The notes under the pieces were generated by a model. The model searched no databases, had not been told where the DNA came from, and worked only from the letters and a program-made list of their open reading frames with translations. Below are positions 1 through 64,000 of a stretch of DNA of 64,000 nucleotides, piece after piece. How positions within the stretch are numbered: the stretch's first letter is position 1; each line of letters opens with the position of its first letter. Origin of the DNA: Halobacterium rubrum (GTDB taxonomy: Archaea; Halobacteriota; Halobacteria; Halobacteriales; Halobacteriaceae); the NCBI RefSeq assembly GCF_021729015.1, contig NZ_JAJQQZ010000004.1, positions 186,001 to 250,000 on the forward strand. The letters run 5' to 3'. The translations under genes and the position numbers were made by a program.

Positions 1-153
1 GCCGAATACCCCGACCGAACTGCAGATATCGTCGTAGATGTCGTTTCGAACTCGCCCCCAGTATCGGACGTCTTCAACAGTCCGGTCGAACAAGCGGAAT
101 CGGGATTCGAGATCGTTGAGTGTGGCGTGAATCTCTGGAATCGAGAATGTCAT
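1..153 (-). CDS. N-terminal 51 residues of an unrecognised protein, cut by the window edge
   Basis: An open frame runs from an ATG at 153 to the left edge without a stop. The visible residues are mixed hydrophilic, with FDRTVEDVRYWGRVRNDIYD near residues 22-41. That aromatic/Arg pattern reminds me of haloarchaeal surface-polysaccharide proteins, but I cannot name a family. It lies 68 bp downstream of neuB on the same strand, so it probably belongs to the same glycan operon. Base composition is AT-richer than the glmS/glmU block, like neuABC. Confidence 0.55.
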   Translation of the reverse strand, partial: MTFSIPEIHATLNDLESRFRLFDRTVEDVRYWGRVRNDIYDDICSSVGVFG

Positions 154-221
154 TTCAGCTCTATTCCTTTCCAGCAAATTCGTCCACTACGGAACCTCAT
201 ATGACCCTGCACTCGCATCAC

Positions 222-1244
222 CTACTCTGGCCTTAGATGGTCTTCTTTGACGACGCTGTTTGCTGGAAGGTCGACGTCTATGGCCTCGCCAATGACCTCG
301 TAGAAGCGGTCTGCACTAATTCCTGTTCCGGGGCGTTTAGTGGTGAGGTCGTCCTCAGTGAGCCTCTGACCAGCTTCCACATCTTCCGCAGTCACGATGC
401 TGTGTCGTGCCCACGCCTTGACGTCCGCTTCCTCGTCCGTGGTGAACTTCTCTCTCCCCGAAGTACTGTGCACTAGCTCTGCGTAGTCAGTCAGTGTATC
501 AATCTCTTCGGGTTCGATAGACACCTCTTGGTCCGGCCCTGGTAGCCGCCGGTCGATGGTGAAGTGCTTCTCTACGAAGTCGGCTCCGCGAGCCATCGCG
601 ATGACTGACGCTTCCACCCCCGTCGAGTGGTCAGAAAATCCCACGGGAACATCATACTTCGTCTTCATCTCTTCAATGGTGTCCAGTTGGAAGTCGGCTG
701 GATCAGTTGGGTACTCGGATACGCAGTAGAGAAGACCGAATTTAGCATCTCTTTCATTTAGGAAGTCGACTGTATCTGCGATAGTACCGTAGTCGCTCAT
801 CCCCGTAGAGACTAACAGGGGGACGCCTGCCTCCACTGCCCGGTCGAGCAGGGGGTAGTTCGTCAGCTCACCAGACCCGATCTTGATCGCGGAGACATCT
901 AGCTCCTCAAGCCAGTCGACAGCTTTTACCGAAAACGGGGTCGACAAATACTCTACGTCTTCGCGGTCACAGTGGTCCTTTAGCGCCCGGTGCTCGTCCT
1001 TCGAAAAGGAACAACCGGAGACCACCTCGTAGACCTCACCGGCGCCGATTTTCTCCATCTCCTCTGCAACCATCTCCTCGTTTGAAAGGTGGGTTTGGAA
1101 CTTTATTGCGTCCGCACCGGAGTTGGCAGCCACCTCAATGAACCGCTTCGCCAATTCGATATCGTCGCCGGCGTTGATTCCGACCTCCGCTATAACGAAC
1201 GGTACTTCGTCACTACCAATCTGAATCTTGTTCATAGTCGTCAT
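222..1244 (-). CDS. neuB: Nonulosonic acid synthase (N-acetylneuraminate/legionaminate synthase family)
   Basis: 340 aa. The family condenses phosphoenolpyruvate with ManNAc or 2,4-diacetamido-2,4,6-trideoxymannose to give a sialic- or legionaminic-type acid in the cytoplasm. The TIM barrel shows FVIAEVGIN (16-24), KIGSGELTNYP (121-131), STGMS (146-150), SEYPT (176-180), GFSDHSTG (202-209) and EKHFTID (225-231), which carry metal and PEP contacts. A C-terminal SAF (antifreeze-like) domain covers about 283-336. The usual NHNGD turn after GI reads NAGDD here. The start is set by a GAGGT Shine-Dalgarno inside the end of neuC, only 3 bp away, so the two are translationally linked. Which acid is made cannot be told from sequence alone. 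Confidence 0.9.
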   Translation of the reverse strand: MTTMNKIQIGSDEVPFVIAEVGINAGDDIELAKRFIEVAANSGADAIKFQTHLSNEEMVAEEMEKIGAGEVYEVVSGCSFSKDEHRALKDHCDREDVEYLSTPFSVKAVDWLEELDVSAIKIGSGELTNYPLLDRAVEAGVPLLVSTGMSDYGTIADTVDFLNERDAKFGLLYCVSEYPTDPADFQLDTIEEMKTKYDVPVGFSDHSTGVEASVIAMARGADFVEKHFTIDRRLPGPDQEVSIEPEEIDTLTDYAELVHSTSGREKFTTDEEADVKAWARHSIVTAEDVEAGQRLTEDDLTTKRPGTGISADRFYEVIGEAIDVDLPANSVVKEDHLRPE

Positions 1245-1247
1245 AAC

Positions 1248-2447
1248 TTACCTCGGCGAAGTATCTTTTACTTCCGGTTGAACCCCAGCTTGCTCGGGGC
1301 TCATTGGCTCTTTTCGTTCGAATGTGATCGAAGTTAGAATATCGATTACCCTGTCGGCTGCGCCTCCAGATCCGTAAATGAAGCTGGGGTCGTACTCACC
1401 GTGCTTGATTTGGGTTCTGAGCGCCTCTTCGATTGCCGACGTTTCGCACTCCACGTCCACCACGTTCGGACCGCGTTCTCTGTGCGATTGCCGATTACCC
1501 ACGTTCACTACAGGAGTTCCGAAGTACGAACATTCGCGAATCCCAACACTCGAGTTTCCGACAACACAAGCTGCGTTACTTACAAGTGTCAGGTAGTCTT
1601 TCGGCTCGAGATTGATAAAAAACCGCACTCCGTCTGGAGCCTTCTCCTCACGGTACTCGCGTATCGCCTTAGATACCTGATCTGTTCCGGCGTCCATATT
1701 CGGCCAGAACCAGAACACTTGCACGTCTAGTCTGTTTACTGCTTCAATCAACAATCGGGTCTTTTCGTAATTACTCTGGTACTCAGTCGGTAGCGGATGG
1801 TACTGCACAACAATGTATGGTTCATCTACATCAACCCGATCACCAACTCCGCCATATTCCTCTTGGGGGTCGTAGTGGTCAGACCGGTTCCGTTCAATCT
1901 CTGCCGCAATATCGATGGAGGGGCATCCAGTTCGATAAATCCTATCTTGATTTTCCCCGAGACTCTCCACAATTCTCTTGCTGCGCTCCGTCGACACAAA
2001 GTGATAATCCGACATCTTTGTCGTCGCGTGCCGGACTTTATCGTCGATCGAGCCAGTAATCTCACCACCCTCAAAGTGGCAGACGGGAACGTTCTGGTAA
2101 GAAGCTGCGAGGGTCGCCGCCATCGTCTCGAACCTGTCTCCAGTCAGAATCAACGCGTCAGTGTCGCATTCGTTGATAACGCTCGAATATTCGATTAATT
2201 CCAGACCGGTCGTTTTCGCTTGAGCAACGGGAGAGCCACCGTCGAGTAGATTCGTCAACTCGTGGTTGATCTCTAATCCGTCGCTCTTGAGAACGGGTCG
2301 AAGATCCCCGTAGTCATGCACAGTTGCTCCCCCGGATAACACGACTTCTAAATCGAGTTCGGTGGACTCCTGAATACCCAATAGAACGGTCTTGATTCGG
2401 GCGTATTGCGCCCTCGTGGTGAGAAAGGTGACTAGCTTTTCGGGCAT
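1248..2447 (-). CDS. neuC: UDP-N-acetylglucosamine 2-epimerase, hydrolysing (NeuC/LegG family)
   Basis: 399 aa, the usual length. The family releases UDP from UDP-GlcNAc (NeuC) or UDP-2,4-diacetamido-bacillosamine (LegG) with inversion at C2, giving the NeuB substrate. Visible motifs are TTRAQYARIK near residues 10-19, GDRFE (about 103-107), HFEGGEITGSIDD, TGCPSID, and the UDP-binding GNSSVGIRE with GTPVVNVG and RERGPN in the C-terminal half. It lies between neuA (60 bp upstream) and neuB (3 bp downstream). No LegB dehydratase, LegC aminotransferase or LegH acetyltransferase is present in the window, which mildly favours a simple UDP-GlcNAc substrate, but the operon continues off the left edge. 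Confidence 0.88.
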   Translation of the reverse strand: MPEKLVTFLTTRAQYARIKTVLLGIQESTELDLEVVLSGGATVHDYGDLRPVLKSDGLEINHELTNLLDGGSPVAQAKTTGLELIEYSSVINECDTDALILTGDRFETMAATLAASYQNVPVCHFEGGEITGSIDDKVRHATTKMSDYHFVSTERSKRIVESLGENQDRIYRTGCPSIDIAAEIERNRSDHYDPQEEYGGVGDRVDVDEPYIVVQYHPLPTEYQSNYEKTRLLIEAVNRLDVQVFWFWPNMDAGTDQVSKAIREYREEKAPDGVRFFINLEPKDYLTLVSNAACVVGNSSVGIRECSYFGTPVVNVGNRQSHRERGPNVVDVECETSAIEEALRTQIKHGEYDPSFIYGSGGAADRVIDILTSITFERKEPMSPEQAGVQPEVKDTSPR

Positions 2448-2507
2448 GTCTTACCGGTCTGCGCTTGGGTTCATATACCTGTTGTCAGCCACGCTTGATC
2501 ACCCAAA

Positions 2508-3221
2508 CTATAGACCTCTCTGCCGTGTCATGAACGCGTCAACTAACTCTAGTTCCCACTCCTCGTCGATTTGTAGTGACCGGCTCGGTGGCATTTTGTA
2601 CGCCTCTGTTTTACCGCTGTAGAACGTCTCACGCTTCCTCCAGAAGTCCACTGTGGACGCAAAGATTGCGCCGTTCGGGTACAGGAGATCGTTGAGGTCT
2701 TGTTCACGTACATACGAGTCTGAGAACAGCAGTTCCGGGGCAAACCGTTCCTCGAGATACCCGGCTTCGTTGCTTTGAACGGCATACTGGGGCGGTTCTG
2801 TAAAATCACTCACGCTCAACAGCGTATGGGCATCTGACTGGTGGAGTTTGTGCATCGAGTCGTCAATGTCGGCTGCCGACCTCAGTGGCGATGTTGGCTG
2901 TAACAGACAAACCGTTTCGAACTCTTCTCCGTGGTCTTTGAGCCAGTTCAGCGCGTGTGTGACTACTGCCGCGCTTGATGCCGTATCTGTTGCAAGTTCT
3001 GCTGGGCGGATGAACGGAGTGTCACCCCCATATTCCCGAGCTACACTTGCTATTTCTTCGTCATCAGTAGAAACGACAGTCCGTGTAAGGGTCTCTGACT
3101 TTTGGGCTTGTTCGATGGTGTGGGCGATGAGAGGTTCCCCTCCGACTTCCCGGATATTCTTCCGCTCTACCCGACTCGACCCTCCTCTCGCAGGAATCAA
3201 GCCCAGAATGTCAGCGTCCAT
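2508..3221 (-). CDS. neuA: CMP-nonulosonate cytidylyltransferase (acylneuraminate cytidylyltransferase)
   Basis: 237 aa from the ATG at 3221. A longer frame to 3269 adds 16 residues before the Rossmann start MDADILGLIPARGGS and is unlikely. The enzyme activates the acid with CTP to CMP-sugar. The nucleotide-binding IPARGGSSRVERKNI (about 9-23), LLQPTSPLR (about 103-111), PNGAIF and the C-terminal QIDEEWELELVDAF are classic for NeuA/LegF. It stands 60 bp after glmS and heads the neuA-neuC-neuB group. AT-richer than glmS upstream, suggesting the neu genes were joined to the amino-sugar block. Confidence 0.9.
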   Translation of the reverse strand: MDADILGLIPARGGSSRVERKNIREVGGEPLIAHTIEQAQKSETLTRTVVSTDDEEIASVAREYGGDTPFIRPAELATDTASSAAVVTHALNWLKDHGEEFETVCLLQPTSPLRSAADIDDSMHKLHQSDAHTLLSVSDFTEPPQYAVQSNEAGYLEERFAPELLFSDSYVREQDLNDLLYPNGAIFASTVDFWRKRETFYSGKTEAYKMPPSRSLQIDEEWELELVDAFMTRQRGL

Positions 3222-3281
3222 TGTTACCAGATTAGGCTGTACCCGACAATAGCAGTTCGGATTTACCACGGCGTTCTGACT

Positions 3282-5084
3282 TTACTCTACCGTGACGCTC
3301 TTCGCCAGATTCCGCGGCTTGTCGATGTTCCGTTCTAGAGCGTCCGCGACGTGGTACGCGAACAGCTGGAGGTAGACGTTCGCCACCAGCGGTTCCAACT
3401 CGCCCAGTTCCGGCACGTCGAAGCCGACGTCGAGGTAGGACTCGGCGTCGTCGAGTGAGGAGACGCCGACCACTGGCGCCCCCCGAGACTGGACCTCCTT
3501 GACGTTGTTGAGCGTCTCGCGCGGGTTCGCGCCGTCGGTGAGCGTAGCGAGAACCGGCGTGTCTTCCGTGACGAGCGCGAGTGTGCCGTGCTTCAGCTCG
3601 CCGCCAGCGAATCCCTCGGCGTGCGCGTAGCTGATCTCCTTGAGTTTGAGCGCGCCCTCCAAGGAGACCGGCATGCCGAGACGGCGACCGATGAAGAAGA
3701 ACGCGTCGCTGTCGGCCAACTCGTTCGCCGTCTCGCGGACGCGGTCGGCGTCGTCGAGGGCCTGCTGAATCGCTCCCGGCAGCCCCCGAACGTTCCGAAG
3801 GAGGGTGCTGGCTCGGTCTCCTGCGAGTGCTTCCCGCTCCCGTCCGATGGCGACGGTCAGCATCGAGAGCGTCGTGACCTGCGCGGCGAACGTCTTCGTC
3901 GCCGCGACGCCGATTTCGGGACCGGCACGGATGTAGACGACGTCGTTCGCTTCGCGTGCAGCCGTGCTGCCGACCGTGTTCGTCACGGCGACCGTGCGGG
4001 CGCCGGCGGCGTCGGCTTTCCGCATTGCACGCAGCGTGTCGGCAGTCTCGCCGCTCTGGGTCACTGCAACAACGAGTGTCCGCCACGGGTCTCGGCCGCC
4101 CGTGAACTCGTATTCGCTTCCGACCTCGACGGAGCACCGGACGTCGGCGTGCTCCTCGAGCAGTCGTTTGGCGTAGAGGCCCGCGTGATACGACGTCCCG
4201 CAGGCGACGATCTGGATCTCTTCGAGGCTTTTCAGGTAGTTCGAGGGGAGGTCAAGGTCGAGGTCCACGGTCCCGCTCGCGACGTCCAACCGTCCGGATA
4301 TCGTCTGCCGGAGCGCCTGCGGTTGCTCGTGAATCTCCTTCAGCATGTAGTGGTCGTAGCCAGCCTTCTCGGCGCTGTCAGCCTCCCAATCGACTGTCTG
4401 CGCCTCCCGGGTCACGCTGTCGCCATCCTGGCGGACGACGACGCTGTCGCCTGTCACTGCGGCGACGTCGCCGTCCTCGAGGAAGACCACGTCTTGGGTG
4501 TGTTCGAGGAACGCCGTAACGTCGCTGGCCACGAAGTTTGCAGCGTCCGATTCACCCACAACAAGCGGACTATCGCGTCGAGCGACCACGAGACCGTCGT
4601 ACCCGACGGCGGTGACCGCGAGGGCGAAACTTCCTTCAAGTCGGTCCACGACATCCTCGACGGCCGCAAGCAGGTCTTCGCCGTCGTAGCGCTCTTCGAG
4701 CAGGTGTGGCACGACTTCCGTGTCGGTCTCACTCCGGAACTCGTGACCGTCCTCCGCGAGCGAGGTTTTCAGTTCATCGTAGTTGTCGATGATGCCGTTG
4801 TGAACGACGGCGATGTCACCCGAGCAGTCCGTATGTGGATGGGCGTTTTCGTCAGTCGGCCGCCCGTGCGTGCTCCAACGCGTGTGTCCGACGCCAATCG
4901 AGGCGTCGTGGCGGTCGGGGAGGGTCAGACCGTCGATTTCGCCCGAACTCTTGAACACGTCAACGTCGCCGTCGAGAAGCGCTACGCCCGCAGAGTCGTA
5001 CCCGCGGTATTCGAGGTTCTTCAGACCGCTCGCAACCACCGGCAAGGCATCCTCGTCGCCCGCGTATCCGACAATTCCACACAT
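3282..5084 (-). CDS. glmS: Glutamine--fructose-6-phosphate aminotransferase (isomerizing)
   Basis: 600 aa, full length for the family. It makes glucosamine-6-phosphate from fructose-6-phosphate and glutamine. Met1 is followed by the nucleophile Cys2 (MCGIVGYAGDEDALPV). The N-terminal class II glutamine amidotransferase domain (about 1-220) has HTRWSTHG and HNGIIDNY. Two SIS domains follow, with GTSYHAGLYAKRLLE and SQSGETADTLRAM in the first and GRRLGMPVSLEGALKLKEIS in the second. The tail NLAKSVTVE is the conserved sugar-isomerase C-loop. It is 2 bp from the GlmU-like gene upstream, so it is co-transcribed with the nucleotidyltransferases and feeds amino sugar to the neu genes. In legionaminate pathways a GlmS paralogue (PtmF) serves a GDP route, so a dedicated role is possible. 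Confidence 0.95.
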   Translation of the reverse strand: MCGIVGYAGDEDALPVVASGLKNLEYRGYDSAGVALLDGDVDVFKSSGEIDGLTLPDRHDASIGVGHTRWSTHGRPTDENAHPHTDCSGDIAVVHNGIIDNYDELKTSLAEDGHEFRSETDTEVVPHLLEERYDGEDLLAAVEDVVDRLEGSFALAVTAVGYDGLVVARRDSPLVVGESDAANFVASDVTAFLEHTQDVVFLEDGDVAAVTGDSVVVRQDGDSVTREAQTVDWEADSAEKAGYDHYMLKEIHEQPQALRQTISGRLDVASGTVDLDLDLPSNYLKSLEEIQIVACGTSYHAGLYAKRLLEEHADVRCSVEVGSEYEFTGGRDPWRTLVVAVTQSGETADTLRAMRKADAAGARTVAVTNTVGSTAAREANDVVYIRAGPEIGVAATKTFAAQVTTLSMLTVAIGREREALAGDRASTLLRNVRGLPGAIQQALDDADRVRETANELADSDAFFFIGRRLGMPVSLEGALKLKEISYAHAEGFAGGELKHGTLALVTEDTPVLATLTDGANPRETLNNVKEVQSRGAPVVGVSSLDDAESYLDVGFDVPELGELEPLVANVYLQLFAYHVADALERNIDKPRNLAKSVTVE

Positions 5085-5086
5085 CG

Positions 5087-6235
5087 TTATCCCCTCCGCA
5101 CCTCTGCACCAGACGGTACTCTGTCGCTTACGGCGACGCCGGAGGCGATTCTCGCGTGATTTCCGACAACCGTCCCCGGGTCCAGAACGACACCACCGCC
5201 GAGCACGGCGTTGTCGCCGACGACGCCGCCGAGCCGAACGTCCCTGTGGACCTCGTCCTCGACGACGATGCGCGCGTCGCCCCCGACGACAGTCGAGTTC
5301 GGGCCGACAGTCGCGTTCTCGCCGACGATGCAGTCTCTGACGACGGCCCCCGCCTCGATGGTCGCATCGGGGAGAACGACCGCGTTCGAGACGACGGCGT
5401 TCGGGCCGACCGAGACGTTGTCGCCCAGCGCTACCCTGGGCTGGATTGTTGCGCTCTCCGCTACGTGCGCCGATTCTGCGGCGACGGCGGCGTCCGGAAC
5501 CCCTTCGCCTGCTGCACGCTCGTCCACTTGCGACACGACTGCCGCGTTCACAGACAGGAGGTCCCAGAGGTACGAGATGTCGAGCCAGTAATCACTGTAG
5601 CGAACGGCTGCGACACCCCCCTCACGCGCCATCGCGTCGAGCGTTGTGGTCAACTCGAGCTCGCTGGACGAGGACGTATCCGTCTCCCGAATCGCGTCGA
5701 AAATACCCTGCTCGAGCCCGTAAACGCCGGCGTTGATTACGTCGGAACGCGACTCGTCGACTCCTGGCTTCTCGTAGATCGCGTGGACCAGCTCGCCGTC
5801 CAGTTCCACGACGCCGTAGTTCCGCGCGTTGTCCACTCGCGTGACGCTCACGACGGGGGACTCGCCGTCCCAGACGCGGTCGACGACTGCGGACACGAGC
5901 GAGTCGTCGATGACTCGGTCGCCGTTCAGCACGACGAAGGGCTCCGAGACGAAGTTCTCGGCCTGGAGGACGGCGTGTCCGGTCCCGAGCTGGGTGTCCT
6001 GAACGGCGTACTCGATGTCGACACCCCAGTCGTCGCCGTCCCCAAAGTACGTCTGGATGCGGTCGCGCTCGTAGCCGACCACGAAGACGACCTCTTGGAT
6101 TCCCGCGTCCGCGACGGCCTCGAGGACGTGTTCGAGTACCGGTCGATTCCCGACCGGGAGCATCGGCTTCGGCCTGCGTTCGGTCAACGGACGGAGTCGA
6201 TTCCCCTCCCCGGCTGCGAGTATCACTGCCTTCAT
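5087..6235 (-). CDS. Bifunctional sugar-1-phosphate nucleotidylyltransferase/acetyltransferase (archaeal GlmU-like), copy 2
   Basis: 382 aa from the ATG at 6235, which overlaps the previous stop as ATGA. A longer upstream frame is only Arg-rich shadow sequence. The N-terminal Rossmann domain (1-230) has the signature LAAGEGNRLRPLT with PKPMLPVGNRP, VLNGDRVIDD and INAGVYGLE. Residues about 255-380 form a left-handed beta-helix of imperfect hexapeptides. The family makes UDP-GlcNAc from GlcN-1-P, acetyl-CoA and UTP. The helix lacks the longer acetyltransferase tail seen in copy 1 (no GRRKLGVVCGDD-type end), so it may be only a uridylyl/thymidylyl transferase. Confidence 0.82.
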   Translation of the reverse strand: MKAVILAAGEGNRLRPLTERRPKPMLPVGNRPVLEHVLEAVADAGIQEVVFVVGYERDRIQTYFGDGDDWGVDIEYAVQDTQLGTGHAVLQAENFVSEPFVVLNGDRVIDDSLVSAVVDRVWDGESPVVSVTRVDNARNYGVVELDGELVHAIYEKPGVDESRSDVINAGVYGLEQGIFDAIRETDTSSSSELELTTTLDAMAREGGVAAVRYSDYWLDISYLWDLLSVNAAVVSQVDERAAGEGVPDAAVAAESAHVAESATIQPRVALGDNVSVGPNAVVSNAVVLPDATIEAGAVVRDCIVGENATVGPNSTVVGGDARIVVEDEVHRDVRLGGVVGDNAVLGGGVVLDPGTVVGNHARIASGVAVSDRVPSGAEVRRG

Positions 6236-7428
6236 TCGTTGTCGTTCTCCATGACTGTCTCTCCTGGCGCCGTCGTCGCACCACCTGCGAGTTTCACGCC
6301 TGCGTTCAGACTCGTGTTGATGCCTGTCTTCACATCGTCGCCACACACCACGCCGAGCTTCCGCCGGCCGGTGTCGACTGACCCGCCTTTGACGCGCATC
6401 GTGACGTTCGCGTCGTCGTGCCGGAGGTTTGCCACCTTCGTGCCGGCACCGAAGTTCACATCCGACCCGAGCACGCTGTCGCCTACGTACGAGAGGTGGC
6501 CGACAGTCGCCCCTGGGAACAGGACCGAGTTCTTCACCTCCACCGCGTTCCCGACGCGACTGTCCTCCCCTATCACTGTCGTCCCACGCACGAAGGCGTT
6601 CGGGCCGACATCGGCGCCGGCCTTGACGACTACCGGCCCCTCGATGTACGTCCCGTCTCGAATCCGGGCGCCCTCCTCGACGACAACTGGGCCGTTCAGG
6701 GTCACTCGGTCCTCCACCGTGCCGTCGACCGCCCTATCAAGTCCCGAGAACAAGCGTTCAGTTGCTTCGATGACTTCCCAGGGGCGACCCACGTCGAGCC
6801 ACGTCCCGTCGTGTTCCACGACGGACACAGTCTCTCCCCACTCCAGAAGCGTCGTGACCGCGTCGGTGACCTCGTACTCGCCGCGCTCACTCTCGTCCAC
6901 GGCGTCTATACCCTCGAAGATTGTCGGCTCGAAGGCGTACAGCCCGAGATTCGCGAGCGAGCTCGGCGGGTCGTCGGGTTTCTCGACAAGCCCTGACAGC
7001 TCGCCCTTGTCGACGGAGACAACACCGTAGTTCGAGGGATTCTCGACCGGCATCGTCGCCACCGCGTGACCACTCGACGCTGCGAGCGACGAGACGAGCG
7101 AGTCGTCGACGACGACGTCTCCGTTCAACACGAGGAACTGCTCGTCTATCACCTCCTCAACACAGGCTATCGCGTGCGCGGTCCCGCGCTGTTCGCGCTG
7201 CTCGACGTACGATATCGGGATGCCGGAGAACTCCTGGCCGATGTGTGACTGCACGTCCTCTGCCTCGTAGCCGACGACGAGTACGAACTCGTCGACTACG
7301 CCGCTGCTCGCTGCCATGACGTGCTCCACGAGTGGTCGGCCAGCTACCGGGACGAGCGGCTTCGGTCGCGTCTCCGTCAACGGTCGGAGTCGCGTCCCTT
7401 CACCGGCCGCGAGAACGACCGCCTTCAC
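6232..7428 (-). CDS. glmU: Bifunctional sugar-1-phosphate nucleotidylyltransferase/acetyltransferase (GlmU-like), copy 1
   Basis: 398 aa. Nucleotidyltransferase domain: LAAGEGTRLRPLT (7-19), RPKPLVPVAGRP, VLNGDVVVDD, ENPSNYGVV, LVEKPDDPPS and WLDVGRPW. The beta-helix runs from about 240, ending with VGHLSYVGDSVLGSDVNFGA, a conserved KVANLRHDD segment and GRRKLGVVCGDDVKTGINT, typical of archaeal GlmU acetyltransferase domains. It overlaps aglF upstream and copy 2 downstream, both by ATGA, so the three are translationally coupled. The expected product is UDP-GlcNAc for N-glycans and the NeuC reaction. Two tandem paralogues suggest one has moved to another sugar. Confidence 0.85.
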   Translation of the reverse strand: MKAVVLAAGEGTRLRPLTETRPKPLVPVAGRPLVEHVMAASSGVVDEFVLVVGYEAEDVQSHIGQEFSGIPISYVEQREQRGTAHAIACVEEVIDEQFLVLNGDVVVDDSLVSSLAASSGHAVATMPVENPSNYGVVSVDKGELSGLVEKPDDPPSSLANLGLYAFEPTIFEGIDAVDESERGEYEVTDAVTTLLEWGETVSVVEHDGTWLDVGRPWEVIEATERLFSGLDRAVDGTVEDRVTLNGPVVVEEGARIRDGTYIEGPVVVKAGADVGPNAFVRGTTVIGEDSRVGNAVEVKNSVLFPGATVGHLSYVGDSVLGSDVNFGAGTKVANLRHDDANVTMRVKGGSVDTGRRKLGVVCGDDVKTGINTSLNAGVKLAGGATTAPGETVMENDNE

Positions 7429-8144
7429 GCCTCGGCCTCCTGCAACCGCTGCTCCGCCTCGTCCCTGTCCTCGGGGTAGCCGACGTCGATCCGCCAGCCG
7501 TCCATCGGAATCGCGTCTATTGTCCGTCCGCTCTTGATGAGCAGGTCGACCGCGTCGGAGAGTTCGTACTCGTCTCGGTTAGACGGCTGGACAAGCTTGC
7601 ACGCGTGGAAAATTGCTGGCGAAAACGTGTAGAACCCAGTCATCACAAGGTTGCTCGGCGGATCGTCGGGCTTCTCGACGACCTCTTCAATCTCGCCGTA
7701 ATCGTTCGTGTCACAGACGCCGTACCGGCTCGCCTCCTCCCAGTCGACTTCTTCTACCAGGAATGCTGCGTCCGCCCGGTCTTCCAGCTGGCGACTCACG
7801 ACGTCCTCGAGGTTCGCCTGGAAGATGTTGTCCCCGAGCATCAGCATGAAGTCGTCGTCGACGTGCTCCTCGGCCTTGAGGAGGGCGTGGGCCAGTCCCT
7901 TCTGCTCGCGCTGGTGAGCGTACGTGATGGGGACGCCCTCGAACTCGTCGCCGTAGTGGCTGATGATGTTCTGCTTTCGATAGCCGACAATCACGACGAG
8001 CTTGTCGGCGCCGAGTTCAACGAGCTGCTCGAAGCAGTGAGTGAGGATGGGTTTTCCTGCGACTTCTACCATCCCTTTTGGTTTCTCCTCGGTAAGGGGG
8101 CGGAGTCGGGTGCCTTCTCCAGCAGCGAGGATAACTGCTTGCAT
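7425..8144 (-). CDS. aglF: Glucose-1-phosphate uridylyltransferase, AglF type
   Basis: 239 aa from the ATG at 8144, which has a GAGGAG Shine-Dalgarno 4 bp upstream and the family N-terminus MQAVILAAGEGTRLRPLT. The extra 15 residues of the longer frame sit over the promoter. Single nucleotidyltransferase domain: EEKPKGMVEVAGKPI, LMLGDNIF, VEKPDDPPSN and WRIDVGYPEDRDEA. In Haloferax AglF makes UDP-glucose for the S-layer N-glycan, and AglM (also here at 12.7 kb) oxidises it to UDP-glucuronate. The gene heads the ATGA-coupled series leading to glmS. Confidence 0.85.
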   Translation of the reverse strand: MQAVILAAGEGTRLRPLTEEKPKGMVEVAGKPILTHCFEQLVELGADKLVVIVGYRKQNIISHYGDEFEGVPITYAHQREQKGLAHALLKAEEHVDDDFMLMLGDNIFQANLEDVVSRQLEDRADAAFLVEEVDWEEASRYGVCDTNDYGEIEEVVEKPDDPPSNLVMTGFYTFSPAIFHACKLVQPSNRDEYELSDAVDLLIKSGRTIDAIPMDGWRIDVGYPEDRDEAEQRLQEAEA

Positions 8145-8167
8145 AGCTCCTCTTTGATACCGCGTCT

Positions 8168-8178
8168 TTAAATATATT
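8168..8178 (-). promoter_or_regulatory. Candidate TATA box for the aglF operon
   Basis: The AT-rich stretch read on the plus strand as tttaaatatat stands about 25-35 bp upstream of the aglF ATG in otherwise GC-rich DNA. It lies in the 65-bp gap after the flippase stop, so the aglF-glmU-glmS-neu genes can be transcribed separately from the flippase. Confidence 0.5.
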
Positions 8179-8209
8179 TCAACCCACAACTTTATTTCAC
8201 AGATATAAA

Positions 8210-9646
8210 TTAGGGATTAAGTTCTTCGGCTGGGAGCATAGGTAATTCGTAGGGGATATTTTCATTGACTGTTTTTCTGAATTTCACTGATATAATTAAT
8301 AGGGTCAGGAAATACGCCAGAGCGCCGAGACCAGATAATAGTATTCCAAGAGGAATTGTGTTTTCGAAGTAGAGGCGATTTGGTAGAACAACCGCCGCCA
8401 TCACTCCCGAAGCAAGGATCTGATTGGCAATTTCACGCTTAGGAATCGGAACTTCGATTAGGTTAGAGAGGTATGAGTATCCGAGAATTGTCCCGACCAG
8501 AGCCGACAAGGCCGTGGCAAAAGCGGCGCCGTACCAACCGAAATTCGCGGTCAGGGCAAAGTTCAATATCAAATTCAGTGTAACGAAGACTACGTTGATT
8601 CTGAAAGTTAACTCGGGGCGATCCAACGCATCAATTGTGTTCAACAACTGACTTTGGTACCCGTAAATTAGGCGGGCAATACTCAGTATGATGAGAATGT
8701 AATATCCTGAAGCAAATCCTTCACCATACACCCGTAAGATTATATCGCCTAGAAGCGCACTGCCAACAACGCCGGGTACAATAATTAATCCTGAGTAAGT
8801 CAGGCCTTCGCGGAGTAAACTTGTGACCTCAGACTTATTATCGCGTGAGGCTAGCGAACTCATCTCTGGGAACAATGTTCGCTGTATCGCTACACTGAAC
8901 GTTGCAAAGATGGATGCCAGGTTCCAAGCGGCTTTATATCCGCCTACGACCGAATTTGTAAGGAAGACTGCCAGTATTAGAGTGTCCATGGACATGAACG
9001 TCTGTCCACGGATGTGGGCAAACCATGAGAACTGAGCGTACGATTTTAATCGCTTAAAGTCTTCTATTGAAGGTGTAGTAAATCTGGTATTGACAAAATA
9101 CGCCCCAACAACCGTGGTAGCAACAGCCCCAAACAGATATCCTGCAAAGGCACCTGCCAACCCTAACCCAGCCAGAACGAGGATAATCTGTACGATGCTC
9201 TGTACCGTCTTTTGAAATGGTTGTAGAAGACTCGAAATGTGCACCATGTGCTGCCCGTCTAGAATAGACCACACGAGACCCACTGATAGCTTGACCAACA
9301 AGAGAGCAATTACGATACCCGTCGCTTGAATGCCCATGTAATCGTTCAGAATTGGGCGAATCAGCCAGAGAATAATCGCCACGGCACCAAACAAAAATAG
9401 CTGAGTGATTACGCCCGGGATGACGTAGTCGACTCCGTCGTCTTCGCTTACTCGCTTCTTTAGAGCTGCGCCGATACCCAAATTGCCAGCAACTGCCGCC
9501 CAAGCTAAGACTGACATGACCACGACGTATGCCCCAAACTGTTCACGGCCGAGGAATCGCGTGAGTACAACAGTACCGAAGAACCCGGAGAAAGAAACCG
9601 TTAGTTTCGAGAGAAACGAAATAACTGATGTTCGACCGTATCTCAT
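8210..9646 (-). CDS. Oligosaccharide flippase (Wzx/MATE-like polysaccharide transporter)
   Basis: 478 aa. The start at 9646 gives MRYGRTSVISFLSKLTVSF, the usual amphipathic entry helix. An upstream extension of 180 residues in the same frame is Ser/Arg-rich shadow of aglJ and was discarded. About 12-14 hydrophobic helices fill the chain, e.g. TQLFLFGAVAIILWLI near 90-105. The fold is that of Wzx-type flippases moving lipid-linked glycans across the membrane; the haloarchaeal analogue in Haloferax is AglR. Clearly AT-richer than aglJ and glmS, so it probably came with the variable glycan genes. It diverges from aglJ across about 115 bp. Confidence 0.82.
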   Translation of the reverse strand: MRYGRTSVISFLSKLTVSFSGFFGTVVLTRFLGREQFGAYVVVMSVLAWAAVAGNLGIGAALKKRVSEDDGVDYVIPGVITQLFLFGAVAIILWLIRPILNDYMGIQATGIVIALLLVKLSVGLVWSILDGQHMVHISSLLQPFQKTVQSIVQIILVLAGLGLAGAFAGYLFGAVATTVVGAYFVNTRFTTPSIEDFKRLKSYAQFSWFAHIRGQTFMSMDTLILAVFLTNSVVGGYKAAWNLASIFATFSVAIQRTLFPEMSSLASRDNKSEVTSLLREGLTYSGLIIVPGVVGSALLGDIILRVYGEGFASGYYILIILSIARLIYGYQSQLLNTIDALDRPELTFRINVVFVTLNLILNFALTANFGWYGAAFATALSALVGTILGYSYLSNLIEVPIPKREIANQILASGVMAAVVLPNRLYFENTIPLGILLSGLGALAYFLTLLIISVKFRKTVNENIPYELPMLPAEELNP

Positions 9647-9761
9647 TGATTCATCACCCCGAGGTGCGTGGTCAGTTGTTTCTGTTCGGCCACGTATCAA
9701 TAACCCGCTTCGCTGCCGCCGAAGAAAACGCTTTTGCGCCCACCCCGTCCACGCCAAGGCA

Positions 9762-10679
9762 ATGAGCGAGGAGTACGAGGAGGTGTGTGCCCTCGTTCCG
9801 ACGCGGAACGAGGCGGCGACCATCGCCGACGTGATAGACGGCCTGTACGACGTCGGCGTGGGGCACGTCCTCGTCGTGGACGGGAACTCGTCCGACGACA
9901 CCCGCGAAATTGCGACCGACCACGGCGCCGAAGTCGTCCAGCAGGCGGGCGACGGCAAAGGGCAAGCGGTCCGGGAGGGCGTTACGCTGATCGACGAGGA
10001 GTACATCCTCCTCCTCGACGGCGACGGCACGAACCCGCCCGAGCAGGCCCCGCGCTTGCTCGACCCACTGGTCTCCGGCGACGCCGAGCACGTCGTTGGC
10101 GACCGAACTGCCGACATGCGGCCGGGCGCGATGAGCAACCTGAACCAGTTCGGGAACCGGCTCATCAATCGGGCGTTCCGGCGCATCCACGGCGAGGACT
10201 ACGGTGACATCCTCTCGGGGTACCGGGCGTTCACCGCCGAGTCGTTCGACCGGATGTTCCTCTCCGCGGAGGGGTTCGGCATCGAGACGGAGATGGCCGT
10301 GGAGTGTTCGCGGCACGGAATCCTGGTCGAGGTCGTACCGACGACGTACCGGCCGCGGCCCGACGGGTCGGAGACGAACCTCCACCCGATTTCGGACGGC
10401 GCGCGCATCATCGTGACGCTGTACAGCCTCGCGAAGACGTCGAATCCGCTGTTCTACTTCGGGAGCATCGGCGCCGGGTTCGGCCTGCTGGGGACGCTGC
10501 TGGCGGCATACGTGGGCTACGACTGGTTCGCGAACGGCGTCAGCCACGAGGTCATCGCGCTCGTGGCTGGCGTGAGTGTGCTGTTCGGCGTGCAGCTGTT
10601 GATGTTCGGGCTGCTGTCGGACCTGGTGGTGACGCTGTACCGCGAGCAGACGCGCCGCATCGAGCGGCTGAAGGACTGA
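9762..10679 (+). CDS. aglJ: Dolichol-phosphate glycosyltransferase AglJ (GT2)
   Basis: 305 aa from the ATG at 9762; the frame extends upstream but that part is antisense to the flippase start. GT-A signatures: LVPTRNEAATIADVIDGL (11-28), VVDGNSSDDT (about 38-47), LLDGDGTNPPEQ (DxD, about 84-95), and ILSGYRAFTAESF. Two transmembrane helices lie near 230-250 and 258-285. In Haloferax AglJ adds the first hexose to dolichol phosphate for S-layer and archaellin N-glycans. Location beside aglF and aglM supports that role. Confidence 0.85.
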   Translation: MSEEYEEVCALVPTRNEAATIADVIDGLYDVGVGHVLVVDGNSSDDTREIATDHGAEVVQQAGDGKGQAVREGVTLIDEEYILLLDGDGTNPPEQAPRLLDPLVSGDAEHVVGDRTADMRPGAMSNLNQFGNRLINRAFRRIHGEDYGDILSGYRAFTAESFDRMFLSAEGFGIETEMAVECSRHGILVEVVPTTYRPRPDGSETNLHPISDGARIIVTLYSLAKTSNPLFYFGSIGAGFGLLGTLLAAYVGYDWFANGVSHEVIALVAGVSVLFGVQLLMFGLLSDLVVTLYREQTRRIERLKD

Positions 10680-10701
10680 GCACCGGCGGCAGCGGCACCC
10701 G

Positions 10702-11412
10702 CTACGAGAGGAAGGAGGTAACGCCTTTCAGCCACGCTTTCGGCGCGCGCCGGCGGGCGCCGTCGGTGGCGTACTCGAGTTCGCGGGTGGCGTCCTGCAT
10801 GAGGCCCTCGCCGTGGCCGGTGAGGACTCGCTCCGGCGTGAAGCGCCGGAGTGCGTCCGGGGGCGAGACCCGGAGCATGGGGTGGACGCCGACGCGTTCG
10901 CGGCCGGCGAGGAAGTACTCGACAGTGCCGACGAGGTCGCCGACGACCAGCGTTTCGCCGTCGTAGAGCGCGGCTTCGTCCCAGATGGGCCAGTCGACGG
11001 TGCGGACGACGTCGAAGTCCGTACCGGGCAGCGTGTCCGTAATCGGCTGGGTCGGTGCGTCGATTTCGGGTTCGACGTACGACGGCACGTAGATGGGAAC
11101 GTCGTGGCGGTCGGCGATGGCTTCGGCATCCCGTGCGTGGCGGTCCATGAGCACGACGACGCCCGTTACGTCGCCGAGGTCGGCGAGCAGTTCGTCGACG
11201 CCGTCGCCGTCGACTGGGTCGACGACCCAGACGTCCGCTGCTGTGTCGGCCTCGTCGTTGTCGTCTTCGTCGTCCTCGTCGTCGCTGGGGACGGCGAGCG
11301 CGTGGCTGGCTCGCTGCATCGTCTCGTCGGGGTACGCGATCCAGCCGACGCCGCCGTCGAAGCGGTCGATGACCTTGATGTCCGTGGCTCGGCCGGTCTG
11401 CTTGATTGGCAC
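10702..11412 (-). CDS. Haloarchaeal protein with a degenerate metallo-beta-lactamase-like fold
   Basis: 236 aa from a GTG at 11412. It is convergent with aglJ (22 bp) and overlaps only the upstream non-coding end of the VOC gene. The run LMDRHARDAEAIA (about 88-100) occupies the place of the MBL HxHxDH metal motif but keeps only one His/Asp pair; VVGDLVGT and LTGHGEGL later in the chain match the second half of an MBL core. A 20-residue acidic insert sits at about 43-60. Probably structural descent from an MBL hydrolase with lost or altered metal sites. No function assigned. Confidence 0.65.
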   Translation of the reverse strand: MPIKQTGRATDIKVIDRFDGGVGWIAYPDETMQRASHALAVPSDDEDDEDDNDEADTAADVWVVDPVDGDGVDELLADLGDVTGVVVLMDRHARDAEAIADRHDVPIYVPSYVEPEIDAPTQPITDTLPGTDFDVVRTVDWPIWDEAALYDGETLVVGDLVGTVEYFLAGRERVGVHPMLRVSPPDALRRFTPERVLTGHGEGLMQDATRELEYATDGARRRAPKAWLKGVTSFLS

Positions 11413-11480
11413 AGTCTTCCTACGGCCACCACCGTCTTAAAACGGGGTACGCCTATGGTCGTTGCCGCCTTCTGGCCGGT

Positions 11481-12200
11481 ATGCTCTCGACGCTCTCCGC
11501 GCTCGCCCTCGAAGTCCACCACCTCGACCGGGCAGCCACGTGGTACGAGACACACCTCGGCGTCGACGGCGTCCGCGGTGAGCACGAGGCTCACTACGAG
11601 GTCGGCGAGACGACGCTCGTGTTGCGAGAGCCCTCGTCCGTCCCGCGCGGCGGCCTGCACGTCCACTACGCGCTCGCGACGCCGACGAGCCACTACGAGA
11701 ACTGGCTGACCGCGCTTCAGGCTGACTTCGACGTAGTGGAGTTCGACTTCGGCGGCGCGCGCAGCCTCTACGTCGACGACCCGGACAGCCACTGCGTGGA
11801 GGTCGGGACGGCCGGCCCTGACAGTGTTGGGGGAGACGCGTCACCGGCGGGACCGAGCGACAGACCACTCACCGGCGTGTTCGAGGTCGCCCTGGAGGTC
11901 GAGGCGCTGGACCGGGCCGAAGCGTTCTACACCGACCTCGGGTTCGCCGCCGTGGACCGCGGGGACGACCGGAACCGGGTGCGGCTGGACGGCCCGGTGG
12001 CGCTGGAGCTCTGGGAGCCCCAGCGCGGCATCGCCGACGCGCGGGGCGGCGTCCACGCCGACCTCCGGTTCGAGGTGGCCGATTCGGAGCGCGCCGCGGA
12101 CGCCGTCTCGGAGCGGGCGTGTGCCGTCGACGCCTTCGACGACGGCAGCCGGCGGGTACGCGACCCGGACGGCCACTATCTCACGTTCCACGAGGCGTGA
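11481..12200 (+). CDS. Two-domain VOC (glyoxalase/bleomycin resistance-like) protein
   Basis: 239 aa from the ATG at 11481 (MLSTLSALALEVHHLDRAA). Two tandem VOC units, about 1-115 and 130-239: ALEVHHLDRAATWYETHLG opens the first and ALEVEALDRAEAFYTDLGF the second, each ending in a D-P-D-x-H/G-H element (YVDDPDSHCVEVG; VRDPDGHYLTFHE). The second ends at the stop. VOC proteins bind a metal between paired modules and may be lyases, dioxygenases or antibiotic-binding proteins; nothing here selects among these. Confidence 0.82.
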   Translation: MLSTLSALALEVHHLDRAATWYETHLGVDGVRGEHEAHYEVGETTLVLREPSSVPRGGLHVHYALATPTSHYENWLTALQADFDVVEFDFGGARSLYVDDPDSHCVEVGTAGPDSVGGDASPAGPSDRPLTGVFEVALEVEALDRAEAFYTDLGFAAVDRGDDRNRVRLDGPVALELWEPQRGIADARGGVHADLRFEVADSERAADAVSERACAVDAFDDGSRRVRDPDGHYLTFHEA

Positions 12201-12267
12201 CCGACGGTCGGTGGCAGGCGCGTTGCGAGCCGATGGGTTGTAGGGGCTCCGGTGACAGGCTGGGGGC

Positions 12268-12621
12268 ATGGATTACACAGTCGTCGGCGCGGGTGCCGGC
12301 GCGGCAGTGCTGGTGCTGGTGCTCGTGGTCGCCATGTGGCGGCGGGGCTCCGGCGGAGCGAGTGAGTCGAAGCGAGCGCACGACGCCGCACAGGAGCGCG
12401 AGCCACCGGTCGACCTCGGGGAGACCTACGAGTTCGGCGTGACGGAGTTCACCGACCACCACTCCGGCGAGCGAGTGGCGGTCGGGAAGGTCGAAGGGTT
12501 CGTCGTGTTCACCGAGGACGTCCCCAGCAGCGTCTCGGAGGGCGACGTCGTCCGGGCGACGGTGACGTCGTTCAACCGCGACGAGACGTCCGCGGACGCC
12601 ATCTTCGAGGAGACGGCGTAG
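12268..12621 (+). CDS. Membrane-anchored TRAM-domain protein
   Basis: 117 aa. One N-terminal transmembrane helix (about 6-24, AGAAVLVLVLVVAMW) is followed by a polar linker and a beta-barrel TRAM module (about 50-117: GETYEFGVTEF, GVGKVEGFVVFTE, GDVVRATVTSF). TRAM modules bind RNA in tRNA-modifying enzymes, and haloarchaea have many free-standing copies. Anchoring one to the membrane is less common; role unknown. It stands alone between the VOC gene and aglM, 84 bp before the aglM GTG. Confidence 0.75.
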   Translation: MDYTVVGAGAGAAVLVLVLVVAMWRRGSGGASESKRAHDAAQEREPPVDLGETYEFGVTEFTDHHSGERVAVGKVEGFVVFTEDVPSSVSEGDVVRATVTSFNRDETSADAIFEETA

Positions 12622-12705
12622 CTGTCGGCAGCAGTGGCAGCGCGCGCCCGAGTGACGAACTACCTTTGTAGGGGCCGCTTCTACCCCCCGCAAGGTGATT
12701 TCCCT

Positions 12706-14007
12706 GTGCGCGTGAGCATCGTCGGCAGCGGGTACGTCGGCACGACAATCGCGGCGTGTTTCGCCGACCTCGGCCACGAGGTCGTGAACGTGGACGTCGA
12801 CGAAGACGTCGTCGCGACCATCAACGACGGCGAGGCGCCGATTCACGAGCCCGGCCTCGAGGAGCGCATCGCCGAGCACGCCGGCGGCCGGCTGCGCGCG
12901 ACGACGGACTACGACGCCGTGCGAGAGACGGACGTGACGTTCCTCGCGCTCCCGACGCCCTCCCGCGAGGACGGCAGCATCGACACGTCCATCATGGAAA
13001 CGGGCTCGGAGTCCCTCGGCGCGGCACTCGCCGGGAAGGACGACCACACGGTCGTCGTCAAGAGCACGGTCGTCCCCGGGACGACCGAGGACGTCGTCGA
13101 GCCCGCCCTCGAGCGCGGGGGCTTCGACGGCGCGACGCTCGCGATGAACCCCGAGTTCCTCCGGATGGGGTCGGCCGTCGCGGACTTCCTCGACCCCGAC
13201 AAGGTCGTGTTCGGCGCGCGCACTGGGGACGACGAGAACGACGGCGAAGCGGCCTACGAGGCCCTCCGGGCGGTCTACGAGCCGCTACTCGACGAGGCGC
13301 CCGCCGCCGCCGTCGTGGAGACGGGGCTGCGGGAGGCCGAGATGATCAAGTACGCGAACAACGCCTTCCTCGCGTCGAAGGTCAGCCTCGTGAACGACCT
13401 CGGGAACATCTGCAAGGAGTTCGGCGTCGACGCCTACGAGGTCGCCGACGCCATCGCCCACGACGACCGCATCAGCGGCCGGTTCCTCCGGTCCGGGGTG
13501 GGGTGGGGAGGAAGTTGTTTTCCAAAAGATTTAGCTGCAATAATAGCCGCGGCGAAGCGCGAGGGCTACGACCCGGCGATGCTGGAGGCGGCCGTCGAGG
13601 TCAACGACGGCCAGCCGGAGCGCCTGCTCTCGCTGCTGGACGACCACGTCGACGTCGACGGTGAGCGCGTCGCCGTGCTCGGGCTGTCGTTCAAGCCCGG
13701 GACCGACGACATCCGGGGGACGCGCGCGATTCCGGTCGTCGACGGCCTCCAGGAGCGCGGCGCCGACGTAGTCGCCTACGACCCGGTGGCGACCGAGAAG
13801 ATGGCGGAGAAACGCCCCGACGTCGCGTACGCCGACAGCGCACGCGAGGCGCTCGACGGCGCGTCGGGCGCGGTCGTCGTGACCGACTGGGACGAGTTCG
13901 CGGCGCTCGACGACGAGTTCGAGGCGATGGCCGAGCGCGTCGTCGTCGACGGCCGCCGCATCGTGGAGCCGCGGGACGGGCTGACGTACGAAGGCCTCAC
14001 CTGGTAG
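12706..14007 (+). CDS. aglM: UDP-glucose 6-dehydrogenase AglM (UDP-glucose/GDP-mannose dehydrogenase family)
   Basis: 433 aa from a GTG at 12706 with a GGTGATT Shine-Dalgarno 7 bp upstream; the longer frame adds 24 non-family residues. Rossmann start [48 protein letters not shown], the catalytic Cys in [15 protein letters not shown] (about 265-279), and the C-terminal UDP-binding domain with [15 protein letters not shown]. It oxidises UDP-glucose to UDP-glucuronate, continuing the AglF product toward the N-linked glycan. The codons for [13 protein letters not shown] (13.51-13.55 kb) are unusually AT-rich for the gene, a local anomaly in an otherwise GC-rich ORF. Confidence 0.85.
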
Positions 14008-14015
14008 GCAACCGG

Positions 14016-14168
14016 ATGGTCAACGAGAAACCGGCCACAAGCGAGAACCTCGCCGAAGGCTATCGACGTCGGGCCGAGCGAGATATGTTGCTCGCGGTCA
14101 AATTCGAGGGAGTTTCCGCAGAGGCTAACGAAGAGTTGGGGGCGTCCCCGACTGGAGACGAGTCGTAG
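14016..14168 (+). CDS. Small acidic ORF, antitoxin-like
   Basis: 50 aa, 8 bp after aglM. The pattern LAEGYRRRAERDMLLAVKFE followed by SAEANEEL resembles the short helix-turn-helix-free antitoxins seen in haloarchaeal vapBC pairs, but no toxin gene follows. It could be a relic or a chance frame. The next gene is convergent with 6 bp between. Confidence 0.35.
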   Translation: MVNEKPATSENLAEGYRRRAERDMLLAVKFEGVSAEANEELGASPTGDES

Positions 14169-14174
14169 CGTACT

Positions 14175-14468
14175 CTACAGTCGGCCCGCGTCGACGTCGA
14201 CCCCGGGCGGTGCGACCACGAGGAACTTCCGGAAGTGCACCAGCGAGCCGCCGGCGTCCTTGACGTCGCCGGCGAACCCAGCGGCGAGCTCGTTCAGGTC
14301 GCCCTCGACGGCGAGGAAGAGGACGTTCCCGCGCTGTATCTCGTCGAGCCACTCGCCGTCCGGGGTGTCACCGTCGAGCACGCCGAGCGTGACGCCGCCC
14401 TCGAAGTCGTCGGGGATGTCGATCTCGTCCTCGGCGCGCCGAAGGTCGAGGTTGAAGCCGTCGCTCAT
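14175..14468 (-). CDS. Conserved haloarchaeal protein, function unknown
   Basis: 97 aa from the ATG at 14468 (MSDGFNLDLRRAEDEID). A 30-residue upstream extension crosses the divergent promoter and is rejected. Mixed alpha/beta with EGGVTLGVLDG, NVLFLAVEGDLNELAAGFA and a C-terminal hydrophobic strand FRKFLVVAPPGVD. It diverges from the 48-residue DUF-type gene at 14545. I recognise the type as a short haloarchaea-restricted family but assign no function. Confidence 0.72.
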   Translation of the reverse strand: MSDGFNLDLRRAEDEIDIPDDFEGGVTLGVLDGDTPDGEWLDEIQRGNVLFLAVEGDLNELAAGFAGDVKDAGGSLVHFRKFLVVAPPGVDVDAGRL

Positions 14469-14544
14469 ACGAATCTGGTGGTGGCGCGCGGGCAAAAACC
14501 TTCCCGCCCCCGGACTTATGTCGGGAGCCAGCGTACCGTCGCGT

Positions 14545-14691
14545 ATGCCCAAGGTCATGCTCAGCGAGGAGACCGTGGAGCGACTGGACGCGCTCCAGAC
14601 CGACGACGAGTCCTACGACGAGCTGGTCTCGGAGCTGCTGAACATCTACGAGGCCGAGGAGCTCACGCTGTTCCACTCCGGCGACGGCTGA
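14545..14691 (+). CDS. Small ribbon-helix-helix-like / antitoxin-like protein
   Basis: 48 aa. MPKVMLSEETVERLDAL starts with a beta-strand followed by a helix, then SYDELVSELLNIYEAEEL, the layout of a CopG/RHH subunit, as in the many haloarchaeal short regulators (DUF7557-type, from memory). No linked toxin: the next gene is convergent (OsmC/DUF region). Could autoregulate the divergent gene at 14468. Confidence 0.65.
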   Translation: MPKVMLSEETVERLDALQTDDESYDELVSELLNIYEAEELTLFHSGDG

Positions 14692-14706
14692 CGCCAGCCC
14701 GGCAGT

Positions 14707-15177
14707 CTACTCGGTGTCGGTGGACTGCCCGCCAGCGGCCGCTCGGCGGACTTCTTCGAAGCGGTCCTCGTCCTCGAGGAACGCCTGCAGTTCGTCGGCG
14801 TACGCCTGCGCGAGTTCCCGCGACTCGGTCGCCAGTTCCTCGTGGTCGTCGTCGCCGCCGCCACCGATGCCGAGCGCGTCCTTGATGCCGCCGACGACGC
14901 CACTGCTGCCGCCCGATGCACCGCCGGCCGCGCCGCCGCCCGGTCCCATCTGCTGGTCGACGTTGTCCATCTCCGGCAGCACGTGTTCGAGGCTGGACGT
15001 GTCCGCGACGATACGGGCTTCCTGGGGGTCGTCGGCGTGCTCGAGCTCGAACTCGACGGCGGTCATCACGAGCCCCCACTGGGGCCGGGAGAGCCCCGAG
15101 GCCTGCACGCGGTCAGCGAACTGCTGGTCGACGCTCATCCGGGCGCCGACGACGAGGTCCGTCCAGTCGTCAGTCAT
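14707..15177 (-). CDS. Conserved haloarchaeal protein with Gly-rich linker
   Basis: 156 aa using the second Met at 15177 (MTDDWTDLVVGARMSVDQQF). Residues 1-75 are helical (QFADRVQASGLSRPQWGLVM); 76-110 is a Gly/Ser/Ala linker; 111-145 is an acidic coiled helix (ESRELAQAYADELQAFLED). No catalytic motif. The family appears in many haloarchaeal genomes as an uncharacterised DUF (DUF5799-like, from memory). Confidence 0.72.
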   Translation of the reverse strand: MTDDWTDLVVGARMSVDQQFADRVQASGLSRPQWGLVMTAVEFELEHADDPQEARIVADTSSLEHVLPEMDNVDQQMGPGGGAAGGASGGSSGVVGGIKDALGIGGGGDDDHEELATESRELAQAYADELQAFLEDEDRFEEVRRAAAGGQSTDTE

Positions 15178-15266
15178 ACCCACGGCTACGGCGGGGGTCG
15201 GCTTGTATGCTGCGACGACTCCGTCGAAAAACAGCGGTGGGTGTCGGGTGTCGACGCTGGCCGCGT

Positions 15267-15665
15267 TCAGAACGCGCCGGTCTCGCCGGAGATCTCCGCG
15301 TGGAGCTCCTCGCGGAGCGCGCTGTGGACGTGACAGATGCCCTCGGCTCGCTCGACGATGGCGTCGAAGTCGTCGTCGTCGAGGTCTTCCTCGACGAGCA
15401 GGTGGAAGCGGATGGCCGTGAGGTCGTCGTCGTCGTCGAGGTCACCTTCGACGTCGACGTCGATGCGGCCGAGGTCGTCGAAGCCCTCCTGCTGGCCGCC
15501 GACGCGGAACGCAGGCACGAAGCAGGACGCGTAGTCCGCGAGCAGCGTCGCGTTCGGGTTCGGGCCGTCCTCGTCCGTGGCGTCGATGGTCAGTTCGAAG
15601 TCCCCGACGCGGGACCGCGTGGTATAGCCTTCCTCAGACGTGCTGGTAACTTCGATGGTGCTCAT
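15267..15665 (-). CDS. OsmC family protein
   Basis: 132 aa from the ATG at 15665 (MSTIEVTSTSEEGYTTRSR). OsmC/Ohr-type proteins are thiol peroxidases for organic peroxides. The first Cys lies in LLADYASCFVPAF (C48) and the second in AEGICHVHSALRE (about C111), the spacing of the redox pair. Long acidic strand LDDDDDLTAI in the middle is a halophilic adaptation. Monocistronic; the longer frame to 15725 adds 20 residues without family support. Confidence 0.82.
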   Translation of the reverse strand: MSTIEVTSTSEEGYTTRSRVGDFELTIDATDEDGPNPNATLLADYASCFVPAFRVGGQQEGFDDLGRIDVDVEGDLDDDDDLTAIRFHLLVEEDLDDDDFDAIVERAEGICHVHSALREELHAEISGETGAF

Positions 15666-15749
15666 TGCGTCCCGATAGTCGCCCGCCGTCGGGGTAAGCG
15701 TTATTCTTCCGGTGGGGGTCGCCACGGACTCTCGGGGGTCGACAGCAGC

Positions 15750-16472
15750 TCAGAGGTGGCCGTCGAGATCGACGGTCTCGTCGCCGTCGAGGACGTGGAC
15801 GTCAGTCGGGCTCCCGGTGGCCTTGACCTCGCGCTCGAAGTCCTCGATGTCGACCTCGATGGGCGGGAAGGTGTCGTAGTGCATCGGGAACGCCACGTCG
15901 ACGTCCAGCCAGTCGACGGCGACGGCGGCCTGCATCGGCCCCATCGTGAAGTGGTCGCCGACCGGGACGGCGGCGGCGTCCGGTTCGAGGTAGGGCGCGA
16001 TGACCTCGCGCATCTCGGTCTGGAGGCTGGTGTCGCCGGCGTGGTAGAACGTCGTGGAGTCGCTGTCGGCGACCTGCGTCGGTTTGGTGTCCGAGATGAC
16101 GTAGCCGGCCGGCGTCCCGCCGGAGTACTCGTAGCCGGTCTCGAGGCCGTTGGTGTGGTCGGCGCGCACCATCGTGACGAACGCGTCGCCGAGTTCGACG
16201 GTGCCGCCGAGGTTCATGCCGGTGGTGTCGTCGACGCCGACCTCGTCGGCGACGTAGCCCGTCACCTCGGGCGTGCCGACGGTGTGGGTGTCGGCGAACT
16301 CGCCGACGTGCGCGATGTGGTCGGCGTGCCCGTGTGTGAGCAGGACGTGGTCGACGTCGACCTCGCTGGGGTCCGTGTCCGTGTGGGGGTTGTCGAAGAA
16401 CGGGTCCACGAGGAGGTCCGTCTCGCCGACCGACACGTGCCAGGTGGAGTGGCCGAACCAGGTGAGTTCCAT
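15750..16472 (-). CDS. Metal-dependent hydrolase, UPF0173/MBL fold
   Basis: 240 aa from the ATG at 16472 ([20 protein letters not shown]). The MBL metal signature HGHADH (about 68-73) is complete, with [20 protein letters not shown] and MHYDTFPP providing the later ligands. UPF0173 members are cytoplasmic hydrolases of unknown substrate, related to L-ascorbate-6-P lactonase UlaG. Divergent from the aldo/keto reductase at 16572, sharing a 99-bp intergenic region. Confidence 0.85.
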
Positions 16473-16571
16473 AGCAGGTGACTGTTCGCCCGAAATACAC
16501 TTAAAACGTGGCGGCGGGGACGGGTCGGCCGATTCCCACACCGTTACGTGCTGGGACAGTGACGGTCAGGT

Positions 16572-17555
16572 ATGGACACACGACCACTCGGCTCGACCGG
16601 CTTCGACGTGACCGAAGTCGGCCTCGGCACGTGGGAGATCGGCAGCGACTGGGGCGAGGTCCCCGAGAGCGAGGCCAAACAGGCCGTGCGCGCGGCCCTC
16701 GACGCCGGCGTGAACTTCCTCGACACCGCCGACGTGTACGGCGACGGCCGCAGCGAGCGGCTCATCCGGGAGGTCCTGGACGAACGGAGCGAGGAACCGC
16801 TCGTCGCCACGAAGGCCGGCCGCCGCCTCGACCCCCACGATGCCGACGGCTACACGCGCGAGAACCTCGAGCGGTTCGTGGACCGCTCGCGGGAGAACCT
16901 CGGCGTCGACAGCCTCGACCTCCTCCAGTTGCACTGTCCGCCGACGGACGTCTACTACCAGCCCGAGACCTTCGACGCGCTGGCGGACCTGCAGGCAGAC
17001 GGCAAGCTCGACCACTACGGCGTGAGCGTCGAGCGCGTCGAAGAGGGCATGAAGGCCATGGAGTATCCGGGCGTGGAGACCGTCCAGCTCGTCTTCAATC
17101 CGTTCCGGCAGCGGCCCGCCGAGCGGTTCCTCGAGGAGGCCTACCGGAACGACGTCGGCGTCATCGTGCGCGTCCCCCTCGCCTCCGGGCTCCTCACCGG
17201 CACCATCGACGCCGACACCGAGTTCCCGGAAGACGACCACCGGAACTTCAACCGCGACGGCGACGCCTTCGACGTCGGCGAGACGTTCGCCGGCGTCCCC
17301 CTCGACGACGGCGTGCGCGCCGTCGAGGCGCTCCGCGAGCACGTCCCCGAGCACCTCAGCATGGCGCAGTTCGCGCTCCGGTGGATTCTGGACTTCGACG
17401 CCGTCTCGACGGTCATCCCGGGGTCGACGACGCCCGACCACATCCGCAGCAACGTCTCTGCGTCGAACGCCGCGCCGCTCACTCACCAGACCCACGGCGC
17501 CGTCCGCGACGTCTACGAGCTCACCGTCGAGGAGCACGTCCACCAGCACTGGTAG
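16572..17555 (+). CDS. Aldo/keto reductase
   Basis: 327 aa. N-terminus MDTRPLGSTGFDVTEVGLG, catalytic tetrad visible as Asp/Tyr in LDTADVYGDG (about 51-60), Lys in VATKAGRR and His in LLQLHCPP. The barrel ends with WILDFDAVSTVIPGSTTP, a typical NADP-binding tail for YccK/IolS-type AKRs. Substrate unknown. It is followed 75 bp later by the FAH-type hydrolase on the same strand. Confidence 0.88.
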   Translation: MDTRPLGSTGFDVTEVGLGTWEIGSDWGEVPESEAKQAVRAALDAGVNFLDTADVYGDGRSERLIREVLDERSEEPLVATKAGRRLDPHDADGYTRENLERFVDRSRENLGVDSLDLLQLHCPPTDVYYQPETFDALADLQADGKLDHYGVSVERVEEGMKAMEYPGVETVQLVFNPFRQRPAERFLEEAYRNDVGVIVRVPLASGLLTGTIDADTEFPEDDHRNFNRDGDAFDVGETFAGVPLDDGVRAVEALREHVPEHLSMAQFALRWILDFDAVSTVIPGSTTPDHIRSNVSASNAAPLTHQTHGAVRDVYELTVEEHVHQHW

Positions 17556-17630
17556 CGCCACCGGAGTCCGGGGAGTGAGCGGACTGCCGCTCCCGGAACC
17601 CTCAAGCGGCCACCGGGGGAATCGGCGGCC

Positions 17631-18365
17631 ATGCACCAGATGCGCTTCCGGGACCCGGCAGGCGCCGTCCGGACGGGCGAGTACGACGAGGACGAGGGAA
17701 CAGTCACGGCGGCGGGTCGGACGCACGACACGGACGACGTTGACGTGTTGCCGCCCTGCGAGCCGTCAAAGGTCGTCTGCGTCGGCCGGAACTACGTGAA
17801 GCACGCCGACGAGCGCGACGAGGACGTTCCCGACCGCCCGCTGCTCTTCCTGAAGCCGCCGAACGCGGTCGCGGGCCACGGCGACACGACGCCGCTGCCC
17901 GCCGACAGGTACGTCGAGCACGAGGCAGAACTCGCCGTCGTCGTCGGCGAGCAGGCCCGGAATCTGGACGAGGGAGACGCGATGGACGTCGTCGCTGGCT
18001 ACACGGCGGCCAACGACGTGTCGAACCGCACGGACCAGGACGAGGAGCAGAACTGGGTCCGGGGAAAGGCCTTCGACGGCGCGTGCCCGCTCGGGCCGGT
18101 GCTGGCGTCGCCCGACGAGGTGCCCGACGACGCCGCCGTCGAACTGCGCGTGAACGGCGAACTCCGGCAGTCGTCGTCCATCGAGCACTTCGTCTTCGAC
18201 GTTCCCGAGTTGCTCGCCGAAATCACCGAGTTCGTCACGCTCGAACCCGGCGACGTGGTCCTCACCGGGACACCGGCGGGCGTCGACGAGCTGACCGACG
18301 GCGACCGCGTCGAGGTCGAGGTCGAGGGTGTCGGGACGCTCGAACACGACGTGGCGCGCGAGTAG
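17631..18365 (+). CDS. Fumarylacetoacetate hydrolase family protein
   Basis: 244 aa. The N-terminal about 45 residues form the small FAH_N-like cap; the catalytic core starts at VCVGRNYVKHADERDE. Metal ligands are visible in the ExE element VEHEAELAVVVG and in the Asp of TAANDVSNRTDQD; substrate loop NWVRGKAFDGACPLGP; C-terminal LEPGDVVLTGTPAGVDEL. These enzymes cleave or decarboxylate beta-diketo acids (e.g. acylpyruvase, 2-hydroxyhepta-diene-dioate isomerase). Specific substrate not determined. Confidence 0.87.
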   Translation: MHQMRFRDPAGAVRTGEYDEDEGTVTAAGRTHDTDDVDVLPPCEPSKVVCVGRNYVKHADERDEDVPDRPLLFLKPPNAVAGHGDTTPLPADRYVEHEAELAVVVGEQARNLDEGDAMDVVAGYTAANDVSNRTDQDEEQNWVRGKAFDGACPLGPVLASPDEVPDDAAVELRVNGELRQSSSIEHFVFDVPELLAEITEFVTLEPGDVVLTGTPAGVDELTDGDRVEVEVEGVGTLEHDVARE

Positions 18366-18426
18366 CCGAACCCGGTCGCCGGCCGAACGCAATCCTGAAG
18401 TTTAGGTCTGCCTAAGTCGCGGGTAG

Positions 18427-18948
18427 ATGGAACTGACGCGCCGTGACGTACTGGCCGCGCTCGCAGCCAGCGGCGCCGCCGCGGGCGCCGGCATCGCCCT
18501 CTCCGGGGAGCCGGGTGAGGGCCCAGTCGGCGAGCACGAAGTGGACACGCTGGTCGCGGTCGGCAACGTCGTCTACCCCGGCGAGGTCGAGGGCATCGAG
18601 GAGTTCGTCCGGCAGTACAGCATCGAGCGCGTCCGGGGTCGTCCCGAGTACGCCGAGGGCGTGGCGGACGCCGTCGCCGCGCTCGACGAGTACACGCGGA
18701 GCTGGGAGGACGCCGAGTTTGCGGCGCTGGAGACCGAGCTCGCGGACCGCACGCTCTCGGGGTTCGACGTCGACGTCGCCGACCCCGACCCCGACGGGAG
18801 CGACCGCGAGCGCGTCCGGTACTACCTCGTGAACGAACTGCTGTATGCGCTGTTCTCGACGCCGACGGGCGGCGAACTCGCCGGCATCGAGAATCCACAG
18901 GGCCACCCGGGCGGCACCACGTCCTACCAGCGGGGGCCGCCGGAATGA
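18427..18948 (+). CDS. Tat-exported small subunit, gluconate 2-dehydrogenase subunit 3 family
   Basis: 173 aa. MELTRRDVLAALAASGA is a twin-Arg signal followed by a hydrophobic Ala/Gly stretch (10-26). The mature part has TLVAVGNVVYPGEVEG and ERVRYYLVNELLYALFSTP, patterns of the chaperone-like third subunit of FAD-dependent gluconate/sugar dehydrogenases. It overlaps the GMC gene by ATGA, as in bacterial gluconate dehydrogenases where the small subunit carries the FAD subunit through Tat. No cytochrome c subunit is present. Confidence 0.82.
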   Translation: MELTRRDVLAALAASGAAAGAGIALSGEPGEGPVGEHEVDTLVAVGNVVYPGEVEGIEEFVRQYSIERVRGRPEYAEGVADAVAALDEYTRSWEDAEFAALETELADRTLSGFDVDVADPDPDGSDRERVRYYLVNELLYALFSTPTGGELAGIENPQGHPGGTTSYQRGPPE

Positions 18949-20543
18949 ACCGCGAACCGTCGCCGCGCGCGGACGTCTGCATCGTCGGAGCCGGGCCGGC
19001 TGGCGGCCTGATGGCCGACCGGCTCGCGGCCGCAGGCCACGACGTCGTCGTGCTGGAGGCCGGCCCCCGGTTCGACGCCGACCGCGACGACCGCGAGCGC
19101 CGGATGGAGCGCGCGATTCGGCCCGGCCACGGCCCGGACTCGGTCTGGGACATGGGCGGCGACCGTGACGCCTACGAATCCACGGGCGACCGGTACTACC
19201 CCCTGAACGCGGCCCGCGTGAAGGGTGTCGGCGGGTCGACGCTGCACTGGCAGGGGATGGTGATGCGGCTCCACGAGCGCGACTTTCGCCTTGAGTCGGC
19301 GACGGGCGTCGGCGCCGACTGGCCACTCGACTACGATGACCTCCAGTCGTACTACGCCGGAGCCGAGGACGAACTCGGCGTGGCGGGCGCCAGCGACAAC
19401 CCCTTCGCGCCGCCCCGCGACGAGCCACACCCGCAGCCGGCGTTCGAGCCGAGCTACTCGGACTCGCTGTTCGCCGAGGCCTGCGAGGCGCTCGGCGTCA
19501 CGACGCACTCGGTGCCGAACGCACGGCTCTCGGAGGGCCGGGAGGACCGCAGCGCCTGCGTGGGCTACGGGACCTGCCAGCCGGTGTGTCCGTCGGGCGC
19601 GAAGTACGACGCGACAGTGCACGTCGAACGCGCGGCGGACGCTGGCGTCAGGGTCGTCGACCGGGCGCCAGTCCAGCGCCTCGAACACGACGACAGCGGC
19701 GAGCACGTGACTGCGGCGGTGTACGCCACGCCGAGCGGCGAGCACCACCGCCAGACGGCCCGCGAGTTCGTGCTCGCGGCGGGCGGCGTCGAGAACCCCC
19801 GACTGCTCCTGCTCTCCGAGAGCGAGCAGTACCCGGACGGCCTGGCGAACTCCTCGGGGCTCGTGGGCCGGTACTTCACCGAGCACCTGTTCGCCGGCGT
19901 CGGCGGGACGCTCGAGGAGCCGACCCGCCAGAACCACGTGGGGTTCAACACCACCGAGAGCCACCAGTTCTACGACCAGCCCGCCGACGGCTCCCGGGGC
20001 GCCATCAAACTGGAGTTCCTGAACTACGCCGGCCCGAGTCCCGTCGAGATGGCGCTGGGCGGCGACGACTGGGGCGACGAGATGCTGGACCGGATACGGG
20101 CGAACTACGGGACCCACATCGCCGTGGGTGCGCTCGTCGAGCAGCGGCCCCGCGAGGAGAACCGGATTCGGCTGCACCCGGAGCGCACCGACGACCACGG
20201 CAACCCCGTGCCGGAGGTGGTGTGGTCGCTGTCCGACTACGAGCGCCGGGGCATCGAGCGCGCGAACGAGATTCAGCGCGACATCCTCGACGAGCTGGGG
20301 GCGGACGTCGAGTGGACGGTCGGCCCGGAGAACACCGGACCGGCGTACCACCACATGGGGACGACGCGGATGGGCGACGACCCCGCGGAGAGCGTGGTTG
20401 ACGCCCGGCTCCGCACCCACGACCTGTCGAATCTCACAATCGCGTCCTCGAGCGTGTTCCCGACGGGCGGCGCGATGAATCCGACGCTGACCATCGCGGC
20501 GCTCGCGCTGAAGGCGGCCGACCACGTCGACGAACGACTCTGA
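18945..20543 (+). CDS. GMC oxidoreductase, gluconate/fructose dehydrogenase FAD subunit-like
   Basis: 532 aa. FAD Rossmann motif VCIVGAGPAGGLMADRLAA (about 10-28) then VLEAGPRF; KGVGGSTLHWQGMVMRL; Cys-rich CVGYGTCQPVCPSGAKYD; FVLAAGGVENPRLLL; C-terminal GMC signature HHMGTTRMGDDP (His) and FPTGGAMNPTLTIAALAL (His replaced region with Asn-Pro). Likely oxidises a sugar or polyol outside the membrane, passing electrons to the respiratory chain. No own signal peptide, consistent with hitch-hiking on the Tat subunit just upstream. Confidence 0.85.
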   Translation: MNREPSPRADVCIVGAGPAGGLMADRLAAAGHDVVVLEAGPRFDADRDDRERRMERAIRPGHGPDSVWDMGGDRDAYESTGDRYYPLNAARVKGVGGSTLHWQGMVMRLHERDFRLESATGVGADWPLDYDDLQSYYAGAEDELGVAGASDNPFAPPRDEPHPQPAFEPSYSDSLFAEACEALGVTTHSVPNARLSEGREDRSACVGYGTCQPVCPSGAKYDATVHVERAADAGVRVVDRAPVQRLEHDDSGEHVTAAVYATPSGEHHRQTAREFVLAAGGVENPRLLLLSESEQYPDGLANSSGLVGRYFTEHLFAGVGGTLEEPTRQNHVGFNTTESHQFYDQPADGSRGAIKLEFLNYAGPSPVEMALGGDDWGDEMLDRIRANYGTHIAVGALVEQRPREENRIRLHPERTDDHGNPVPEVVWSLSDYERRGIERANEIQRDILDELGADVEWTVGPENTGPAYHHMGTTRMGDDPAESVVDARLRTHDLSNLTIASSSVFPTGGAMNPTLTIAALALKAADHVDERL

Positions 20544-20632
20544 GTCCCGACAGAAGCGAATTTCAGCAACCTCGCTTACAGAAGTGTAGTTCAGATTATC
20601 ATTAAGGTGGTGTGGGCCGTGTCTCCTCGTGT

Positions 20633-20866
20633 ATGAGATACCCAAGAATTCCAGCACCCGTCGAGGCGCACAGCCTCCGCGGCACGGTCCTGACGGTGGT
20701 CGCCACCGCCGTCGCAGTCGTCGTCACGCTCGCAGCCCTCTCTGCGCCCGCCACCACCGCAACAGTCGCCACCACCGTCGTCGCCGTCCTCGCGGTCCAG
20801 CGGGGCCGGCGAGCGCTCACAGCCCGCACCACCCGCCGACCGCGTGCGACCAGCCACGCCGCCTGA
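20633..20866 (+). CDS. Small two-helix membrane protein
   Basis: 77 aa. MRYPRIPAPVEAHSLRG is followed by TVLTVVATAVAVVVTLAALS (about 18-37) and TTATVATTVVAVLAVQRG (about 43-60), two hydrophobic helices, and a basic tail RRALTARTTRRPRA. Basic tail and helix pair suggest a tail-in membrane protein. A GTG at 20612 would add 7 residues, but the ATG is better placed. Convergent with the Rieske gene by 4 bp. Confidence 0.5.
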   Translation: MRYPRIPAPVEAHSLRGTVLTVVATAVAVVVTLAALSAPATTATVATTVVAVLAVQRGRRALTARTTRRPRATSHAA

Positions 20867-20870
20867 GGCC

Positions 20871-21314
20871 TCAGAACTGGAGATGACTGGTCGAACTCGG
20901 GCCGTCGCCGTCGTCCCCGTCGTCGCCCGGCAGGCCGTCGTAGAGGTAGTCCACGTCGTCGTCCACGAGATACACCTGCCCGTCGGCCACCTCGATGTCG
21001 ACCGACGGGAGCGTCGTGTCCGCCGCGTCCCCGTTGTCGCAGTACCCCGAACACGAGTCGAACAGCGACCCGTGTTTCGGACAGACGACCTCGCCGCCGC
21101 GCGTGATGGCGCCGACGCCCTCCCGGTAGAGCCGCTGGGCCTCGTGCGTGCAGCGATTCACCCACGCCCGGACGGGCGGCTTCTCGTCTCCCGTCTCCTC
21201 GCAGGGCACGAGGAAGTAACTCTCCGTCTCGCCGTGCGCGTTCCGGGCCGTGAACGCCCACGACCCCGCCTCGACGACGGACTCGACGCTCGTCAGCCGG
21301 TAGCGGTCGGCCAT
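20871..21314 (-). CDS. Rieske [2Fe-2S] domain protein
   Basis: 147 aa. The two Rieske boxes are CTH (C55, H57) in WVNRCTHEAQRLY and CPKHGS (C78, H81) in GGEVVCPKHGSLFDSC, followed by SGYCDNGDAAD. The second box lacks the usual aromatic order of bc1 proteins and fits stand-alone Rieske ferredoxins such as NirD-like or oxygenase ferredoxins. Acidic C-terminus. Electron partner unknown; it is divergent from nothing closely and sits beside the CopD-like membrane gene. Confidence 0.83.
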   Translation of the reverse strand: MADRYRLTSVESVVEAGSWAFTARNAHGETESYFLVPCEETGDEKPPVRAWVNRCTHEAQRLYREGVGAITRGGEVVCPKHGSLFDSCSGYCDNGDAADTTLPSVDIEVADGQVYLVDDDVDYLYDGLPGDDGDDGDGPSSTSHLQF

Positions 21315-21354
21315 GCCAGAACCAGTGGACGGCTGCCAGTTAGTACTGCGGGCG

Positions 21355-21783
21355 TCAGAGCGCCGTCGTCGAGACGAGCCAGCCGGCGTCCAGCAGCAGC
21401 GCGACGGCGAGGACGGCGCCGCCGTAGAGGAACGTCGTGGCGTCGTCGCCGCTCTCGATGCGGCTGCCCGCGACCTCGGTCAGCCCGGTCAGCAGGAACC
21501 AGAGCACGACCATCCCGATGACGGCGTGGCCGCGACCAGTGCCGGTGAGCGCGCCGGCGTCCGTATAGCCGCCGAGCGTGAGCATGTAGCCGCCGGTGAG
21601 CACCAGGAGCGCCGCACTCGCCCGGGAGACGTTCCGGAGCGTGCCGGCCAGAACCTCGCGGACACTCGTCGAGACGTTCCCGGCGACCCGGGGGAACGTC
21701 ATCGCGGCGAACAACACGCTGCCGGTGAGGAGGCCGGCGAACACCATGTGCGTCGCGTAGACTGCAGTCTCGATGGCTGCCAT
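21355..21783 (-). CDS. Four-helix membrane protein, CopD-like family
   Basis: 142 aa from the ATG at 21783 (MAAIETAVYATHMVFAGLL). The longer frame is Ser/Arg-rich antisense of hisC. Four hydrophobic helices: 8-28 (HMVFAGLLTGSVLFAAMTF), 50-75, 85-110 (GHAVIGMVVLWFLL), 115-140. His in helix 1 and the layout recall the copper-resistance CopD / haloarchaeal transporter family. Function not established. Divergent from hisC. Confidence 0.7.
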   Translation of the reverse strand: MAAIETAVYATHMVFAGLLTGSVLFAAMTFPRVAGNVSTSVREVLAGTLRNVSRASAALLVLTGGYMLTLGGYTDAGALTGTGRGHAVIGMVVLWFLLTGLTEVAGSRIESGDDATTFLYGGAVLAVALLLDAGWLVSTTAL

Positions 21784-21880
21784 GCCCGGAGCGAGGAACG
21801 GGACGCCCCTAAAACCGGTGGTGACGGAACCGTCGGCGCGTGAGGGCACGCTTAAGGGCGGCCCGTCCGTCGAACCGTGC

Positions 21881-23002
21881 ATGGAACTACGGGACCTCTC
21901 CGACCACGTCGAGTACCGGGCGGGTCGGGGCATCGAGGAGGTCGCACGGGAACTCGGCCGCGACCCCTCGGACTTCGTGAAGCTCTCGTCGAACGAGAAC
22001 CCCCACGGGCCGAGCCCGAAGGCGGCGGTCGCCATCCGCGAGGCGGCGACGGAGGTCCACCGCTACCCGAAGGCGGTCCACGCCGACCTGACGACCGCGC
22101 TCGCCGACCGCTGGGACGTCGACGACGAACAGGTCTGGGTGGCCAACGGCGGAGACGGCGCCCTCGACTACCTCGCGCGAGCCACACTCGACCCGGGCGA
22201 CAGCGTGCTCGTGCCGTCACCGGGGTTCACGTACTACGGGATGAGCGCGCGCTTCCACCACGGCGACGTCGCGGAGTACGACGTCGCGGAGGGTCCGGAC
22301 GGCTTCGAGATGACGCCCGAGGCCGTCCTCGACGCCTACGACGGCGAGCGCGTCGTCTACCTGACGAGCCCCCACAATCCGACGGGCGCACGGTTCACCC
22401 TCGACGAGGTCGAGGCGGTCGCCGACCGCACCGACGACGACACGCTCGTGCTCGTCGACGAGGCCTACGGCGAGTTCACGGAGACGCCGTCGGCGGTGTC
22501 GCTGTTCGACGACCGCGACGACACCGACGAGCAGAGCTCGTCGAGCAATCACGCGTCGCGTGATGACGTGGCGGTCCTCCGGACGTTCTCGAAGGCGTAC
22601 GGGCTGGCGGGCATCCGCCTCGGCTACGCCGTCGTCCCCGAGTCGTGGGCCGACGCGTACGCTCGCGTGCAGACACCGTTCGCGGCCAGCGTCATCGCGT
22701 GTCAGGCCGGACTCGCGGCGCTCGAGGACGACGAGCACGTCGAGACCACGACCGAGAGCGTCGAGTGGGGCCGCCAGCACGTCCACGAGCACCTCGACGC
22801 CCCGACGTACGAGAGCCACGGGAACTTCGTGCTCGCGAAGGTGGGTGACGCCGCGAGCGTCACCGAGGCGGCCAAGCGCGAGGGCGTCCTCGTCCGGGAC
22901 TGCACGAGCTTTGGGCTGCCCGAGCACGTCCGCATCACCACGGGCACCCGGGAGGAGACGGAGCGAGCGGTGGCCGTGCTGAACGGGGTGCTGGACGAGT
23001 GA
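21881..23002 (+). CDS. hisC: Histidinol-phosphate aminotransferase
   Basis: 373 aa from the ATG at 21881 (MELRDLSDHVEYRAGRGIEE). Fold-type I PLP enzyme: SSNENPHGPSP (substrate), NGGDGALDYLAR, LTSPHNPTGARF, VLVDEAYGEF, and the Schiff-base Lys in RTFSKAYGLAGIRLGY. The Arg of ITTGTREETE binds the substrate phosphate/carboxylate. It converts imidazole-acetol phosphate to histidinol phosphate. The insert DDRDDTDEQSSSSNHASRDD (about 209-228) is a disordered loop extra to the family. Followed with GTGA overlap by the adenylate-kinase-like gene. Confidence 0.92.
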   Translation: MELRDLSDHVEYRAGRGIEEVARELGRDPSDFVKLSSNENPHGPSPKAAVAIREAATEVHRYPKAVHADLTTALADRWDVDDEQVWVANGGDGALDYLARATLDPGDSVLVPSPGFTYYGMSARFHHGDVAEYDVAEGPDGFEMTPEAVLDAYDGERVVYLTSPHNPTGARFTLDEVEAVADRTDDDTLVLVDEAYGEFTETPSAVSLFDDRDDTDEQSSSSNHASRDDVAVLRTFSKAYGLAGIRLGYAVVPESWADAYARVQTPFAASVIACQAGLAALEDDEHVETTTESVEWGRQHVHEHLDAPTYESHGNFVLAKVGDAASVTEAAKREGVLVRDCTSFGLPEHVRITTGTREETERAVAVLNGVLDE

Positions 23003-23508
23003 GAGTCGCCGTCACGGGCACGCCGGGAACGGGGAAGACCACGACCACGGAGCGACTCGACACCGACCTCGACGTCGCCCACCTGAACGACCTCGTCGCC
23101 AGCGAGGACCTCTACGGCGAGGTCGACGAGGCTCGCGACAGCAAGGTCGTCGACGTCGAAGCCGTCCGGGAGTACTTCGACGGCCGCGAGGACGTGCTCG
23201 TGGAGTCCCACCTCGCCCACCACCTCGAGGACCTCGACCGCGTGGTCGTGCTTCGCTGTCACCCCGACGAGCTCGACGACCGGCTCCGCGAGCGCGGCGA
23301 ACCTCCCGAGAAGGCCCACGAGAACGCCGAGAGCGAGGCGCTTGACGTGATTCTCTCCGAGGCCGTCCGCGACCACGGCGCCGAGCGCGTCTACGAGATC
23401 GACACCACCGGCCGGGACCCCGGCGCCGTCGCCGCCGACGTGCAGGCGGTGCTGGACGGCGACCGAGAGCCCTCCGCAGGCGACGTGGACTTCACCGACT
23501 TCCTATGA
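22999..23508 (+). CDS. Adenylate kinase isoenzyme 6 / Fap7-type NTPase
   Basis: 169 aa from a GTG at 22999 overlapping the hisC stop. P-loop VTGTPGTGKTTTTERL (about 5-20). The lid and NMP regions are short: VVVLRCHPDELDDRLRERG. This is the archaeal AK6/Fap7 family, which acts in late small-subunit ribosome assembly and has adenylate kinase activity. The linkage hisC-AK6-CDP-alcohol transferase is common in haloarchaea. Confidence 0.85.
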   Translation: MRVAVTGTPGTGKTTTTERLDTDLDVAHLNDLVASEDLYGEVDEARDSKVVDVEAVREYFDGREDVLVESHLAHHLEDLDRVVVLRCHPDELDDRLRERGEPPEKAHENAESEALDVILSEAVRDHGAERVYEIDTTGRDPGAVAADVQAVLDGDREPSAGDVDFTDFL

Positions 23509-24104
23509 CGCTGGATCAGTACCGGTCGCTGGCGAACCGGCTGCTCGCGCCGTGGGTGCGCGCGGCGAAGGCCGTCGGCGCGACGCCGAACTCGGTCAGC
23601 GTCGCCGCCTTCGGGCTGGCCGTCGCGGCCGGTGCCGCCTTCTACGTGGCGACGCCGGTGGCGTACGCCGCGGGCGCCGCGTTCGTCTTCCTGAACGGCT
23701 GGCTGGACCTGCTGGACGGCGCGCTCGCCCGCGAGCTCGGGACGGACTCGGAGGCAGGAGACATGCTCGACCACGTGCTCGACCGGTACGCCGACGTGGT
23801 CGTGGTCTCCGGGCTGGCGGCTGGCGTCGACCAGTTCGCGCTCGGCCTCGCCGCCGTCACCGGCGTGTTGCTCACCTCCTACCTCGGCACGCAGGCCGAA
23901 GCCGTCGGTCTGGACCGGGTGTACGGCGGACTGCTCGGGCGAGCCGACCGCCTCGCCCTCGTCGGGCTGACGGGCGCCGTCACCGCCGTCGTGCCGACCG
24001 TGGCGGGCTACTCGCCGGTCACCGCGCTGCTGGTCGTGTTCGCCGTCGTCGGCCACCTCACGGCCGTCCAGCGGTTCGTCTCGGCGTGGCGCCAGCTCGC
24101 CTGA
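23505..24104 (+). CDS. CDP-alcohol phosphatidyltransferase family membrane enzyme
   Basis: 199 aa; ATGA overlap with the AK6 gene. Catalytic signature D-x2-D-G-x2-A-R-x8-G-x3-D-x3-D is complete in LDGALARELG...GDMLDHVLDRYAD (about 70-95). About six helices flank it. In archaea this family makes archaetidylinositol-phosphate, archaetidylserine or -glycerol. The short length and position are those of the archaetidylinositol phosphate synthase-like members, but the substrate alcohol is not proven. Confidence 0.83.
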   Translation: MTLDQYRSLANRLLAPWVRAAKAVGATPNSVSVAAFGLAVAAGAAFYVATPVAYAAGAAFVFLNGWLDLLDGALARELGTDSEAGDMLDHVLDRYADVVVVSGLAAGVDQFALGLAAVTGVLLTSYLGTQAEAVGLDRVYGGLLGRADRLALVGLTGAVTAVVPTVAGYSPVTALLVVFAVVGHLTAVQRFVSAWRQLA

Positions 24105-24145
24105 CGGGCGTGCATTTTAAGCGTGGGCCCCGGCTACCTCTCTCC

Positions 24146-24694
24146 ATGGCCCAGTGCGAGATGTGTGGCACGGAGGTCTCGACCCCGAAGACGGTGAAAG
24201 TCGAGGGGGCGGAGATCGACGTCTGCGACGACTGTGCCGACTTCGGCACGGAAGTCGAGACGGACTCGACCTCCTCCACCAGCACGAAGTACTCGACGTC
24301 CTCGTCCTCGTCCAGCCAGTCCTCCGGCTCCTCCGGCAGCAACACCGGCGGTTCGTCCGGTGGCGGCCGGCGCCGCCGGGACATGTTCGACGAGATGGAC
24401 GAACTGGCCGGCGACTACGACGAGCGCCTCCGGAAGGCCCGCGAGCAGGAGGGGCTCAGTCAGGAGGAGCTCGCCGACAACCTCAACGAGAAAGCCAGCG
24501 TCATCCGCAAGCTCGAGCGCGGCGACAGCCTCCCCAGCGACGACGTCCGGGAGGAGCTGGAGTCCCACCTCGGCATCTCGCTCACCGAGAGCGGGAGCAG
24601 CGACGACGCCGGCGACGACAGCTGGTCGTCGGGCGACGACAGCGCCGGGCTGACGCTCGGCGACAAGGTCCGGCGGAAGGGCGACGACGGCTGA
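24146..24694 (+). CDS. mbf1: Multiprotein bridging factor 1 homologue
   Basis: 182 aa from the ATG at 24146. Zinc ribbon CEMCG...CDDCADFG (4-35), a Ser/Gly-rich linker (about 40-80), then an XRE-type helix-turn-helix (about 90-150: [37 protein letters not shown]). Archaeal MBF1 binds ribosomes and may act in translation or transcription regulation. Acidic C-terminal tail. Separated by 42 bp from the lipid gene and by 55 bp from tpiA, so likely one transcription unit. Confidence 0.93.
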
Positions 24695-24749
24695 CGTCGG
24701 CACTGACGCGATAGCTACCTTTTTCCCCCGTGCGGTCCCCGACTCGCGT

Positions 24750-25397
24750 GTGTTCGTACTCGTCAACCTCAAGGCCTACCCCTGTGACCCGGTCGCGGTC
24801 GCCGAGGCGGCCGCCGACGTCGCCGACACGACCGACGCGACGGTCGCAGTCGCGCCCCAGGCCGCAGATCTCGCGCGCGTCGCCGACACCGGCGTCGCGA
24901 CGTACGCCCAGCACGTCAGCCCGAACGGCCACGGCAGCCACACCGGCAGCGTGCTCGCCGAGTCGGTCGCCGACAACGGTGCCGTCGGCACGCTGCTGAA
25001 CCACTCCGAGCACCGCCGGAAACTCGCCGACATCGACGGCAGTCTCGACGCCGCCGAGCGTACGGGGCTGGACACCGTGGTCTGTGCGAACAACCCCGAG
25101 CAGGTCGCGGCCGCAGCGGCGCTCGGCCCCGACGCCGTCGCCGTCGAACCGCCGGAACTCATCGGTACTGGCACGCCCGTCTCGCAAGCCGACCCGGACA
25201 TCGTCGAGGACGCCGTCGCCGCGGCCGAGGCCGTCGACCCGTCGGTCGACGTCTACTGCGGCGCCGGCATCAGCACGGGCGACGACGTCGTCGCCGCCGA
25301 ACAACTCGGCGCCAGCGGCGTGCTGCTCGCCAGCGGCGTCGCGAAAGCCGACGATCCCCGGGCGGCGCTGGAAGACCTCGTCGCGCCGCTGGACTGA
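24750..25397 (+). CDS. tpiA: Triosephosphate isomerase (archaeal type)
   Basis: 215 aa from a GTG at 24750, the archaeal short length. NLKAYP (Asn/Lys, 6-11), LLNHSEHRR (catalytic His near 93) and [14 protein letters not shown] (catalytic Glu near 135), then [12 protein letters not shown] and [13 protein letters not shown] (phosphate loop). Interconverts DHAP and glyceraldehyde-3-P. A T-rich TTTTT lies about 25 bp upstream and may be its TATA-less promoter or part of the MBF1 terminator. Confidence 0.93.
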
Positions 25398-25421
25398 CTG
25401 CGAGAACCTTCTGCGGGCGGT

Positions 25422-25736
25422 TCAGGCCGGCTCGATGACGTAGTGGCCCTCGGACTGCTCGCGCAGCACGCTCTCCTCGCGGAGCTTCACGATGTGGCCG
25501 GTGGGCTGCTGTTCGGTGACGTGGTCGGCCGCCGTCCGCACGAGGTGGCCGACGATCTGGGCGCTCGGCGGCGCCTGCGCGGCGCCGCAGTCGTAGATGG
25601 TGAGGAGTTCGCCGCCGTCGGCGGCCTCGTAGACGATGACGTGGGCGTGCCGGGCGAGCCGCCAGGCGTCCTGGGACGACGCGTCCTCGCCGTCGCCGTC
25701 TGCCGAGTCCGTGTCAGCTCTCGGGAGCTTGTTCAC
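25422..25736 (-). CDS. Conserved haloarchaeal protein, function unknown
   Basis: 104 aa from a GTG at 25736. The body is mixed alpha/beta: ARHAHVIVYEAADGGELLTI, then IVGHLVRTAADHV and KLREESVLREQSEGHYVI. Convergent with tpiA (24 bp) and just downstream of dinB on the same strand (30 bp), so may be co-transcribed with dinB. No catalytic motif recognised. Confidence 0.65.
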   Translation of the reverse strand: MNKLPRADTDSADGDGEDASSQDAWRLARHAHVIVYEAADGGELLTIYDCGAAQAPPSAQIVGHLVRTAADHVTEQQPTGHIVKLREESVLREQSEGHYVIEPA

Positions 25737-25766
25737 GGCCCCGGCTACGGGAGCCAGTCCAAAAGC

Positions 25767-27017
25767 CTACTCGAACTCGCCGAGGCTCGCCTGCCCGTCG
25801 CCCTCTGTCTCGTCCTCGCGGGTCCAGTCACGGTCGTCCCCTGTGTCGCCCTCGCTTTCGCTGTCTCCCGACGAGCCGTCGCCACCGAATCCCGCGAGGC
25901 TGGCCTGGTCGCGCTCGGAGAAGTCCAGATTCGAGACGCGCACCCCGACCTTCCGGACGGCGTCGTCGGCGAACTCGTCGAGGAGGTCCTGTGAGACCTC
26001 GTGGACGAGGTCGGGATCGTCGACCGGCCCGGGCAGCGACTCCGCTCGCGTGTGGACGTCGTAGGGCGGCGTGACGACTTTCACGCCGATGGTGCGGTAG
26101 AAGGCGTTCTTGCGGCTGGCGCGGTCGGCGACGGCCTCGGCGAGCGCCGCTGCCTGCTCGCGGACCGCGTCGAAGTCGTCGGTGGGACCGTCGAACGAGG
26201 ACTCCCGGGAGAGGCTCTTCGGGTCGCCCCGGGGTTCGACCGGGCGGTCGTCCTCGCCGCGGGCGCGCCGGTGGAGCTCCCGGCCGCGGTCGCCGAACTC
26301 GGCCTCGAGCTCGTAGGGGTCGGCGTCGGCGAGGTCGCCGGCCGTCTCGACGCCGAGGTCGCGCAGCTCCCGGGCGCGAACCGGGCCGACACCGTGCACG
26401 TCGGCGATGTCGATGGGTGCCAGGAACTCCCGTACTCCGTCCGGTCTGACGACGACGAGGCCGTCGGGCTTGTCGTAGTCGCTGGCGAGCTTCGCCGTGC
26501 TCATGTCCGGAGCGACGCCGACGCTCGCGGGAACGCCGACCTCTCGTGCGATTCGCTGTTTCACGTGCCGGCCGAACCCCTCGGCGACCTCCCACGCCGT
26601 CCGGTCGGTGACGTCGAGGTACGCCTCGTCGACGCTCACCTCGCGGACCGTGTCGCCGAGCTCGTAGAGAATCGCCTTGACCTCGCTGGCCACCTCCTGG
26701 TAGTAGTCCATGTCCACCGGCCGGTAGTAGCCGGCGTCGGGGTTGTCGGGCTCGTCGGCCTTCCGGGGTAGCCGGTCGAGCGCCGCCGAGATGGCTTGTG
26801 CGCTCTCGACGCCGTACTCCCGGGCCTCGTAGCTCGCGGTCGCGACGGCGCCGACGGTCTGGCCGTCCTCGTAGCCCATGCCGACGACGAGCGGCTCACC
26901 CTCGAGTTCGGGGTCGCGGCGGCGCTCGCAGGACGCGTAGAAGCAGTCCATGTCGACGTGCAGGACGATGCGCTCCTCGCGGTCGGGTACCCCGGGGAGT
27001 CGCTCGCCGGCGGGCAT
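25767..27017 (-). CDS. dinB: DNA polymerase IV (Y-family), DinB, with two PIP-like motifs
   Basis: 416 aa. LHVDMDCFYASCERRRDP (about 19-36) carries the first catalytic Asp; SVDEAYLDVTD (about 120-130) carries the Asp-Glu pair. Thumb helix-hairpin-helix ADVHGVGPVRARELRDLGV, then little-finger domain about 250-355. Two copies of a PCNA-interaction-like peptide occur in the disordered acidic tail: QASLAGF (371-377) and QASLGEFE at the very C-terminus (409-416). Translesion polymerase; low-fidelity bypass synthesis at stalled forks. Confidence 0.92.
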   Translation of the reverse strand: MPAGERLPGVPDREERIVLHVDMDCFYASCERRRDPELEGEPLVVGMGYEDGQTVGAVATASYEAREYGVESAQAISAALDRLPRKADEPDNPDAGYYRPVDMDYYQEVASEVKAILYELGDTVREVSVDEAYLDVTDRTAWEVAEGFGRHVKQRIAREVGVPASVGVAPDMSTAKLASDYDKPDGLVVVRPDGVREFLAPIDIADVHGVGPVRARELRDLGVETAGDLADADPYELEAEFGDRGRELHRRARGEDDRPVEPRGDPKSLSRESSFDGPTDDFDAVREQAAALAEAVADRASRKNAFYRTIGVKVVTPPYDVHTRAESLPGPVDDPDLVHEVSQDLLDEFADDAVRKVGVRVSNLDFSERDQASLAGFGGDGSSGDSESEGDTGDDRDWTREDETEGDGQASLGEFE

Positions 27018-27050
27018 CAGGCGCTACTGGGACGGCAGGCCGGAATACGC

Positions 27051-27827
27051 TTACGCCAGGTCGCCTTCGACGTCGGTGTCGTCCTCGCGTGCGAGTTCGA
27101 GCGCGTGCTTCGCGCCCATGCCGGCGTCGTGGGCGGAGGCGGCGCGGCCGACACCGACCCGGAGGTCGACGCCCGCGGCCTCGCGGACGTGCTCGACGGC
27201 CTCGGCGTAGTCGGCTTCCGAGAGCGACGGGCAGACGGCGATGATGTTGTCGCCGCCCACGAAGAACGACAGCGAGTCGTGGGCGGTGTGCATGTGCTTC
27301 ATCAGCTCGGCGTACCCCTGCTCGATGTGGATGAACGAGGAGAAGGCGTCGAGTTCGTCGGTGTACTTGCCGGTGGCGTCGACGACGTCGAAGTGCGCGA
27401 TCTGGACGTCCTCGTCGGTGCGTTCGGCCTCGTCGATGGGCTGGCCGAGCAGGAGTTCGCGCCGGTCGGCGTCCTGCGCGCTGCCCTCGTTCTGGATGGC
27501 GGCAGTGGCGTCCACGAGCGCGTCTGCAGGGCTGGGGCCGGTGCCGATGGCGAGGCTGACGGTGACGGGGTAGCGGTTCCGCACCGACTCCTGGATGCGG
27601 GCGTGGTCCTCGAGGTCGAGGCCGTTGGTCACTGCGACCATGTTGTCGAATCGGGTGAAGAAGATGTAGCCGTCCCGCGTCCCGATGGCTTGCGAGAGGT
27701 CGGCGTACAGCCGGGACTGGAGCGTCTGGAGGTCGACTTCCCTGCGGGGCGACGGCGTCACGGTCCACGGCCCGTAGTTGTCCAGCTGGACGAGAGTGAC
27801 CTGCGTGTTCGTCACGATACCGGACAC
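27051..27827 (-). CDS. gch3: GTP cyclohydrolase III (GTP cyclohydrolase IIa), archaeal
   Basis: 258 aa, normal length. The enzyme makes 2-amino-5-formylamino-6-ribosylamino-4(3H)-pyrimidinone 5'-phosphate from GTP for riboflavin and F420 synthesis in archaea. Two related halves resemble GGDEF/cyclase folds: TRFDNMVAVTNGLDLED in the first and VGGDNIIAVCPSLSEAD in the second, each with a beta-hairpin bearing metal ligands. It is 33 bp before the dinB start on the same strand and diverges from hsp20. Confidence 0.88.
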   Translation of the reverse strand: MSGIVTNTQVTLVQLDNYGPWTVTPSPRREVDLQTLQSRLYADLSQAIGTRDGYIFFTRFDNMVAVTNGLDLEDHARIQESVRNRYPVTVSLAIGTGPSPADALVDATAAIQNEGSAQDADRRELLLGQPIDEAERTDEDVQIAHFDVVDATGKYTDELDAFSSFIHIEQGYAELMKHMHTAHDSLSFFVGGDNIIAVCPSLSEADYAEAVEHVREAAGVDLRVGVGRAASAHDAGMGAKHALELAREDDTDVEGDLA

Positions 27828-27898
27828 TCGACACGCGCCGATTATATCGGTTTTGGATTGCGTTCCAAATCTGTTTAGCGATACCGGCCGGCCAAAGT

Positions 27899-27906
27899 TT
27901 TATTAC
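27899..27906 (+). promoter_or_regulatory. Candidate TATA box for the Hsp20 gene
   Basis: The element ttttatta, preceded by purine-rich ccaaag as a possible BRE, lies about 43-49 bp upstream of the hsp20 ATG and about 72 bp from the divergent gch3 start. A GAGGTGA Shine-Dalgarno at 27936-27942 sets the ATG at 27948. Confidence 0.45.
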
Positions 27907-27947
27907 GAACCGCGAGCATAGTTCTATCTGTACCGAGGTGACCAGCG

Positions 27948-28322
27948 ATGGCACTACCCACGACCGACTCGTGGATGCAAGGCCTCGACCTCCCGTCCCG
28001 CCTGTTCAGCGAGGGCGGGCTCGGTGGTAGCGACTACGAACTGTACGAGGAGGACGGCGACTTCGTCCTCGCCATCGACATGCCGGGCTTCGAGACCGAG
28101 GACATCACCGTCGCCTGGGACGACGGCGTCCTGAACGTCTCGGCCGAAGCCGTCGACGAGTCCCGGAACCGCAAGAAGACGTTCCACCGTCGGTTCCGGT
28201 TCCCGAAAGCGGTCGACGAAGACGCCATCCACGCCGAGTACAGCAACGGCGTCCTCGACGTGACGCTGCCCATCACGGAGGAGGCGGTCGCCCAGGGCAA
28301 GACCATCCCCGTCGAGGGGTAG
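27948..28322 (+). CDS. Hsp20/alpha-crystallin small heat shock protein
   Basis: 124 aa. Alpha-crystallin domain about 30-118 (DYELYEEDGDFVLAIDMPGF, HRRFRFPKAVDEDAIHAEY, NGVLDVTLPI), ending in the C-terminal IPV (I-x-I/V) motif that locks oligomers. The Gly-rich start and LPSRLFSEGG are a short N-terminal arm. ATP-independent holdase. It has its own promoter and a strong Shine-Dalgarno, consistent with stress-induced expression. Confidence 0.92.
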   Translation: MALPTTDSWMQGLDLPSRLFSEGGLGGSDYELYEEDGDFVLAIDMPGFETEDITVAWDDGVLNVSAEAVDESRNRKKTFHRRFRFPKAVDEDAIHAEYSNGVLDVTLPITEEAVAQGKTIPVEG

Positions 28323-28346
28323 CCCGCCCCCTCGACTCGTAGCTCC

Positions 28347-28373
28347 CGAGCACCCGGCGAGACCTCGTTTTTT
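28347..28373 (+). terminator. Candidate terminator after the Hsp20 gene
   Basis: A GC-rich segment with weak self-complementarity (CGAG/CTCG) ends in a TTTTTT tract at 28368-28373, about 45 bp after the hsp20 stop. Archaeal termination is T-tract driven, so this is a plausible end for the monocistronic hsp20 message. Confidence 0.45.
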
Positions 28374-28383
28374 GGCTGACTCG

Positions 28384-28410
28384 GTGTCGTGTCAAAGCCT
28401 AACACGACAC
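28384..28410. repeat. Perfect 9-bp inverted repeat before the PQQ-dehydrogenase gene
   Basis: GTGTCGTGT (28384-28392) and its exact complement ACACGACAC (28402-28410) are separated by a 9-bp loop. It lies between the T-tract after hsp20 and the sugar dehydrogenase start at 28483, where an operator would be expected. It could equally be a terminator hairpin. Confidence 0.6.
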
Positions 28411-28482
28411 GGCGCGTAGTGTCCGTCGTGATGCCGCCAGCCACGACGCCACGACTGACCGCGCCCGGCCGGAGGGCCGCCA

Positions 28483-29934
28483 GTGGCGCCTGACCGCCAG
28501 CAGACGCGCCGTGCAGTCCTCCGGGTGGGCGTCGGGCTCGCAGCGACCGCGACACTCGCCGGCTGCGCCGGCGGCGGCGCAGATACCGGAGACGGCAACA
28601 CAACGACTGCGACGGCGACGTCCGGTGAAACGTCGGGCCCGGAGACGACCGACGACACCGAGTCGACCCCCGCCGACTCGACGCCGGACGCAGTCGGTAC
28701 CGAGTTCGTCGCCGGAGGATTTGCGAACCCCCTCGGCGTCGAGTTCCCGCCCGGGGACAGCGACCACCCCCACGTCGTCGACCAGGCCGGACTCGTCTAC
28801 GTCGCCAGCTCTGACGGCGTTCGCGACGAGCCGTTCCTCGACGTTCGCGACCGCATGGTCGACCTCTCGGGCTACGAGGAGCGCGGGCTGCTCGGTCTCG
28901 CCTTCCACCCAGAGTTCGGCGCCGGCGACGACCGCGTGTTCGTCAGGTACAGCGCACCGGCGACGGACGCGACGCCCGACGACTACAGCCACACGTTCGT
29001 CCTCTCCTCGTTCCGGGTCACAGACGGCAGGGTGGCCCACGACAGCGAGCGCCGGCTCCTCGAGTTGCCACAGCCCCAGGCGAACCACAACGCCGGCAGC
29101 GTCGCCTTCGGCCCCGACGGCTCCCTCTACGTCGGCACCGGCGACGGGGGTGGCGCGAACGACACCGGCACCGGCCACGTCGACGACTGGTACGACGCCA
29201 ACGACGGCGGGAACGGCCAGGACCGCACCGAGAACCGCCTCGGCAGCATCCTCCGAATCGACGTGGACACGGACGGAGACGACCGTCCGTACGGCATCCC
29301 CGACGACAACCCCCTCGTCGGCGAGACGGGTTTCGACGAGCAGTACGCCTGGGGGTTCCGGAACCCCTGGCGGTTCTCCTTCGCCGACGGCGACCTCTAC
29401 GTCGCGGACGTCGGCCAGAACCGCTTCGAGGAGGTGAGCGTCGTCGAGGCGGGCGGGAACTACGGCTGGAACGTCCGCGAGGGCGCCCACTGCTTCGACG
29501 CCGCCAACCCCGGCAGTCCGCCCGACGACTGCCCGAGCGAGACGCCCGACGGCGAGCCACTCGAAGCACCAATCGTGGAGTACAGCCACGGCACCGGCGA
29601 TCTCACCGGCGTCTCGGTCATCGGCGGCTACCGCTACGACGGCGACGGAATCCCCGGGCTCCGCGGCGACTACGTCTTCGGCGACTGGCGAGCCGACGGT
29701 CGGCTCTTTCTCGCGCACCCACCGGACAGCGAGGGGGACGCCGAAAGCGACGCTACTGGACTCTGGGAGACCAGCACGGTCGACTTGGAGGCCAGCGGCG
29801 GTGACGACGCTCCCGGCCAGTACCTGCTCGCGTTCGGTCGCGACGCCGACGGCACCCTCTACGTCGCCACCACCGACTCGGGCACGCCGACCGGTGACTC
29901 GGGCGCAGTGCACCGGCTCGTTCCGGCCGAATAG
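28483..29934 (+). CDS. PQQ-type soluble aldose (sorbosone/glucose) dehydrogenase, lipoprotein
   Basis: 483 aa from a GTG at 28483. N-terminus: twin-Arg QTRRAVLRVGVGLA then lipobox LAGC (25-28), so exported by Tat and lipid-anchored; a Thr/Ser/Asp-rich linker runs to about 70. The beta-propeller body has FANPLGVEFPPG, GLLGLAFHPEFG, NHNAGSVAFGPDGSLYVGTG, YAWGFRNPWRFSF, VIGGYRYDGDGIPGLRG and LAFGRDADGTLYV. The family oxidises aldoses in the periplasm-like space using PQQ; no pqq synthesis genes are here, and the cofactor in haloarchaea is not settled. Confidence 0.87.
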   Translation: MAPDRQQTRRAVLRVGVGLAATATLAGCAGGGADTGDGNTTTATATSGETSGPETTDDTESTPADSTPDAVGTEFVAGGFANPLGVEFPPGDSDHPHVVDQAGLVYVASSDGVRDEPFLDVRDRMVDLSGYEERGLLGLAFHPEFGAGDDRVFVRYSAPATDATPDDYSHTFVLSSFRVTDGRVAHDSERRLLELPQPQANHNAGSVAFGPDGSLYVGTGDGGGANDTGTGHVDDWYDANDGGNGQDRTENRLGSILRIDVDTDGDDRPYGIPDDNPLVGETGFDEQYAWGFRNPWRFSFADGDLYVADVGQNRFEEVSVVEAGGNYGWNVREGAHCFDAANPGSPPDDCPSETPDGEPLEAPIVEYSHGTGDLTGVSVIGGYRYDGDGIPGLRGDYVFGDWRADGRLFLAHPPDSEGDAESDATGLWETSTVDLEASGGDDAPGQYLLAFGRDADGTLYVATTDSGTPTGDSGAVHRLVPAE

Positions 29935-30000
29935 CCTGCTCTCCCGGCAGGCCAGTCCGGGTGCCGAACACCGAAGACGGCGCGAACCACAGGCTAGGAC

Positions 30001-30213
30001 ATGGACCGCGACGCTACCACGAGGGACCGCATCTGGGCGTCGGTACTGCGGCACGCCCAGCGGGACGACCCGCTCTCCATCGCGAACGTCCGCAACGACA
30101 TCCACTTCGACCACCGCCCCAGCGACGAGGAAGTACGGCGCGTCCTCGAAGCCGGCGGCGAAATCGGCGTCGTCGAGCGGACGCCGTCGGGCCACTGGAC
30201 GTTCGCCGACTAA
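30001..30213 (+). CDS. Small winged-helix-like protein
   Basis: 70 aa. The pattern TRDRIWASVLRHAQRDDPLS then SDEEVRRVLEAGGEIGVVER and HWTFAD at the end is a helix-helix-wing layout of about 60 residues. No RNA or DNA ligand can be named. Isolated; 66 bp after the dehydrogenase. Confidence 0.6.
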   Translation: MDRDATTRDRIWASVLRHAQRDDPLSIANVRNDIHFDHRPSDEEVRRVLEAGGEIGVVERTPSGHWTFAD

Positions 30214-30321
30214 GTTCCCTGTCGTAGCGACTGGTAATCGGGGTGGGCACTACTCGCTGATCGTCGAGGCTGTGGCTGGCCGACGGCAGTGAATCCTGAA
30301 AACGGCTGGAAGAAAGAGCCG

Positions 30322-30912
30322 TTACAGCTTGACCGCGTTCTTGTCCTTCAGCGACTCTGGGACACTCGCCCAGTACGTCGTCTTCGACCCGTACTGCGTG
30401 GCCAGCGTGAGCTGGACTTCCTCCCCGGCCTTCAGCCCGTCCGTCGTGATGCCCGACGCGTTCATGATGACCTTGATTCGGTCGGACTGATCGACCAGAA
30501 CGGGATCGTTCTCGCCCTTGATCTGGCTGCTCGTGAAGTTCTCGGCGTTCGCCGCGCCGCTGTCGTAGACCAGCGTCGTGGCGGTGTCCGGGCCGATCCA
30601 CTGGATGGTGGACTTGCTGAGGTTGATGTTGTCTGCGCCCGCAGCCTGCCGCACCGTCAGGTTCACGTAGTCGACGACTTCCGAGGAGCCGGAGTCGTTG
30701 ACGTTGCCGTAGGCGGAGACGACGTTGATGCGGTTAGAGACCTGTGCAGAGGCTTCCTCACCCGTGGCGCTACCTTTCGACTGGAGGAAGCCGGCGGTGT
30801 TGATGAGGACGCCGGCGGCGATCGCCGCGACCAGCACCATCGCGATGAACACGATGAGCGTGCCGATCCCGACTTGCCCCCGCTCGTCCTCGTCGTTGAT
30901 GAATTCGAACAT
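30322..30912 (-). CDS. Archaellin (archaeal flagellin), copy 1
   Basis: 196 aa. Class III signal peptide [12 protein letters not shown], cleaved before [15 protein letters not shown] by the archaeal prepilin peptidase; the hydrophobic helix 18-40 forms the filament core. Five N-glycosylation sequons are visible (N-D-S, N-L-T, N-L-S, N-F-T, N-A-S), fitting a glycosylated filament and the nearby glycan genes. A TATA-like TTTATT element lies about 60 bp upstream of the ATG. No archaellum motor genes (arlCDE-J) occur in the window. Nearly identical at both ends to copy 2 at 49.8-50.5 kb; the middle differs. Confidence 0.95.
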
Positions 30913-31046
30913 GTACGCGAGTCCCCGCGAGTAGAGTACGCGAGTACCCGACCGGAGGACTAGCCCACGAATAAACGTTCGTCCCGATTATCCGGCGTGA
31001 AAATCGGGGGACACAGCAGGGCCAAACTGCCCAGTGACGTCCCGCG

Positions 31047-31349
31047 TCACTCGGTGTCTGACTCGGCGTCCTCGTTCGCCGATGGAGGGCGTCGGGAGAG
31101 TTCGTCGAACCGGCGCTGGGCCCTGTCGGCCCGGGACGCTGTCTGTTCGGGGTCGTAGGCCACGCCGACGATTTCGCCGTCCCGGATCTGGACATCGAGG
31201 ACTGCGTCCACGTGGCGGCCGTCCTCGGGCAGTCGTTCGCTGTCGACCACTCGCTCGGCCACCGTCTCGCCGTCAGCTTCCAGCAACAGCACTGCCCGGT
31301 CGCCCTCGAAGCGGTCGACGACTCCCGAGTAGCTGCCGTCGGCAGTCAT
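31047..31349 (-). CDS. DUF3006 family protein
   Basis: 100 aa from the ATG at 31349 (MTADGSYSGVVDRFEGDRA), overlapping the upstream stop as ATGA. The longer frame belongs to the other gene. Small beta-barrel: AVLLLEADGETVAERVVD, HVDAVLDVQIRDGEIVGV. DUF3006 proteins are usually found next to ComEC/Rec2-type MBL proteins, as here. Probably an accessory subunit of the adjacent exported MBL protein. Confidence 0.8.
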   Translation of the reverse strand: MTADGSYSGVVDRFEGDRAVLLLEADGETVAERVVDSERLPEDGRHVDAVLDVQIRDGEIVGVAYDPEQTASRADRAQRRFDELSRRPPSANEDAESDTE

Positions 31350-32830
31350 TCGTAGCCCTCCCGGAGCACGACGGTTCCACTGTCGTCCCGGACTGTAACT
31401 GTGTCCCCGCCGTTGTTCCACACCGCCCGCTCCATCCCCCAGTACAGCGCCGTCTCCGTGTCCGTCCCGCTGCCGGTGTAGAGCGTGACCTGCTCGCCGG
31501 GCCCGAGTTCGAACCCGGTCGGGAACGTGTAGGTGTGGTCGGCCTCGTCCCGGACGGTCCAGCCGCCGAGCGCCAGCGGCCGGCTCCCGGTGTTCTCGAA
31601 GACGACGTACTCGCCGTTCGGGTTCTCGTTGTCGTCGCCCGGTGCGTCCTCGTTGACTTCGACGACCGAGAGCGCCGACCCGCCGGCCGAGTCGGTCGTC
31701 TCGGTCGTCGTGCCGTGGTCAGCAACCGTCGTCGTTCCACCGTCGGTTACCGTCGTCTCAGATGTGGTTGCTGGAGCCGTCGAGCCGTCCGCGTGGACGA
31801 CGGTTCTGACTGTGAGGTCGCCGCCAGCACCGGGTTCGACCGGCGTGCCGTCCCGGAGGTCCAGCGGCGCTGTCGGTGCGTCCTGCTGGGTGGCGACCGA
31901 GACGGCCGAGCCGTTCGTCGTGAACCGCACGGTCCCGTGGGTCGCCGTCCAGTACGTCCGGACCGACCGCTCGGCGAACCGCTGGAGGACGGCCTCGTGT
32001 GGGTGGCCGTACTGGGAGTCGTACGCGCTCGAGACGACGGCGACCGCCGGCGTGACGGCCGCCAGCAGGTCGGCGCTCGAACTCGACTCGCTGCCGTGGT
32101 GGCCGGCGCTCAGGACGGTCGCGTTCAGGCGGAGTTCGTGCTCCTCGAGGAGGTACTCCTCGCTGGCGGCTTCGCCGTCCCCCGGCAGGAGGAACGTCGT
32201 GTTGCCGTACGCGAGCCGGACGACGACGCTGTTCTCGTTGGCGTCGGCGCCCGCGAGCCGCGAGGCCGGCGGCGCCAGCACGTCGACGGCCGCGCCTTCC
32301 AGAGGAATCGCGTCGCCGGCGCGCGTCTCGTACAGCACCACGTCGTGGGCTTCGACGGCGTCGAGGTAGTCGTCGTAGGTCGCCGAGCTGGACGTGATAC
32401 CGGGGTCGTAGATGGCGCCGACGCCCTCTGCTTGTGTCTCGTAGTAGTCGATGACCGCGGCGTGGCCGCCGATGTGGTCGGCGTCGGCGTGGCTGGTGAC
32501 GAGGTAGTCGATTCGGTCGACGCCCCGCTCCCGCAGGTAGTCGAGGACGACGTCGCCGTCGTCGCGCCAGTCGCCAGTGTCGACGAGCATCGTCTCGCCC
32601 GACGGCGCTTCGACGAGGACGCTCGCGCCCTGCCCGACGTTGATGAAGTGCACCGAGAGCGTTCCGTTCGCCGTCGTCGCCGCTGCGTCGGTCGCCGTCG
32701 GCGACCCCGCTGTCGGGGACTCGGTCGTGGCTGTCGGCGTCGCAGCTCCACCGGTGAGGGCGCCCGTGCACCCCGCGAGCGCGACGAGTGCGACCACGGC
32801 GAGCACGCTCCAGACGCGACGTCGGTCCAT
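31346..32830 (-). CDS. Exported lipoprotein with ComEC-type MBL domain fused to a lamin-tail domain
   Basis: 494 aa. Signal plus lipobox LAGC at 18-21, then a Thr-rich linker. The MBL domain (about 55-320) has HADADHIGGH (114-123), LLPGDGEAASEEYLLEE and SAGHHGSESSSS, the Zn ligands of ComEC-like hydrolases. A Thr-rich hinge (about 345-385) joins a C-terminal lamin-tail (LTD) beta-sandwich (about 390-490; VVEVNEDAPGDDNENPNGEY, PLALGGWTVRDEADH). The MBL-LTD fusion outside the cell suggests an extracellular nuclease or nucleotide-cleaving enzyme tied to the surface. Confidence 0.85.
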   Translation of the reverse strand: MDRRRVWSVLAVVALVALAGCTGALTGGAATPTATTESPTAGSPTATDAAATTANGTLSVHFINVGQGASVLVEAPSGETMLVDTGDWRDDGDVVLDYLRERGVDRIDYLVTSHADADHIGGHAAVIDYYETQAEGVGAIYDPGITSSSATYDDYLDAVEAHDVVLYETRAGDAIPLEGAAVDVLAPPASRLAGADANENSVVVRLAYGNTTFLLPGDGEAASEEYLLEEHELRLNATVLSAGHHGSESSSSADLLAAVTPAVAVVSSAYDSQYGHPHEAVLQRFAERSVRTYWTATHGTVRFTTNGSAVSVATQQDAPTAPLDLRDGTPVEPGAGGDLTVRTVVHADGSTAPATTSETTVTDGGTTTVADHGTTTETTDSAGGSALSVVEVNEDAPGDDNENPNGEYVVFENTGSRPLALGGWTVRDEADHTYTFPTGFELGPGEQVTLYTGSGTDTETALYWGMERAVWNNGGDTVTVRDDSGTVVLREGYE

Positions 32831-32997
32831 GTGTAGGAATCACACGGGCCGAGAGAATAGGTGTTCTGGGTGCTGCGCTACCCGGAACCGGACACTGCGG
32901 GTGACGCAGTTCCAGCAGGCCAGTGGGCCCCGGTGGCGTGGCAACGTCTGCCAGCGGGACAAGACGTAAGTGCAGCCCGCGATTGGGGGGTGATACG

Positions 32998-34219
32998 ATG
33001 TCTCACAACGAGACGCCCGGTGTAAGTCCGGGGGAACGGGTTCTTCGAGGGCACGTTAGCCCAGCGTAACGAGTTCGAGTCAGTCCGAGTTTTCGACACC
33101 ACGCTCCGCGACGGCGAGCAGACGCCACGCACGTCGTTCGGCTACGACGACAAGCGCGCCATAGCCGCGGCGCTCGACGACGCGAACGTCGACGTCGTCG
33201 AAGCCGGGTTCCCGGCGAACGGCGAGGCGGAGGCGGAGGCCGTGGCGGACGTCGCCGACGCGACCGACGCGACGACATGCGGGCTCGCCCGCGTTGTCAC
33301 GTCGGACGTCGACGCGGCGGTGGACGCCGGCGTCGACATGGTCCACGTGTTCGCGTCGACCAGCGACGTCCAGATCGAGGACTCGATGCACAGCACGCGC
33401 GCCGAGGTCGTCGACCAGTCGGTGGCGGCCGTCGAGCGCGCCCGGGAGGCGGGCGTCGAGGTGATGTTCTCGCCGATGGACGCCACCCGGACCGACCCCG
33501 AGTACCTCGCCGAGGTCGTCGAGGCGGTCGACGACGCCGGTGTAGACTGGGTGAACGTCCCGGACACGTGCGGGGTAGCGACCCCGCGGCGGTTCGGCGA
33601 GCTCGTCGAGTTCGTCGGCGAGCACACGGACGCCCGAATCGACGTCCACACGCACGACGACTTCGGGGTGGCGACCGCGAACGCCCTCGCGGGCGTGGAA
33701 GCGGGCGCCGACCAGGTGCAGGTGTCGGTCAACGGCATCGGCGAGCGCGCCGGGAACGCGGCGTTCGAGGAGGTCGTGATGGCCGCCGAGAGCGTCTACG
33801 GCGCCGACACCGGCGTGGACACGACGGCCATCGCGGACGTCTCGGCGGCCGTCGCCGACCGCTCGTCGGTGCCGGTGCCGGTGAACAAGCCGGTGGTGGG
33901 CGCGAACGCCTTCGCCCACGAGTCCGGCATCCACGCCGCGGGCGTCATCGAGAACAGCGAGACGTTCGAGCCCGGTGTGATGACCCCCGAGATGGTGGGG
34001 ACCGAGCGAGAGGTCGTGCTCGGGAAGCACTCGGGCACGCACGCCGTCCGCCAGCACCTCGAGGACGCCGGCTTCGCGCCGAGCGACGACGAGGTGCGCG
34101 CGGTCACCCGGAAGGTGAAGGCACACGCCGCCGACGAGGACGTCGTCACGCAGGCCGTCCTGCGGGCGTTCGCCGGCGAAGTGGGTGTTCGACGCGAGCG
34201 GGGTGAGGTGACGGCGTGA
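32998..34219 (+). CDS. leuA: 2-isopropylmalate synthase-family gene with a frame break after 12 codons
   Basis: LeuA condenses acetyl-CoA with 2-ketoisovalerate, the first step to leucine. The protein frame reads FFEGTLAQRNEFESVRVFDT from about 33041, including the catalytic DTTLRDGEQTPRTSF, then GVATPRRFGELVEF, HTHDDFGVATANAL, VNGIGERAGNAAFEE and GKHSGTHAVRQHLEDAGF, about 394 residues. It has no ATG, GTG or TTG between an in-frame TAA at 33023 and a GTG at 33242, which would lose the active-site motif. The ATG at 32998, with Shine-Dalgarno GGGGTGAT just before it, opens the other frame; dropping one G of the GGGGG run (33030-33034) would join the two (about 406 aa). Sequencing error, programmed shift or real mutation cannot be told apart here. 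Confidence 0.8.
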
Positions 34220-34285
34220 CGTCGCCCGGCAAGCCTTGCGCCACCAGCCACAGCTATAGGTGTCGGCGCGGTAGCGGGGGGCACG

Positions 34286-34363
34286 ATGCAGTCACACACG
34301 GCACACCGTCTCGTTCTCGCGGGCAGCGGTGTGGCTGTCGGCCTCGGTATTGTAGGGGCGTAA
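34286..34363 (+). CDS. Putative leader peptide of the ilv operon, rich in branched-chain residues
   Basis: A 25-codon ORF (ATG 34286, TAA 34361-34363) between leuA and ilvB, encoding MQSHTAHRLVLAGSGVAVGL followed by GIVGA. Eight of the last 17 residues are Leu, Val or Ile. A TATA-like ctatagg at 34253-34259 lies about 27-33 bp upstream of the ATG, so a leaderless transcript could start at or near the ATG, the common haloarchaeal arrangement. The stop codon sits in the loop of the hairpins described at 34351-34378. The composition and position are those of an amino-acid-sensing leader peptide for the ilv genes. Confidence 0.55.
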   Translation: MQSHTAHRLVLAGSGVAVGLGIVGA

Positions 34364-34482
34364 GCTCCCCTCCCTACACTTCTCACCGACCCGACCGGTA
34401 CCGTACTTCCAGACCGACAGCCACCGCAGCAGCCGCAATGACACACGCAGTGAGTACACGACACACCACACCGATGGAGGGG
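34351..34482 (+). promoter_or_regulatory. Candidate three-way RNA switch controlling ilvB translation
   Basis: Three mutually exclusive pairings use one segment. Hairpin 1: TGTAGGG (34351-34357) with CCCTACA (34372-34378). Hairpin 2: AGGGG (34354-34358) with CCCCT (34367-34371). Long-range: CCCCTCC (34367-34373) with GGAGGGG (34476-34482), which is the ilvB Shine-Dalgarno. Ribosome stalling on the Leu/Val/Ile codons of the leader ORF would prevent hairpins 1/2 from forming or alter which forms, and so expose or hide the ilvB ribosome-binding site. No T-tract follows, so control would be at translation rather than termination. Confidence 0.45.
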
Positions 34483-34487
34483 TATCG

Positions 34488-36380
34488 ATGACTGACCACG
34501 GCGCAGTGCCGGAGTTCGACGACGCCGAGCACCCGGCCGAGCCGACGCCGGACGCCGACGCGCCGTCGCCAGAGCCGGAAGCGGGCGACGAGGATCGCGA
34601 CCCAGAGCCAGATACTGGCACGGACGAGGCGACCGAGCGGGCGTCGACTGGCGCGGACGCGGTCGTCGCCGCGCTCTCGACGGCGGGCGTCGAGACAGTG
34701 TTCGGCGTGCAGGGCGGGGCCATCATGCCCGTCTACGACGCGCTGTACGACGCCGACGACGTGTCGCACGTGACGATGGCCCACGAACAGGGCGCGGCGC
34801 ACGCCGCCGACGCGTACGGTGCCGTGACGGGCGATCCGGGCGTCTGCATGGCGACGTCCGGGCCGGGCGCGACGAATCTCGTGACCGGCATCGCGGACGC
34901 CGACATGGACTCCGAGCCGGTCGTCGCGCTCACCGGACAGGTCCCGTCGGACCTGGTCGGCAACGACGCCTTCCAGGAGACCGACACGGTCGGCGTCACC
35001 ACGCCAATCACGAAGTCCAACACGTTCGCGTCGAGCGCCGACGAGGTTGGCGACGACGTGTCGACGGCGTTCGCGCTGGCGAACGATGGACGACAGGGGC
35101 CGACGCTCGTCGACCTGCCGAAAGACGTGACGACGACCGAGACGACGGTCGACCCCAGTGAGCCGGTCGTCCCCGACACCGTCTCCGTGCAGGAGCGCGC
35201 GGACGACGACGCGGTCGAGGGGGCGGCGGACGCTGTCGCCGGCGCCGACCGGCCCGTAATTCTGGCGGGCGGTGGCGTCGTGAAGGGCGGCGCCACCGAC
35301 GAACTGCGGGCGTTCGCCCGCGAGCACGAGATTCCGGTGGCGACGACGATGCCCGGCATCGGCGCGTTCCCGGAAGACCACGACCTCGCCCTGGAGATGG
35401 CGGGGATGCACGGTACCGGCTACGCGAACATGGCGACGACGATGACCGACTGTCTGCTGGCGGTCGGCACCCGGTTCGACGACCGACTGACGGGCGGCGT
35501 GGACTCGTTCGCGCCGGACGCGACGGTCGTCCACGTCGACATCGACCCAGCCGAGATCTCGAAGAACGTCGAGGCCGACCACCCGCTGGTGGGCGACGCC
35601 AGCACCGTTCTCGACCAGCTAGCGGCCGCGATGGACGCCTCGCCGGACACCGACGAGTGGGTCGGCCAGTGCGCCGACTGGAAGACGGAGTACCCGATGG
35701 ACTACGCCGTCCCCGCAGCCGACAGCGACGAGGGCGACGGCGCGCCCGACGCGTCGGCGTTCCCCGACGACGAACCGGTCAAACCCCAGTTCGTCGTCGA
35801 GGCCGTCGACGCAGCGACCGACGACGACACCGTCGTCACGACGGGCGTCGGCCAGCACCAGATGTGGGCCTGCCAGTACTGGACGTACACCGAACCCCGG
35901 ACGTGGGTGTCCAGTCACGGCCTCGGCGCGATGGGGTACGGGCTGCCCTCGGCCATCGGCGCCCGCGTCGCCGCCGACGACGACCAGTCCGTCGTCTGCT
36001 TCGACGGCGACGGTTCCTTCCTGATGACCTGCCAGGAGCTCGTCGTCGCGGCCCGCGAGAACCTCGACGTCACGGTCTTCGTGCTGAACAACGAGGCCAT
36101 CGGGATGGTCAAGCAGTGGCAGGACGCGTTCTTCGACGGCCGGCGGATGGCCTCGGAGTACCCCTGGGTGCCGGAGTTCGACGCGCTCGCCGAGGCGTTC
36201 GGCGCCGACGGCTTCCGCATCGAGAGCTACGACGACGTGCCGGACACCGTCGAGGCGGCGCTCGCCACCGACGGGCCGGCGGTCGTGGACGTCTACATCG
36301 ACCCGACCGAGGAAGTCTACCCGATGGTCCCCTCGGGCGGCGACAACGGGCAGTTCGCGCTCTCGGAGGGGCACCTATGA
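34488..36380 (+). CDS. ilvB: Acetolactate synthase large (catalytic) subunit
   Basis: 630 aa. Acidic N-terminal extension of about 55 residues before the ThDP fold. GVETVFGVQGGAIMPVYDAL (ThDP Glu in the next helix: HEQGAAHAADAYG), TSGPGATNLVTGIADA, GVGQHQMWACQYW, SSHGLGAMGYGLPSAIG and the ThDP-Mg motif FDGDGSFLMTCQELVVAARE with NNEAIGMVKQWQ. Makes acetolactate or acetohydroxybutyrate, the first common step to Val/Leu/Ile. ATGA overlap with ilvN. Strong Shine-Dalgarno GGAGGGG 6 bp upstream. Confidence 0.95.
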   Translation: MTDHGAVPEFDDAEHPAEPTPDADAPSPEPEAGDEDRDPEPDTGTDEATERASTGADAVVAALSTAGVETVFGVQGGAIMPVYDALYDADDVSHVTMAHEQGAAHAADAYGAVTGDPGVCMATSGPGATNLVTGIADADMDSEPVVALTGQVPSDLVGNDAFQETDTVGVTTPITKSNTFASSADEVGDDVSTAFALANDGRQGPTLVDLPKDVTTTETTVDPSEPVVPDTVSVQERADDDAVEGAADAVAGADRPVILAGGGVVKGGATDELRAFAREHEIPVATTMPGIGAFPEDHDLALEMAGMHGTGYANMATTMTDCLLAVGTRFDDRLTGGVDSFAPDATVVHVDIDPAEISKNVEADHPLVGDASTVLDQLAAAMDASPDTDEWVGQCADWKTEYPMDYAVPAADSDEGDGAPDASAFPDDEPVKPQFVVEAVDAATDDDTVVTTGVGQHQMWACQYWTYTEPRTWVSSHGLGAMGYGLPSAIGARVAADDDQSVVCFDGDGSFLMTCQELVVAARENLDVTVFVLNNEAIGMVKQWQDAFFDGRRMASEYPWVPEFDALAEAFGADGFRIESYDDVPDTVEAALATDGPAVVDVYIDPTEEVYPMVPSGGDNGQFALSEGHL

Positions 36381-37003
36381 GCGGCCGGTACGACCAGCAG
36401 GGTCTCCCCGGCCCGGCACCCGAGGAGCGCCAGCGACCGCGAGGGCGGCGGAACGCGCAGGGCATCCGCATCGACCCGGAGGCAGAGGCCGAACACCCGC
36501 CGCGCCGTACGGTCATCTCGGCGCTGGTCGAACACGAGCCCGGCGTGCTCGCGCGTGTCTCCGGGCTGTTCAGCCGCCGGCAGTTCAACATCGAGTCGCT
36601 GACCGTCGCGGACACCCAGAACGACGACTGGGCGCGCATCACCGTCGTCGTGGAGGAGCCGGACCCGGGCATCGACCAGGTCGAGAAGCAGCTCGCGAAG
36701 GTCGTCCCCGTCATCCACGTCCGGGAACTCGAAGCCGACGCGCTCGCCCGCGAGCTCGTCGTCGTGAAAGTGGACGCGGACCGCCCGGAGGAGGTCCACG
36801 CCATCACGGAGATGTACGGCGGGAAGACGCTCGACGCCGGCCCGCGGACGGTGACGGTCGAGCTCACCGGTGACGAACAGAAGATCGACGACGCCATCGA
36901 CGCCTTCCGCCAGTTCGGCATCCGCGAGATCGCCCGGACCGGACAGACGGCGCTGGCGCGCGGCGAGACCAAGACAGCAGTCGTTCCAGACCACCTCAAA
37001 TGA
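36377..37003 (+). CDS. ilvN: Acetolactate synthase small (regulatory) subunit
   Basis: 208 aa. An N-terminal basic/acidic extension (about 1-42, [20 protein letters not shown]) precedes the ACT domain [20 protein letters not shown]; the C-terminal half ([33 protein letters not shown]) is the second small-subunit domain. It conveys valine feedback to IlvB. ATGA overlaps on both sides show tight coupling to ilvB and ilvC. Confidence 0.93.
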
Positions 37004-38088
37004 CCGATTCAGCAGCCACCAGTACTGACACAGCAGACGCCCAGTTCACGCAGCCAGTGTACCACGAGTCCGACGCCGACCGACGACACGTCGACGAGAA
37101 GACCGTCGCCGTACTCGGCTACGGCAGCCAGGGCCACGCACACGCCCAGAATCTCGCCGACAGCGGCGTCGACGTCGTCGTCGGCCTGCGCGAGGACTCT
37201 GCCTCGCGGACGGCAGCGGAAGCCGACGGCCTGCGCGTGGCGACACCCGTCGATGCGGCCAGCGAGGCGGACGTCGTCTCGGTGCTCGTGCCGGACACCG
37301 TCCAGCCGGACGTGTTCGACGCCATCGAACCCGAACTCGACGCCGGCGACACGCTCCAGTTCGCGCACGGCTTCAACGTCCACTACGGCCAGATCGAGCC
37401 GCCCGAGCGCGTCGACGTGACGATGATCGCGCCGAAGTCCCCGGGCCACCTCGTGCGCCGGAACTACGAGGCCGGCGAGGGCACGCCCGCCCTGCTGGCG
37501 GTCTACCAGAACGCCACCGGGGATGCCCGCCAGGAGGCGCTGGCGTACGCCGACGCCATCGGCTGCGCGCGAGCGGGCGTCGTGGAGACGACGTTCCGCG
37601 AGGAGACCGAGACCGACCTGTTCGGCGAGCAAGCCGTGCTCTGTGGCGGCGTCGCCGAGCTCACGAAGGCGGGCTACGAGACGCTGGTCGACGCCGGCTA
37701 CAGCCCCGAGATGGCGTACTTCGAGTGCCTGAACGAGCTCAAACTCATCGTCGACCTGATGTACGAGGGCGGCATCGGCGCGATGTGGGACTCCGTCTCG
37801 GACACGGCCGAGTACGGTGGACTGACGCGCGGCGAGGCAGTCGTCGACGAGTCCGTCCGGGAGAACATGGAGGAGGTGCTGGAAGAAGTCCAGAACGGCG
37901 CGTTCGCGACGGAGTGGGTGGCCGAGAACCAGGCCGGCCGGCCGTCCTACAAACAGCGCCGGCAGGCCGAACAGGACCACGACATCGAGGACGTCGGCGA
38001 GCGCCTGCGGTCGCTGTTCGCGTGGGCCGAAGACGACGAGACCGAGGCTGGCGCCGAGCGGGAGCCGGAGGTGTCCGCGGATGACTGA
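37000..38088 (+). CDS. ilvC: Ketol-acid reductoisomerase (NADP+), class I
   Basis: 362 aa. [21 protein letters not shown] binds [38 protein letters not shown]; the metal-site Glu/Asp pairs appear in [20 protein letters not shown] and in [20 protein letters not shown]-terminal tail is extended and acidic ([18 protein letters not shown]), beyond the usual about 330 residues. Converts acetolactate to dihydroxyisovalerate. The stop overlaps the next small gene by 8 bp. Confidence 0.95.
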
Positions 38089-38416
38089 GCGCACGATGCG
38101 GTCGGTCAGTCAGCGCAACCCCGCCGACCCCGAGCACGCCGTCGGCACGGTGTTCCGACGCGGGCCGGCGGTGGTCGCGGACGGCGGCGAGCGCGGCGGC
38201 GGTGCCACGCAGCGGCCCGACGGCGGGGAGGACGGCGACGACGCCGAAAGGGAGGGCCGGCGGCTGGCCGACGGCCCGAAGATGAAAGACGTCGACCAGA
38301 CGCCCCCGGACGAGGACGCGAGCGCGAACCGCGTCTGGGAGCGCGGCGGCGAACCGCCAGCATCGAGCGGCGACGACGACCACGACGACCACGACGAGAC
38401 TGTAGCCGATGAGTGA
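38081..38416 (+). CDS. Small acidic protein of the ilv-leu operon, function unknown
   Basis: 111 aa, overlapping ilvC by 8 bp and leuC by 8 bp, so it is translated with them. It is disordered-looking: long Asp/Glu/Gly runs and no core, but with a conserved-looking [20 protein letters not shown] and WERGG near residues 64-90. I know similar short proteins between ilvC and leuC in other haloarchaea; no function is reported to my knowledge. It may be a scaffold, chaperone or regulator of the isopropylmalate enzymes. Confidence 0.7.
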
Positions 38417-39833
38417 GGGCACGCTGTACGAGAAGGTCTGGGACCGACACGCAGTCACCGAGCTGCCGACCGGCCAGTCCCAGCTGTTCGTCGGGCTCCA
38501 CCTCGTCCACGAGGTGACGAGCCCGCAGGCGTTCGGGATGCTCGAAGAGCGCGGGCTGGATGTGGCGTACCCCGAGCGGACGCACGCGACCGTCGACCAC
38601 ATCGTGCCGACGGCCGACCAGTCCCGGCCGTACAGCGACGACGCCGCCGAGGAGATGATGGCGGAACTGGAGGCCAACGTCGGCGAGGCCGACATCGACT
38701 TCGACGACCCGACGACCGGCCGGCAGGGCATCGTGCACGTCGTCGGCCCCGAACGGGGGCTCACGCAGCCCGGGATGACCATCGTCTGCGGGGACTCCCA
38801 CACGGCCACGCACGGCGCGTTCGGCGCGCTGGCGTTCGGTATCGGCACGTCCCAGATTCGGGACGTGCTGGCCACCGGCTGCGTCGCGATGGAGAAACAG
38901 CAGGTCCGCCGCATCGAGGTCACGGGCGAACTGGGCGACGGCGTCACCCCGAAAGACGTGATACTGACCGTCATCCGGAAGCTCGGCACCGACGGCGGCG
39001 TCGGCTACGTCTACGAGTACGGCGGCGAGGCCGTCGAGGCGATGGACATGGCGGGCCGGATGAGCATCTGCAACATGAGCATCGAGGGCGGCGCTCGCGC
39101 GGGCTACGTGAACCCCGACGAGACCACCTTCGAGTACCTGCGGGGCCGCGACGACGTCCCCGAGGGCGAGACGTTCGAGGAGCTCAGGGAGTACTGGGCG
39201 TCGGTCGCCAGCGAGCCCGACGCCGAGTACGACGACGTGGTCACTATCGACGGCGACGACCTCGAACCGACGGTCACGTGGGGGACGACGCCCGGCCAGA
39301 GCGTCGGCGTCTCGGAGCCGATTCCGGCTCCCGGGGACCTGCCGGCGGACAAGCGGGACACCGCCCGGAGCGCACAGGCACACATGGACGTCGAGCCCGG
39401 CGACACGATGGCGGGCTACCCCGTCGACGTTGCGTTCCTGGGCAGCTGTACGAACGCCCGGTTGCCGGACCTCCGCGAGGCCGCCGCAGTCGTCCGGGGC
39501 CGCGAGGTCCACGACGACGTCCGCGCGATGGTCGTCCCCGGCAGCCAGCGCGTGAAAGCCGCCGCCGAAGCCGAGGGCCTCGACGACGTGTTCACCGAGG
39601 CGGGGTTCGACTGGCGGAACGCCGGCTGCTCGATGTGTCTGGGCATGAACGAGGACCAGCTCGTCGGCGACGAGCGCTGCGCGTCCTCGTCGAACCGGAA
39701 CTTCGTCGGCCGGCAGGGCTCGAAGGAGGGCCGAACGGTCCTGATGAGTCCCCCGATGGTCGCCGCTGCGGCCGTCGAAGGCGAAGTGACCGACGTCCGC
39801 GAACTGGAGCCGGTCCCGGAGGTGCGAGCGTGA
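38409..39833 (+). CDS. leuC: 3-isopropylmalate dehydratase large subunit
   Basis: 474 aa. Aconitase-superfamily large subunit. [36 protein letters not shown], and the [4Fe-4S] cysteines in [17 protein letters not shown] and [17 protein letters not shown]. The tail [20 protein letters not shown] completes the active site. Isomerises 2-isopropylmalate to 3-isopropylmalate together with LeuD, encoded next with GTGA overlap. Confidence 0.95.
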
Positions 39834-40462
39834 GCCCGAACGCCGACGGTTCGGACGGCGGCCCCGCCGACACGGTCCGACAGGTGACTGGGACGGGCGT
39901 GCCGGTGCGCGGGAACGACGTGGACACGGACGAGATCATCCCGGCGCGCTTCCTCAAAGTCGTCACGTTCGACGGCCTCGGGCAGTTCGCGTTCTTCGAC
40001 GAGCGATTCGGCGACGACGACCAGCCCCTCGAGCACCCGTTCAACGACGACCGGTTCCAGGGGGCGTCCGTGCTCGCCGTGAACGCGAACTTCGGCTGCG
40101 GGTCCTCTCGCGAGCACGCGCCGCAGGCGCTGATGCGGTGGGGCATCGACGCCGTCGTCGGCGAGTCGTTCGCCGAGATATTCGCGGGGAACTGCCTCGC
40201 GCTCGGCATCCCGACCGTCACGGCGGCCCGGGAGGACGTCGAGGCGCTGCAGGCGTTTATCGACGAGCACCCAGATGCCGAAATCGAGGTGGACGTCGCC
40301 GCGGAGGAGGTCCGGTACGGCGACACCACTATCGACGCCTCGGTCGACGACGCCCAGCGCCGGGCGCTCGTGGACGGCGTCTGGGACACGACCGCGCTGA
40401 TGGGCGCGAACGCCGACAGCGTCGACGCGACCGCCGCGAGCCTCCCCTACACCGATGACTGA
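39830..40462 (+). CDS. leuD: 3-isopropylmalate dehydratase small subunit
   Basis: 210 aa from a GTG at 39830 overlapping leu[38 protein letters not shown] (swivelling domain), [20 protein letters not shown] 25-residue Ser/Gly/Asp N-terminal extension precedes the conserved core, and the C-terminal 30 residues are also extra. The N-terminal extension may be a haloarchaeal addition. Confidence 0.93.
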
Positions 40463-41420
40463 GGAGATCGCAGTCGTGCCCGGCGACGGCATCGGCCGGG
40501 AAGTCACGCCGGTCGCCGTCGACGTGCTGGACGCCGTCGGCGACTTCGAGTTCGTGCACGCCGAGGCGGGCGACGCCGTCGCCGATGAGCGCGGGACCCC
40601 GCTCCCCGAGGAGACCCGGGAGGCCGTCGAGACGGCCGATGCGACGCTGTTCGGCGCGGCGGGGGAGTCGGCGGCTGACGTCATCCTGCCGCTGCGCTCG
40701 GCCGTCGACTCGTTCGTGAACGTCCGGCCTGCCCGGACGTATCCGGGCGTCGACGCCGTCCAGCCCGAGACCGACCTCGTCTTCCTCCGTGAGAACACGG
40801 AAGGCGTCTACGCCGGCCACGAGGCCGAGGTCGCCGACGGCGTCACGACCTGCACCCGAGTCGTCACAGAGGACGCGAGCCGCCGGCTCGCCCAGTACGC
40901 CTGCGAGTACGCGCCAGCGGGGTTCACCGTCGCGCACAAGGCCAACGTGATGCGCGTCACGGACGGCCTCTTCCGGGAGACCGTCGAGGACGTCGCGGCC
41001 GCCAACGGTGTCGACACCGAAGCGGCGCTGATGGACGCGCTCGCGATGCACCTCGTGGAGCGCCCCGAGCAGTACGACGTCGTGGTCTGTCCGAACCTCG
41101 CCGGCGACGTGCTCTCGGACCTCGCGGCGGGTCTGGTGGGCGGTCTCGGCTTGCTGCCGTCGGCGAACGTCGGACCCGAGCGCGGCGTCTTCGAGCCCGT
41201 CCACGGCACCGCCCCGGACATCGCCGGCGACGGCGTCGCGAACCCGGCGGCGGCCGTGCTGTCGGCCGCGATGCTGCTGGAGTTCCTCGGCCACGACGCC
41301 GCGGGCGCCCGCGTCCGCAGCGCGGTCGAGGACGTACTGGAACACGGGCCGACGACGCCAGACCTCGGCGGCGAGGCGACGACGCGCGAGGTCGGTGCAG
41401 CGATACTGGAGGGGGTCTGA
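40455..41420 (+). CDS. leuB: 3-isopropylmalate dehydrogenase
   Basis: 321 aa, 8-bp overlap with leu[21 protein letters not shown], substrate Arg residues in [34 protein letters not shown], the metal-binding [20 protein letters not shown] and [33 protein letters not shown]. Short relative to bacterial LeuB (about 350), as in other haloarchaea. Oxidatively decarboxylates 3-isopropylmalate with NAD. Confidence 0.94.
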
Positions 41421-41491
41421 GTGCCGGGGCTATCGCTGGCAACACCTGTGCCGTCGGGGGACTTTACCAGTCGCGGCTGCGAGGTGAGACC

Positions 41492-43204
41492 ATGACCGGA
41501 CAGAAGGACCCCGACCTGCCGAGCGCGGACGTCACCGAAGGGCCAGAGCGCGCCCCACACCGCGCGATGTTCCGCGCGATGGGCTACGACGACGCCGACT
41601 TCTCGTCGCCGATGGTCGGCGTTGCCAACCCCGCCGCGGACATCACGCCCTGTAACGTCCACCTCGACGACGTGGCCGAGTCGGCCGTCGACGGCGTCGA
41701 GGCCGGCGACGGGATGCCCATCGAGTTCGGCACCATCACCATCTCGGACGCCATCTCGATGGGGACCGAGGGGATGCGCGCCTCGCTGATCTCCCGCGAG
41801 GTCATCGCCGACTCCGTGGAGCTCGTGGCGTTCGGCGAGCGCATGGACGCACTCGTCACGGTCGCGGGCTGCGACAAGAACCTCCCGGGGATGATGATGG
41901 CCGCCATCCGCACGGACCTGCCGTCCGTATTCCTCTACGGCGGCTCCATCATGCCCGGCGAGCACGACGGCCGCGAAATCACGGTCCAGAACGTCTTCGA
42001 GGGCGTCGGCGCGGTCGCCTCCGGCGACATGACCGAGGACGAACTCGAGGAGATGGAGCGGGACGCCTGCCCGGGCGCCGGGTCCTGTGGCGGAATGTTC
42101 ACCGCCAACACGATGGCGGCCATCTCCGAGGCACTCGGGCTCGCACCGCTCGGCTCCGCGAGCCCGCCCGCCGAGTCGGAGGGCCGCTACGAGGTCGCCG
42201 AGCGCGCCGGCCGGCTCGCCGCCGAGTGCGTGCGAGAAGACCGCCGGCCGTCGGACATCCTGACCCGGGAGAGCTTCGAGAACGCCATCGCCGTACAGGT
42301 GGCCCTGGGCGGCTCGACGAACGCCGTCCTCCACTTGCTCGGGCTCGCCGCCGAGGCGGGCGTCGACCTCGACGTCGAGGACTTCAACAGGATCAGCGAC
42401 CGCACACCCAAAATCGCGAACCTCCAGCCCGGCGGCACTCGCGTGATGAACGACCTCCACGAGGTCGGCGGCGTTCCGGTCGTCCTCGCGCGCCTGCTCG
42501 AAGCCGGCCTGATTCACGGCGACGCGACGACCGTGACGGGCCGCACCATCGCCGAGGAGCTCGAGCACCTGGGCGAGGACGGTTCGGTCGAGGGGGACGT
42601 GGACTTCCTCCGGCCGGTCGACGACCCGTTCCACGAGACTGGCGCCATCACCGTCCTCACCGGGAACCTCGCGCCGGACGGGGCGGTACTCAAAGTCACT
42701 GGGAAGGACGAGACCCAGCACACCGGCCCGGCGCGCGTCTTCGAGTCCGAGGAGGACGCCATGGCGTACGTTCAGGAGGGCCACATCGAGTCCGGCGATG
42801 TCATCGCCATCCGGAACGAGGGCCCCCGGGGCGGCCCCGGGATGCGGGAGATGCTCGGCGTCACTGCCGCGGTCGTTGGGCAGGGCCACGAAGACGACGT
42901 CGCGCTCCTCACCGACGGCCGCTTCTCGGGGGCTACCCGCGGTCCGATGGTCGGTCACGTCGCCCCCGAAGCGGCCGACGGCGGCCCAATCGCGCTCATC
43001 GAGGACGGCGACGAGGTGACCGTCGACGTCCCGAACCGCGAGCTCTCCGTCGACGTCTCCGACGACGAACTTGCTGCGCGACGTGAGACCTGGTCGGCGC
43101 CCGACGCCCGGTATGACTCGGGTGTCCTCCGCAAGTACGGCGACCAGTTCGGGTCCGCCGCCCACGGCGCCGTCACCAACCCCGCCGCCAAGCAGGACGA
43201 CTGA
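41492..43204 (+). CDS. ilvD: Dihydroxy-acid dehydratase
   Basis: 570 aa. Fe-S ligands appear in NPAADITPCNVHLDD, VTVAGCDKNLPGMMM and CPGAGSCGGMFTANTMAA; ISMGTEGMRASLISREVIAD; GGSTNAVLHLLGLA; GRFSGATRGPMVGHVAPEA. Dehydrates dihydroxyisovalerate/dihydroxymethylvalerate. It stands 71 bp after leuB on the same strand, so it ends the ilv-leu block. No leaderless or leader ORF is visible before it. Confidence 0.95.
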   Translation: MTGQKDPDLPSADVTEGPERAPHRAMFRAMGYDDADFSSPMVGVANPAADITPCNVHLDDVAESAVDGVEAGDGMPIEFGTITISDAISMGTEGMRASLISREVIADSVELVAFGERMDALVTVAGCDKNLPGMMMAAIRTDLPSVFLYGGSIMPGEHDGREITVQNVFEGVGAVASGDMTEDELEEMERDACPGAGSCGGMFTANTMAAISEALGLAPLGSASPPAESEGRYEVAERAGRLAAECVREDRRPSDILTRESFENAIAVQVALGGSTNAVLHLLGLAAEAGVDLDVEDFNRISDRTPKIANLQPGGTRVMNDLHEVGGVPVVLARLLEAGLIHGDATTVTGRTIAEELEHLGEDGSVEGDVDFLRPVDDPFHETGAITVLTGNLAPDGAVLKVTGKDETQHTGPARVFESEEDAMAYVQEGHIESGDVIAIRNEGPRGGPGMREMLGVTAAVVGQGHEDDVALLTDGRFSGATRGPMVGHVAPEAADGGPIALIEDGDEVTVDVPNRELSVDVSDDELAARRETWSAPDARYDSGVLRKYGDQFGSAAHGAVTNPAAKQDD

Positions 43205-43251
43205 CGACCCCGCCCCCACTTTTTTCACCTTGCTCGACGAGGCAAGGATGC

Positions 43252-43596
43252 ATGGAGGTACGCGAGACTCCGTTCCACGACGCCGCAGGCGACGCCCTCA
43301 GGTCCCTGGCAGCCTACGACAGAGCGGAGCTGGAGCTCGTGTACGAACGCGACGACGTCGCCACCAAGGACCGCGTCATCGACGACATCCACGAAGAACT
43401 CATCCTCGACGACATCGGCATCGGCCGCCTCGAAGACCTCTTCGGTGTCGGCGAGTGGCACTGCACCATGCACCGCTTCGAGGACGCCGTCTGCATCCAC
43501 CACTCCACCGGCGACTACCGGGGCGTCCTCGTCAGCGTCGACACTAACGCCGGCGTGGATTTGGAAGCCGTGGCGAGGACGTGCGACGACGTGTGA
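43252..43596 (+). CDS. Conserved haloarchaeal protein, function unknown
   Basis: 114 aa. DAAGDALRSLAAYDRAELEL, VIDDIHEELILDDIGIGRLE and WHCTMHRFEDAVCIHHSTG suggest a compact alpha/beta domain of the haloarchaeal DUF7522-like type (name from memory). It follows ilvD by 47 bp with its own likely leaderless start. It marks the left boundary of the accessory island. Confidence 0.72.
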   Translation: MEVRETPFHDAAGDALRSLAAYDRAELELVYERDDVATKDRVIDDIHEELILDDIGIGRLEDLFGVGEWHCTMHRFEDAVCIHHSTGDYRGVLVSVDTNAGVDLEAVARTCDDV

Positions 43597-43650
43597 GAGC
43601 GCTGTTGCGCACGACAGGACACACGCGTCGCTCCGCGGTGAAGTGTTGAA

Positions 43651-43679
43651 GCAGTGGGGCCGGAGAGGTTCACCCCGAG
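43651..43679 (+). repeat. Att-like site A: degraded copy of the tRNA-Trp 3' end
   Basis: GCAGTGGGGCCGGAGAGGTT then CACCCCGAG aligns with the sequence at the tRNA-Trp 3' end at 53912-53942 (GCAGT-AT-GGGGCCGGAGGGA, TTTGAACCCCCGA). GCAGT, GGGGCCGGAG and ACCCC are shared in order with small gaps. Same orientation as the tRNA copy, so it reads as the distal direct repeat of an integrated element. Its right end merges with repeat D1. Confidence 0.45.
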
Positions 43680-43683
43680 TTCC

Positions 43684-43760
43684 GGGTGTTCAGTGAGCAA
43701 AATTCCTTCGGTCAGGGCCGCGTGTACGCGACGAGTATACGTATCTGAACTCTCGGCAAG
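43684..43760 (+). repeat. Repeat D1, copy of D2 at 50736-50816
   Basis: 77 bp aligned to 81 bp of D2 at roughly 80% identity, beginning GGGTGTTCAGTGAGC in both. In D2 this is the promoter region and first codons (ATGCGAATTCGAACT) of a small protein gene at 50793. Here the start codon is ATA and the reading frame is broken, so D1 is a decayed 5' fragment of a second copy of that gene. It touches site A. Confidence 0.6.
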
Positions 43761-43953
43761 ATTCTTGGTTTATTATGGAAATTAAATCCACATAGCGCCA
43801 GTATTCTGAATTCTGCAAGCGATGTCTCGACGGATATTCCGTAGGTAGTTGTTTGGTGAGCAAGTCGAGATCTGCGGCGAGGTCCGCAAACAACTGTTCA
43901 ATTTGATGAGGGGTCAGGCATCTGCGGAGTCGTTGGTAATGGTTGGCCGGCAC
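43690..43953 (-). pseudogene. Unassigned short ORF, possibly a gene fragment
   Basis: 87 codons from a GTG. The middle part (QIEQLFADLAADLDLLTKQL, then SEYWRYVDLISIINQE) looks protein-like, but the C-terminal 25 codons run antisense through repeat D1, and I recognise no family. Probably the remains of a gene cut by the rearrangement that left D1. Confidence 0.3.
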
Positions 43954-44026
43954 GCAGGAACGGAGTAACTCTCAGATACGGTAAGAGAGGCTGTTCCCGC
44001 GCGGACCAGGCAGCGAGTTATCGTAT

Positions 44027-44212
44027 CTAATCTGCGCCCCTGGTGAAACGTGTCGACATCAATGTCGAGGTTCGCCATGCGTTCTCTGAATCGGGATGAT
44101 TCGAGCAGACCGAAATGAAGTCCTCGTCTTCCCAGTTGTGGCGAATAATGCCGACTAGAACCGCTAGACTGTCGACTTTGTCGTACAGCGAACCCGCGGT
44201 GTCGTTTATGAG
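44027..44212 (-). pseudogene. Unassigned coding remnant after the HAD gene
   Basis: An open frame beginning inside the HAD gene continues 60 residues beyond its stop with a protein-like composition: SLYDKVDSLAVLVGIIRHNW then DEDFISVCSNHPDSENAW. No start codon outside the HAD gene is available, so it is either a decayed 3' half of another gene or chance. The 43.6-44.2 kb interval otherwise holds only site A and D1. Confidence 0.28.
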
Positions 44213-44610
44213 TGGATGAAGTCGTCTTCTTCTTCCAGGAGCTCTTGAATCTCCTCGGGTGTGTTGTTCAGGAGCTCGGAGGGCCGTATTGCCTTGTCGT
44301 CGACGTAGAAGCCCTCGTGACCACACCACGGCTTCCCGTAGTGAATCTCGTCGTAAGGGATATCGTGTTCATCCAACCACTGCAGAAGCGTCTTCGCGGT
44401 ATCCGCATTGATCTTGCCGAGACGCCCCTCATGCGTATTCATATTCCGTGCCGTATAGAGCATGATGTAGTACCCCTGCTCGTCGTATTCGCGGAGCGTC
44501 TCGACGACGTCCGGGTGGGGAACACGGTCTTCGTAGTCACGGTTACCGTCCTTCTTGCAGATGACACCGTCTATATCGAACACCACTCGCTTATCTTTTG
44601 GCGGAGTCAC
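44206..44610 (-). CDS. HAD-family phosphatase, capsule/LPS-type
   Basis: 134 aa. VVFDIDGVICKKDGNRDYED carries the nucleophile DxD near residues 11-13; YYIMLYTARNMNT is motif II; PWCGHEGFYVDDKAIRPSE has the motif III/IV Lys and Asp. Such short caps-less HADs occur in sugar-nucleotide clusters where they remove a phosphate from a sugar phosphate. It ends the five-gene glycan operon, 38 bp after the fusion enzyme. Confidence 0.8.
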   Translation of the reverse strand: MTPPKDKRVVFDIDGVICKKDGNRDYEDRVPHPDVVETLREYDEQGYYIMLYTARNMNTHEGRLGKINADTAKTLLQWLDEHDIPYDEIHYGKPWCGHEGFYVDDKAIRPSELLNNTPEEIQELLEEEDDFIHS

Positions 44611-44648
44611 GTTTAGACCCGATTACCGGAAGTATAGAAAAGTAGCGG

Positions 44649-46325
44649 TTAGGGGGTGTGTGGAGCGAACTTCTCGATGCCCTGCGCGAGCATACACTGC
44701 TGCCGCTGGAAACTGTCGCCGTGCAGCGGCACCATGCTCAAGAACAACAGCGCCTCGATGAGTTGTACCGCTTTGACGTCGGCGTCAGTCTCGGCGGCCA
44801 GCATCGTGTCGAACCGTTGCTCTCGTTCTTTCTGGCCGTCCGTCGTGTAGATGTTGTAGGTCAACGCGGTGTCGTTCTCGCTGCCGCTGGCCTCGAATCT
44901 ACCGTTGATGAGGTGTTCGTAGTGGCCGACGACACTATGCCGGAGTTTCGCCAGGTCGTACCGTGGATCGCCGTAGATGTCGAATGGCCCGAACTCGCCA
45001 CGCGGGTCAATGAGCTTCAGAATCTCGTTGCGTGGGTCGTAGAGGACATTCGGGAGACAGAGATCGCCGTGGATGACAGAAACCGAGTCCATATCAAGCA
45101 ACCCGACGTCCGCGACCACGTCATCCAGGCAGTCCAGTATTTGGCTGAGGCCGGGGTGGGGTTCGCCGTTTATGTGGACGGTATCAGCGTCGAAGAACGG
45201 CTGGAATCGGGCATTCTCGCGTAGACGGTCGAGGCGACGCCGAGTCTTCCCCAAGTACATATCGCGAAGCGCGCTCTGGATTTCCGCTTGGCTGGCGTCT
45301 GCGCTGTACGTCATGAACTCCGCGTGCATACTGAACAGCCGGTCGAATACGTCATTCCAAATGTGCTGGCGGTGAGACCCGTACAGTTGTAGGTCACTCA
45401 ACGATGGATACCCGATGTACTCCATCTTTACGTACGCGTCTGCAGGTGAAGTTGAGGCGTCGTAGATTCGTGGAAGATACGGCTGCAGGCCAGTAGGGAT
45501 GTTCTCGTACCAGGAAATCTCGTTGATGAGCGTCTCGGTGTCGTTGCTGCGTTTCGTGATTACGTTTTTCCCGTGGTTCTCAAGCTCGTTGAACTCACGA
45601 GCGTTCAGGAACCGCTTTTTTGCCCGGTGGTAGGTGTCGAGGTGGCCGACGTCCAGCCACGTTTCGGGCTGGTAGAGTTCGTACGTTCGCGGTTCGAGGT
45701 AAGAGAGTAGTGCCCGGTAGAAGTAGTCGAGACCGCTGTCCAACTCGGCCGGCGTGTCCTGCATCGCGTCGAAGAACGCGCCGGCATCAGCAAGCCCGAA
45801 CTGGCCTGTGAAGCACGGCTGCGGACAATCCTGCGACCGCTTGTTTTTCTGGGTCGCGTTGGTGATGCGGTCGCTCTCGATGTCGAACGTTGTCCAGCGG
45901 TACGTCCGGTCGCGCTCCTGGTAGGCGACAATGCTCCTGTCATCAACCGTTCGCAGTGGTGAGATGAGCGTATCTGCGAAGTTCAGGTACACTGAGCGGT
46001 CTATAAGCGACTCCTCGTTAAAGGCATCCAGAGCCGTGTAGACCGTTTCGCCGAGCGACTGGGTGCCTGTGGCGTCTACCACCGTCCACTCGTAGTCACT
46101 CCGGGCGACGTACGTCTCGATGGAGTCAGCCGACTCGCCAACGGCGACGACCCGCGTTACGTCGTGGTCGCTGTAGGCTTCCGCGAGCCGTTCCAGCATC
46201 GGTTTCCCGTCGAGAGGAATCATCCCCGTTGGTACGGCGCCGACGTCGAGGCGGAGCTCGTCAGCAACTTGAATCGCGGACGGGACGATAAGGAGGTCGT
46301 CCCCAGGGTCGGTTGGCGTGGGCAT
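44649..46325 (-). CDS. Fusion of a nucleotidyltransferase-like domain and an aminoglycoside-phosphotransferase-like kinase
   Basis: 558 aa. Residues about 1-235 are an NTP-transferase fold (GMIPLDGKPMLERLAEAYSD, TGTQSLGETVYTALDAF, YLNFADTLISPL) but lack the canonical GxGTRL loop, so uridylyl transfer may be altered or lost. Residues about 255-540 are an APH/choline-kinase fold: VIHGDLCLPNVLYDPRNEIL (catalytic HGD-x4-N) and LIDPRGEFGPFDIYGDPRYD (Mg-binding DPR/DPRYD). The combination of kinase and nucleotidyltransferase on one chain would activate a small alcohol or sugar for a glycan. Substrate unknown. Confidence 0.8.
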   Translation of the reverse strand: MPTPTDPGDDLLIVPSAIQVADELRLDVGAVPTGMIPLDGKPMLERLAEAYSDHDVTRVVAVGESADSIETYVARSDYEWTVVDATGTQSLGETVYTALDAFNEESLIDRSVYLNFADTLISPLRTVDDRSIVAYQERDRTYRWTTFDIESDRITNATQKNKRSQDCPQPCFTGQFGLADAGAFFDAMQDTPAELDSGLDYFYRALLSYLEPRTYELYQPETWLDVGHLDTYHRAKKRFLNAREFNELENHGKNVITKRSNDTETLINEISWYENIPTGLQPYLPRIYDASTSPADAYVKMEYIGYPSLSDLQLYGSHRQHIWNDVFDRLFSMHAEFMTYSADASQAEIQSALRDMYLGKTRRRLDRLRENARFQPFFDADTVHINGEPHPGLSQILDCLDDVVADVGLLDMDSVSVIHGDLCLPNVLYDPRNEILKLIDPRGEFGPFDIYGDPRYDLAKLRHSVVGHYEHLINGRFEASGSENDTALTYNIYTTDGQKEREQRFDTMLAAETDADVKAVQLIEALLFLSMVPLHGDSFQRQQCMLAQGIEKFAPHTP

Positions 46326-46341
46326 AGTAGGTTCGAGAGCG

Positions 46342-47061
46342 TTATTCAGGCGTGAACTCGGGGTCGAATTCGCGGAGGTCTTCAGGGGTACCTAGAACGT
46401 GAACGTCGTCTCGATCCAAGTCGTAGGGAAGCACCGTCTTCCCGTGGTCAATCAGGTAGTTGTAGAGCGGGGCGACGTATGTTTCGCCGTACTCCCGTTC
46501 AACCTGGGCCGCGCTGTGCTCGTATGCGTCGACGAGCTCCGCCCACTGGTCGAAGTAGTAGAAGCCGGCAGTCGCAAGGTCGGAGATTTTCTCTTTCTCA
46601 GACACCTCTGTGGCGTGGCCGTCGTCGTCCGTCTTGATGAAGCTCCACCGTTCGCCCGACGCCGTGAACGACGGGATGAACCCGTCGCCGTCGATGTCTT
46701 CGGGAGTCAGCGATCCTTCTTCGATGTAGGTGTCGATATTGTAGATTGCGACCGCGTTATCGTCATTAATATGATCGTCGGCGGCGAGCGCGGTCTGTGC
46801 TTGACCGTTGGTGTACTCGTCGAGCACGACTTCGGTGTAGTCCGCGATGCCAAGTTGCGAGCATGCGTCAGCGAGGAAGCCAGAGGCGTCGTGGTCGGCA
46901 TGCGTGACGAAGATGAACTCCTCGTTGTAGAATGCCTCGAGGCTCCGCATTGCCCAATCGAACATAGGGTCTCCTTTAACGAGGATTTCGTGCTTCGGAG
47001 ACGTGACACCGACTTCCCTGAAGCGGCTGCCTCGTCCCGCCATCGTCACGAGAACTTTCAT
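46342..47061 (-). CDS. Sugar-phosphate nucleotidyltransferase
   Basis: 239 aa from the ATG at 47061 (MKVLVTMAGRGSRFREVG) with AGGAT just upstream; four more residues from a TTG are possible. The pyrophosphorylase motif is VTMAGRGSRF..TSPKHEILVKGDPM, then NDDNAVAIYNIDTYIEEG (metal Asp) and FYYFDQWAELVDAYEHS. It differs from the GlmU/AglF type of region 1 and fits the family acting on glycerol- or heptose-type sugars or dTDP sugars. 16 bp before the fusion gene. Confidence 0.78.
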   Translation of the reverse strand: MKVLVTMAGRGSRFREVGVTSPKHEILVKGDPMFDWAMRSLEAFYNEEFIFVTHADHDASGFLADACSQLGIADYTEVVLDEYTNGQAQTALAADDHINDDNAVAIYNIDTYIEEGSLTPEDIDGDGFIPSFTASGERWSFIKTDDDGHATEVSEKEKISDLATAGFYYFDQWAELVDAYEHSAAQVEREYGETYVAPLYNYLIDHGKTVLPYDLDRDDVHVLGTPEDLREFDPEFTPE

Positions 47062-47248
47062 ATCCTGAGCCAACTCTTTCAGAACCTATTATTGTGTCGC
47101 CTTCCGCTTCGGAAGCCCATGTAGCGACATATTTCTGCCCCGCCAACGGTTGATGATTCTATGCCACAGGTACGAACGTCGGCTTGCGAAATCCGTTCAC
47201 CGTTTGGAGACTGGTATACGACCGTTCGCGATCCTAGAGTTTCGGTTA

Positions 47249-47320
47249 CGGCTGCGGAACTGTGGGGAGTATCTTGGAATTTCGGCCTAACTACATCTCT
47301 AACGGGGAAATCTAATCCCG
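47249..47320 (+). repeat. Repeat R1 (degenerate member of the R family)
   Basis: CGGCTGCGGAACTGTGGGGA, then a divergent middle, then CTAACGGGGAAATCTAATCC. Aligns with R2 at 51546-51618 over about 70 bp. The hairpin found in R2 and R3 (GTGGC-CTTA-GCCAC) is lost here by several changes (GGCCTAACTACA). It fills most of the gap between the nucleotidyltransferase start and the deacetylase stop. Confidence 0.55.
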
Positions 47321-47342
47321 AAAGAACTGAAGAGCTACCAAC

Positions 47343-48296
47343 TTACTGCATTTCGTGGCTATTCACACCGCCCGATGCGTCACCGTGTCGAAACTCGTTA
47401 CAATCGTAACGGGGGAGTGCTTGCGGTTGCGTTTGGAAATCGTCCTGCTGTATGTCTCTCGATTCGACATTAAAACTGAACAAGCACCCGGCGTCGTCGA
47501 GGACGCCGCGGGTATACTCCGTGAACGTATGGAACCCACCATACGGATAACAGAACGTTCTCACATCTAACCCGTCAACTACCGTTGAAAGGTAGTCAAA
47601 AGACGAAATAATCTCGTCTCGTTGGGCTGACTGCGATAGTTTTGAGAATACTCGGTGCGTGATAGAGTGGGACCCAAGGATCATCCCAGCGTCCTGCATT
47701 TCTCTAAGTTCTGCTGGCCGCAGATAGAATGTCTCAGAGTCAAGGTTTGCGGCGGGGAACTGCTCGCAGAGCGTGTTCAAAACGTCTTCGCGGTGCTCAT
47801 AGGCGATGAAGTAGTTGAGAATACGCTTGACTGTGGTGACGCTCTCGCGGTTATTCTGGTTCTGGTAGGTTTCAGTGTGGAACTCTTCACGGCGCGCGTC
47901 CGGTACCATCTCCTCGTTTACAACGTTTAGCAGCGGTTCAAGAACTGCGTCGCCACCGTACTTCCCGACGAGTGCGTGGACACGATGCACACTCAACGCC
48001 TTCTCTTGGGTGTAGGGGCTGGTCGGAACATAGAAGATACCCCAGAGACCTCGGCGCTGTAATTCCGGGAACACCCACTCATAGTGGTCAGAGAGTCCAT
48101 CATCGAACGTAAGAACAACACCGTCCGGTAGGTCAGCGTCTCCACGGACTGCGGCAAGGAACGCGTCCCGATCGACGAACCCGTACTCGTCCTCAAAGTA
48201 GTCGAGCTGCGCCCGAAAATCCTCAATATCGAGATGATAGTACCAGGGCGCGTTGGATACGTCTGGCCGGACGTAGTGATACATCACCGCCTTCAT
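47343..48296 (-). CDS. Polysaccharide deacetylase (NodB fold)
   Basis: 317 aa. Motif 1 TFDDGLSD (about 63-70, Asp-Asp), motif 2 SHSITHRVF (His pair, about 218-226), motif 3 FCYPYGGFHTFTEYT, and LPRYDCNEFRHG near the end. Cytoplasmic: no signal peptide, so it may act on lipid-linked or nucleotide-linked amino sugars rather than on polymer. MKAVMYHYVRPDVSNAPWYY start typical. It overlaps the formyltransferase by ATGA: deacetylation then formylation of an amino sugar is the likely pair. Confidence 0.85.
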   Translation of the reverse strand: MKAVMYHYVRPDVSNAPWYYHLDIEDFRAQLDYFEDEYGFVDRDAFLAAVRGDADLPDGVVLTFDDGLSDHYEWVFPELQRRGLWGIFYVPTSPYTQEKALSVHRVHALVGKYGGDAVLEPLLNVVNEEMVPDARREEFHTETYQNQNNRESVTTVKRILNYFIAYEHREDVLNTLCEQFPAANLDSETFYLRPAELREMQDAGMILGSHSITHRVFSKLSQSAQRDEIISSFDYLSTVVDGLDVRTFCYPYGGFHTFTEYTRGVLDDAGCLFSFNVESRDIQQDDFQTQPQALPRYDCNEFRHGDASGGVNSHEMQ

Positions 48297-49111
48297 CGCG
48301 ACTTGACGACAGGGTTTTTCACAAGCGGTACGTCCGTTGTCCGTTCGGCCTGTTCTGCGAGGTAGTCATCAACCAACCCATCCTCAAAGTTCTTATACAG
48401 TTGGTCCGTCGCTTCTGTCGAATAGTCAGACGTCGTGTAGTAGTGCTCGTTGTCGGGCATCTCAGGTTGTTTCATCTTCTCCAAGTCACCAAACTTTGTG
48501 ATAATCTCGCGATACGGCCAGACTATGTCCGCGATGAGACGGTTCCCGATTTGGTGGGGGGTATCGCCGGGTTTGACGCGCGCTCGGATTTGATGGATGA
48601 TGTCGCCTGTGTCGACACCTGCGTCAAGGTGCATGAATGTCGCGCCAACGCACTCCGGTTCGCCATTGACGAGCGGCCAGAAGTTCGTCCCCGTTCCCCG
48701 GTAATAGGGCGAGAGGCCAAGGTGAACGTTCAAGAACCGTCCCTCGTATTCGGAGAGAAGAGGGTCTTCTATGATAGAGCAACCGTAGGCGACTAGCAGG
48801 TCGGGGTCAAGGTTGACGATTTCCTCGTAGTACTGCTCTTCGTTAATCTCGCCGTTTGGAATCTCCTTGGGATTTGAGTGGTCGGGAGTATAGTCAACGA
48901 AGTGCCGGAAGAAGTCGTCTTCAGACTCTGCACGCGCTTCTAGATGTTGGACTTTGACCTCGTCGCCTTCCTCACGAACGCGGTCAAGCGTTGACCCCTC
49001 AGTACTCTCGCAGTAGGTACGCAGAACGTTGATATCGTCATCAAGCGCGATTGCTTTTCGGACAAATTGGTGGCGGAGTTCGGAGTTTGTTAGGATAATT
49101 ACGTCAGCCAT
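48293..49111 (-). CDS. Formyltransferase (methionyl-tRNA/sugar N-formyltransferase-like)
   Basis: 272 aa from the ATG at 49111 (MADVIILTNSELRHQFVRKA). The active-site trio is present: Asn-His in FLNVHLGLSPYYRGTGTN and Asp in LDAGVDTGDI, with Tyr-rich substrate loop. Archaea lack formyl-Met initiation, so a sugar N-formyltransferase (as in QdtF, VioF, WlaRD for formamido sugars) is expected. The paired deacetylase would provide the free amine. Donor is N10-formyltetrahydrofolate, which haloarchaea can make. Confidence 0.82.
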   Translation of the reverse strand: MADVIILTNSELRHQFVRKAIALDDDINVLRTYCESTEGSTLDRVREEGDEVKVQHLEARAESEDDFFRHFVDYTPDHSNPKEIPNGEINEEQYYEEIVNLDPDLLVAYGCSIIEDPLLSEYEGRFLNVHLGLSPYYRGTGTNFWPLVNGEPECVGATFMHLDAGVDTGDIIHQIRARVKPGDTPHQIGNRLIADIVWPYREIITKFGDLEKMKQPEMPDNEHYYTTSDYSTEATDQLYKNFEDGLVDDYLAEQAERTTDVPLVKNPVVKSR

Positions 49112-49308
49112 ACTCCGCCTCAGATGGAGGATGCATTTAGAAATTTCTGATTTCCCACTAGATATAGGACTCGGTACGAGTGACTGGAGATCACCCAACG
49201 TACCACATTAAACGCCTCTACTTTGGCTGTCTTCACTTCCCCTACAAGCATAAATCCAGTGGTAGATGTGTCTTACGCAGGGAGTCACTAGGATACATGT
49301 TGAAGAAT

Positions 49309-49419
49309 TCAGAAACCCGAGTGGTCGTGGTTGCCAGACACACAAACCCGGCCATTGATGCCGCCGGGCGAGATCTCGACGACGAGACGGTCGGCGCAGT
49401 CTGTGCAGCACCGGATCAC
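49309..49419 (-). CDS. Very small zinc-knuckle protein
   Basis: 36 aa from a GTG at 49419 that overlaps the stop of the upstream tiny gene as GTGA. It reads IRCCTDCADRLVVEISPGGI then NGRVCVSGNHDHSGF, with CCxxC and later Cys and His residues. Below the usual length cutoff, but overlapping start-stop and Cys pattern on both tiny genes argue for real genes. Such two-gene pairs of zinc ribbons are found on haloarchaeal viruses. Confidence 0.5.
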   Translation of the reverse strand: MIRCCTDCADRLVVEISPGGINGRVCVSGNHDHSGF

Positions 49420-49532
49420 GGGCGGCACACCCCGGATTCGCGGGCGGCGCAGAACTGCCCCTCGTAGCCGATCCAGCAGCCGCAGTACCGACAGATGTCT
49501 CTCTCGTCGGTATCAGTGCGGCTACTCACCAC
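49416..49532 (-). CDS. Very small zinc-finger protein
   Basis: 38 aa from one of two adjacent GTG codons (49532 or 49529), preceded by a purine-rich GGGGGTGG. The sequence SRTDTDERDICRYCGCWIGY followed by EGQFCAARESGVCRP has four to six Cys in a CxxCxC..C..C pattern. It is overlapped by the next tiny gene. Typical of mobile-element accessory proteins. Confidence 0.5.
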   Translation of the reverse strand: MVSSRTDTDERDICRYCGCWIGYEGQFCAARESGVCRP

Positions 49533-49585
49533 GACCACCCCCGTTCAGACGGGCGTGGCTACTGGTGAACGATGCAGCGAAGAAA

Positions 49586-49633
49586 GCGGCAAAAGCAGCC
49601 GCTTTACTTTTATATGAAGTGGGGCCGTAGGGA
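49586..49633 (+). repeat. Site B: copy of the hairpin and tRNA-Trp 3' flank
   Basis: GCGGCAAAAGCAGCCGC is a perfect 5-bp stem (GCGGC/GCCGC) followed by TTTACTTTTATATGAAGT then GGGGCCGTAGGGA. The tRNA-Trp flank at 53885-53931 reads the same way: GCGGCAAATGCCTCCGC, AATACTTTTTT, GCAGTATGGGGCCGGAGGGA. Order, spacing and most bases agree. The plus-strand hairpin plus T-tract also looks like a terminator, carried along with the attachment sequence. Confidence 0.5.
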
Positions 49634-49670
49634 CAACGTCGGCGTCTCCGCAGGTGCCGGCGACGATTGA

Positions 49671-49712
49671 TTCTTTCAGGTGTGGCTAAGGCCACCAATT
49701 CAAAGCACACCG
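49671..49712 (-). repeat. Repeat R3, inverted member of the R family
   Basis: On the minus strand it reads GGTGTGCTTTGAATTGGTGG then CCTTAGCCACACC, matching R2 (GGAGTGTTTTGGAATTGTGG, CCTTAGCCACACC). The inner hairpin GTGGC-CTTA-GCCAC is kept and an alternative outer stem GGTGTG/CACACC is exact, while R2 has GGGGAGTG/CACACCCC. A TATA-like CTATATCC on the minus strand lies about 25-30 bp upstream. Confidence 0.5.
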
Positions 49713-49825
49713 TACAGTCCACAGACGCGGATATAGATTCTACGTACTTCCAACGTTGAGAACGGAAAATGGACCGGGTAGGGTCGTTCTCGCTGAAAGC
49801 TATTGTAGCGAGATTAGTTCGCTAC

Positions 49826-50452
49826 TTACAGCGTAACGGCGTTCTTGTCTTTGAGGGATTCGGGGACGGTTGCCCAGTAGGTTGTCTTCGACCCGTACTG
49901 GGTTGTTAGCGTCAGCTGGACCTCGTCACCTGCACCGAGACCGTCGGTAATGCCGATTTCGGGGTCACTAGTGGATTTGTTAGTTTGATTCGTTCCTCCC
50001 GCGAAGAGGACCACAGAGATACGGTCGGACTGCTGGACCAGCACGTCACTATTGTCGCCCTTGACGTTCTCTGTGTAGAACTCGTCGGAACTGTTCAGGG
50101 CGTTAGCTGAAGTGTTGTGGGTGAGCGTGACTGCCTTGTCTGGACCAATCCACTGGATAGTGGATTTGCTGAGGTTGATGTTGTCCGCACCAGCGGCCTG
50201 CCGCACTGTCAGGTTCACGAAGTCAACGGATTCACCACTGACGTTACCGTAGGCGGAGACGACGTCGATGCGGTTAGAGACCTGTGCGCTGGCTTCTTCC
50301 CCGGTCGCGCTGCCTTTCGACTGGAGGAAGCCAGCCGTGTTGATGAGGACACCGGCGGCAATGGCGGCGACCAGCACCATCGCGATGAACACGATGAGTG
50401 TGCCGATCCCGACCTGACCGCGCTCGTCCTCGTCGTTGATAAACTCGAACAT
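49826..50452 (-). CDS. Archaellin (archaeal flagellin), copy 2
   Basis: 208 aa from the ATG at 50452. The first 65 residues, including signal peptide [12 protein letters not shown] and core helix [18 protein letters not shown], and the last 35 ([25 protein letters not shown]) match copy 1 nearly exactly; the middle (about 75-165) differs and is longer by a dozen residues. Six N-glycosylation sequons (N-L-T, N-L-S, N-T-S, N-S-S, N-Q-T, N-K-S) against five in copy 1. TATA-like TTTATTTA about 35 bp upstream of the ATG. It lies in the island, with no motor genes. Confidence 0.93.
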
Positions 50453-50620
50453 TCTGGCTACAACCATATGGCAGCAGAGTACCCTAAATAAACCCTCGCT
50501 CGTAATTATCTAGACTGGAAATTGGAGGAGCGACACGGGTAGTACAAAGTTTGCAACCAATGCTGATTTTCCAATAGTCTCACACCTACGTGGGGTTACG
50601 CGTCCGAGAACGTGCTCGCC

Positions 50621-50662
50621 CGAATATGCACACGAACTCGCGCCCACTCGTGTGCATATTCG
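50621..50662. repeat. Perfect 15-bp inverted repeat
   Basis: CGAATATGCACACGA (50621-50635) and its exact complement TCGTGTGCATATTCG (50648-50662) flank a 12-bp loop. It lies about 130 bp upstream of the small gene at 50793 and 170 bp upstream of copy 2 archaellin on the other strand. Parts of the sequence (GTGTGCACGAGACGAG, ATGCGAATTCG) recur just upstream of and at that gene's start. Could be an operator, an origin-like site or a resolvase site. Confidence 0.6.
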
Positions 50663-50735
50663 CGCTCGGTCGTCCTCGCGCACCCGTAGACCTACCGCGT
50701 CCGTGATAGGAAAACGGCGAATCACCCCTATATTC

Positions 50736-50816
50736 GGGTGTTCAGTGAGCCAAATTCGTTCGGTTATCCGGGGTCGTGTGCACGAGACGAGTATGCGAAT
50801 TCGAACTGACGGCGAG
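50736..50816 (+). repeat. Repeat D2, intact promoter and 5' end of the small gene at 50793
   Basis: 81 bp matching D1 at 43684-43760. It contains the region upstream of ATG 50793 (GGGTGTTCAGTGAGCCAAAT, then TTCGGTTATCCG) and the first eight codons. TTATCC may serve as TATA. Together D1 and D2 bracket 7 kb of the island. Confidence 0.6.
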
Positions 50817-51050
50817 TATGCGCACCGGAAGGACACGATAGAGGCGGCAGCGGAGCGCCTGGACTGTAACAAGACTCACGCCGTGCTTGTCTCCTGCGAG
50901 GTCGTCGGCGACGTCCTGGACGGTGTGGAGGACGCACTGGAGCATCCCGATCTCCCGCCGAGTCTCCGCGACGAGCTCGCCGAGACCATCTCCACTCGGC
51001 GCGTCGACGTCGATGCTTCCGAGCCCGAGGTGGATATGAATCTGGATTAG
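50793..51050 (+). CDS. Small CopG-like haloarchaeal protein (DUF7692-like)
   Basis: 85 aa from the ATG at 50793. MRIRTDGEYAHRKDTIEAAA is a strand-helix opening like RHH proteins; ERLDCNKTHAVLVSCEVVGD and HPDLPPSLRDELAETISTR follow. This short family is common on haloarchaeal plasmids and islands (DUF7692, from memory). It overlaps the 3' end of the convergent membrane gene by 4 bp. A decayed copy of its 5' end is D1. Confidence 0.65.
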   Translation: MRIRTDGEYAHRKDTIEAAAERLDCNKTHAVLVSCEVVGDVLDGVEDALEHPDLPPSLRDELAETISTRRVDVDASEPEVDMNLD

Positions 51051-51463
51051 TCCTCTCCCTCAGAATCCCGGTACCTCTCGAATGGCCTCAACAATTTCAC
51101 TGCCATAATTATGTAGAGAAAGAGCCCGATGCCGATATAGAAATTCGTGGTGTTGTAGAACTCTTGTAGTGCGACAACCGGCGTTATCAGGGCACCGAGT
51201 ACGTAGTAGAGTAGTGAGATAAACAAGAGACTCTGAACCCAATCAGGACCGTCAATCTTGTATCGTATGTTGCTCTCTCCAGAGTGTTCCTTCCCAGCTA
51301 CAGCGAGGTCATGAACCGCGGCTGAAATGGCTACGAACACTCCAGATAGAGCAATCATCAGGAAATCCTGATGCAGATATGAGATATAGGAAATCAGTGC
51401 GGGCGGTAAGAATACCATTCGCGGACGGAAGCGAGTGGCAGACTCAATCAGATTGCTCGGCAT
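51047..51463 (-). CDS. Four-helix membrane protein, function unknown
   Basis: 138 aa. Hydrophobic helices at about 15-30 (MVFLPPALISYISYL), 33-50 (FLMIALSGVFVAISAAV), 80-100 (SLLFISLLYYVLGALI), 108-128 (FYIGIGLFLYIIMAVKLL), with a charged loop AGKEHSGESNIRYKIDG between. Similar in layout to small integral proteins on archaeal elements. AT-rich codon use, unlike the chromosomal genes. Upstream AT-rich TTATAA is shared with the divergent R2 promoter. Confidence 0.65.
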   Translation of the reverse strand: MPSNLIESATRFRPRMVFLPPALISYISYLHQDFLMIALSGVFVAISAAVHDLAVAGKEHSGESNIRYKIDGPDWVQSLLFISLLYYVLGALITPVVALQEFYNTTNFYIGIGLFLYIIMAVKLLRPFERYRDSEGED

Positions 51464-51500
51464 CCAGTTTCAACCTAGAAATGCAAGTGCCGGCAGGGGA

Positions 51501-51508
51501 TTATAAAA
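51501..51508 (+). promoter_or_regulatory. TATA box in front of R2 (bidirectional)
   Basis: The sequence ttataaaa, centred 22-23 bp before the ATG at 51527, is the strongest TATA-like element in the intergenic stretch. Read on the other strand it is ttttataa and could serve the membrane gene at 51463 as well. The expected start site for the plus direction falls near or just after the ATG. Confidence 0.45.
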
Positions 51509-51526
51509 CCGTGCTGTCGGGTCCTC

Positions 51527-51688
51527 ATGGGGGCGGTTGCGGGTGCGGCTGCGGAACGGTGGGGAGTGTTTTGGAATTGTGGCCTTAGCCACACCCCTAA
51601 CGGGGAATGTAACCCCCCGGGTTGGATTCGCCGAGCGCGGCCTCCTGGAGACCGCGTCGACGCTATGCACGAAGAAAACTCTGGTTGA
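51527..51688 (+). CDS. Possible 53-residue protein overlapping repeat R2
   Basis: ATG 51527 to TGA 51686-51688. The sequence opens MGAVAGAAAERWGVFWNCGL and continues SHTPNGECNPPGWIRRARPP; it ends DAMHEENSG. A Cys pair and Trp residues are present, but the same DNA forms conserved hairpins in R3, and R1 does not keep the frame. It may be an RNA gene rather than a protein gene. Transcript start predicted from the TATA box lies at about the ATG. Confidence 0.3.
   Translation: MGAVAGAAAERWGVFWNCGLSHTPNGECNPPGWIRRARPPGDRVDAMHEENSG
51546..51618 (+). repeat. Repeat R2, best preserved member of the R family
   Basis: CGGCTGCGGAACGGTGGGGA begins it and ACGGGGAATGTAACCCCCC ends it. TGTGGC-CTTA-GCCACA (about 51579-51594) is a perfect 6-bp hairpin; the flanks GGGGAGTG and CACACCCC give an alternative stem with one mismatch. 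R1 (47.25 kb, same strand) and R3 (49.68 kb, opposite strand) are the other members. All lie inside the island. Confidence 0.55.
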
Positions 51689-51702
51689 AGTGGGGCTGTA
51701 GG
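51686..51702 (+). repeat. Site C: short copy of the att-like sequence
   Basis: TGAAGTGGGGCTGTAGG differs at one position from site B (TGAAGTGGGGCCGTAGG) and matches the tRNA-Trp end with a few changes. Same orientation. It lies directly before the DUF7845-type gene and would be the distal repeat of the last 2.2-kb element next to the tRNA. The preceding hairpin and T-tract are not kept. Confidence 0.35.
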
Positions 51703-51764
51703 TTGCACTACTGGACTTGTCTAACTTCATCTGGAGAACAGTGTTGCCACTCTGCCGTCGGGCG

Positions 51765-53387
51765 CTACAGGTCGCGGAACGCCGGGTAGCTACCGCCTGC
51801 GCCGAGCGGGCGACTGTAGACAACGGTCGCCTGTCGGAGCGTCGCCGGGTCCTGGTCGGCGTCGATCCAGAGGCGGTACGCCTGACGAACGAATCCGCCC
51901 GGGTCGGCGTCGTCGTCGGGGTCGATCTCCCCGAGGTCCAGCGTGACGTCGTCGCCGCGGCGCCGGAAGTCGATGCCGTGCCGGTCACACCACGCCTGCC
52001 ATTTCGCCCAGGCCTCGCTGACGCGCTCCTGGTCGGCGGCGTCGACGACGGTCTTCGCTGCGTTGGTCACGGCCTCGCGGGCGTCGGCAATCGCCTGATA
52101 GACCATCTCCCCGATGAACTCCGAGCGGAGGCCAACCTCGCCGTAGCCGCGCTCGACGAGCTCCTCAATGCCCCGAAGGGCGCGGCGGACGCTCCCCACG
52201 TGGCGGTCGTGCTCGTCGGCAATGTCGTCAGGGGAGACGTGGCCGCCGTCGGTGACGAGCGTCTCCAGGCTCTCCACCTGGACGTCGCTGAGCCCGTCGC
52301 TCAGGTACTCGATTACCATGTTCTTCTGTTCCTGCTTGATGCTCGCGAGGTCCAGGGTCGTCGGTGGAGTCGCCGGTTCGTGGAGGCTGGCGTCGAAGTA
52401 CGCATCTTCGACGAATACTCCGCCGCCGCGCTGGGGTGCCGAGTCCAGCCCGGCGTTCTCCAGGACGGAGTGAACGGCTTCCTCCAGCTCGCGGTTCAGC
52501 TTCTCCAGGTCGTCCCAGCGGAGCGTGGCGTCCCAGCGGGAGACCTGATAGGAGGCGCCGAGTTTCGGGTGGGCGAGCGGGTTGTCCGGGTCGGCCTGGA
52601 ACGCCTCGCGAGCGTAGTAGTGTTTCACCTCCTTCGGTAGATCGTGCTCGGGCCACGCCTCGCTCATGCGGTGCGCGTCCAGCGTCACCGTGTGGTAGTA
52701 GCCCGGGAGGTCGTTCCCGTGGTCGTCGGTGTCCTTCTGGACGAGCTTCCGGTAGCCCGACCGGTCGGACTCCAGAACGTGCGCGAGCCCGACGAGCGGC
52801 CCGTCGCGCGCGTGTATGGGGCCGCTGCTATCTCGGTGGACGCGGACGTACCGCTCGGCGTCCTGGATGTTGCTGAACGGGTGGACGTCGTCGAAGTAGT
52901 ACGCGTTGACGTCGAGGGCATCGGCGGCCAGCTGGAGGAGCGGGAGGTAGCGGTCGAACTCGATGTTCGCGCCCTGGACGCGGACGTTGATTCCCTCCAG
53001 GAAGCCGTCGGGGACGGGAATCTCGACGCGCGACCCGTCGGCGCGCTCTCCCTCCATGCCGTTCCAGCGCGGCGTGACGTGGGCGACGAACTTCTGTTCG
53101 CCGACGCCGTCCTCGTCGCGCCGCCGAGAGACCTTTATCCGCATTTCTTTGATCTCCTCGATTTGGAACGGCGTTCCCTGCGGGGTCTCGTCGCCGGGGT
53201 TGACGAGATTCGAGTCCTGGTAGGAGAGGCGCGCGAGCCACGTCTCACCGTTGTGTTCGAAGCTGGCGGTCTTACTGCCGCCGCCAGCCTTCCGCTCCCT
53301 GTCCAGGGCGAAGAACGGCTGAAGCCCGTCCTCGTTGAACAGGAGGTTCGCGTCGAACTCGTGGGGCGCGGTACGAATCCGCTTCAC
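51765..53387 (-). CDS. Large haloarchaeal mobile-element protein (DUF7845-like)
   Basis: 540 aa from a GTG at 53387 that overlaps the preceding stop as GTGA; a longer frame starts at 53402. The N-terminal 230 residues are beta-rich with HVTPRWNGMEGERADGSRVE and GINVRVQGANIEFDRYLPL; the middle contains RMSEAWPEHDLPKEVKHYYA and SRWDATLRWDDLEKLNRELE; the C-terminal part has a winged-helix region VSPDDIADEHDRHVGSVRRA and LRGIEELVERGYGE. Such proteins are found on haloarchaeal proviruses and plasmids; likely a replication or transcription-linked protein. GC-rich, unlike the rest of the island. Confidence 0.75.
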   Translation of the reverse strand: MKRIRTAPHEFDANLLFNEDGLQPFFALDRERKAGGGSKTASFEHNGETWLARLSYQDSNLVNPGDETPQGTPFQIEEIKEMRIKVSRRRDEDGVGEQKFVAHVTPRWNGMEGERADGSRVEIPVPDGFLEGINVRVQGANIEFDRYLPLLQLAADALDVNAYYFDDVHPFSNIQDAERYVRVHRDSSGPIHARDGPLVGLAHVLESDRSGYRKLVQKDTDDHGNDLPGYYHTVTLDAHRMSEAWPEHDLPKEVKHYYAREAFQADPDNPLAHPKLGASYQVSRWDATLRWDDLEKLNRELEEAVHSVLENAGLDSAPQRGGGVFVEDAYFDASLHEPATPPTTLDLASIKQEQKNMVIEYLSDGLSDVQVESLETLVTDGGHVSPDDIADEHDRHVGSVRRALRGIEELVERGYGEVGLRSEFIGEMVYQAIADAREAVTNAAKTVVDAADQERVSEAWAKWQAWCDRHGIDFRRRGDDVTLDLGEIDPDDDADPGGFVRQAYRLWIDADQDPATLRQATVVYSRPLGAGGSYPAFRDL

Positions 53388-53629
53388 TGCGACCCCTCCC
53401 ACAGTTCGCGACAGGCAGCGCAGAGGTCGACGCGCTCTCCGTCACGTTCCGGGAGACGCACCCGACGACAGTCGGGGCCGTCGGCGCCGCACACACGGCA
53501 CTCATCGGCTTCTGGCGCGTCCTGGGAGACTGTCTCCCAGTAATCTTCCCGGCATGCCTGTGGGCCGCCGTCGGCCCGCAGCGCCGACGCACGGACGAAC
53601 TCGTGGGGTTCGTCGCCGTCGGGGCTCAC
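53384..53629 (-). CDS. Small zinc-binding protein of a mobile element
   Basis: 81 aa. C-terminal zinc site CRVCGADGPDCRRV with DLCAACRELW (CxxC...CxxC). N-terminal half is acidic with no core. Overlaps its neighbours by GTGA downstream and ATGA upstream (53626-53629), so it is part of a three-gene unit with the DUF7845 gene. Confidence 0.7.
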   Translation of the reverse strand: MSPDGDEPHEFVRASALRADGGPQACREDYWETVSQDAPEADECRVCGADGPDCRRVRLPERDGERVDLCAACRELWEGSQ

Positions 53630-53838
53630 AGGCAGACACCTCCGTGGAGCGGGCCGTCGGCGGACTCGTCGCGCTCACCGAGCGGGGAGAGACCGAAGTC
53701 CTCGGGCCGGTGGTCCTCCAGGAAGTGCTTCCAACGGTTCTCGTTCGGGTCGAAAACGTAGCCGCACGGGCACGCAGTAAGCGTGTGGACGCGACGTCCA
53801 CGGGCGTAGACGTCCGTGGACAGGCTCACGCGGACCAC
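53626..53838 (-). CDS. Small zinc-finger protein of a mobile element
   Basis: 70 aa. TACPCGYVFDPNENRWKHFL followed by EDHRPEDF has a Cx1C...HxxxxH arrangement for one zinc. First gene of the three-gene unit; 80 bp from the tRNA 3' end. The start may be at GTG within the first five codons; the given one is the longest. Confidence 0.65.
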   Translation of the reverse strand: MVRVSLSTDVYARGRRVHTLTACPCGYVFDPNENRWKHFLEDHRPEDFGLSPLGERDESADGPLHGGVCL

Positions 53839-53917
53839 CCCGTAGAGCCGGCGCTATTGGGGTTTACGTGAGGTAAGCGGAAGGCGGCAAATGCCTCCGC
53901 AATACTTTTTTGCAGTA

Positions 53918-54094
53918 TGGGGCCGGAGGGATTTGAACCCCCGATCGACTGATATCTCCGGTGCGCCTCGGAACTCCAGAGGGTCGTCAACGCGGTCCGA
54001 TGATCAGTCGGCCGCTCGGTATACCAGTCTGGAGTGTCGTCCCGGGCGCGTAGCCTCTGGAGTCAGTCGCCATGCCTGGCTTGGCCACAGCCCC
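53918..54094 (-). tRNA. trnW: tRNA-Trp (anticodon CCA) with a 103-nt intron
   Basis: Minus strand: GGGGCTG acceptor arm pairs with CGGCCCC; D arm GCC...GGC; anticodon stem ACTGA/TCAGT with loop CTCCAG|A; T arm GGGGG TTCAAAT CCCTC; discriminator A at 53918. Exon 1 is 54057-54094 (38 nt), intron 53954-54056 (103 nt), exon 2 53918-53953 (36 nt). The intron length and site after position 37 match the haloarchaeal tRNA-Trp intron, which in Haloferax contains a box C/D guide for 2'-O-methylation of the tRNA itself; candidate D' CTGA and C' GTTGACGA are visible. CCA is not encoded. It is the likely island attachment gene. Confidence 0.93.
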
Positions 54095-54180
54095 TCGCGT
54101 CTCTCCTTTGGGAGATTTTCTTCAAGAGGGTTTCGGTTCGGGGTGGGGGAGTGAAGTACTCGCGAGCCGAACGCCTCGGC

Positions 54181-54492
54181 GTGATTGCACGCGTGTGGCG
54201 TGGCTGGACTGCGGCAGACGGGTCGGACGCCAGCGAGTACGAGGCGTTTGTCTCCGGGACGGTGTTCCCGGAGGCGGCGGCCGAGATTCCGGGGCTGGTG
54301 GACTGGGAGGTGTTGCGCCGCGAGGAAGATGGCGAGCGCGTCGAGTTCGTGACGGTGGCGTACTTCGAGTCGTGGGCGGCCGTGGAGGCGTTCGCGGGCG
54401 AGCGCCGGGAGCGAGCACACGTCCCGGACCGGGCGGAGGCGTTGCTCGACGATTACGAGGACGAGGTGACACACTACGAGGTCTGCGAGTGA
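54181..54492 (+). CDS. Antibiotic biosynthesis monooxygenase-like (dimeric alpha-beta barrel) protein
   Basis: 103 aa from the GTG at 54181, giving IARVWRGWTAADGSDASEYE, then FVSGTVFPEAAAEIPGLVDW and FVTVAYFESWAAVEAFAGER. This ferredoxin-like ABM fold is found in heme-degrading and quinone-forming enzymes and in many uncharacterised proteins. An earlier GTG at 54151 would add ten residues. First gene right of the tRNA, so it returns to chromosome. Confidence 0.75.
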   Translation: MIARVWRGWTAADGSDASEYEAFVSGTVFPEAAAEIPGLVDWEVLRREEDGERVEFVTVAYFESWAAVEAFAGERRERAHVPDRAEALLDDYEDEVTHYEVCE

Positions 54493-54583
54493 GAGCGACG
54501 AGGACGACGACGACGGGGTTCGGGACGGGGCGTCGCGTGCGGGAAGCGATTGGATTTTCCAGACGGGCCGCCAATCCGGGAGT

Positions 54584-54808
54584 ATGCCAGAGTACCCGAT
54601 CGTGGTGCGGGAGCTCGGCGGCGAGAACCGCCTGGGCGTGGAGGAAGCCGACGCGTTCGAGGGCGACCTGCGGGACGTCGTCGTCGAGGGCTACGAGCGC
54701 GTGGACGTCGCGAGCTGTGCGGACGGCGAGCAGGTTGGAGTGGTCGTGGCGGCGTCGGAGACAGAAATCGACGAAATCCGGTGGACGAAGACGGAAGCGG
54801 CGGAGTAG
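54584..54808 (+). CDS. Small conserved haloarchaeal protein
   Basis: 74 aa. MPEYPIVVRELGGENRLGVE with ADAFEGDLRDVVVEGYERVD and QVGVVVAASETEIDEIRWTK: a short beta-rich domain of unknown role. Convergent with the zinc-ribbon gene by 4 bp. A Lys/Thr end suggests no processing. Confidence 0.65.
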   Translation: MPEYPIVVRELGGENRLGVEEADAFEGDLRDVVVEGYERVDVASCADGEQVGVVVAASETEIDEIRWTKTEAAE

Positions 54809-54812
54809 TTAG

Positions 54813-55037
54813 TTACTCCTCGCGGGCGCTCCAGTCGCAGTCCTGGCACTTGTAGCCGGTGACGAATTCGGTCACGGAGGGCATGTAGCCGACCGAGATG
54901 ACGTCGCTGCCGCAGTCGGGGCAGTCGCGGTCGGTGTCCTCGATCGGTTCGGCGTCCATGACGGAGCCGCCCTCGACGAGTTCGGCGAGCTTCTTGGGGG
55001 TCACCATGCGGCCCTGCACGACCCGGTTGTCGGCCAT
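54813..55037 (-). CDS. Small zinc-ribbon protein (DUF5795-like)
   Basis: 74 aa. DRDCPDCGSDVISVGYMPSV and GYKCQDCDWSARE provide CxxC pairs of a zinc ribbon at 39-70; the N-terminal 30 residues (VTPKKLAELVEGGSVMDAEP) are helical. It resembles short RNA-polymerase-type or regulatory zinc ribbons common in haloarchaea. Family label is from memory. Confidence 0.75.
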   Translation of the reverse strand: MADNRVVQGRMVTPKKLAELVEGGSVMDAEPIEDTDRDCPDCGSDVISVGYMPSVTEFVTGYKCQDCDWSAREE

Positions 55038-55103
55038 ACCTGTGCGTGGACGGCGGCACGGGAAAGCTTGTCGTCGTCCGGGCGGTCCGCGTTCGACTTC
55101 GGC

Positions 55104-56066
55104 TTACAGCCAGGGGGCGCGTTCTTCGGCGGCGTCCTCGCCGGGGTAGCCGTAGGCGGCTTCGTCGGGGTCCTGTTCGCCGCTGCCGCCGTCGGTGGCG
55201 GCGGGCGTCGCGGGCTGGGGGTCGGGGCCGTCGTCGGCCGTGACAGCGAGGTCGTCCGGGCTCGAAGAGTCGGGTTCGTCGTCGTCGTCGTTGTCGTCAC
55301 CGTCCTTGCTCGCGGTGGCGGGGTCGTCGACGCCGGCCTGGTCGGGGTCGAAGGCGAGCACGCCGGCGACGGCGAACACCATCAGGGGCGCTTCCGAGGG
55401 CACCACTTCCGGGAGGAAGATCGACACCGCGAGCGTCGCCAGCGCGACCGCCGAGCCGAAGCGGAAGCGGTCGATGGCGACGATACGGCGTAGCGACGGG
55501 CCGAGCGCGACGACTGCGAGCGCGAACGTGACGGCGACGCCGCCCGCGGCGGCGGCGTGCAGCAGCAGGTCGACGTCGTAGCGGGCGACGAACGCGGCGC
55601 CGCTGGGGTTCACGCTCGCGAGGAAGCCGAGGCCGATGATGACACCGGGCGAGGGGAGGTACTCGCCGATTGTCGCGCTGGCGGTCTTCGCCGCGATGGC
55701 GAGGATGACCAGCGCGGCGAAGCGCTCGAAGGTCGGGATGTCGAGGATGGTCGCGACGGTGGGTGCGAGTGCGGCCTCGACGGCGGCGATGACGATCAGC
55801 GGGATGCCGACGACGAGCACGCTGGTCGCCTGTTCGCGGCGGCTGCCGCCCATCTCGGCGAGGATGACGGCGAGGGTCGCGCTGCCGCCGAAGACGAGCA
55901 GCCCGACCTGGAGGACGCCTGCCCAGGTCTCGAGCTGGCCGGCGAGCACGAGTGCGGCGAAGATACCGTCGACCAGCGGCAGCAGCATGACGGTGGCCAG
56001 CAGCTTCGTCGCACCACCTACCTGTTGCTCGAGGCGGAGCGCGACGGGGTGACGTGAACTACTCAT
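55104..56066 (-). CDS. Multi-pass membrane protein (DUF5794-like)
   Basis: 320 aa. About eight hydrophobic helices fill residues 20-235 (LLATVMLLPLVDGIFAALVL, LVILAIAAKTASATIGEYL, GVAVTFALAVVALGPSL, LMVFAVAGVLAFD); a long disordered acidic tail about 240-320 (DGDDNDDDDEPDSSS) is cytoplasmic or surface exposed. Uncharacterised haloarchaeal family. Diverges from guaB across about 490 bp. Confidence 0.75.
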   Translation of the reverse strand: MSSSRHPVALRLEQQVGGATKLLATVMLLPLVDGIFAALVLAGQLETWAGVLQVGLLVFGGSATLAVILAEMGGSRREQATSVLVVGIPLIVIAAVEAALAPTVATILDIPTFERFAALVILAIAAKTASATIGEYLPSPGVIIGLGFLASVNPSGAAFVARYDVDLLLHAAAAGGVAVTFALAVVALGPSLRRIVAIDRFRFGSAVALATLAVSIFLPEVVPSEAPLMVFAVAGVLAFDPDQAGVDDPATASKDGDDNDDDDEPDSSSPDDLAVTADDGPDPQPATPAATDGGSGEQDPDEAAYGYPGEDAAEERAPWL

Positions 56067-56558
56067 GTACTAGCAGGCCAACGTGGGTGACTGCGTCTGG
56101 TCGGAGCGGCGATACACGCGGGAGGCCGCGTTGGGTCCGAGCCAGAGTGTCCGTCGGCAGGCCACTGTCCCGAGGAGAAATTTCGGTACGTCCGGGGCGA
56201 TGGCGCTGTGGTCGCCGGCCGTACGCGGCGTCTCGGGACTAGTGGAGTCCATACCCACAACGACGACAGTCGGGAGCATAAAGATTGTGTGAGAGAGCGG
56301 CACAAATGGTGTGAGACTCACGGCGGTTTTTAAGTACTCGGTTTGGTGTGTTCGGCTCTTCTGGCCGTTTGTCGAGAACACTGCGGCGTACTGGACGGAT
56401 GCCGTCCAAGTCGGGCGCGTCCACAGCCAGAACTGAACGCGCGTCGAAGCGCGCGTGACAATGCACGACCGTGTGTGTCGACGCGTCCCACAGCCCTGAT
56501 TCGGGTCACGTTCGGCCAATCTCGCAACGCTTTTGGAACCCCGCCCCGACCGGTTTAC
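56067..56558 (+). promoter_or_regulatory. Long guaB leader with two hairpins and a TATA box
   Basis: No gene is convincing in this 492-bp gap. A TATA-like tttttaa is at 56328-56334, which would start a message about 200 nt before the guaB ATG. Two perfect 7-bp hairpins follow: TGGACGG-atg-CCGTCCA (56392-56408) and ACGCGCG-tcgaag-CGCGCGT (56437-56456). Haloarchaeal genes are mostly leaderless, so a structured leader of this length is unusual and might be regulatory for GMP synthesis. Confidence 0.4.
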
Positions 56559-58058
56559 ATGGCGAACGATTCCTCGACGGACGGCCGATTCTCCGAGAAG
56601 CTCCGCGTCCCGGAAGCGCTCACCTTCGACGACGTACTGCTGCGACCCGCCGAGAGCCGGGTCGAGCCCGACGAGGCCGACGTGTCGACCCGCGTCTCTA
56701 CGAACGTCGAGCTCGAAGTCCCTATCCTCTCGGCGGCGATGGACACGGTCACCGAGTCGGACCTCGCAATCGCGATGGCGCGCGAGGGCGGCATCGGCGT
56801 GCTCCACCAGAACATGGACACCGAGACGGTCGTCACCGAGGTCGAACGCGTCAAGCGCGCCGACGAGCTCGTCATCGACCGCGAGAACGTCGTCACCGCC
56901 GCTCCCGACCAGACGGTCGAGGAGGTCGACGCGATGATGAACCGCGCCGACGTCTCCGGCGCGCCCGTCGTCGACGACGACGACACCGTCCTCGGCATCA
57001 TCTCCGGCACCGACATCCGCCCCTACCTCGAGGTCGGCGAGTCCGACGCCGTCCGCGAGGCCATGACGGACGAAGTCATCACCGCAAGCGAGGACGTCAC
57101 CGCCCGTGACGCCCTCGAACTCATGTACGAGCACAAGATCGAGCGCGTCCCCATCGTGGACGACGACGACCGCCTCGTCGGCCTCGTCACGATGCAGGGC
57201 ATCCTCGCACGCCGCGAACACGGGAACGCCGCCCGCGACGACGACGGCCGCCTCCGCGTCGGCGTCGCCGTCGGCCCGTTCGAGACCGAGCGCGCGACGG
57301 CCGTCGACGAGGCCGGCGCAGACATCGTCTTCATCGACTGCGCGCACGCACACAATCTCAACGTCATCGACGCCGCGCGCGACATCGAGGCGTCCGTCGA
57401 CGCCGACGTCGTCGTCGGGAACGTCGGCACCCGTGAGGCCGCCGAGGCCGTCGTCGACTTCGCGGACGGCATCAAGGTGGGCATCGGCCCGGGCTCCATC
57501 TGCACGACCCGCGTCGTCACCGGCGCAGGCATGCCCCAGATTACGGCCGTCTCCGAGGTCGCCGACGTCGCGGCCCCGGAGGGCGTTCCCGTCATCGCGG
57601 ACGGCGGCATCCGGTACTCCGGCGACGCAGCGAAAGCCATCGCCGCCGGCGCCGACGCCGTGATGCTGGGGTCGTACTTCGCCGGCACCGACGAGGCGCC
57701 GGGCCGCGTCATCACGATGAACGGCAAGAAGTACAAGCAGTACCGCGGCATGGGCTCCGTCGGCGCGATGCAGTCCGGCGGCGGCGACCGCTACCTCAAG
57801 GAGGACGAGGAAGACGAGGAGTACGTGCCCGAGGGCGTCGAGGCCGCGACGCCGTACAAGGGGTCGCTTGCGTCCGAACTCCACCAGCTCGTCGGCGGCA
57901 TCCAGTCCGGCATGGGGTACGTTGGCGCGGAGACGCTGCCCGCGTTCAAGCGCGAAGCCGAGTTCGTCCGCGTCTCCTCGGCCGGCCAGACCGAGGGCCA
58001 CCCCCACGACGTGATGATCACGGACGAGGCGCCGAACTACAGCCCGCAGAACGACTGA
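56559..58058 (+). CDS. guaB: Inosine-5'-monophosphate dehydrogenase
   Basis: 499 aa from the ATG at 56559. TFDDVLLRPAESRVEPDEAD opens the barrel; a CBS pair occupies about 95-215 (ELVIDRENVVTAAPDQTVEE, ALELMYEHKIERVPIVDDDD); catalytic loop GPGSICTTRVVTGAGMPQ; active-site flap NGKKYKQYRGMGSVGAM; C-terminal GYVGAETLPAFKREAEFV. Converts IMP to XMP with NAD, the committed step to GMP. CBS domains bind adenine nucleotides as regulators. Confidence 0.95.
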   Translation: MANDSSTDGRFSEKLRVPEALTFDDVLLRPAESRVEPDEADVSTRVSTNVELEVPILSAAMDTVTESDLAIAMAREGGIGVLHQNMDTETVVTEVERVKRADELVIDRENVVTAAPDQTVEEVDAMMNRADVSGAPVVDDDDTVLGIISGTDIRPYLEVGESDAVREAMTDEVITASEDVTARDALELMYEHKIERVPIVDDDDRLVGLVTMQGILARREHGNAARDDDGRLRVGVAVGPFETERATAVDEAGADIVFIDCAHAHNLNVIDAARDIEASVDADVVVGNVGTREAAEAVVDFADGIKVGIGPGSICTTRVVTGAGMPQITAVSEVADVAAPEGVPVIADGGIRYSGDAAKAIAAGADAVMLGSYFAGTDEAPGRVITMNGKKYKQYRGMGSVGAMQSGGGDRYLKEDEEDEEYVPEGVEAATPYKGSLASELHQLVGGIQSGMGYVGAETLPAFKREAEFVRVSSAGQTEGHPHDVMITDEAPNYSPQND

Positions 58059-58059
58059 G

Positions 58060-58182
58060 TCAGAGGTCTCTGGACTCCGTCTCGCACTCGGGACTGCAGT
58101 ACTTCGTCTCCGCCGCGCGGGCGTCCGGGTGGGCGGCGAACTCGTCCTCGCAGTACGCGCACTCGTAGGTCTCGAGCGCCAT
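58060..58182 (-). CDS. Tiny zinc-finger protein
   Basis: 40 aa from the ATG at 58182 (MALETYECAYCEDEFAAHPD). CAYC and YCSPEC give CxxC...CxxxC type zinc ligands, with ETKYCSPECETESRDL at the end. Below the length of many annotations, but the start codon, Cys pattern and codon use support it. Convergent with guaB by 1-2 bp. Confidence 0.6.
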   Translation of the reverse strand: MALETYECAYCEDEFAAHPDARAAETKYCSPECETESRDL

Positions 58183-58257
58183 ACGCGTGCTCACAGGAAC
58201 CAGCGAGAAGTGTCTTCCGGCGTCACCGTTTTGCTCTGTCGGCACTCACTCGTACTC

Positions 58258-58425
58258 GTGAACTGCACGTACTGCGGCGAGGGCCTCGCAGCGTACGACC
58301 CCGTGTTCGTCGACCGAGAGCGCGACGGCGAGCGCACCGAGGAGGGCGCGTTCTGTAACTACGGCTGCCTCTCCGCGTGGCTCGACGAGACGGAAGCAGC
58401 GACCGGCGCGTGCTGCCGGATCTGA
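58258..58425 (+). CDS. Tiny zinc-finger protein
   Basis: 55 aa from the GTG at 58258 giving NCTYCGEGLAAYDPVFVDRE; a second Cys group FCNYGCLSAWLDE and terminal GACCRI. CxxC...CxxxC. Divergent from the 40-residue zinc-finger gene. A longer frame starts at 58129 but overlaps that gene antisense. Confidence 0.55.
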   Translation: MNCTYCGEGLAAYDPVFVDRERDGERTEEGAFCNYGCLSAWLDETEAATGACCRI

Positions 58426-58426
58426 G

Positions 58427-58855
58427 TCAGTCGCCGTCGCCGCCGCTGCCGGTCACGACCACCGGCCGGTCCGCGTTCAGGATGACCGACTGCGTGGTGG
58501 ACCCGAAGATGACCTTGCCGGCCGGCGAGCGCTTCCGGCCGCCGAGCACGATGGCGTCGGCGTCGAGGGCCTCGGCCTCGTCGATGATGTCGTCGATGGT
58601 GTCCCCGGAGTCGTCTCGCACCTGAGTCTGGACGCCCGCCTCGTCAAGACGTTCCCGTGCGCGACGCACGGACTGGATTCGGTCGGCGGTCTTGAACTGC
58701 CGGTACTCCGAGGGGATGTCTTCGCTGTTTCCGGTGAACACGAACAAGAGCGTCGCCTCGACGGCCTCGTCGGCCGACGGCAGGTCGGCGACGTAGTCGG
58801 CCTGTGCGAGCGCGCGGTCGACGTCGTCGTCGACCGGCACGAGTACGCGGTACAT
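58427..58855 (-). CDS. Universal stress protein (UspA family), copy 1
   Basis: 142 aa from the ATG at 58855 (MYRVLVPVDDDVDRALAQAD). ATP-binding signature G-x2-G-x9-G-S/T is GGRKRSPAGKVIFGSTTQSV near 110-129, and ADRPVVVTGSG at the end. Single-domain Usp likely binds ATP. Convergent end with the tiny zinc protein (2 bp). A longer frame from 58903 adds 16 residues without support. Confidence 0.87.
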   Translation of the reverse strand: MYRVLVPVDDDVDRALAQADYVADLPSADEAVEATLLFVFTGNSEDIPSEYRQFKTADRIQSVRRARERLDEAGVQTQVRDDSGDTIDDIIDEAEALDADAIVLGGRKRSPAGKVIFGSTTQSVILNADRPVVVTGSGGDGD

Positions 58856-58918
58856 GCACCCGTAGAGGGGGCTACAGGGCTTAAAACCACCTCCCGGTTC
58901 CACCCCGCCGGGCCGCCG

Positions 58919-59128
58919 TCAGGCGGGCTGGCGGCCCCAGGCGATGTTGCTCCAGAGGCGCTCCCAGAGGTAGTACAGCACCGTCTTCCCGACGGCGGCG
59001 GAGACGCCGATCTTCGCCGCGGAGCCGAACTCTCCCGTGTAGAGGAACGCGATGGCGAACACCATCGTCGTGGCGAACACGCGGTACGAGGCCGCCTTCA
59101 CAGCCGACCGGTAGTGGGACTCTGCCAT
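58919..59128 (-). CDS. DUF2061 two-helix membrane protein
   Basis: 69 aa. SAVKAASYRVFATTMVFAIAF (8-28) and AAKIGVSAAVGKTVLYYLWE (35-54) are two helices with conserved Arg in YRVFAT and the WERLWSNIAWG end, the DUF2061 pattern. Function unknown. It lies 7 bp after the RHH-like gene on the same strand. Confidence 0.8.
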   Translation of the reverse strand: MAESHYRSAVKAASYRVFATTMVFAIAFLYTGEFGSAAKIGVSAAVGKTVLYYLWERLWSNIAWGRQPA

Positions 59129-59135
59129 CGGGGAC

Positions 59136-59336
59136 TCACTCCACGTACCCGAGTTCGGCGAGCTTCTGGCCGAGTTCGCGGGCCTCTTGCTCGGTGATCT
59201 CGTCGTCGTCCTCCATCTCGCGGACGACCAGGTGTTTCACGAACTCCTTCGGGGAGCCGAAGGGCTCGTCCTCGATGTACTCCTCGACGTCCCGGACGAA
59301 GTCCTTCTTCAGGGAGATGGTGGTGTAGTCGGACAC
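59136..59336 (-). CDS. Small ribbon-helix-helix-like DNA-binding protein
   Basis: 66 aa from the GTG at 59336 (SDYTTISLKKDFVRDVEEYI) then FGSPKEFVKHLVVREMEDDD and EQEARELGQKLAELGYVE. A beta-strand followed by two helices is the RHH/CopG pattern, here long enough for the second helix pair. It may regulate the DUF2061 gene with which it forms a unit. Longer frame from 59360 possible. Confidence 0.7.
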   Translation of the reverse strand: MSDYTTISLKKDFVRDVEEYIEDEPFGSPKEFVKHLVVREMEDDDEITEQEARELGQKLAELGYVE

Positions 59337-59402
59337 GACCCGACCGTCTCGCGCACCCACATTAAGTGTTGTTACATGTAATTACGGCGCGGACGAGGCC
59401 AG

Positions 59403-60371
59403 CTACGGCGTCACGACGAGCTTCCCGAGGAACGAGTCCTCGAGGACCGCTCGCTGGGCCTCGCCGGCCTCCCCGAGGTCGTAGGTCTCGGCGAGCTGGA
59501 TGGACAGCCGGTCGTCGGCCAGCAGGTGGGCGACGCCCCGGAGCGGCACCCGGAGGTCCGGCGTGTTGAACATGCTCATGAACTGGTAGGAGACGTCCTT
59601 CGAGCGCGCCGCGCCGTCGTCCGTGAAGCCGGGGTCCGGGCTGTTCTCACCGATGCCGACCACGCGAGCCCGCTGCGCCGCGACGTCGGCGTCGAACTGG
59701 AGGTAGTCGTCCAGCCGGTGGTCCAGCACCACGTCGACGCCGCCGTCCGAGGCGTCGCGCACGGCGTCCGCGAGGTCGTCGCGGCCGTAGTCGAGGACGG
59801 TGTCGGCGCCCAGCGCCGACACGCTGTCGTGGTACTCGGGGCCGGCCGTCGTGTGGACCTTCGCGCTGACGGCGTCCGCAATCTGGACGGCCGCGTGCCC
59901 GACCCCGCCGGCACCGCCGTGGACGAGCACGTCCTCGGCCGGGTCGAGGCCGGCGTGGTCCACGAGCGCCCGCCACGCCGTCACGGCGACGACCCCCGCC
60001 GCACCGGCCTCGGTCAGGTCGGCGCCGTCGGGCAGGTGGACCGTCCGGTCGGTTGGCACGGTCGCGTACTCGGCGCAGGCACCCTGATAGCCGGCGTTCC
60101 CGATGCCGGTACCGAACACCCGGTCGCCTGCCTCGAAGCCCTCGACGCCGTCCCCGACCGCCGCGACCGTGCCGGCGTAGTCGACCCCGGGCGTGAACGG
60201 GAGGCCGACCGGCTCGTAGGAGCCGTCCCGGAAGTAGGTGTCCACGGGGTTGACGCTCGCCGCCGCCACCTCGACGAGGAGTTCGCCCTCGCCCGGCGTC
60301 GGCCGGTCGACGCCGTCCTCGACTGTCAGTACGTCCGGACCGCCGTGCTCGTGGAGCCTGACTGCGCGCAT
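59403..60371 (-). CDS. NADPH:quinone oxidoreductase-like MDR dehydrogenase
   Basis: 322 aa from the ATG at 60371 (MRAVRLHEHGGPDVLTVEDG). VAAASVNPVDTYFRDGSYEP; no Zn-ligand motifs; LVHGGAGGVGHAAVQIADAV for NADP(H); LGADTVLDYGRDDLADAVRD; C-terminal GEAGEAQRAVLEDSFLGKL. Medium-chain zeta-crystallin/quinone reductase subgroup. The extra 720 residues upstream in the same frame are antisense artefact of the next genes. Confidence 0.88.
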   Translation of the reverse strand: MRAVRLHEHGGPDVLTVEDGVDRPTPGEGELLVEVAAASVNPVDTYFRDGSYEPVGLPFTPGVDYAGTVAAVGDGVEGFEAGDRVFGTGIGNAGYQGACAEYATVPTDRTVHLPDGADLTEAGAAGVVAVTAWRALVDHAGLDPAEDVLVHGGAGGVGHAAVQIADAVSAKVHTTAGPEYHDSVSALGADTVLDYGRDDLADAVRDASDGGVDVVLDHRLDDYLQFDADVAAQRARVVGIGENSPDPGFTDDGAARSKDVSYQFMSMFNTPDLRVPLRGVAHLLADDRLSIQLAETYDLGEAGEAQRAVLEDSFLGKLVVTP

Positions 60372-60506
60372 GTGCGACTCATCACCGTACTGGGGGATAA
60401 GCGTGAGCGTCCCTGCAGCCATCGCCCCCACAGCCTGCTCGTGCGCAGCGAACGTCAGGGTCGCCGCCTGCGGTACAGTTACGGGCCGGCGGGGCGACCG
60501 CCCGGT

Positions 60507-61568
60507 ATGCGCGCGGCAGTCCTGCGGGAGTACGGCGAACCGCTGTCCGTCGAGGACGTGCCAGCCCCGGAGCCGCCCGACCACGGCATCGTCGTCGACG
60601 TCGAGGCCTGTGGCATCTGCCGGAGCGACTGGCACGCCTGGATGGGCCACGGCGAGTGGGCCGACGACCAGGTCGACCCCGGCCAGATTCTCGGCCACGA
60701 GCCGGCCGGCGAAGTCGCCGCCGTCGGGAGAGACGTCGACGCCCTCTCGGTCGGCGACCGGGTGGCCGTCCCGTTCAATCTCGGCGAGGGGTCGTGTCCG
60801 GCGTGCCGGCGCGGCCACGGGAACGTCTGCGAGGACGGCTACGCTCTCGGGTTCGAGCAGACCGCGCAGGGCGCGTTCGCCGAGCAGGTCGCCGTCCCGC
60901 ACGCCGAGTTCAACGTCGCCCAGATTCCGGACGGCGTCGGACTCGACGCCGTCGCCGCGCTGGGCTGCCGGTACGCGACAGCGTTCCACGCGCTCGCGCA
61001 CCGCGCCGACCTCTCCGGCGGCGACTGGGTGGCCGTCCACGGCTGCGGCGGCCTCGGCCTCGCAGCCGTCCAGATTGCGACTGCGCTCGGCGGCAGCGTC
61101 GTCGCGGTCGACGTCCGCGACGACCCCCTCGACCTCGCCGAGCAGGTCGGCGCCGCCGAGACCGTCAGGGCCGACCAGACCGGCGACGTCTCCGGCGCGG
61201 TTCGGGCGCTCACGGACGGCGGCGCACACGTCTCCGTGGACGCCCTCGGGCGCGCGGAGACCTGCCGGAACAGCGTCGACTGCCTGCGAGCCCGCGGCAA
61301 GCACGTCCAGGTCGGCCTGACGACCGAGGCGGAGAAAGGCGAAATCTCGCTGCCCGTCGACGAGATCACGCGCTGGGACGTCTCCGTGCTCGGCTCCCGG
61401 GGGATGCCGCCGTCGCGGTACGACGAACTGCTCCGCCTGGTCGACTCGGGCCGCCTCGACCCCGGCGCGCTCGTCACGCAGCGGGTCGGGCTCGACGACG
61501 TCTCCGACCGCCTCGCCGCGATGACCGACTACGACACCCGGGGCATCGAACTCGCGACGGAGTTCTGA
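60507..61568 (+). CDS. Zinc-dependent alcohol dehydrogenase family protein
   Basis: 353 aa. MRAAVLREYGEPLSVEDVPA; catalytic Zn ligands in ACGICRSDWHAWMGHGEWAD and ILGHEPAGEVAAVG; structural Zn loop CPACRRGHGNVCEDG with three of the four usual Cys and Glu in place of the first; NAD-binding VHGCGGLGLAAVQIATALGG. Family I MDR dehydrogenase for alcohols, aldehydes or sugars; substrate unknown. Divergent from the quinone reductase across about 135 bp. Confidence 0.88.
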   Translation: MRAAVLREYGEPLSVEDVPAPEPPDHGIVVDVEACGICRSDWHAWMGHGEWADDQVDPGQILGHEPAGEVAAVGRDVDALSVGDRVAVPFNLGEGSCPACRRGHGNVCEDGYALGFEQTAQGAFAEQVAVPHAEFNVAQIPDGVGLDAVAALGCRYATAFHALAHRADLSGGDWVAVHGCGGLGLAAVQIATALGGSVVAVDVRDDPLDLAEQVGAAETVRADQTGDVSGAVRALTDGGAHVSVDALGRAETCRNSVDCLRARGKHVQVGLTTEAEKGEISLPVDEITRWDVSVLGSRGMPPSRYDELLRLVDSGRLDPGALVTQRVGLDDVSDRLAAMTDYDTRGIELATEF

Positions 61569-61664
61569 CCGGCACCAGCCGATTCCCGCGGCCGCCCCGA
61601 GACTACCGGGGCCTTGCCGGTTGCTGAACGCATATGCGTGGCTCCACTGTACTCCGAGACGACC

Positions 61665-62675
61665 ATGAGTGACAGCGACGAGACGCCCGTCGACTTCGTG
61701 CAGTTCGGGGACGCGGGCATCCAGACGAGCGAACTCCAGTTCGGCACGTGGCGGTTCGGCAAACGGACCGAGTCCGGCGACCTCGAGATCGGCGAGGACC
61801 GCGCGCACGAACTGCTGGACGCGTACGCCGACGCCGGCGGCCGGTACATCGACACCGCCGACGTGTACGGCGGCGGCGACAGCGAGGAGTGGATTGGCGA
61901 CTGGCTGTCGGACCGCGACCGCGAACGCTACACCATCGCGTCGAAGATCTACTGGCAGATCCGAGAGGGCGACCCGAACAGCCGCGGCACGAACCGGAAG
62001 AACGTCCGCGACCGCATCGACGCGCTGCTCGACCGCCTCGGCACTGACTACGTGGACGTCCTCTACATCCACCGCTGGGACGACGAGACGCCCACACGGG
62101 AGCTGATGAAGACCCTGAACGGCCTCGTCGAGGACGGCAAGGTCCACTACCTCGGCGCGTCGACGCTCCGCCCGAACGCCTGGAAGGTCGCGAAGGCCAA
62201 CGAGATCGCGAAGAAGGAGGGCTGGGAGCCGTTCGCCGCGCTCCAGCCGCGGTACAACCTCGTCGACCGCGAGATCGAGGGAGACTACCTCGAGTTCGCG
62301 CGCGAGGAGGGGCTCGCGGTCTGCCCGTGGAGCCCCCTCGGGCAGGGCTTCCTCACCGGGAAGTACGACCGGGAGGACGGCCTCACCGGCGAGTCGAAAG
62401 CCAGCGACTCCAGCCGCTGGGAGGACAACTACCTCACCGAGGAGAACTTCGACCTCCACGACGAACTCGACGCCGTCGCCGACGAGGTCGACGCTTCGCC
62501 CGCGCAGGTCGCGCTCGCGTGGCTGACCCACCGCGACGGCGTCACCGCGCCCATCGTCGGCGCGCGCACTGTCGATCAGCTCGAGGAGAACCTCGCGGCG
62601 GCCGCCATCGACCTCTCCGACGAACAGGTCCAGCGCCTCACTGAGGCCAAGGGCGGCCCGTACGCCGGACTGTAG
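61665..62675 (+). CDS. Aldo/keto reductase, YhdN/IolS-type
   Basis: 336 aa from the ATG at 61665; the frame upstream does not match the family. Tetrad: IDTADVYGGGDSEEW (Asp/Tyr), IASKIYWQIRE (Lys), VLYIHRWDDE (His). NADP-binding end SRWEDNYLTEENFDL, VALAWLTHRDGVTAPIVGAR. Probably a voltage-gated potassium channel beta/YhdN-like reductase. No operon partner. Confidence 0.88.
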   Translation: MSDSDETPVDFVQFGDAGIQTSELQFGTWRFGKRTESGDLEIGEDRAHELLDAYADAGGRYIDTADVYGGGDSEEWIGDWLSDRDRERYTIASKIYWQIREGDPNSRGTNRKNVRDRIDALLDRLGTDYVDVLYIHRWDDETPTRELMKTLNGLVEDGKVHYLGASTLRPNAWKVAKANEIAKKEGWEPFAALQPRYNLVDREIEGDYLEFAREEGLAVCPWSPLGQGFLTGKYDREDGLTGESKASDSSRWEDNYLTEENFDLHDELDAVADEVDASPAQVALAWLTHRDGVTAPIVGARTVDQLEENLAAAAIDLSDEQVQRLTEAKGGPYAGL

Positions 62676-62717
62676 GTCGGCGGACGACCGTCGAAGAATT
62701 GGCCGGCTGGACGCCGG

Positions 62718-62939
62718 TTACTCGCCGTTCGATTCTCGCGCGAACTCCAGCGACATCGCGAAGCCGTAGTAGGCGACGACGCCGCTGGCGAGCGCGCCGT
62801 AGTAGACGAGGTCGGGCGCGCCGAACCCCCGGAACAGGAGTGTGACGACGGTCACCCACGCGATGGCGAACACGAGGTCGAACAGCATCCCGTCGTGGTG
62901 TTCCGCGACGTGGTCGACCAGGGTGTCGGCGAGGCTCAC
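62718..62939 (-). CDS. Small two-helix membrane protein
   Basis: 73 aa from a GTG at 62939. MLFDLVFAIAWVTVVTLLFR (18-37) and VYYGALASGVVAYYGFAMSL (45-64) are hydrophobic; DHVAEHHDG precedes. It follows the Usp gene on the same strand after 82 bp and could be a partner of the symporter-Usp unit. Confidence 0.65.
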   Translation of the reverse strand: MSLADTLVDHVAEHHDGMLFDLVFAIAWVTVVTLLFRGFGAPDLVYYGALASGVVAYYGFAMSLEFARESNGE

Positions 62940-63020
62940 GGCTGACCGCCTCCACCGTAGCCGTCGGCACCGCGTCGCGTCGTTCCGGTGTGTGTCGTGT
63001 GAGTCATCGGCTGTGGCTGG

Positions 63021-63491
63021 TCACTCGCCGCCGTCGTCCTCGTGGACGTCCACGACGAGCACGGGCAGGCGGGTGCGGCGCAGTACCTTCTCGGCGACGC
63101 TGCCCAGCACCACCCGGGAGAGCCCGGAGCGGCCGTGGCTCCCCATGACGACGATGTCGATGTCGTTGTCCTCGACGAACTTCCGGATGGCCCGCGACGG
63201 CGAGCCCGCGCTCACGTGCTCCTCGACGCGGACGCCGTGTTCGCTGGCGATGGCGGCTACCTGCCCGGTCGCCTCCTCTGCCTCCGCTTTTACTTCCGGC
63301 ATCTCGTCGAGGCGACCCTGTCGGATGCGGTCGACCTGCTCGGTGCCCAGCGTGAGGTTCGTCGCGTCGACGTCCACCACGTAGAGCGCGTGGACCGTCG
63401 CGTCGTACTTCGCCGCGAGGTCGACCGCGCGGTCGACCGCGTTGCGGGCCGCGTCACTGCCGTCCGTCGGAACGAGGATGTTGTCGTACAT
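63021..63491 (-). CDS. Universal stress protein (UspA family), copy 2
   Basis: 156 aa. MYDNILVPTDGSDAARNAVD; ATP-loop VMGSHGRSGLSRVVLGSVAE (G-x2-G-x9-G-S) near 118-137. It starts 6 bp after the sodium:solute symporter stop, the common symporter-UspA pairing in haloarchaea where the Usp may regulate the transporter. Confidence 0.9.
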   Translation of the reverse strand: MYDNILVPTDGSDAARNAVDRAVDLAAKYDATVHALYVVDVDATNLTLGTEQVDRIRQGRLDEMPEVKAEAEEATGQVAAIASEHGVRVEEHVSAGSPSRAIRKFVEDNDIDIVVMGSHGRSGLSRVVLGSVAEKVLRRTRLPVLVVDVHEDDGGE

Positions 63492-63497
63492 TGTCGA

Positions 63498-64000
63498 TCA
63501 GTCGTCTGCCGGCGCGTCGCCACCGCTGCCGTCGGTGACGACGTCTTCGGCGGTCTGTTGCTGGTCCATCGGCTCCGGGCTGTGGCACTGCCGCACCATC
63601 TGCTTGGTCTCCATCGGCGGCTCTGCGGTCGCCAGGGAGACGGCGACAGTCACCGCGAACACGAGCGGGACGGCGACCAGCGCCGACCCGATGGCGGGCA
63701 CCCACTGTGCGAGCGTCGCCGACAGCACGCCGTCGGCGCCCGCGGCCTCGGCGAAGAACCCGTAGGCCGGAACGACCTCGTTGACCATCGGGATGGCCCA
63801 GATGACCAGCCCCGTGGTCATGCCGGCGAGCGCGCCCTGGCGGTTCGTGTTCTCCCACCAGAGTCCGAGGAAGAACATCGGGAAGAGCACGGCGCCCGCC
63901 AGCGAGAACGCGTAGGAGACGAGCGCGGCGATGGGTGCGGCGGGGTCGAGCGCGGCGAGCGTGGTGATGACGCCGAGCGTGACGATGCTCAGCCGGCCGA
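63498..64000 (-). CDS. Sodium:solute symporter family protein, C-terminal part
   Basis: The last 167 residues of a gene running off the right edge; the open frame reaches the window edge without a start. Helices: SYAFSLAGAVLFPMFFLGLW, GMTTGLVIWAIPMV, ALVAVPLVFAVTVAVSLAT, then a charged tail KQMVRQCHSPEPMDQQQTAE. The LWWENTNRQGALAGM loop after a helix is the SSS-family pattern, as in ActP-type acetate/cation symporters. Paired with the UspA gene. Confidence 0.82.
   Translation of the reverse strand, partial: GRLSIVTLGVITTLAALDPAAPIAALVSYAFSLAGAVLFPMFFLGLWWENTNRQGALAGMTTGLVIWAIPMVNEVVPAYGFFAEAAGADGVLSATLAQWVPAIGSALVAVPLVFAVTVAVSLATAEPPMETKQMVRQCHSPEPMDQQQTAEDVVTDGSGGDAPADD

Follow-up and report, generated by a model that had tools for sequence, protein, structure and literature searches.

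Five co-directional genes of Halobacterium rubrum comprise two separate glycan modules

Five glycan genes lie in a low-G+C island

The stretch of DNA analysed here, referred to as the window, spans 64,000 nucleotides of contig NZ_JAJQQZ010000004.1 from the haloarchaeon Halobacterium rubrum. Between 43.6 and 52 kb, the window contains a low-G+C island (approximately 52–61%, with flanks of approximately 70%) that holds five intact genes, all on the minus strand. These encode a sugar N-formyltransferase of 272 aa (FMT, 48293–49111; PF00551, E = 2.5e-17), a NodB-type N-deacetylase of 317 aa (DAC, 47343–48296; PF01522, E = 2.5e-16), a stand-alone nucleotidyltransferase (NT, 46342–47073, with a likely ATG start at 47061; PF00483 and PDB 4evw), a pseudo-nucleotidyltransferase fused to an APH-type kinase (FUS, 44649–46325; AlphaFold, fold search and motifs) and a small EcbF/BcbF-like phosphatase (HAD, 44206–44610; TIGR01689 and PDB 1xpj). 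Here, FMT and DAC are called module A, and NT, FUS and HAD module B. The start of DAC overlaps the stop of FMT as ATGA, NT and FUS are separated by 16 nt, and FUS and HAD by 38 nt. A preceding sequence-only reading had placed the five genes at these positions, noted the overlap and proposed a single operon. The positions, overlap and shared direction hold, but with 281 nt between DAC and the NT start codon, the genes do not form one tight operon.

Two features had been overlooked in that reading. Directly downstream of HAD is the decayed start of a fourth module B gene (43945–44209, minus strand; tblastn E = 6e-16). At its left end, the window carries three minus-strand genes (222–3269) that are probable partners of module A: a NeuB/LegI-type nonulosonic acid synthase (222–1244; PF03102, 244 bits; TIGR03569, 319.7 bits), a NeuC-type UDP-GlcNAc 2-epimerase (1248–2447; TIGR03568, 335.6 against a cut-off of 235.9) and a NeuA-type CMP-nonulosonate synthetase (2508–3269; PF02348, 86.7 bits). 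Two further stretches considered as decayed genes, 47062–47345 and 49112–49830, showed homology only within their own genome, and a promoter and terminator scan was uninformative because its models are bacterial and the host is archaeal. One archaellin gene (49826–50467) also lies within the island. Archaellin had been named as a possible glycan target, for which we found no evidence tying the five genes to this neighbour.

Catalytic motifs and domain architecture

Both module A proteins scored well above the cut-offs of their families. FMT reached 63.7 bits with PF00551 (cut-off 26.1), and its catalytic N-x-H and Asp residues align with those of WbkC and PseJ, both among its best PDB matches; PseJ is a formyltransferase named after pseudaminic acid. 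DAC reached 60.2 bits with PF01522 (cut-off 23.1) and contains the metal motifs TFDDG and HSxTH (HSITH), the latter being of the HxxxH form.

In module B, NT matched PF00483 with 24.2 bits (cut-off 21.2) and PDB entry 4evw with an E-value of 2e-33. Its motifs are intact (MAGRGSRF...PKH...NIDT...EKEK, representing the GxGxR loop, the Lys, the metal Asp and the EK pair), and it belongs to one distinctive subfamily that is conserved, with intact catalytic residues, in approximately 50 loci containing the trio of NT, FUS and HAD. HAD matched TIGR01689 (E = 3e-43) and PDB entries 1xpj (E = 6e-41) and 9iqw (E = 4e-9). It resembles the EcbF/BcbF family (TIGR01689; 1xpj) in its length, its DxDG and DD motifs and its capsule-type context, but its score of 146.7 bits falls under the curated cut-off of 162. 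A literature search on EcbF/BcbF, 1XPJ and 4EVW returned nothing relevant.

The AlphaFold model of FUS (pLDDT 93.6, pTM 0.91) agrees with the proposed fusion: a nucleotidyltransferase-like domain at residues ~10–240 is followed by an APH-type kinase at ~243–556. Its first domain folds like a sugar nucleotidyltransferase, with HddC (5xhw) as the best match and 4evw as another. The sequence-only reading had reported that this domain lacks the GxGTRL loop, and none of 53 full-length relatives carries GxG[T]R. Because the loop is absent while the metal-site residues D118 and D225 are invariant in these relatives and Lys 160 is kept in 44 of them, the first domain may have remained able to bind a sugar while making no use of an NTP. 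The kinase residues K258, H419, D421, N426 and D440, which comprise the catalytic Lys, the HGDxxxxN motif and the metal Asp, are invariant in all 53 relatives. With PF01636 (APH), FUS itself scored 19.3 bits, below the cut-off of 23.2, and the relative in locus L036 scored 34.2. Some Selenomonadaceae and related loci (L106, L107, L114 and L121) encode the kinase domain alone, in proteins of 324–349 aa located beside NT; lacking the dead nucleotidyltransferase domain, they are natural tests of whether it is needed.

The five genes are not linked in other genomes

In a search of 392 genomes of the order, four genomes besides that of H. rubrum proved to encode full-length relatives of FUS. NT, FUS and HAD occur together in three of these, and the fourth (L035) has FUS and HAD, with no NT beside them in its ORF calls. 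No FMT or DAC was found beside the trio in any of the four, and at other loci, relatives of FMT and DAC are found with each other but not with the trio. One genome, G300, contains both sets on different contigs: the trio on C1, and a DAC relative and a formyltransferase on C3, within a nonulosonate cluster. The G+C content of FMT and DAC (0.53) is close to that of neuB, neuC and neuA (0.51–0.55) and differs from that of NT and FUS (0.575–0.59).

The five genes are thus two unrelated glycan modules, as we found no linkage of all five that is common to other genomes. The sequence-only reading had itself named missing linkage in relatives as grounds for refuting its view. It had combined the genes into one pathway for an N-formylated amino sugar plus an activated non-sugar substituent; in such a pathway, a LicA/LicC-like kinase and cytidylyltransferase would handle an amino alcohol. 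Choline kinases belong among the APH kinases. Together with the shared direction of the genes and the presence of LicC (1jyk) among the fold matches of the first FUS domain, this gives the single pathway some appeal. In the same fold search, however, sugar nucleotidyltransferases ranked above LicC, a LicABC-type scheme leaves the HAD phosphatase without a clear role, and no other examined genome links the five genes. We therefore regard a single pathway as improbable; an activated non-sugar substituent is conceivable for module B, but an NDP-sugar is likelier. The explanation we favour overall, and consider reasonably probable, is that the two modules are separate, module A producing an N-formyl nonulosonic acid and module B an NDP-sugar. 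Both would feed surface glycans, probably N-linked ones that depend on AglB.

Module A is associated with nonulosonic acid genes

Full-length relatives of DAC were present in nine other haloarchaeal genomes, at 32–55% identity. Each of the ten genomes that have a DAC of this kind encodes NeuB, compared to 72 of the 392 genomes of the order (18%), and in nine of the ten it was located within approximately 15 kb of the DAC relative. Eight of nine retrieved regions show the DAC relative, through ORF calls or search matches, clustered with NeuC- and NeuA-type genes, and most of these clusters also contain NeuB, a LegC-like aminotransferase or formyltransferases; these neighbour roles were read from sequence, except for NeuC, NeuB and NeuA of L185. 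A count by eye gave at least 22 haloarchaeal NeuB loci with a formyltransferase match no more than 10 kb away.

Genome G137 (L185) holds the nearest relatives of both FMT (65% identity) and DAC (55%), side by side and in unchanged order, with NeuC and NeuB before them and NeuA after. The window's NeuB and NeuC likewise have their nearest relatives in this cluster (54% and 58% identity, respectively, versus 38–39% and 32–36% for the other clusters). In the window, FMT and DAC lie 44 kb from neuB, neuC and neuA, a distance that speaks against their partnership. The neu genes adjoin GlmS, GlmU-like and AglF genes and a flippase, and aglB (TIGR04154, 835 bits) is located just left of the window; positions 222–9690, together with 4326–7622 of L198, are part of an N-glycosylation region.

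The families, catalytic motifs and linkage to NeuB, NeuC and NeuA in relatives agree with the earlier suggestion of glycan decoration involving N-formylation. From these we infer the substrate, the order of steps and the N5 position: FMT and DAC most likely replace the N-acetyl group of a nonulosonic acid with N-formyl. DAC would take the N-acetyl group off a compound formed along, or at the end of, the NeuC/NeuB/NeuA pathway, and FMT would re-acylate the amine with a formyl group from N10-formyl-THF, giving an N-formyl nonulosonic acid. No LegB- or LegC-type genes were identified near the NeuB, NeuC and NeuA genes of the window, so the sugar may be of the Neu or the Leg type; the best DegT-type aminotransferase is 77 kb away (C4:108991).

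FMT and DAC might instead act like ArnA and ArnD, with the formyl group as a transient tag that DAC removes, leaving a free amine on the final sugar. ArnD is a deformylase of the NodB fold, the ArnA formyltransferase is among the PDB relatives of FMT, and the overlap of the two genes would suit such a pair. We nevertheless consider this unlikely, as the surrounding clusters encode NeuB, NeuC and NeuA and not an Ara4N pathway, and one haloarchaeon is known to carry an N-formyl nonulosonic acid as a finished sugar. In Halorubrum sp. PV6, 5-N-formyl-legionaminic acid terminates the S-layer N-glycan, and a formyltransferase was proposed in the same study (PMC6137143). The sequence-only reading knew of no such combination in an archaeon; its N-formylated amino sugar component had already been published for Halorubrum sp. 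PV6 (PMC6137143). Like the locus described here, the PV6 N-glycosylation cluster near aglB contains NeuB, NeuC, NeuA and a formyltransferase candidate. The two differ in that here FMT and DAC are 44 kb removed, with LegB and LegC not identified nearby, and in that DAC is present here, while the word "deacetylase" does not occur in the main text of the PV6 paper (PMC6137143). Acetyl-to-formyl exchange by FMT and DAC would fit a known kind of glycan synthesis and add an assignment for a missing enzyme, the deacetylase. The two proteins are a concrete candidate pair for the exchange behind haloarchaeal N-formyl nonulosonic acids.

Module B is widespread in bacteria

A scan of a sequence collection yielded 325 FUS relatives, of which the best 80 were kept. 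Of 87 FUS loci from many phyla, 57 had HAD as a neighbour, 51 had an NT with the loop, and 41 had the two together; these counts are affected by the shortness of many contigs and by NT variants that the loop pattern does not catch. The trio is also found in E. coli O-antigen clusters of the O20/O137, O78 and O92 types, in similar loci and in K loci. These share with the window the same three genes, including a loop-less fusion and an intact NT, but differ in gene order, in their sequence (FUS 25–26% identical, HAD 48–56%) and in that NT often carries the annotation glycosyltransferase family 2. Two examples of the latter in E. coli O-antigen clusters are L129 9811–10566 and L131 11031–11735, whose motifs indicate a misannotated nucleotidyltransferase, and the O78 cluster contains an unnamed member of the same NT subfamily (L130 8994–9728).

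In a tree built from 73 FUS sequences, those of the five haloarchaea group as a clade (100/99). Its sister is a sequence from an Anaerolineales bacterium (100/98) that has the same four genes and is placed among bacteria, and thaumarchaeal FUS forms a separate clade. These placements suggest that FUS was likely transferred between domains, with midpoint rooting alone bearing on the direction. Module B of H. rubrum is a haloarchaeal member of a widespread, functionally undefined module, which brings together genes named "capsular biosynthesis protein", "aminoglycoside phosphotransferase" and "glycosyltransferase family 2". In Enterococcus pallens, HAD and FUS with NT are present three times (L083, L084 and L085). 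NT relatives that are paired or fused with a second nucleotidyltransferase-like protein, beside a different HAD phosphatase, occur in Rhizobium, Pseudomonas, Acetobacter plasmids and cyanophages (L136 5248–6732, L137, L138 and L139), possibly as a sister module.

A decayed fourth gene has an intact homologue

The fragment at 43945–44209 matches the first 90 residues of a protein of approximately 390 residues in two frames with an internal stop (tblastn with the L035 protein), and the remaining ~300 aa are absent beside HAD. Intact or as a fragment, the fourth gene is found at four of the five haloarchaeal FUS loci and at the sister Anaerolineales locus. Its family is weakly GT2-like, with a sub-threshold GT2 match. 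This frameshifted remnant beside the trio raises the question of whether module B is decaying and non-functional in this strain. We think this very unlikely, as NT, FUS and HAD are intact with conserved catalytic motifs, and the fourth gene has an intact homologue on the same contig (G000:C4:259192–260307, L210), which stands alone between transposase-like genes. The intact copy is 52% identical to the protein of G055.

A proposed NDP-sugar pathway related to phage genes

The domains, motifs and conservation of the trio agree with the kinase, phosphatase and nucleotidyltransferase logic put forward in the sequence-only reading. Because these three activities occur together, as in the heptose pathway, module B should make an NDP-sugar. 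It resembles the GDP-D,D-heptose pathway (HddA, GmhB and HddC) in this logic and in HddC being the top fold match of the first FUS domain, but its kinase is of the APH and not the GHMP type, and no sedoheptulose isomerase is linked to it. We infer the order of reactions, the partnership and the transferase as follows. The APH domain of FUS would phosphorylate a sugar or sugar phosphate, HAD would remove the other phosphate, and NT would couple the resulting sugar-1-phosphate to an NTP. By analogy with GMPPA, which acts as partner of GMPPB, the dead domain of FUS would probably be a sugar-binding scaffold or a partner of the active NT. The GT-like product of the fourth gene would probably transfer the sugar, with the intact copy at its separate site on the contig now as its source.

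As to the sugar itself, acid-labile sugars occur in O-antigens and in the Vibrio core. Fructose and xylulose donors, which these sugars suggested, were dropped, as the literature gave nothing usable, and for the Pasteurella type B capsule it gave no structural information. A further candidate comes from phages. RB69 and Acj61 (RB69 ORF53_52c, p051 and ORF055c) also encode a HAD phosphatase and a nucleotidyltransferase/APH fusion, homologous to HAD (E = 1e-10) and to the kinase domain of FUS (E = 3e-9). In RB69, these genes lie next to an Ara5P isomerase, and the phage DNA carries arabinose (PMC6024577), the linkage of which was later revised (PMC13390438). The sugar precursor for phage DNA arabinosylation was still called unclear in 2026 (PMC13390438). 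In contrast to the phages, NT is a separate gene in H. rubrum, with no isomerase linked. Moreover, the fusions of RB69, Acj61 and 9183 keep the nucleotide loop that FUS lacks, and the phage search found no separate NT gene in any of the three. This would fit a history in which FUS lost its loop once a separate NT had taken over.

Across approximately 89 cellular loci, no convincing Ara5P (SIS) isomerase was found near the trio, either in a Pfam neighbour scan (top 25 families) or by BLAST with the RB69 and Acj61 isomerases; there was one partial SIS match (L126). We therefore rejected isomerase linkage as proof of arabinose; with no such linkage to the trio in genomes of cellular organisms, arabinose is only one candidate. 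More speculatively, module B may be a new NDP-sugar pathway common to bacterial capsules and O-antigens and haloarchaeal glycans, with a variant in arabinosylating phages, in which the dead FUS domain is an obligate partner of NT and which yields an activated pentose, for instance arabinose; we hold this fuller scheme to be rather unlikely. The module is one conserved set across bacterial phyla and haloarchaea, related to phage DNA-arabinosylation genes, and solving its product in one system would aid annotation in many. RB69 p051 (L134 1709–2095) is annotated as a "phosphoheptose isomerase" but is actually a HAD phosphatase, in agreement with whose sequence is the one printed for PDB 9iqw ("capsule biosynthesis protein").
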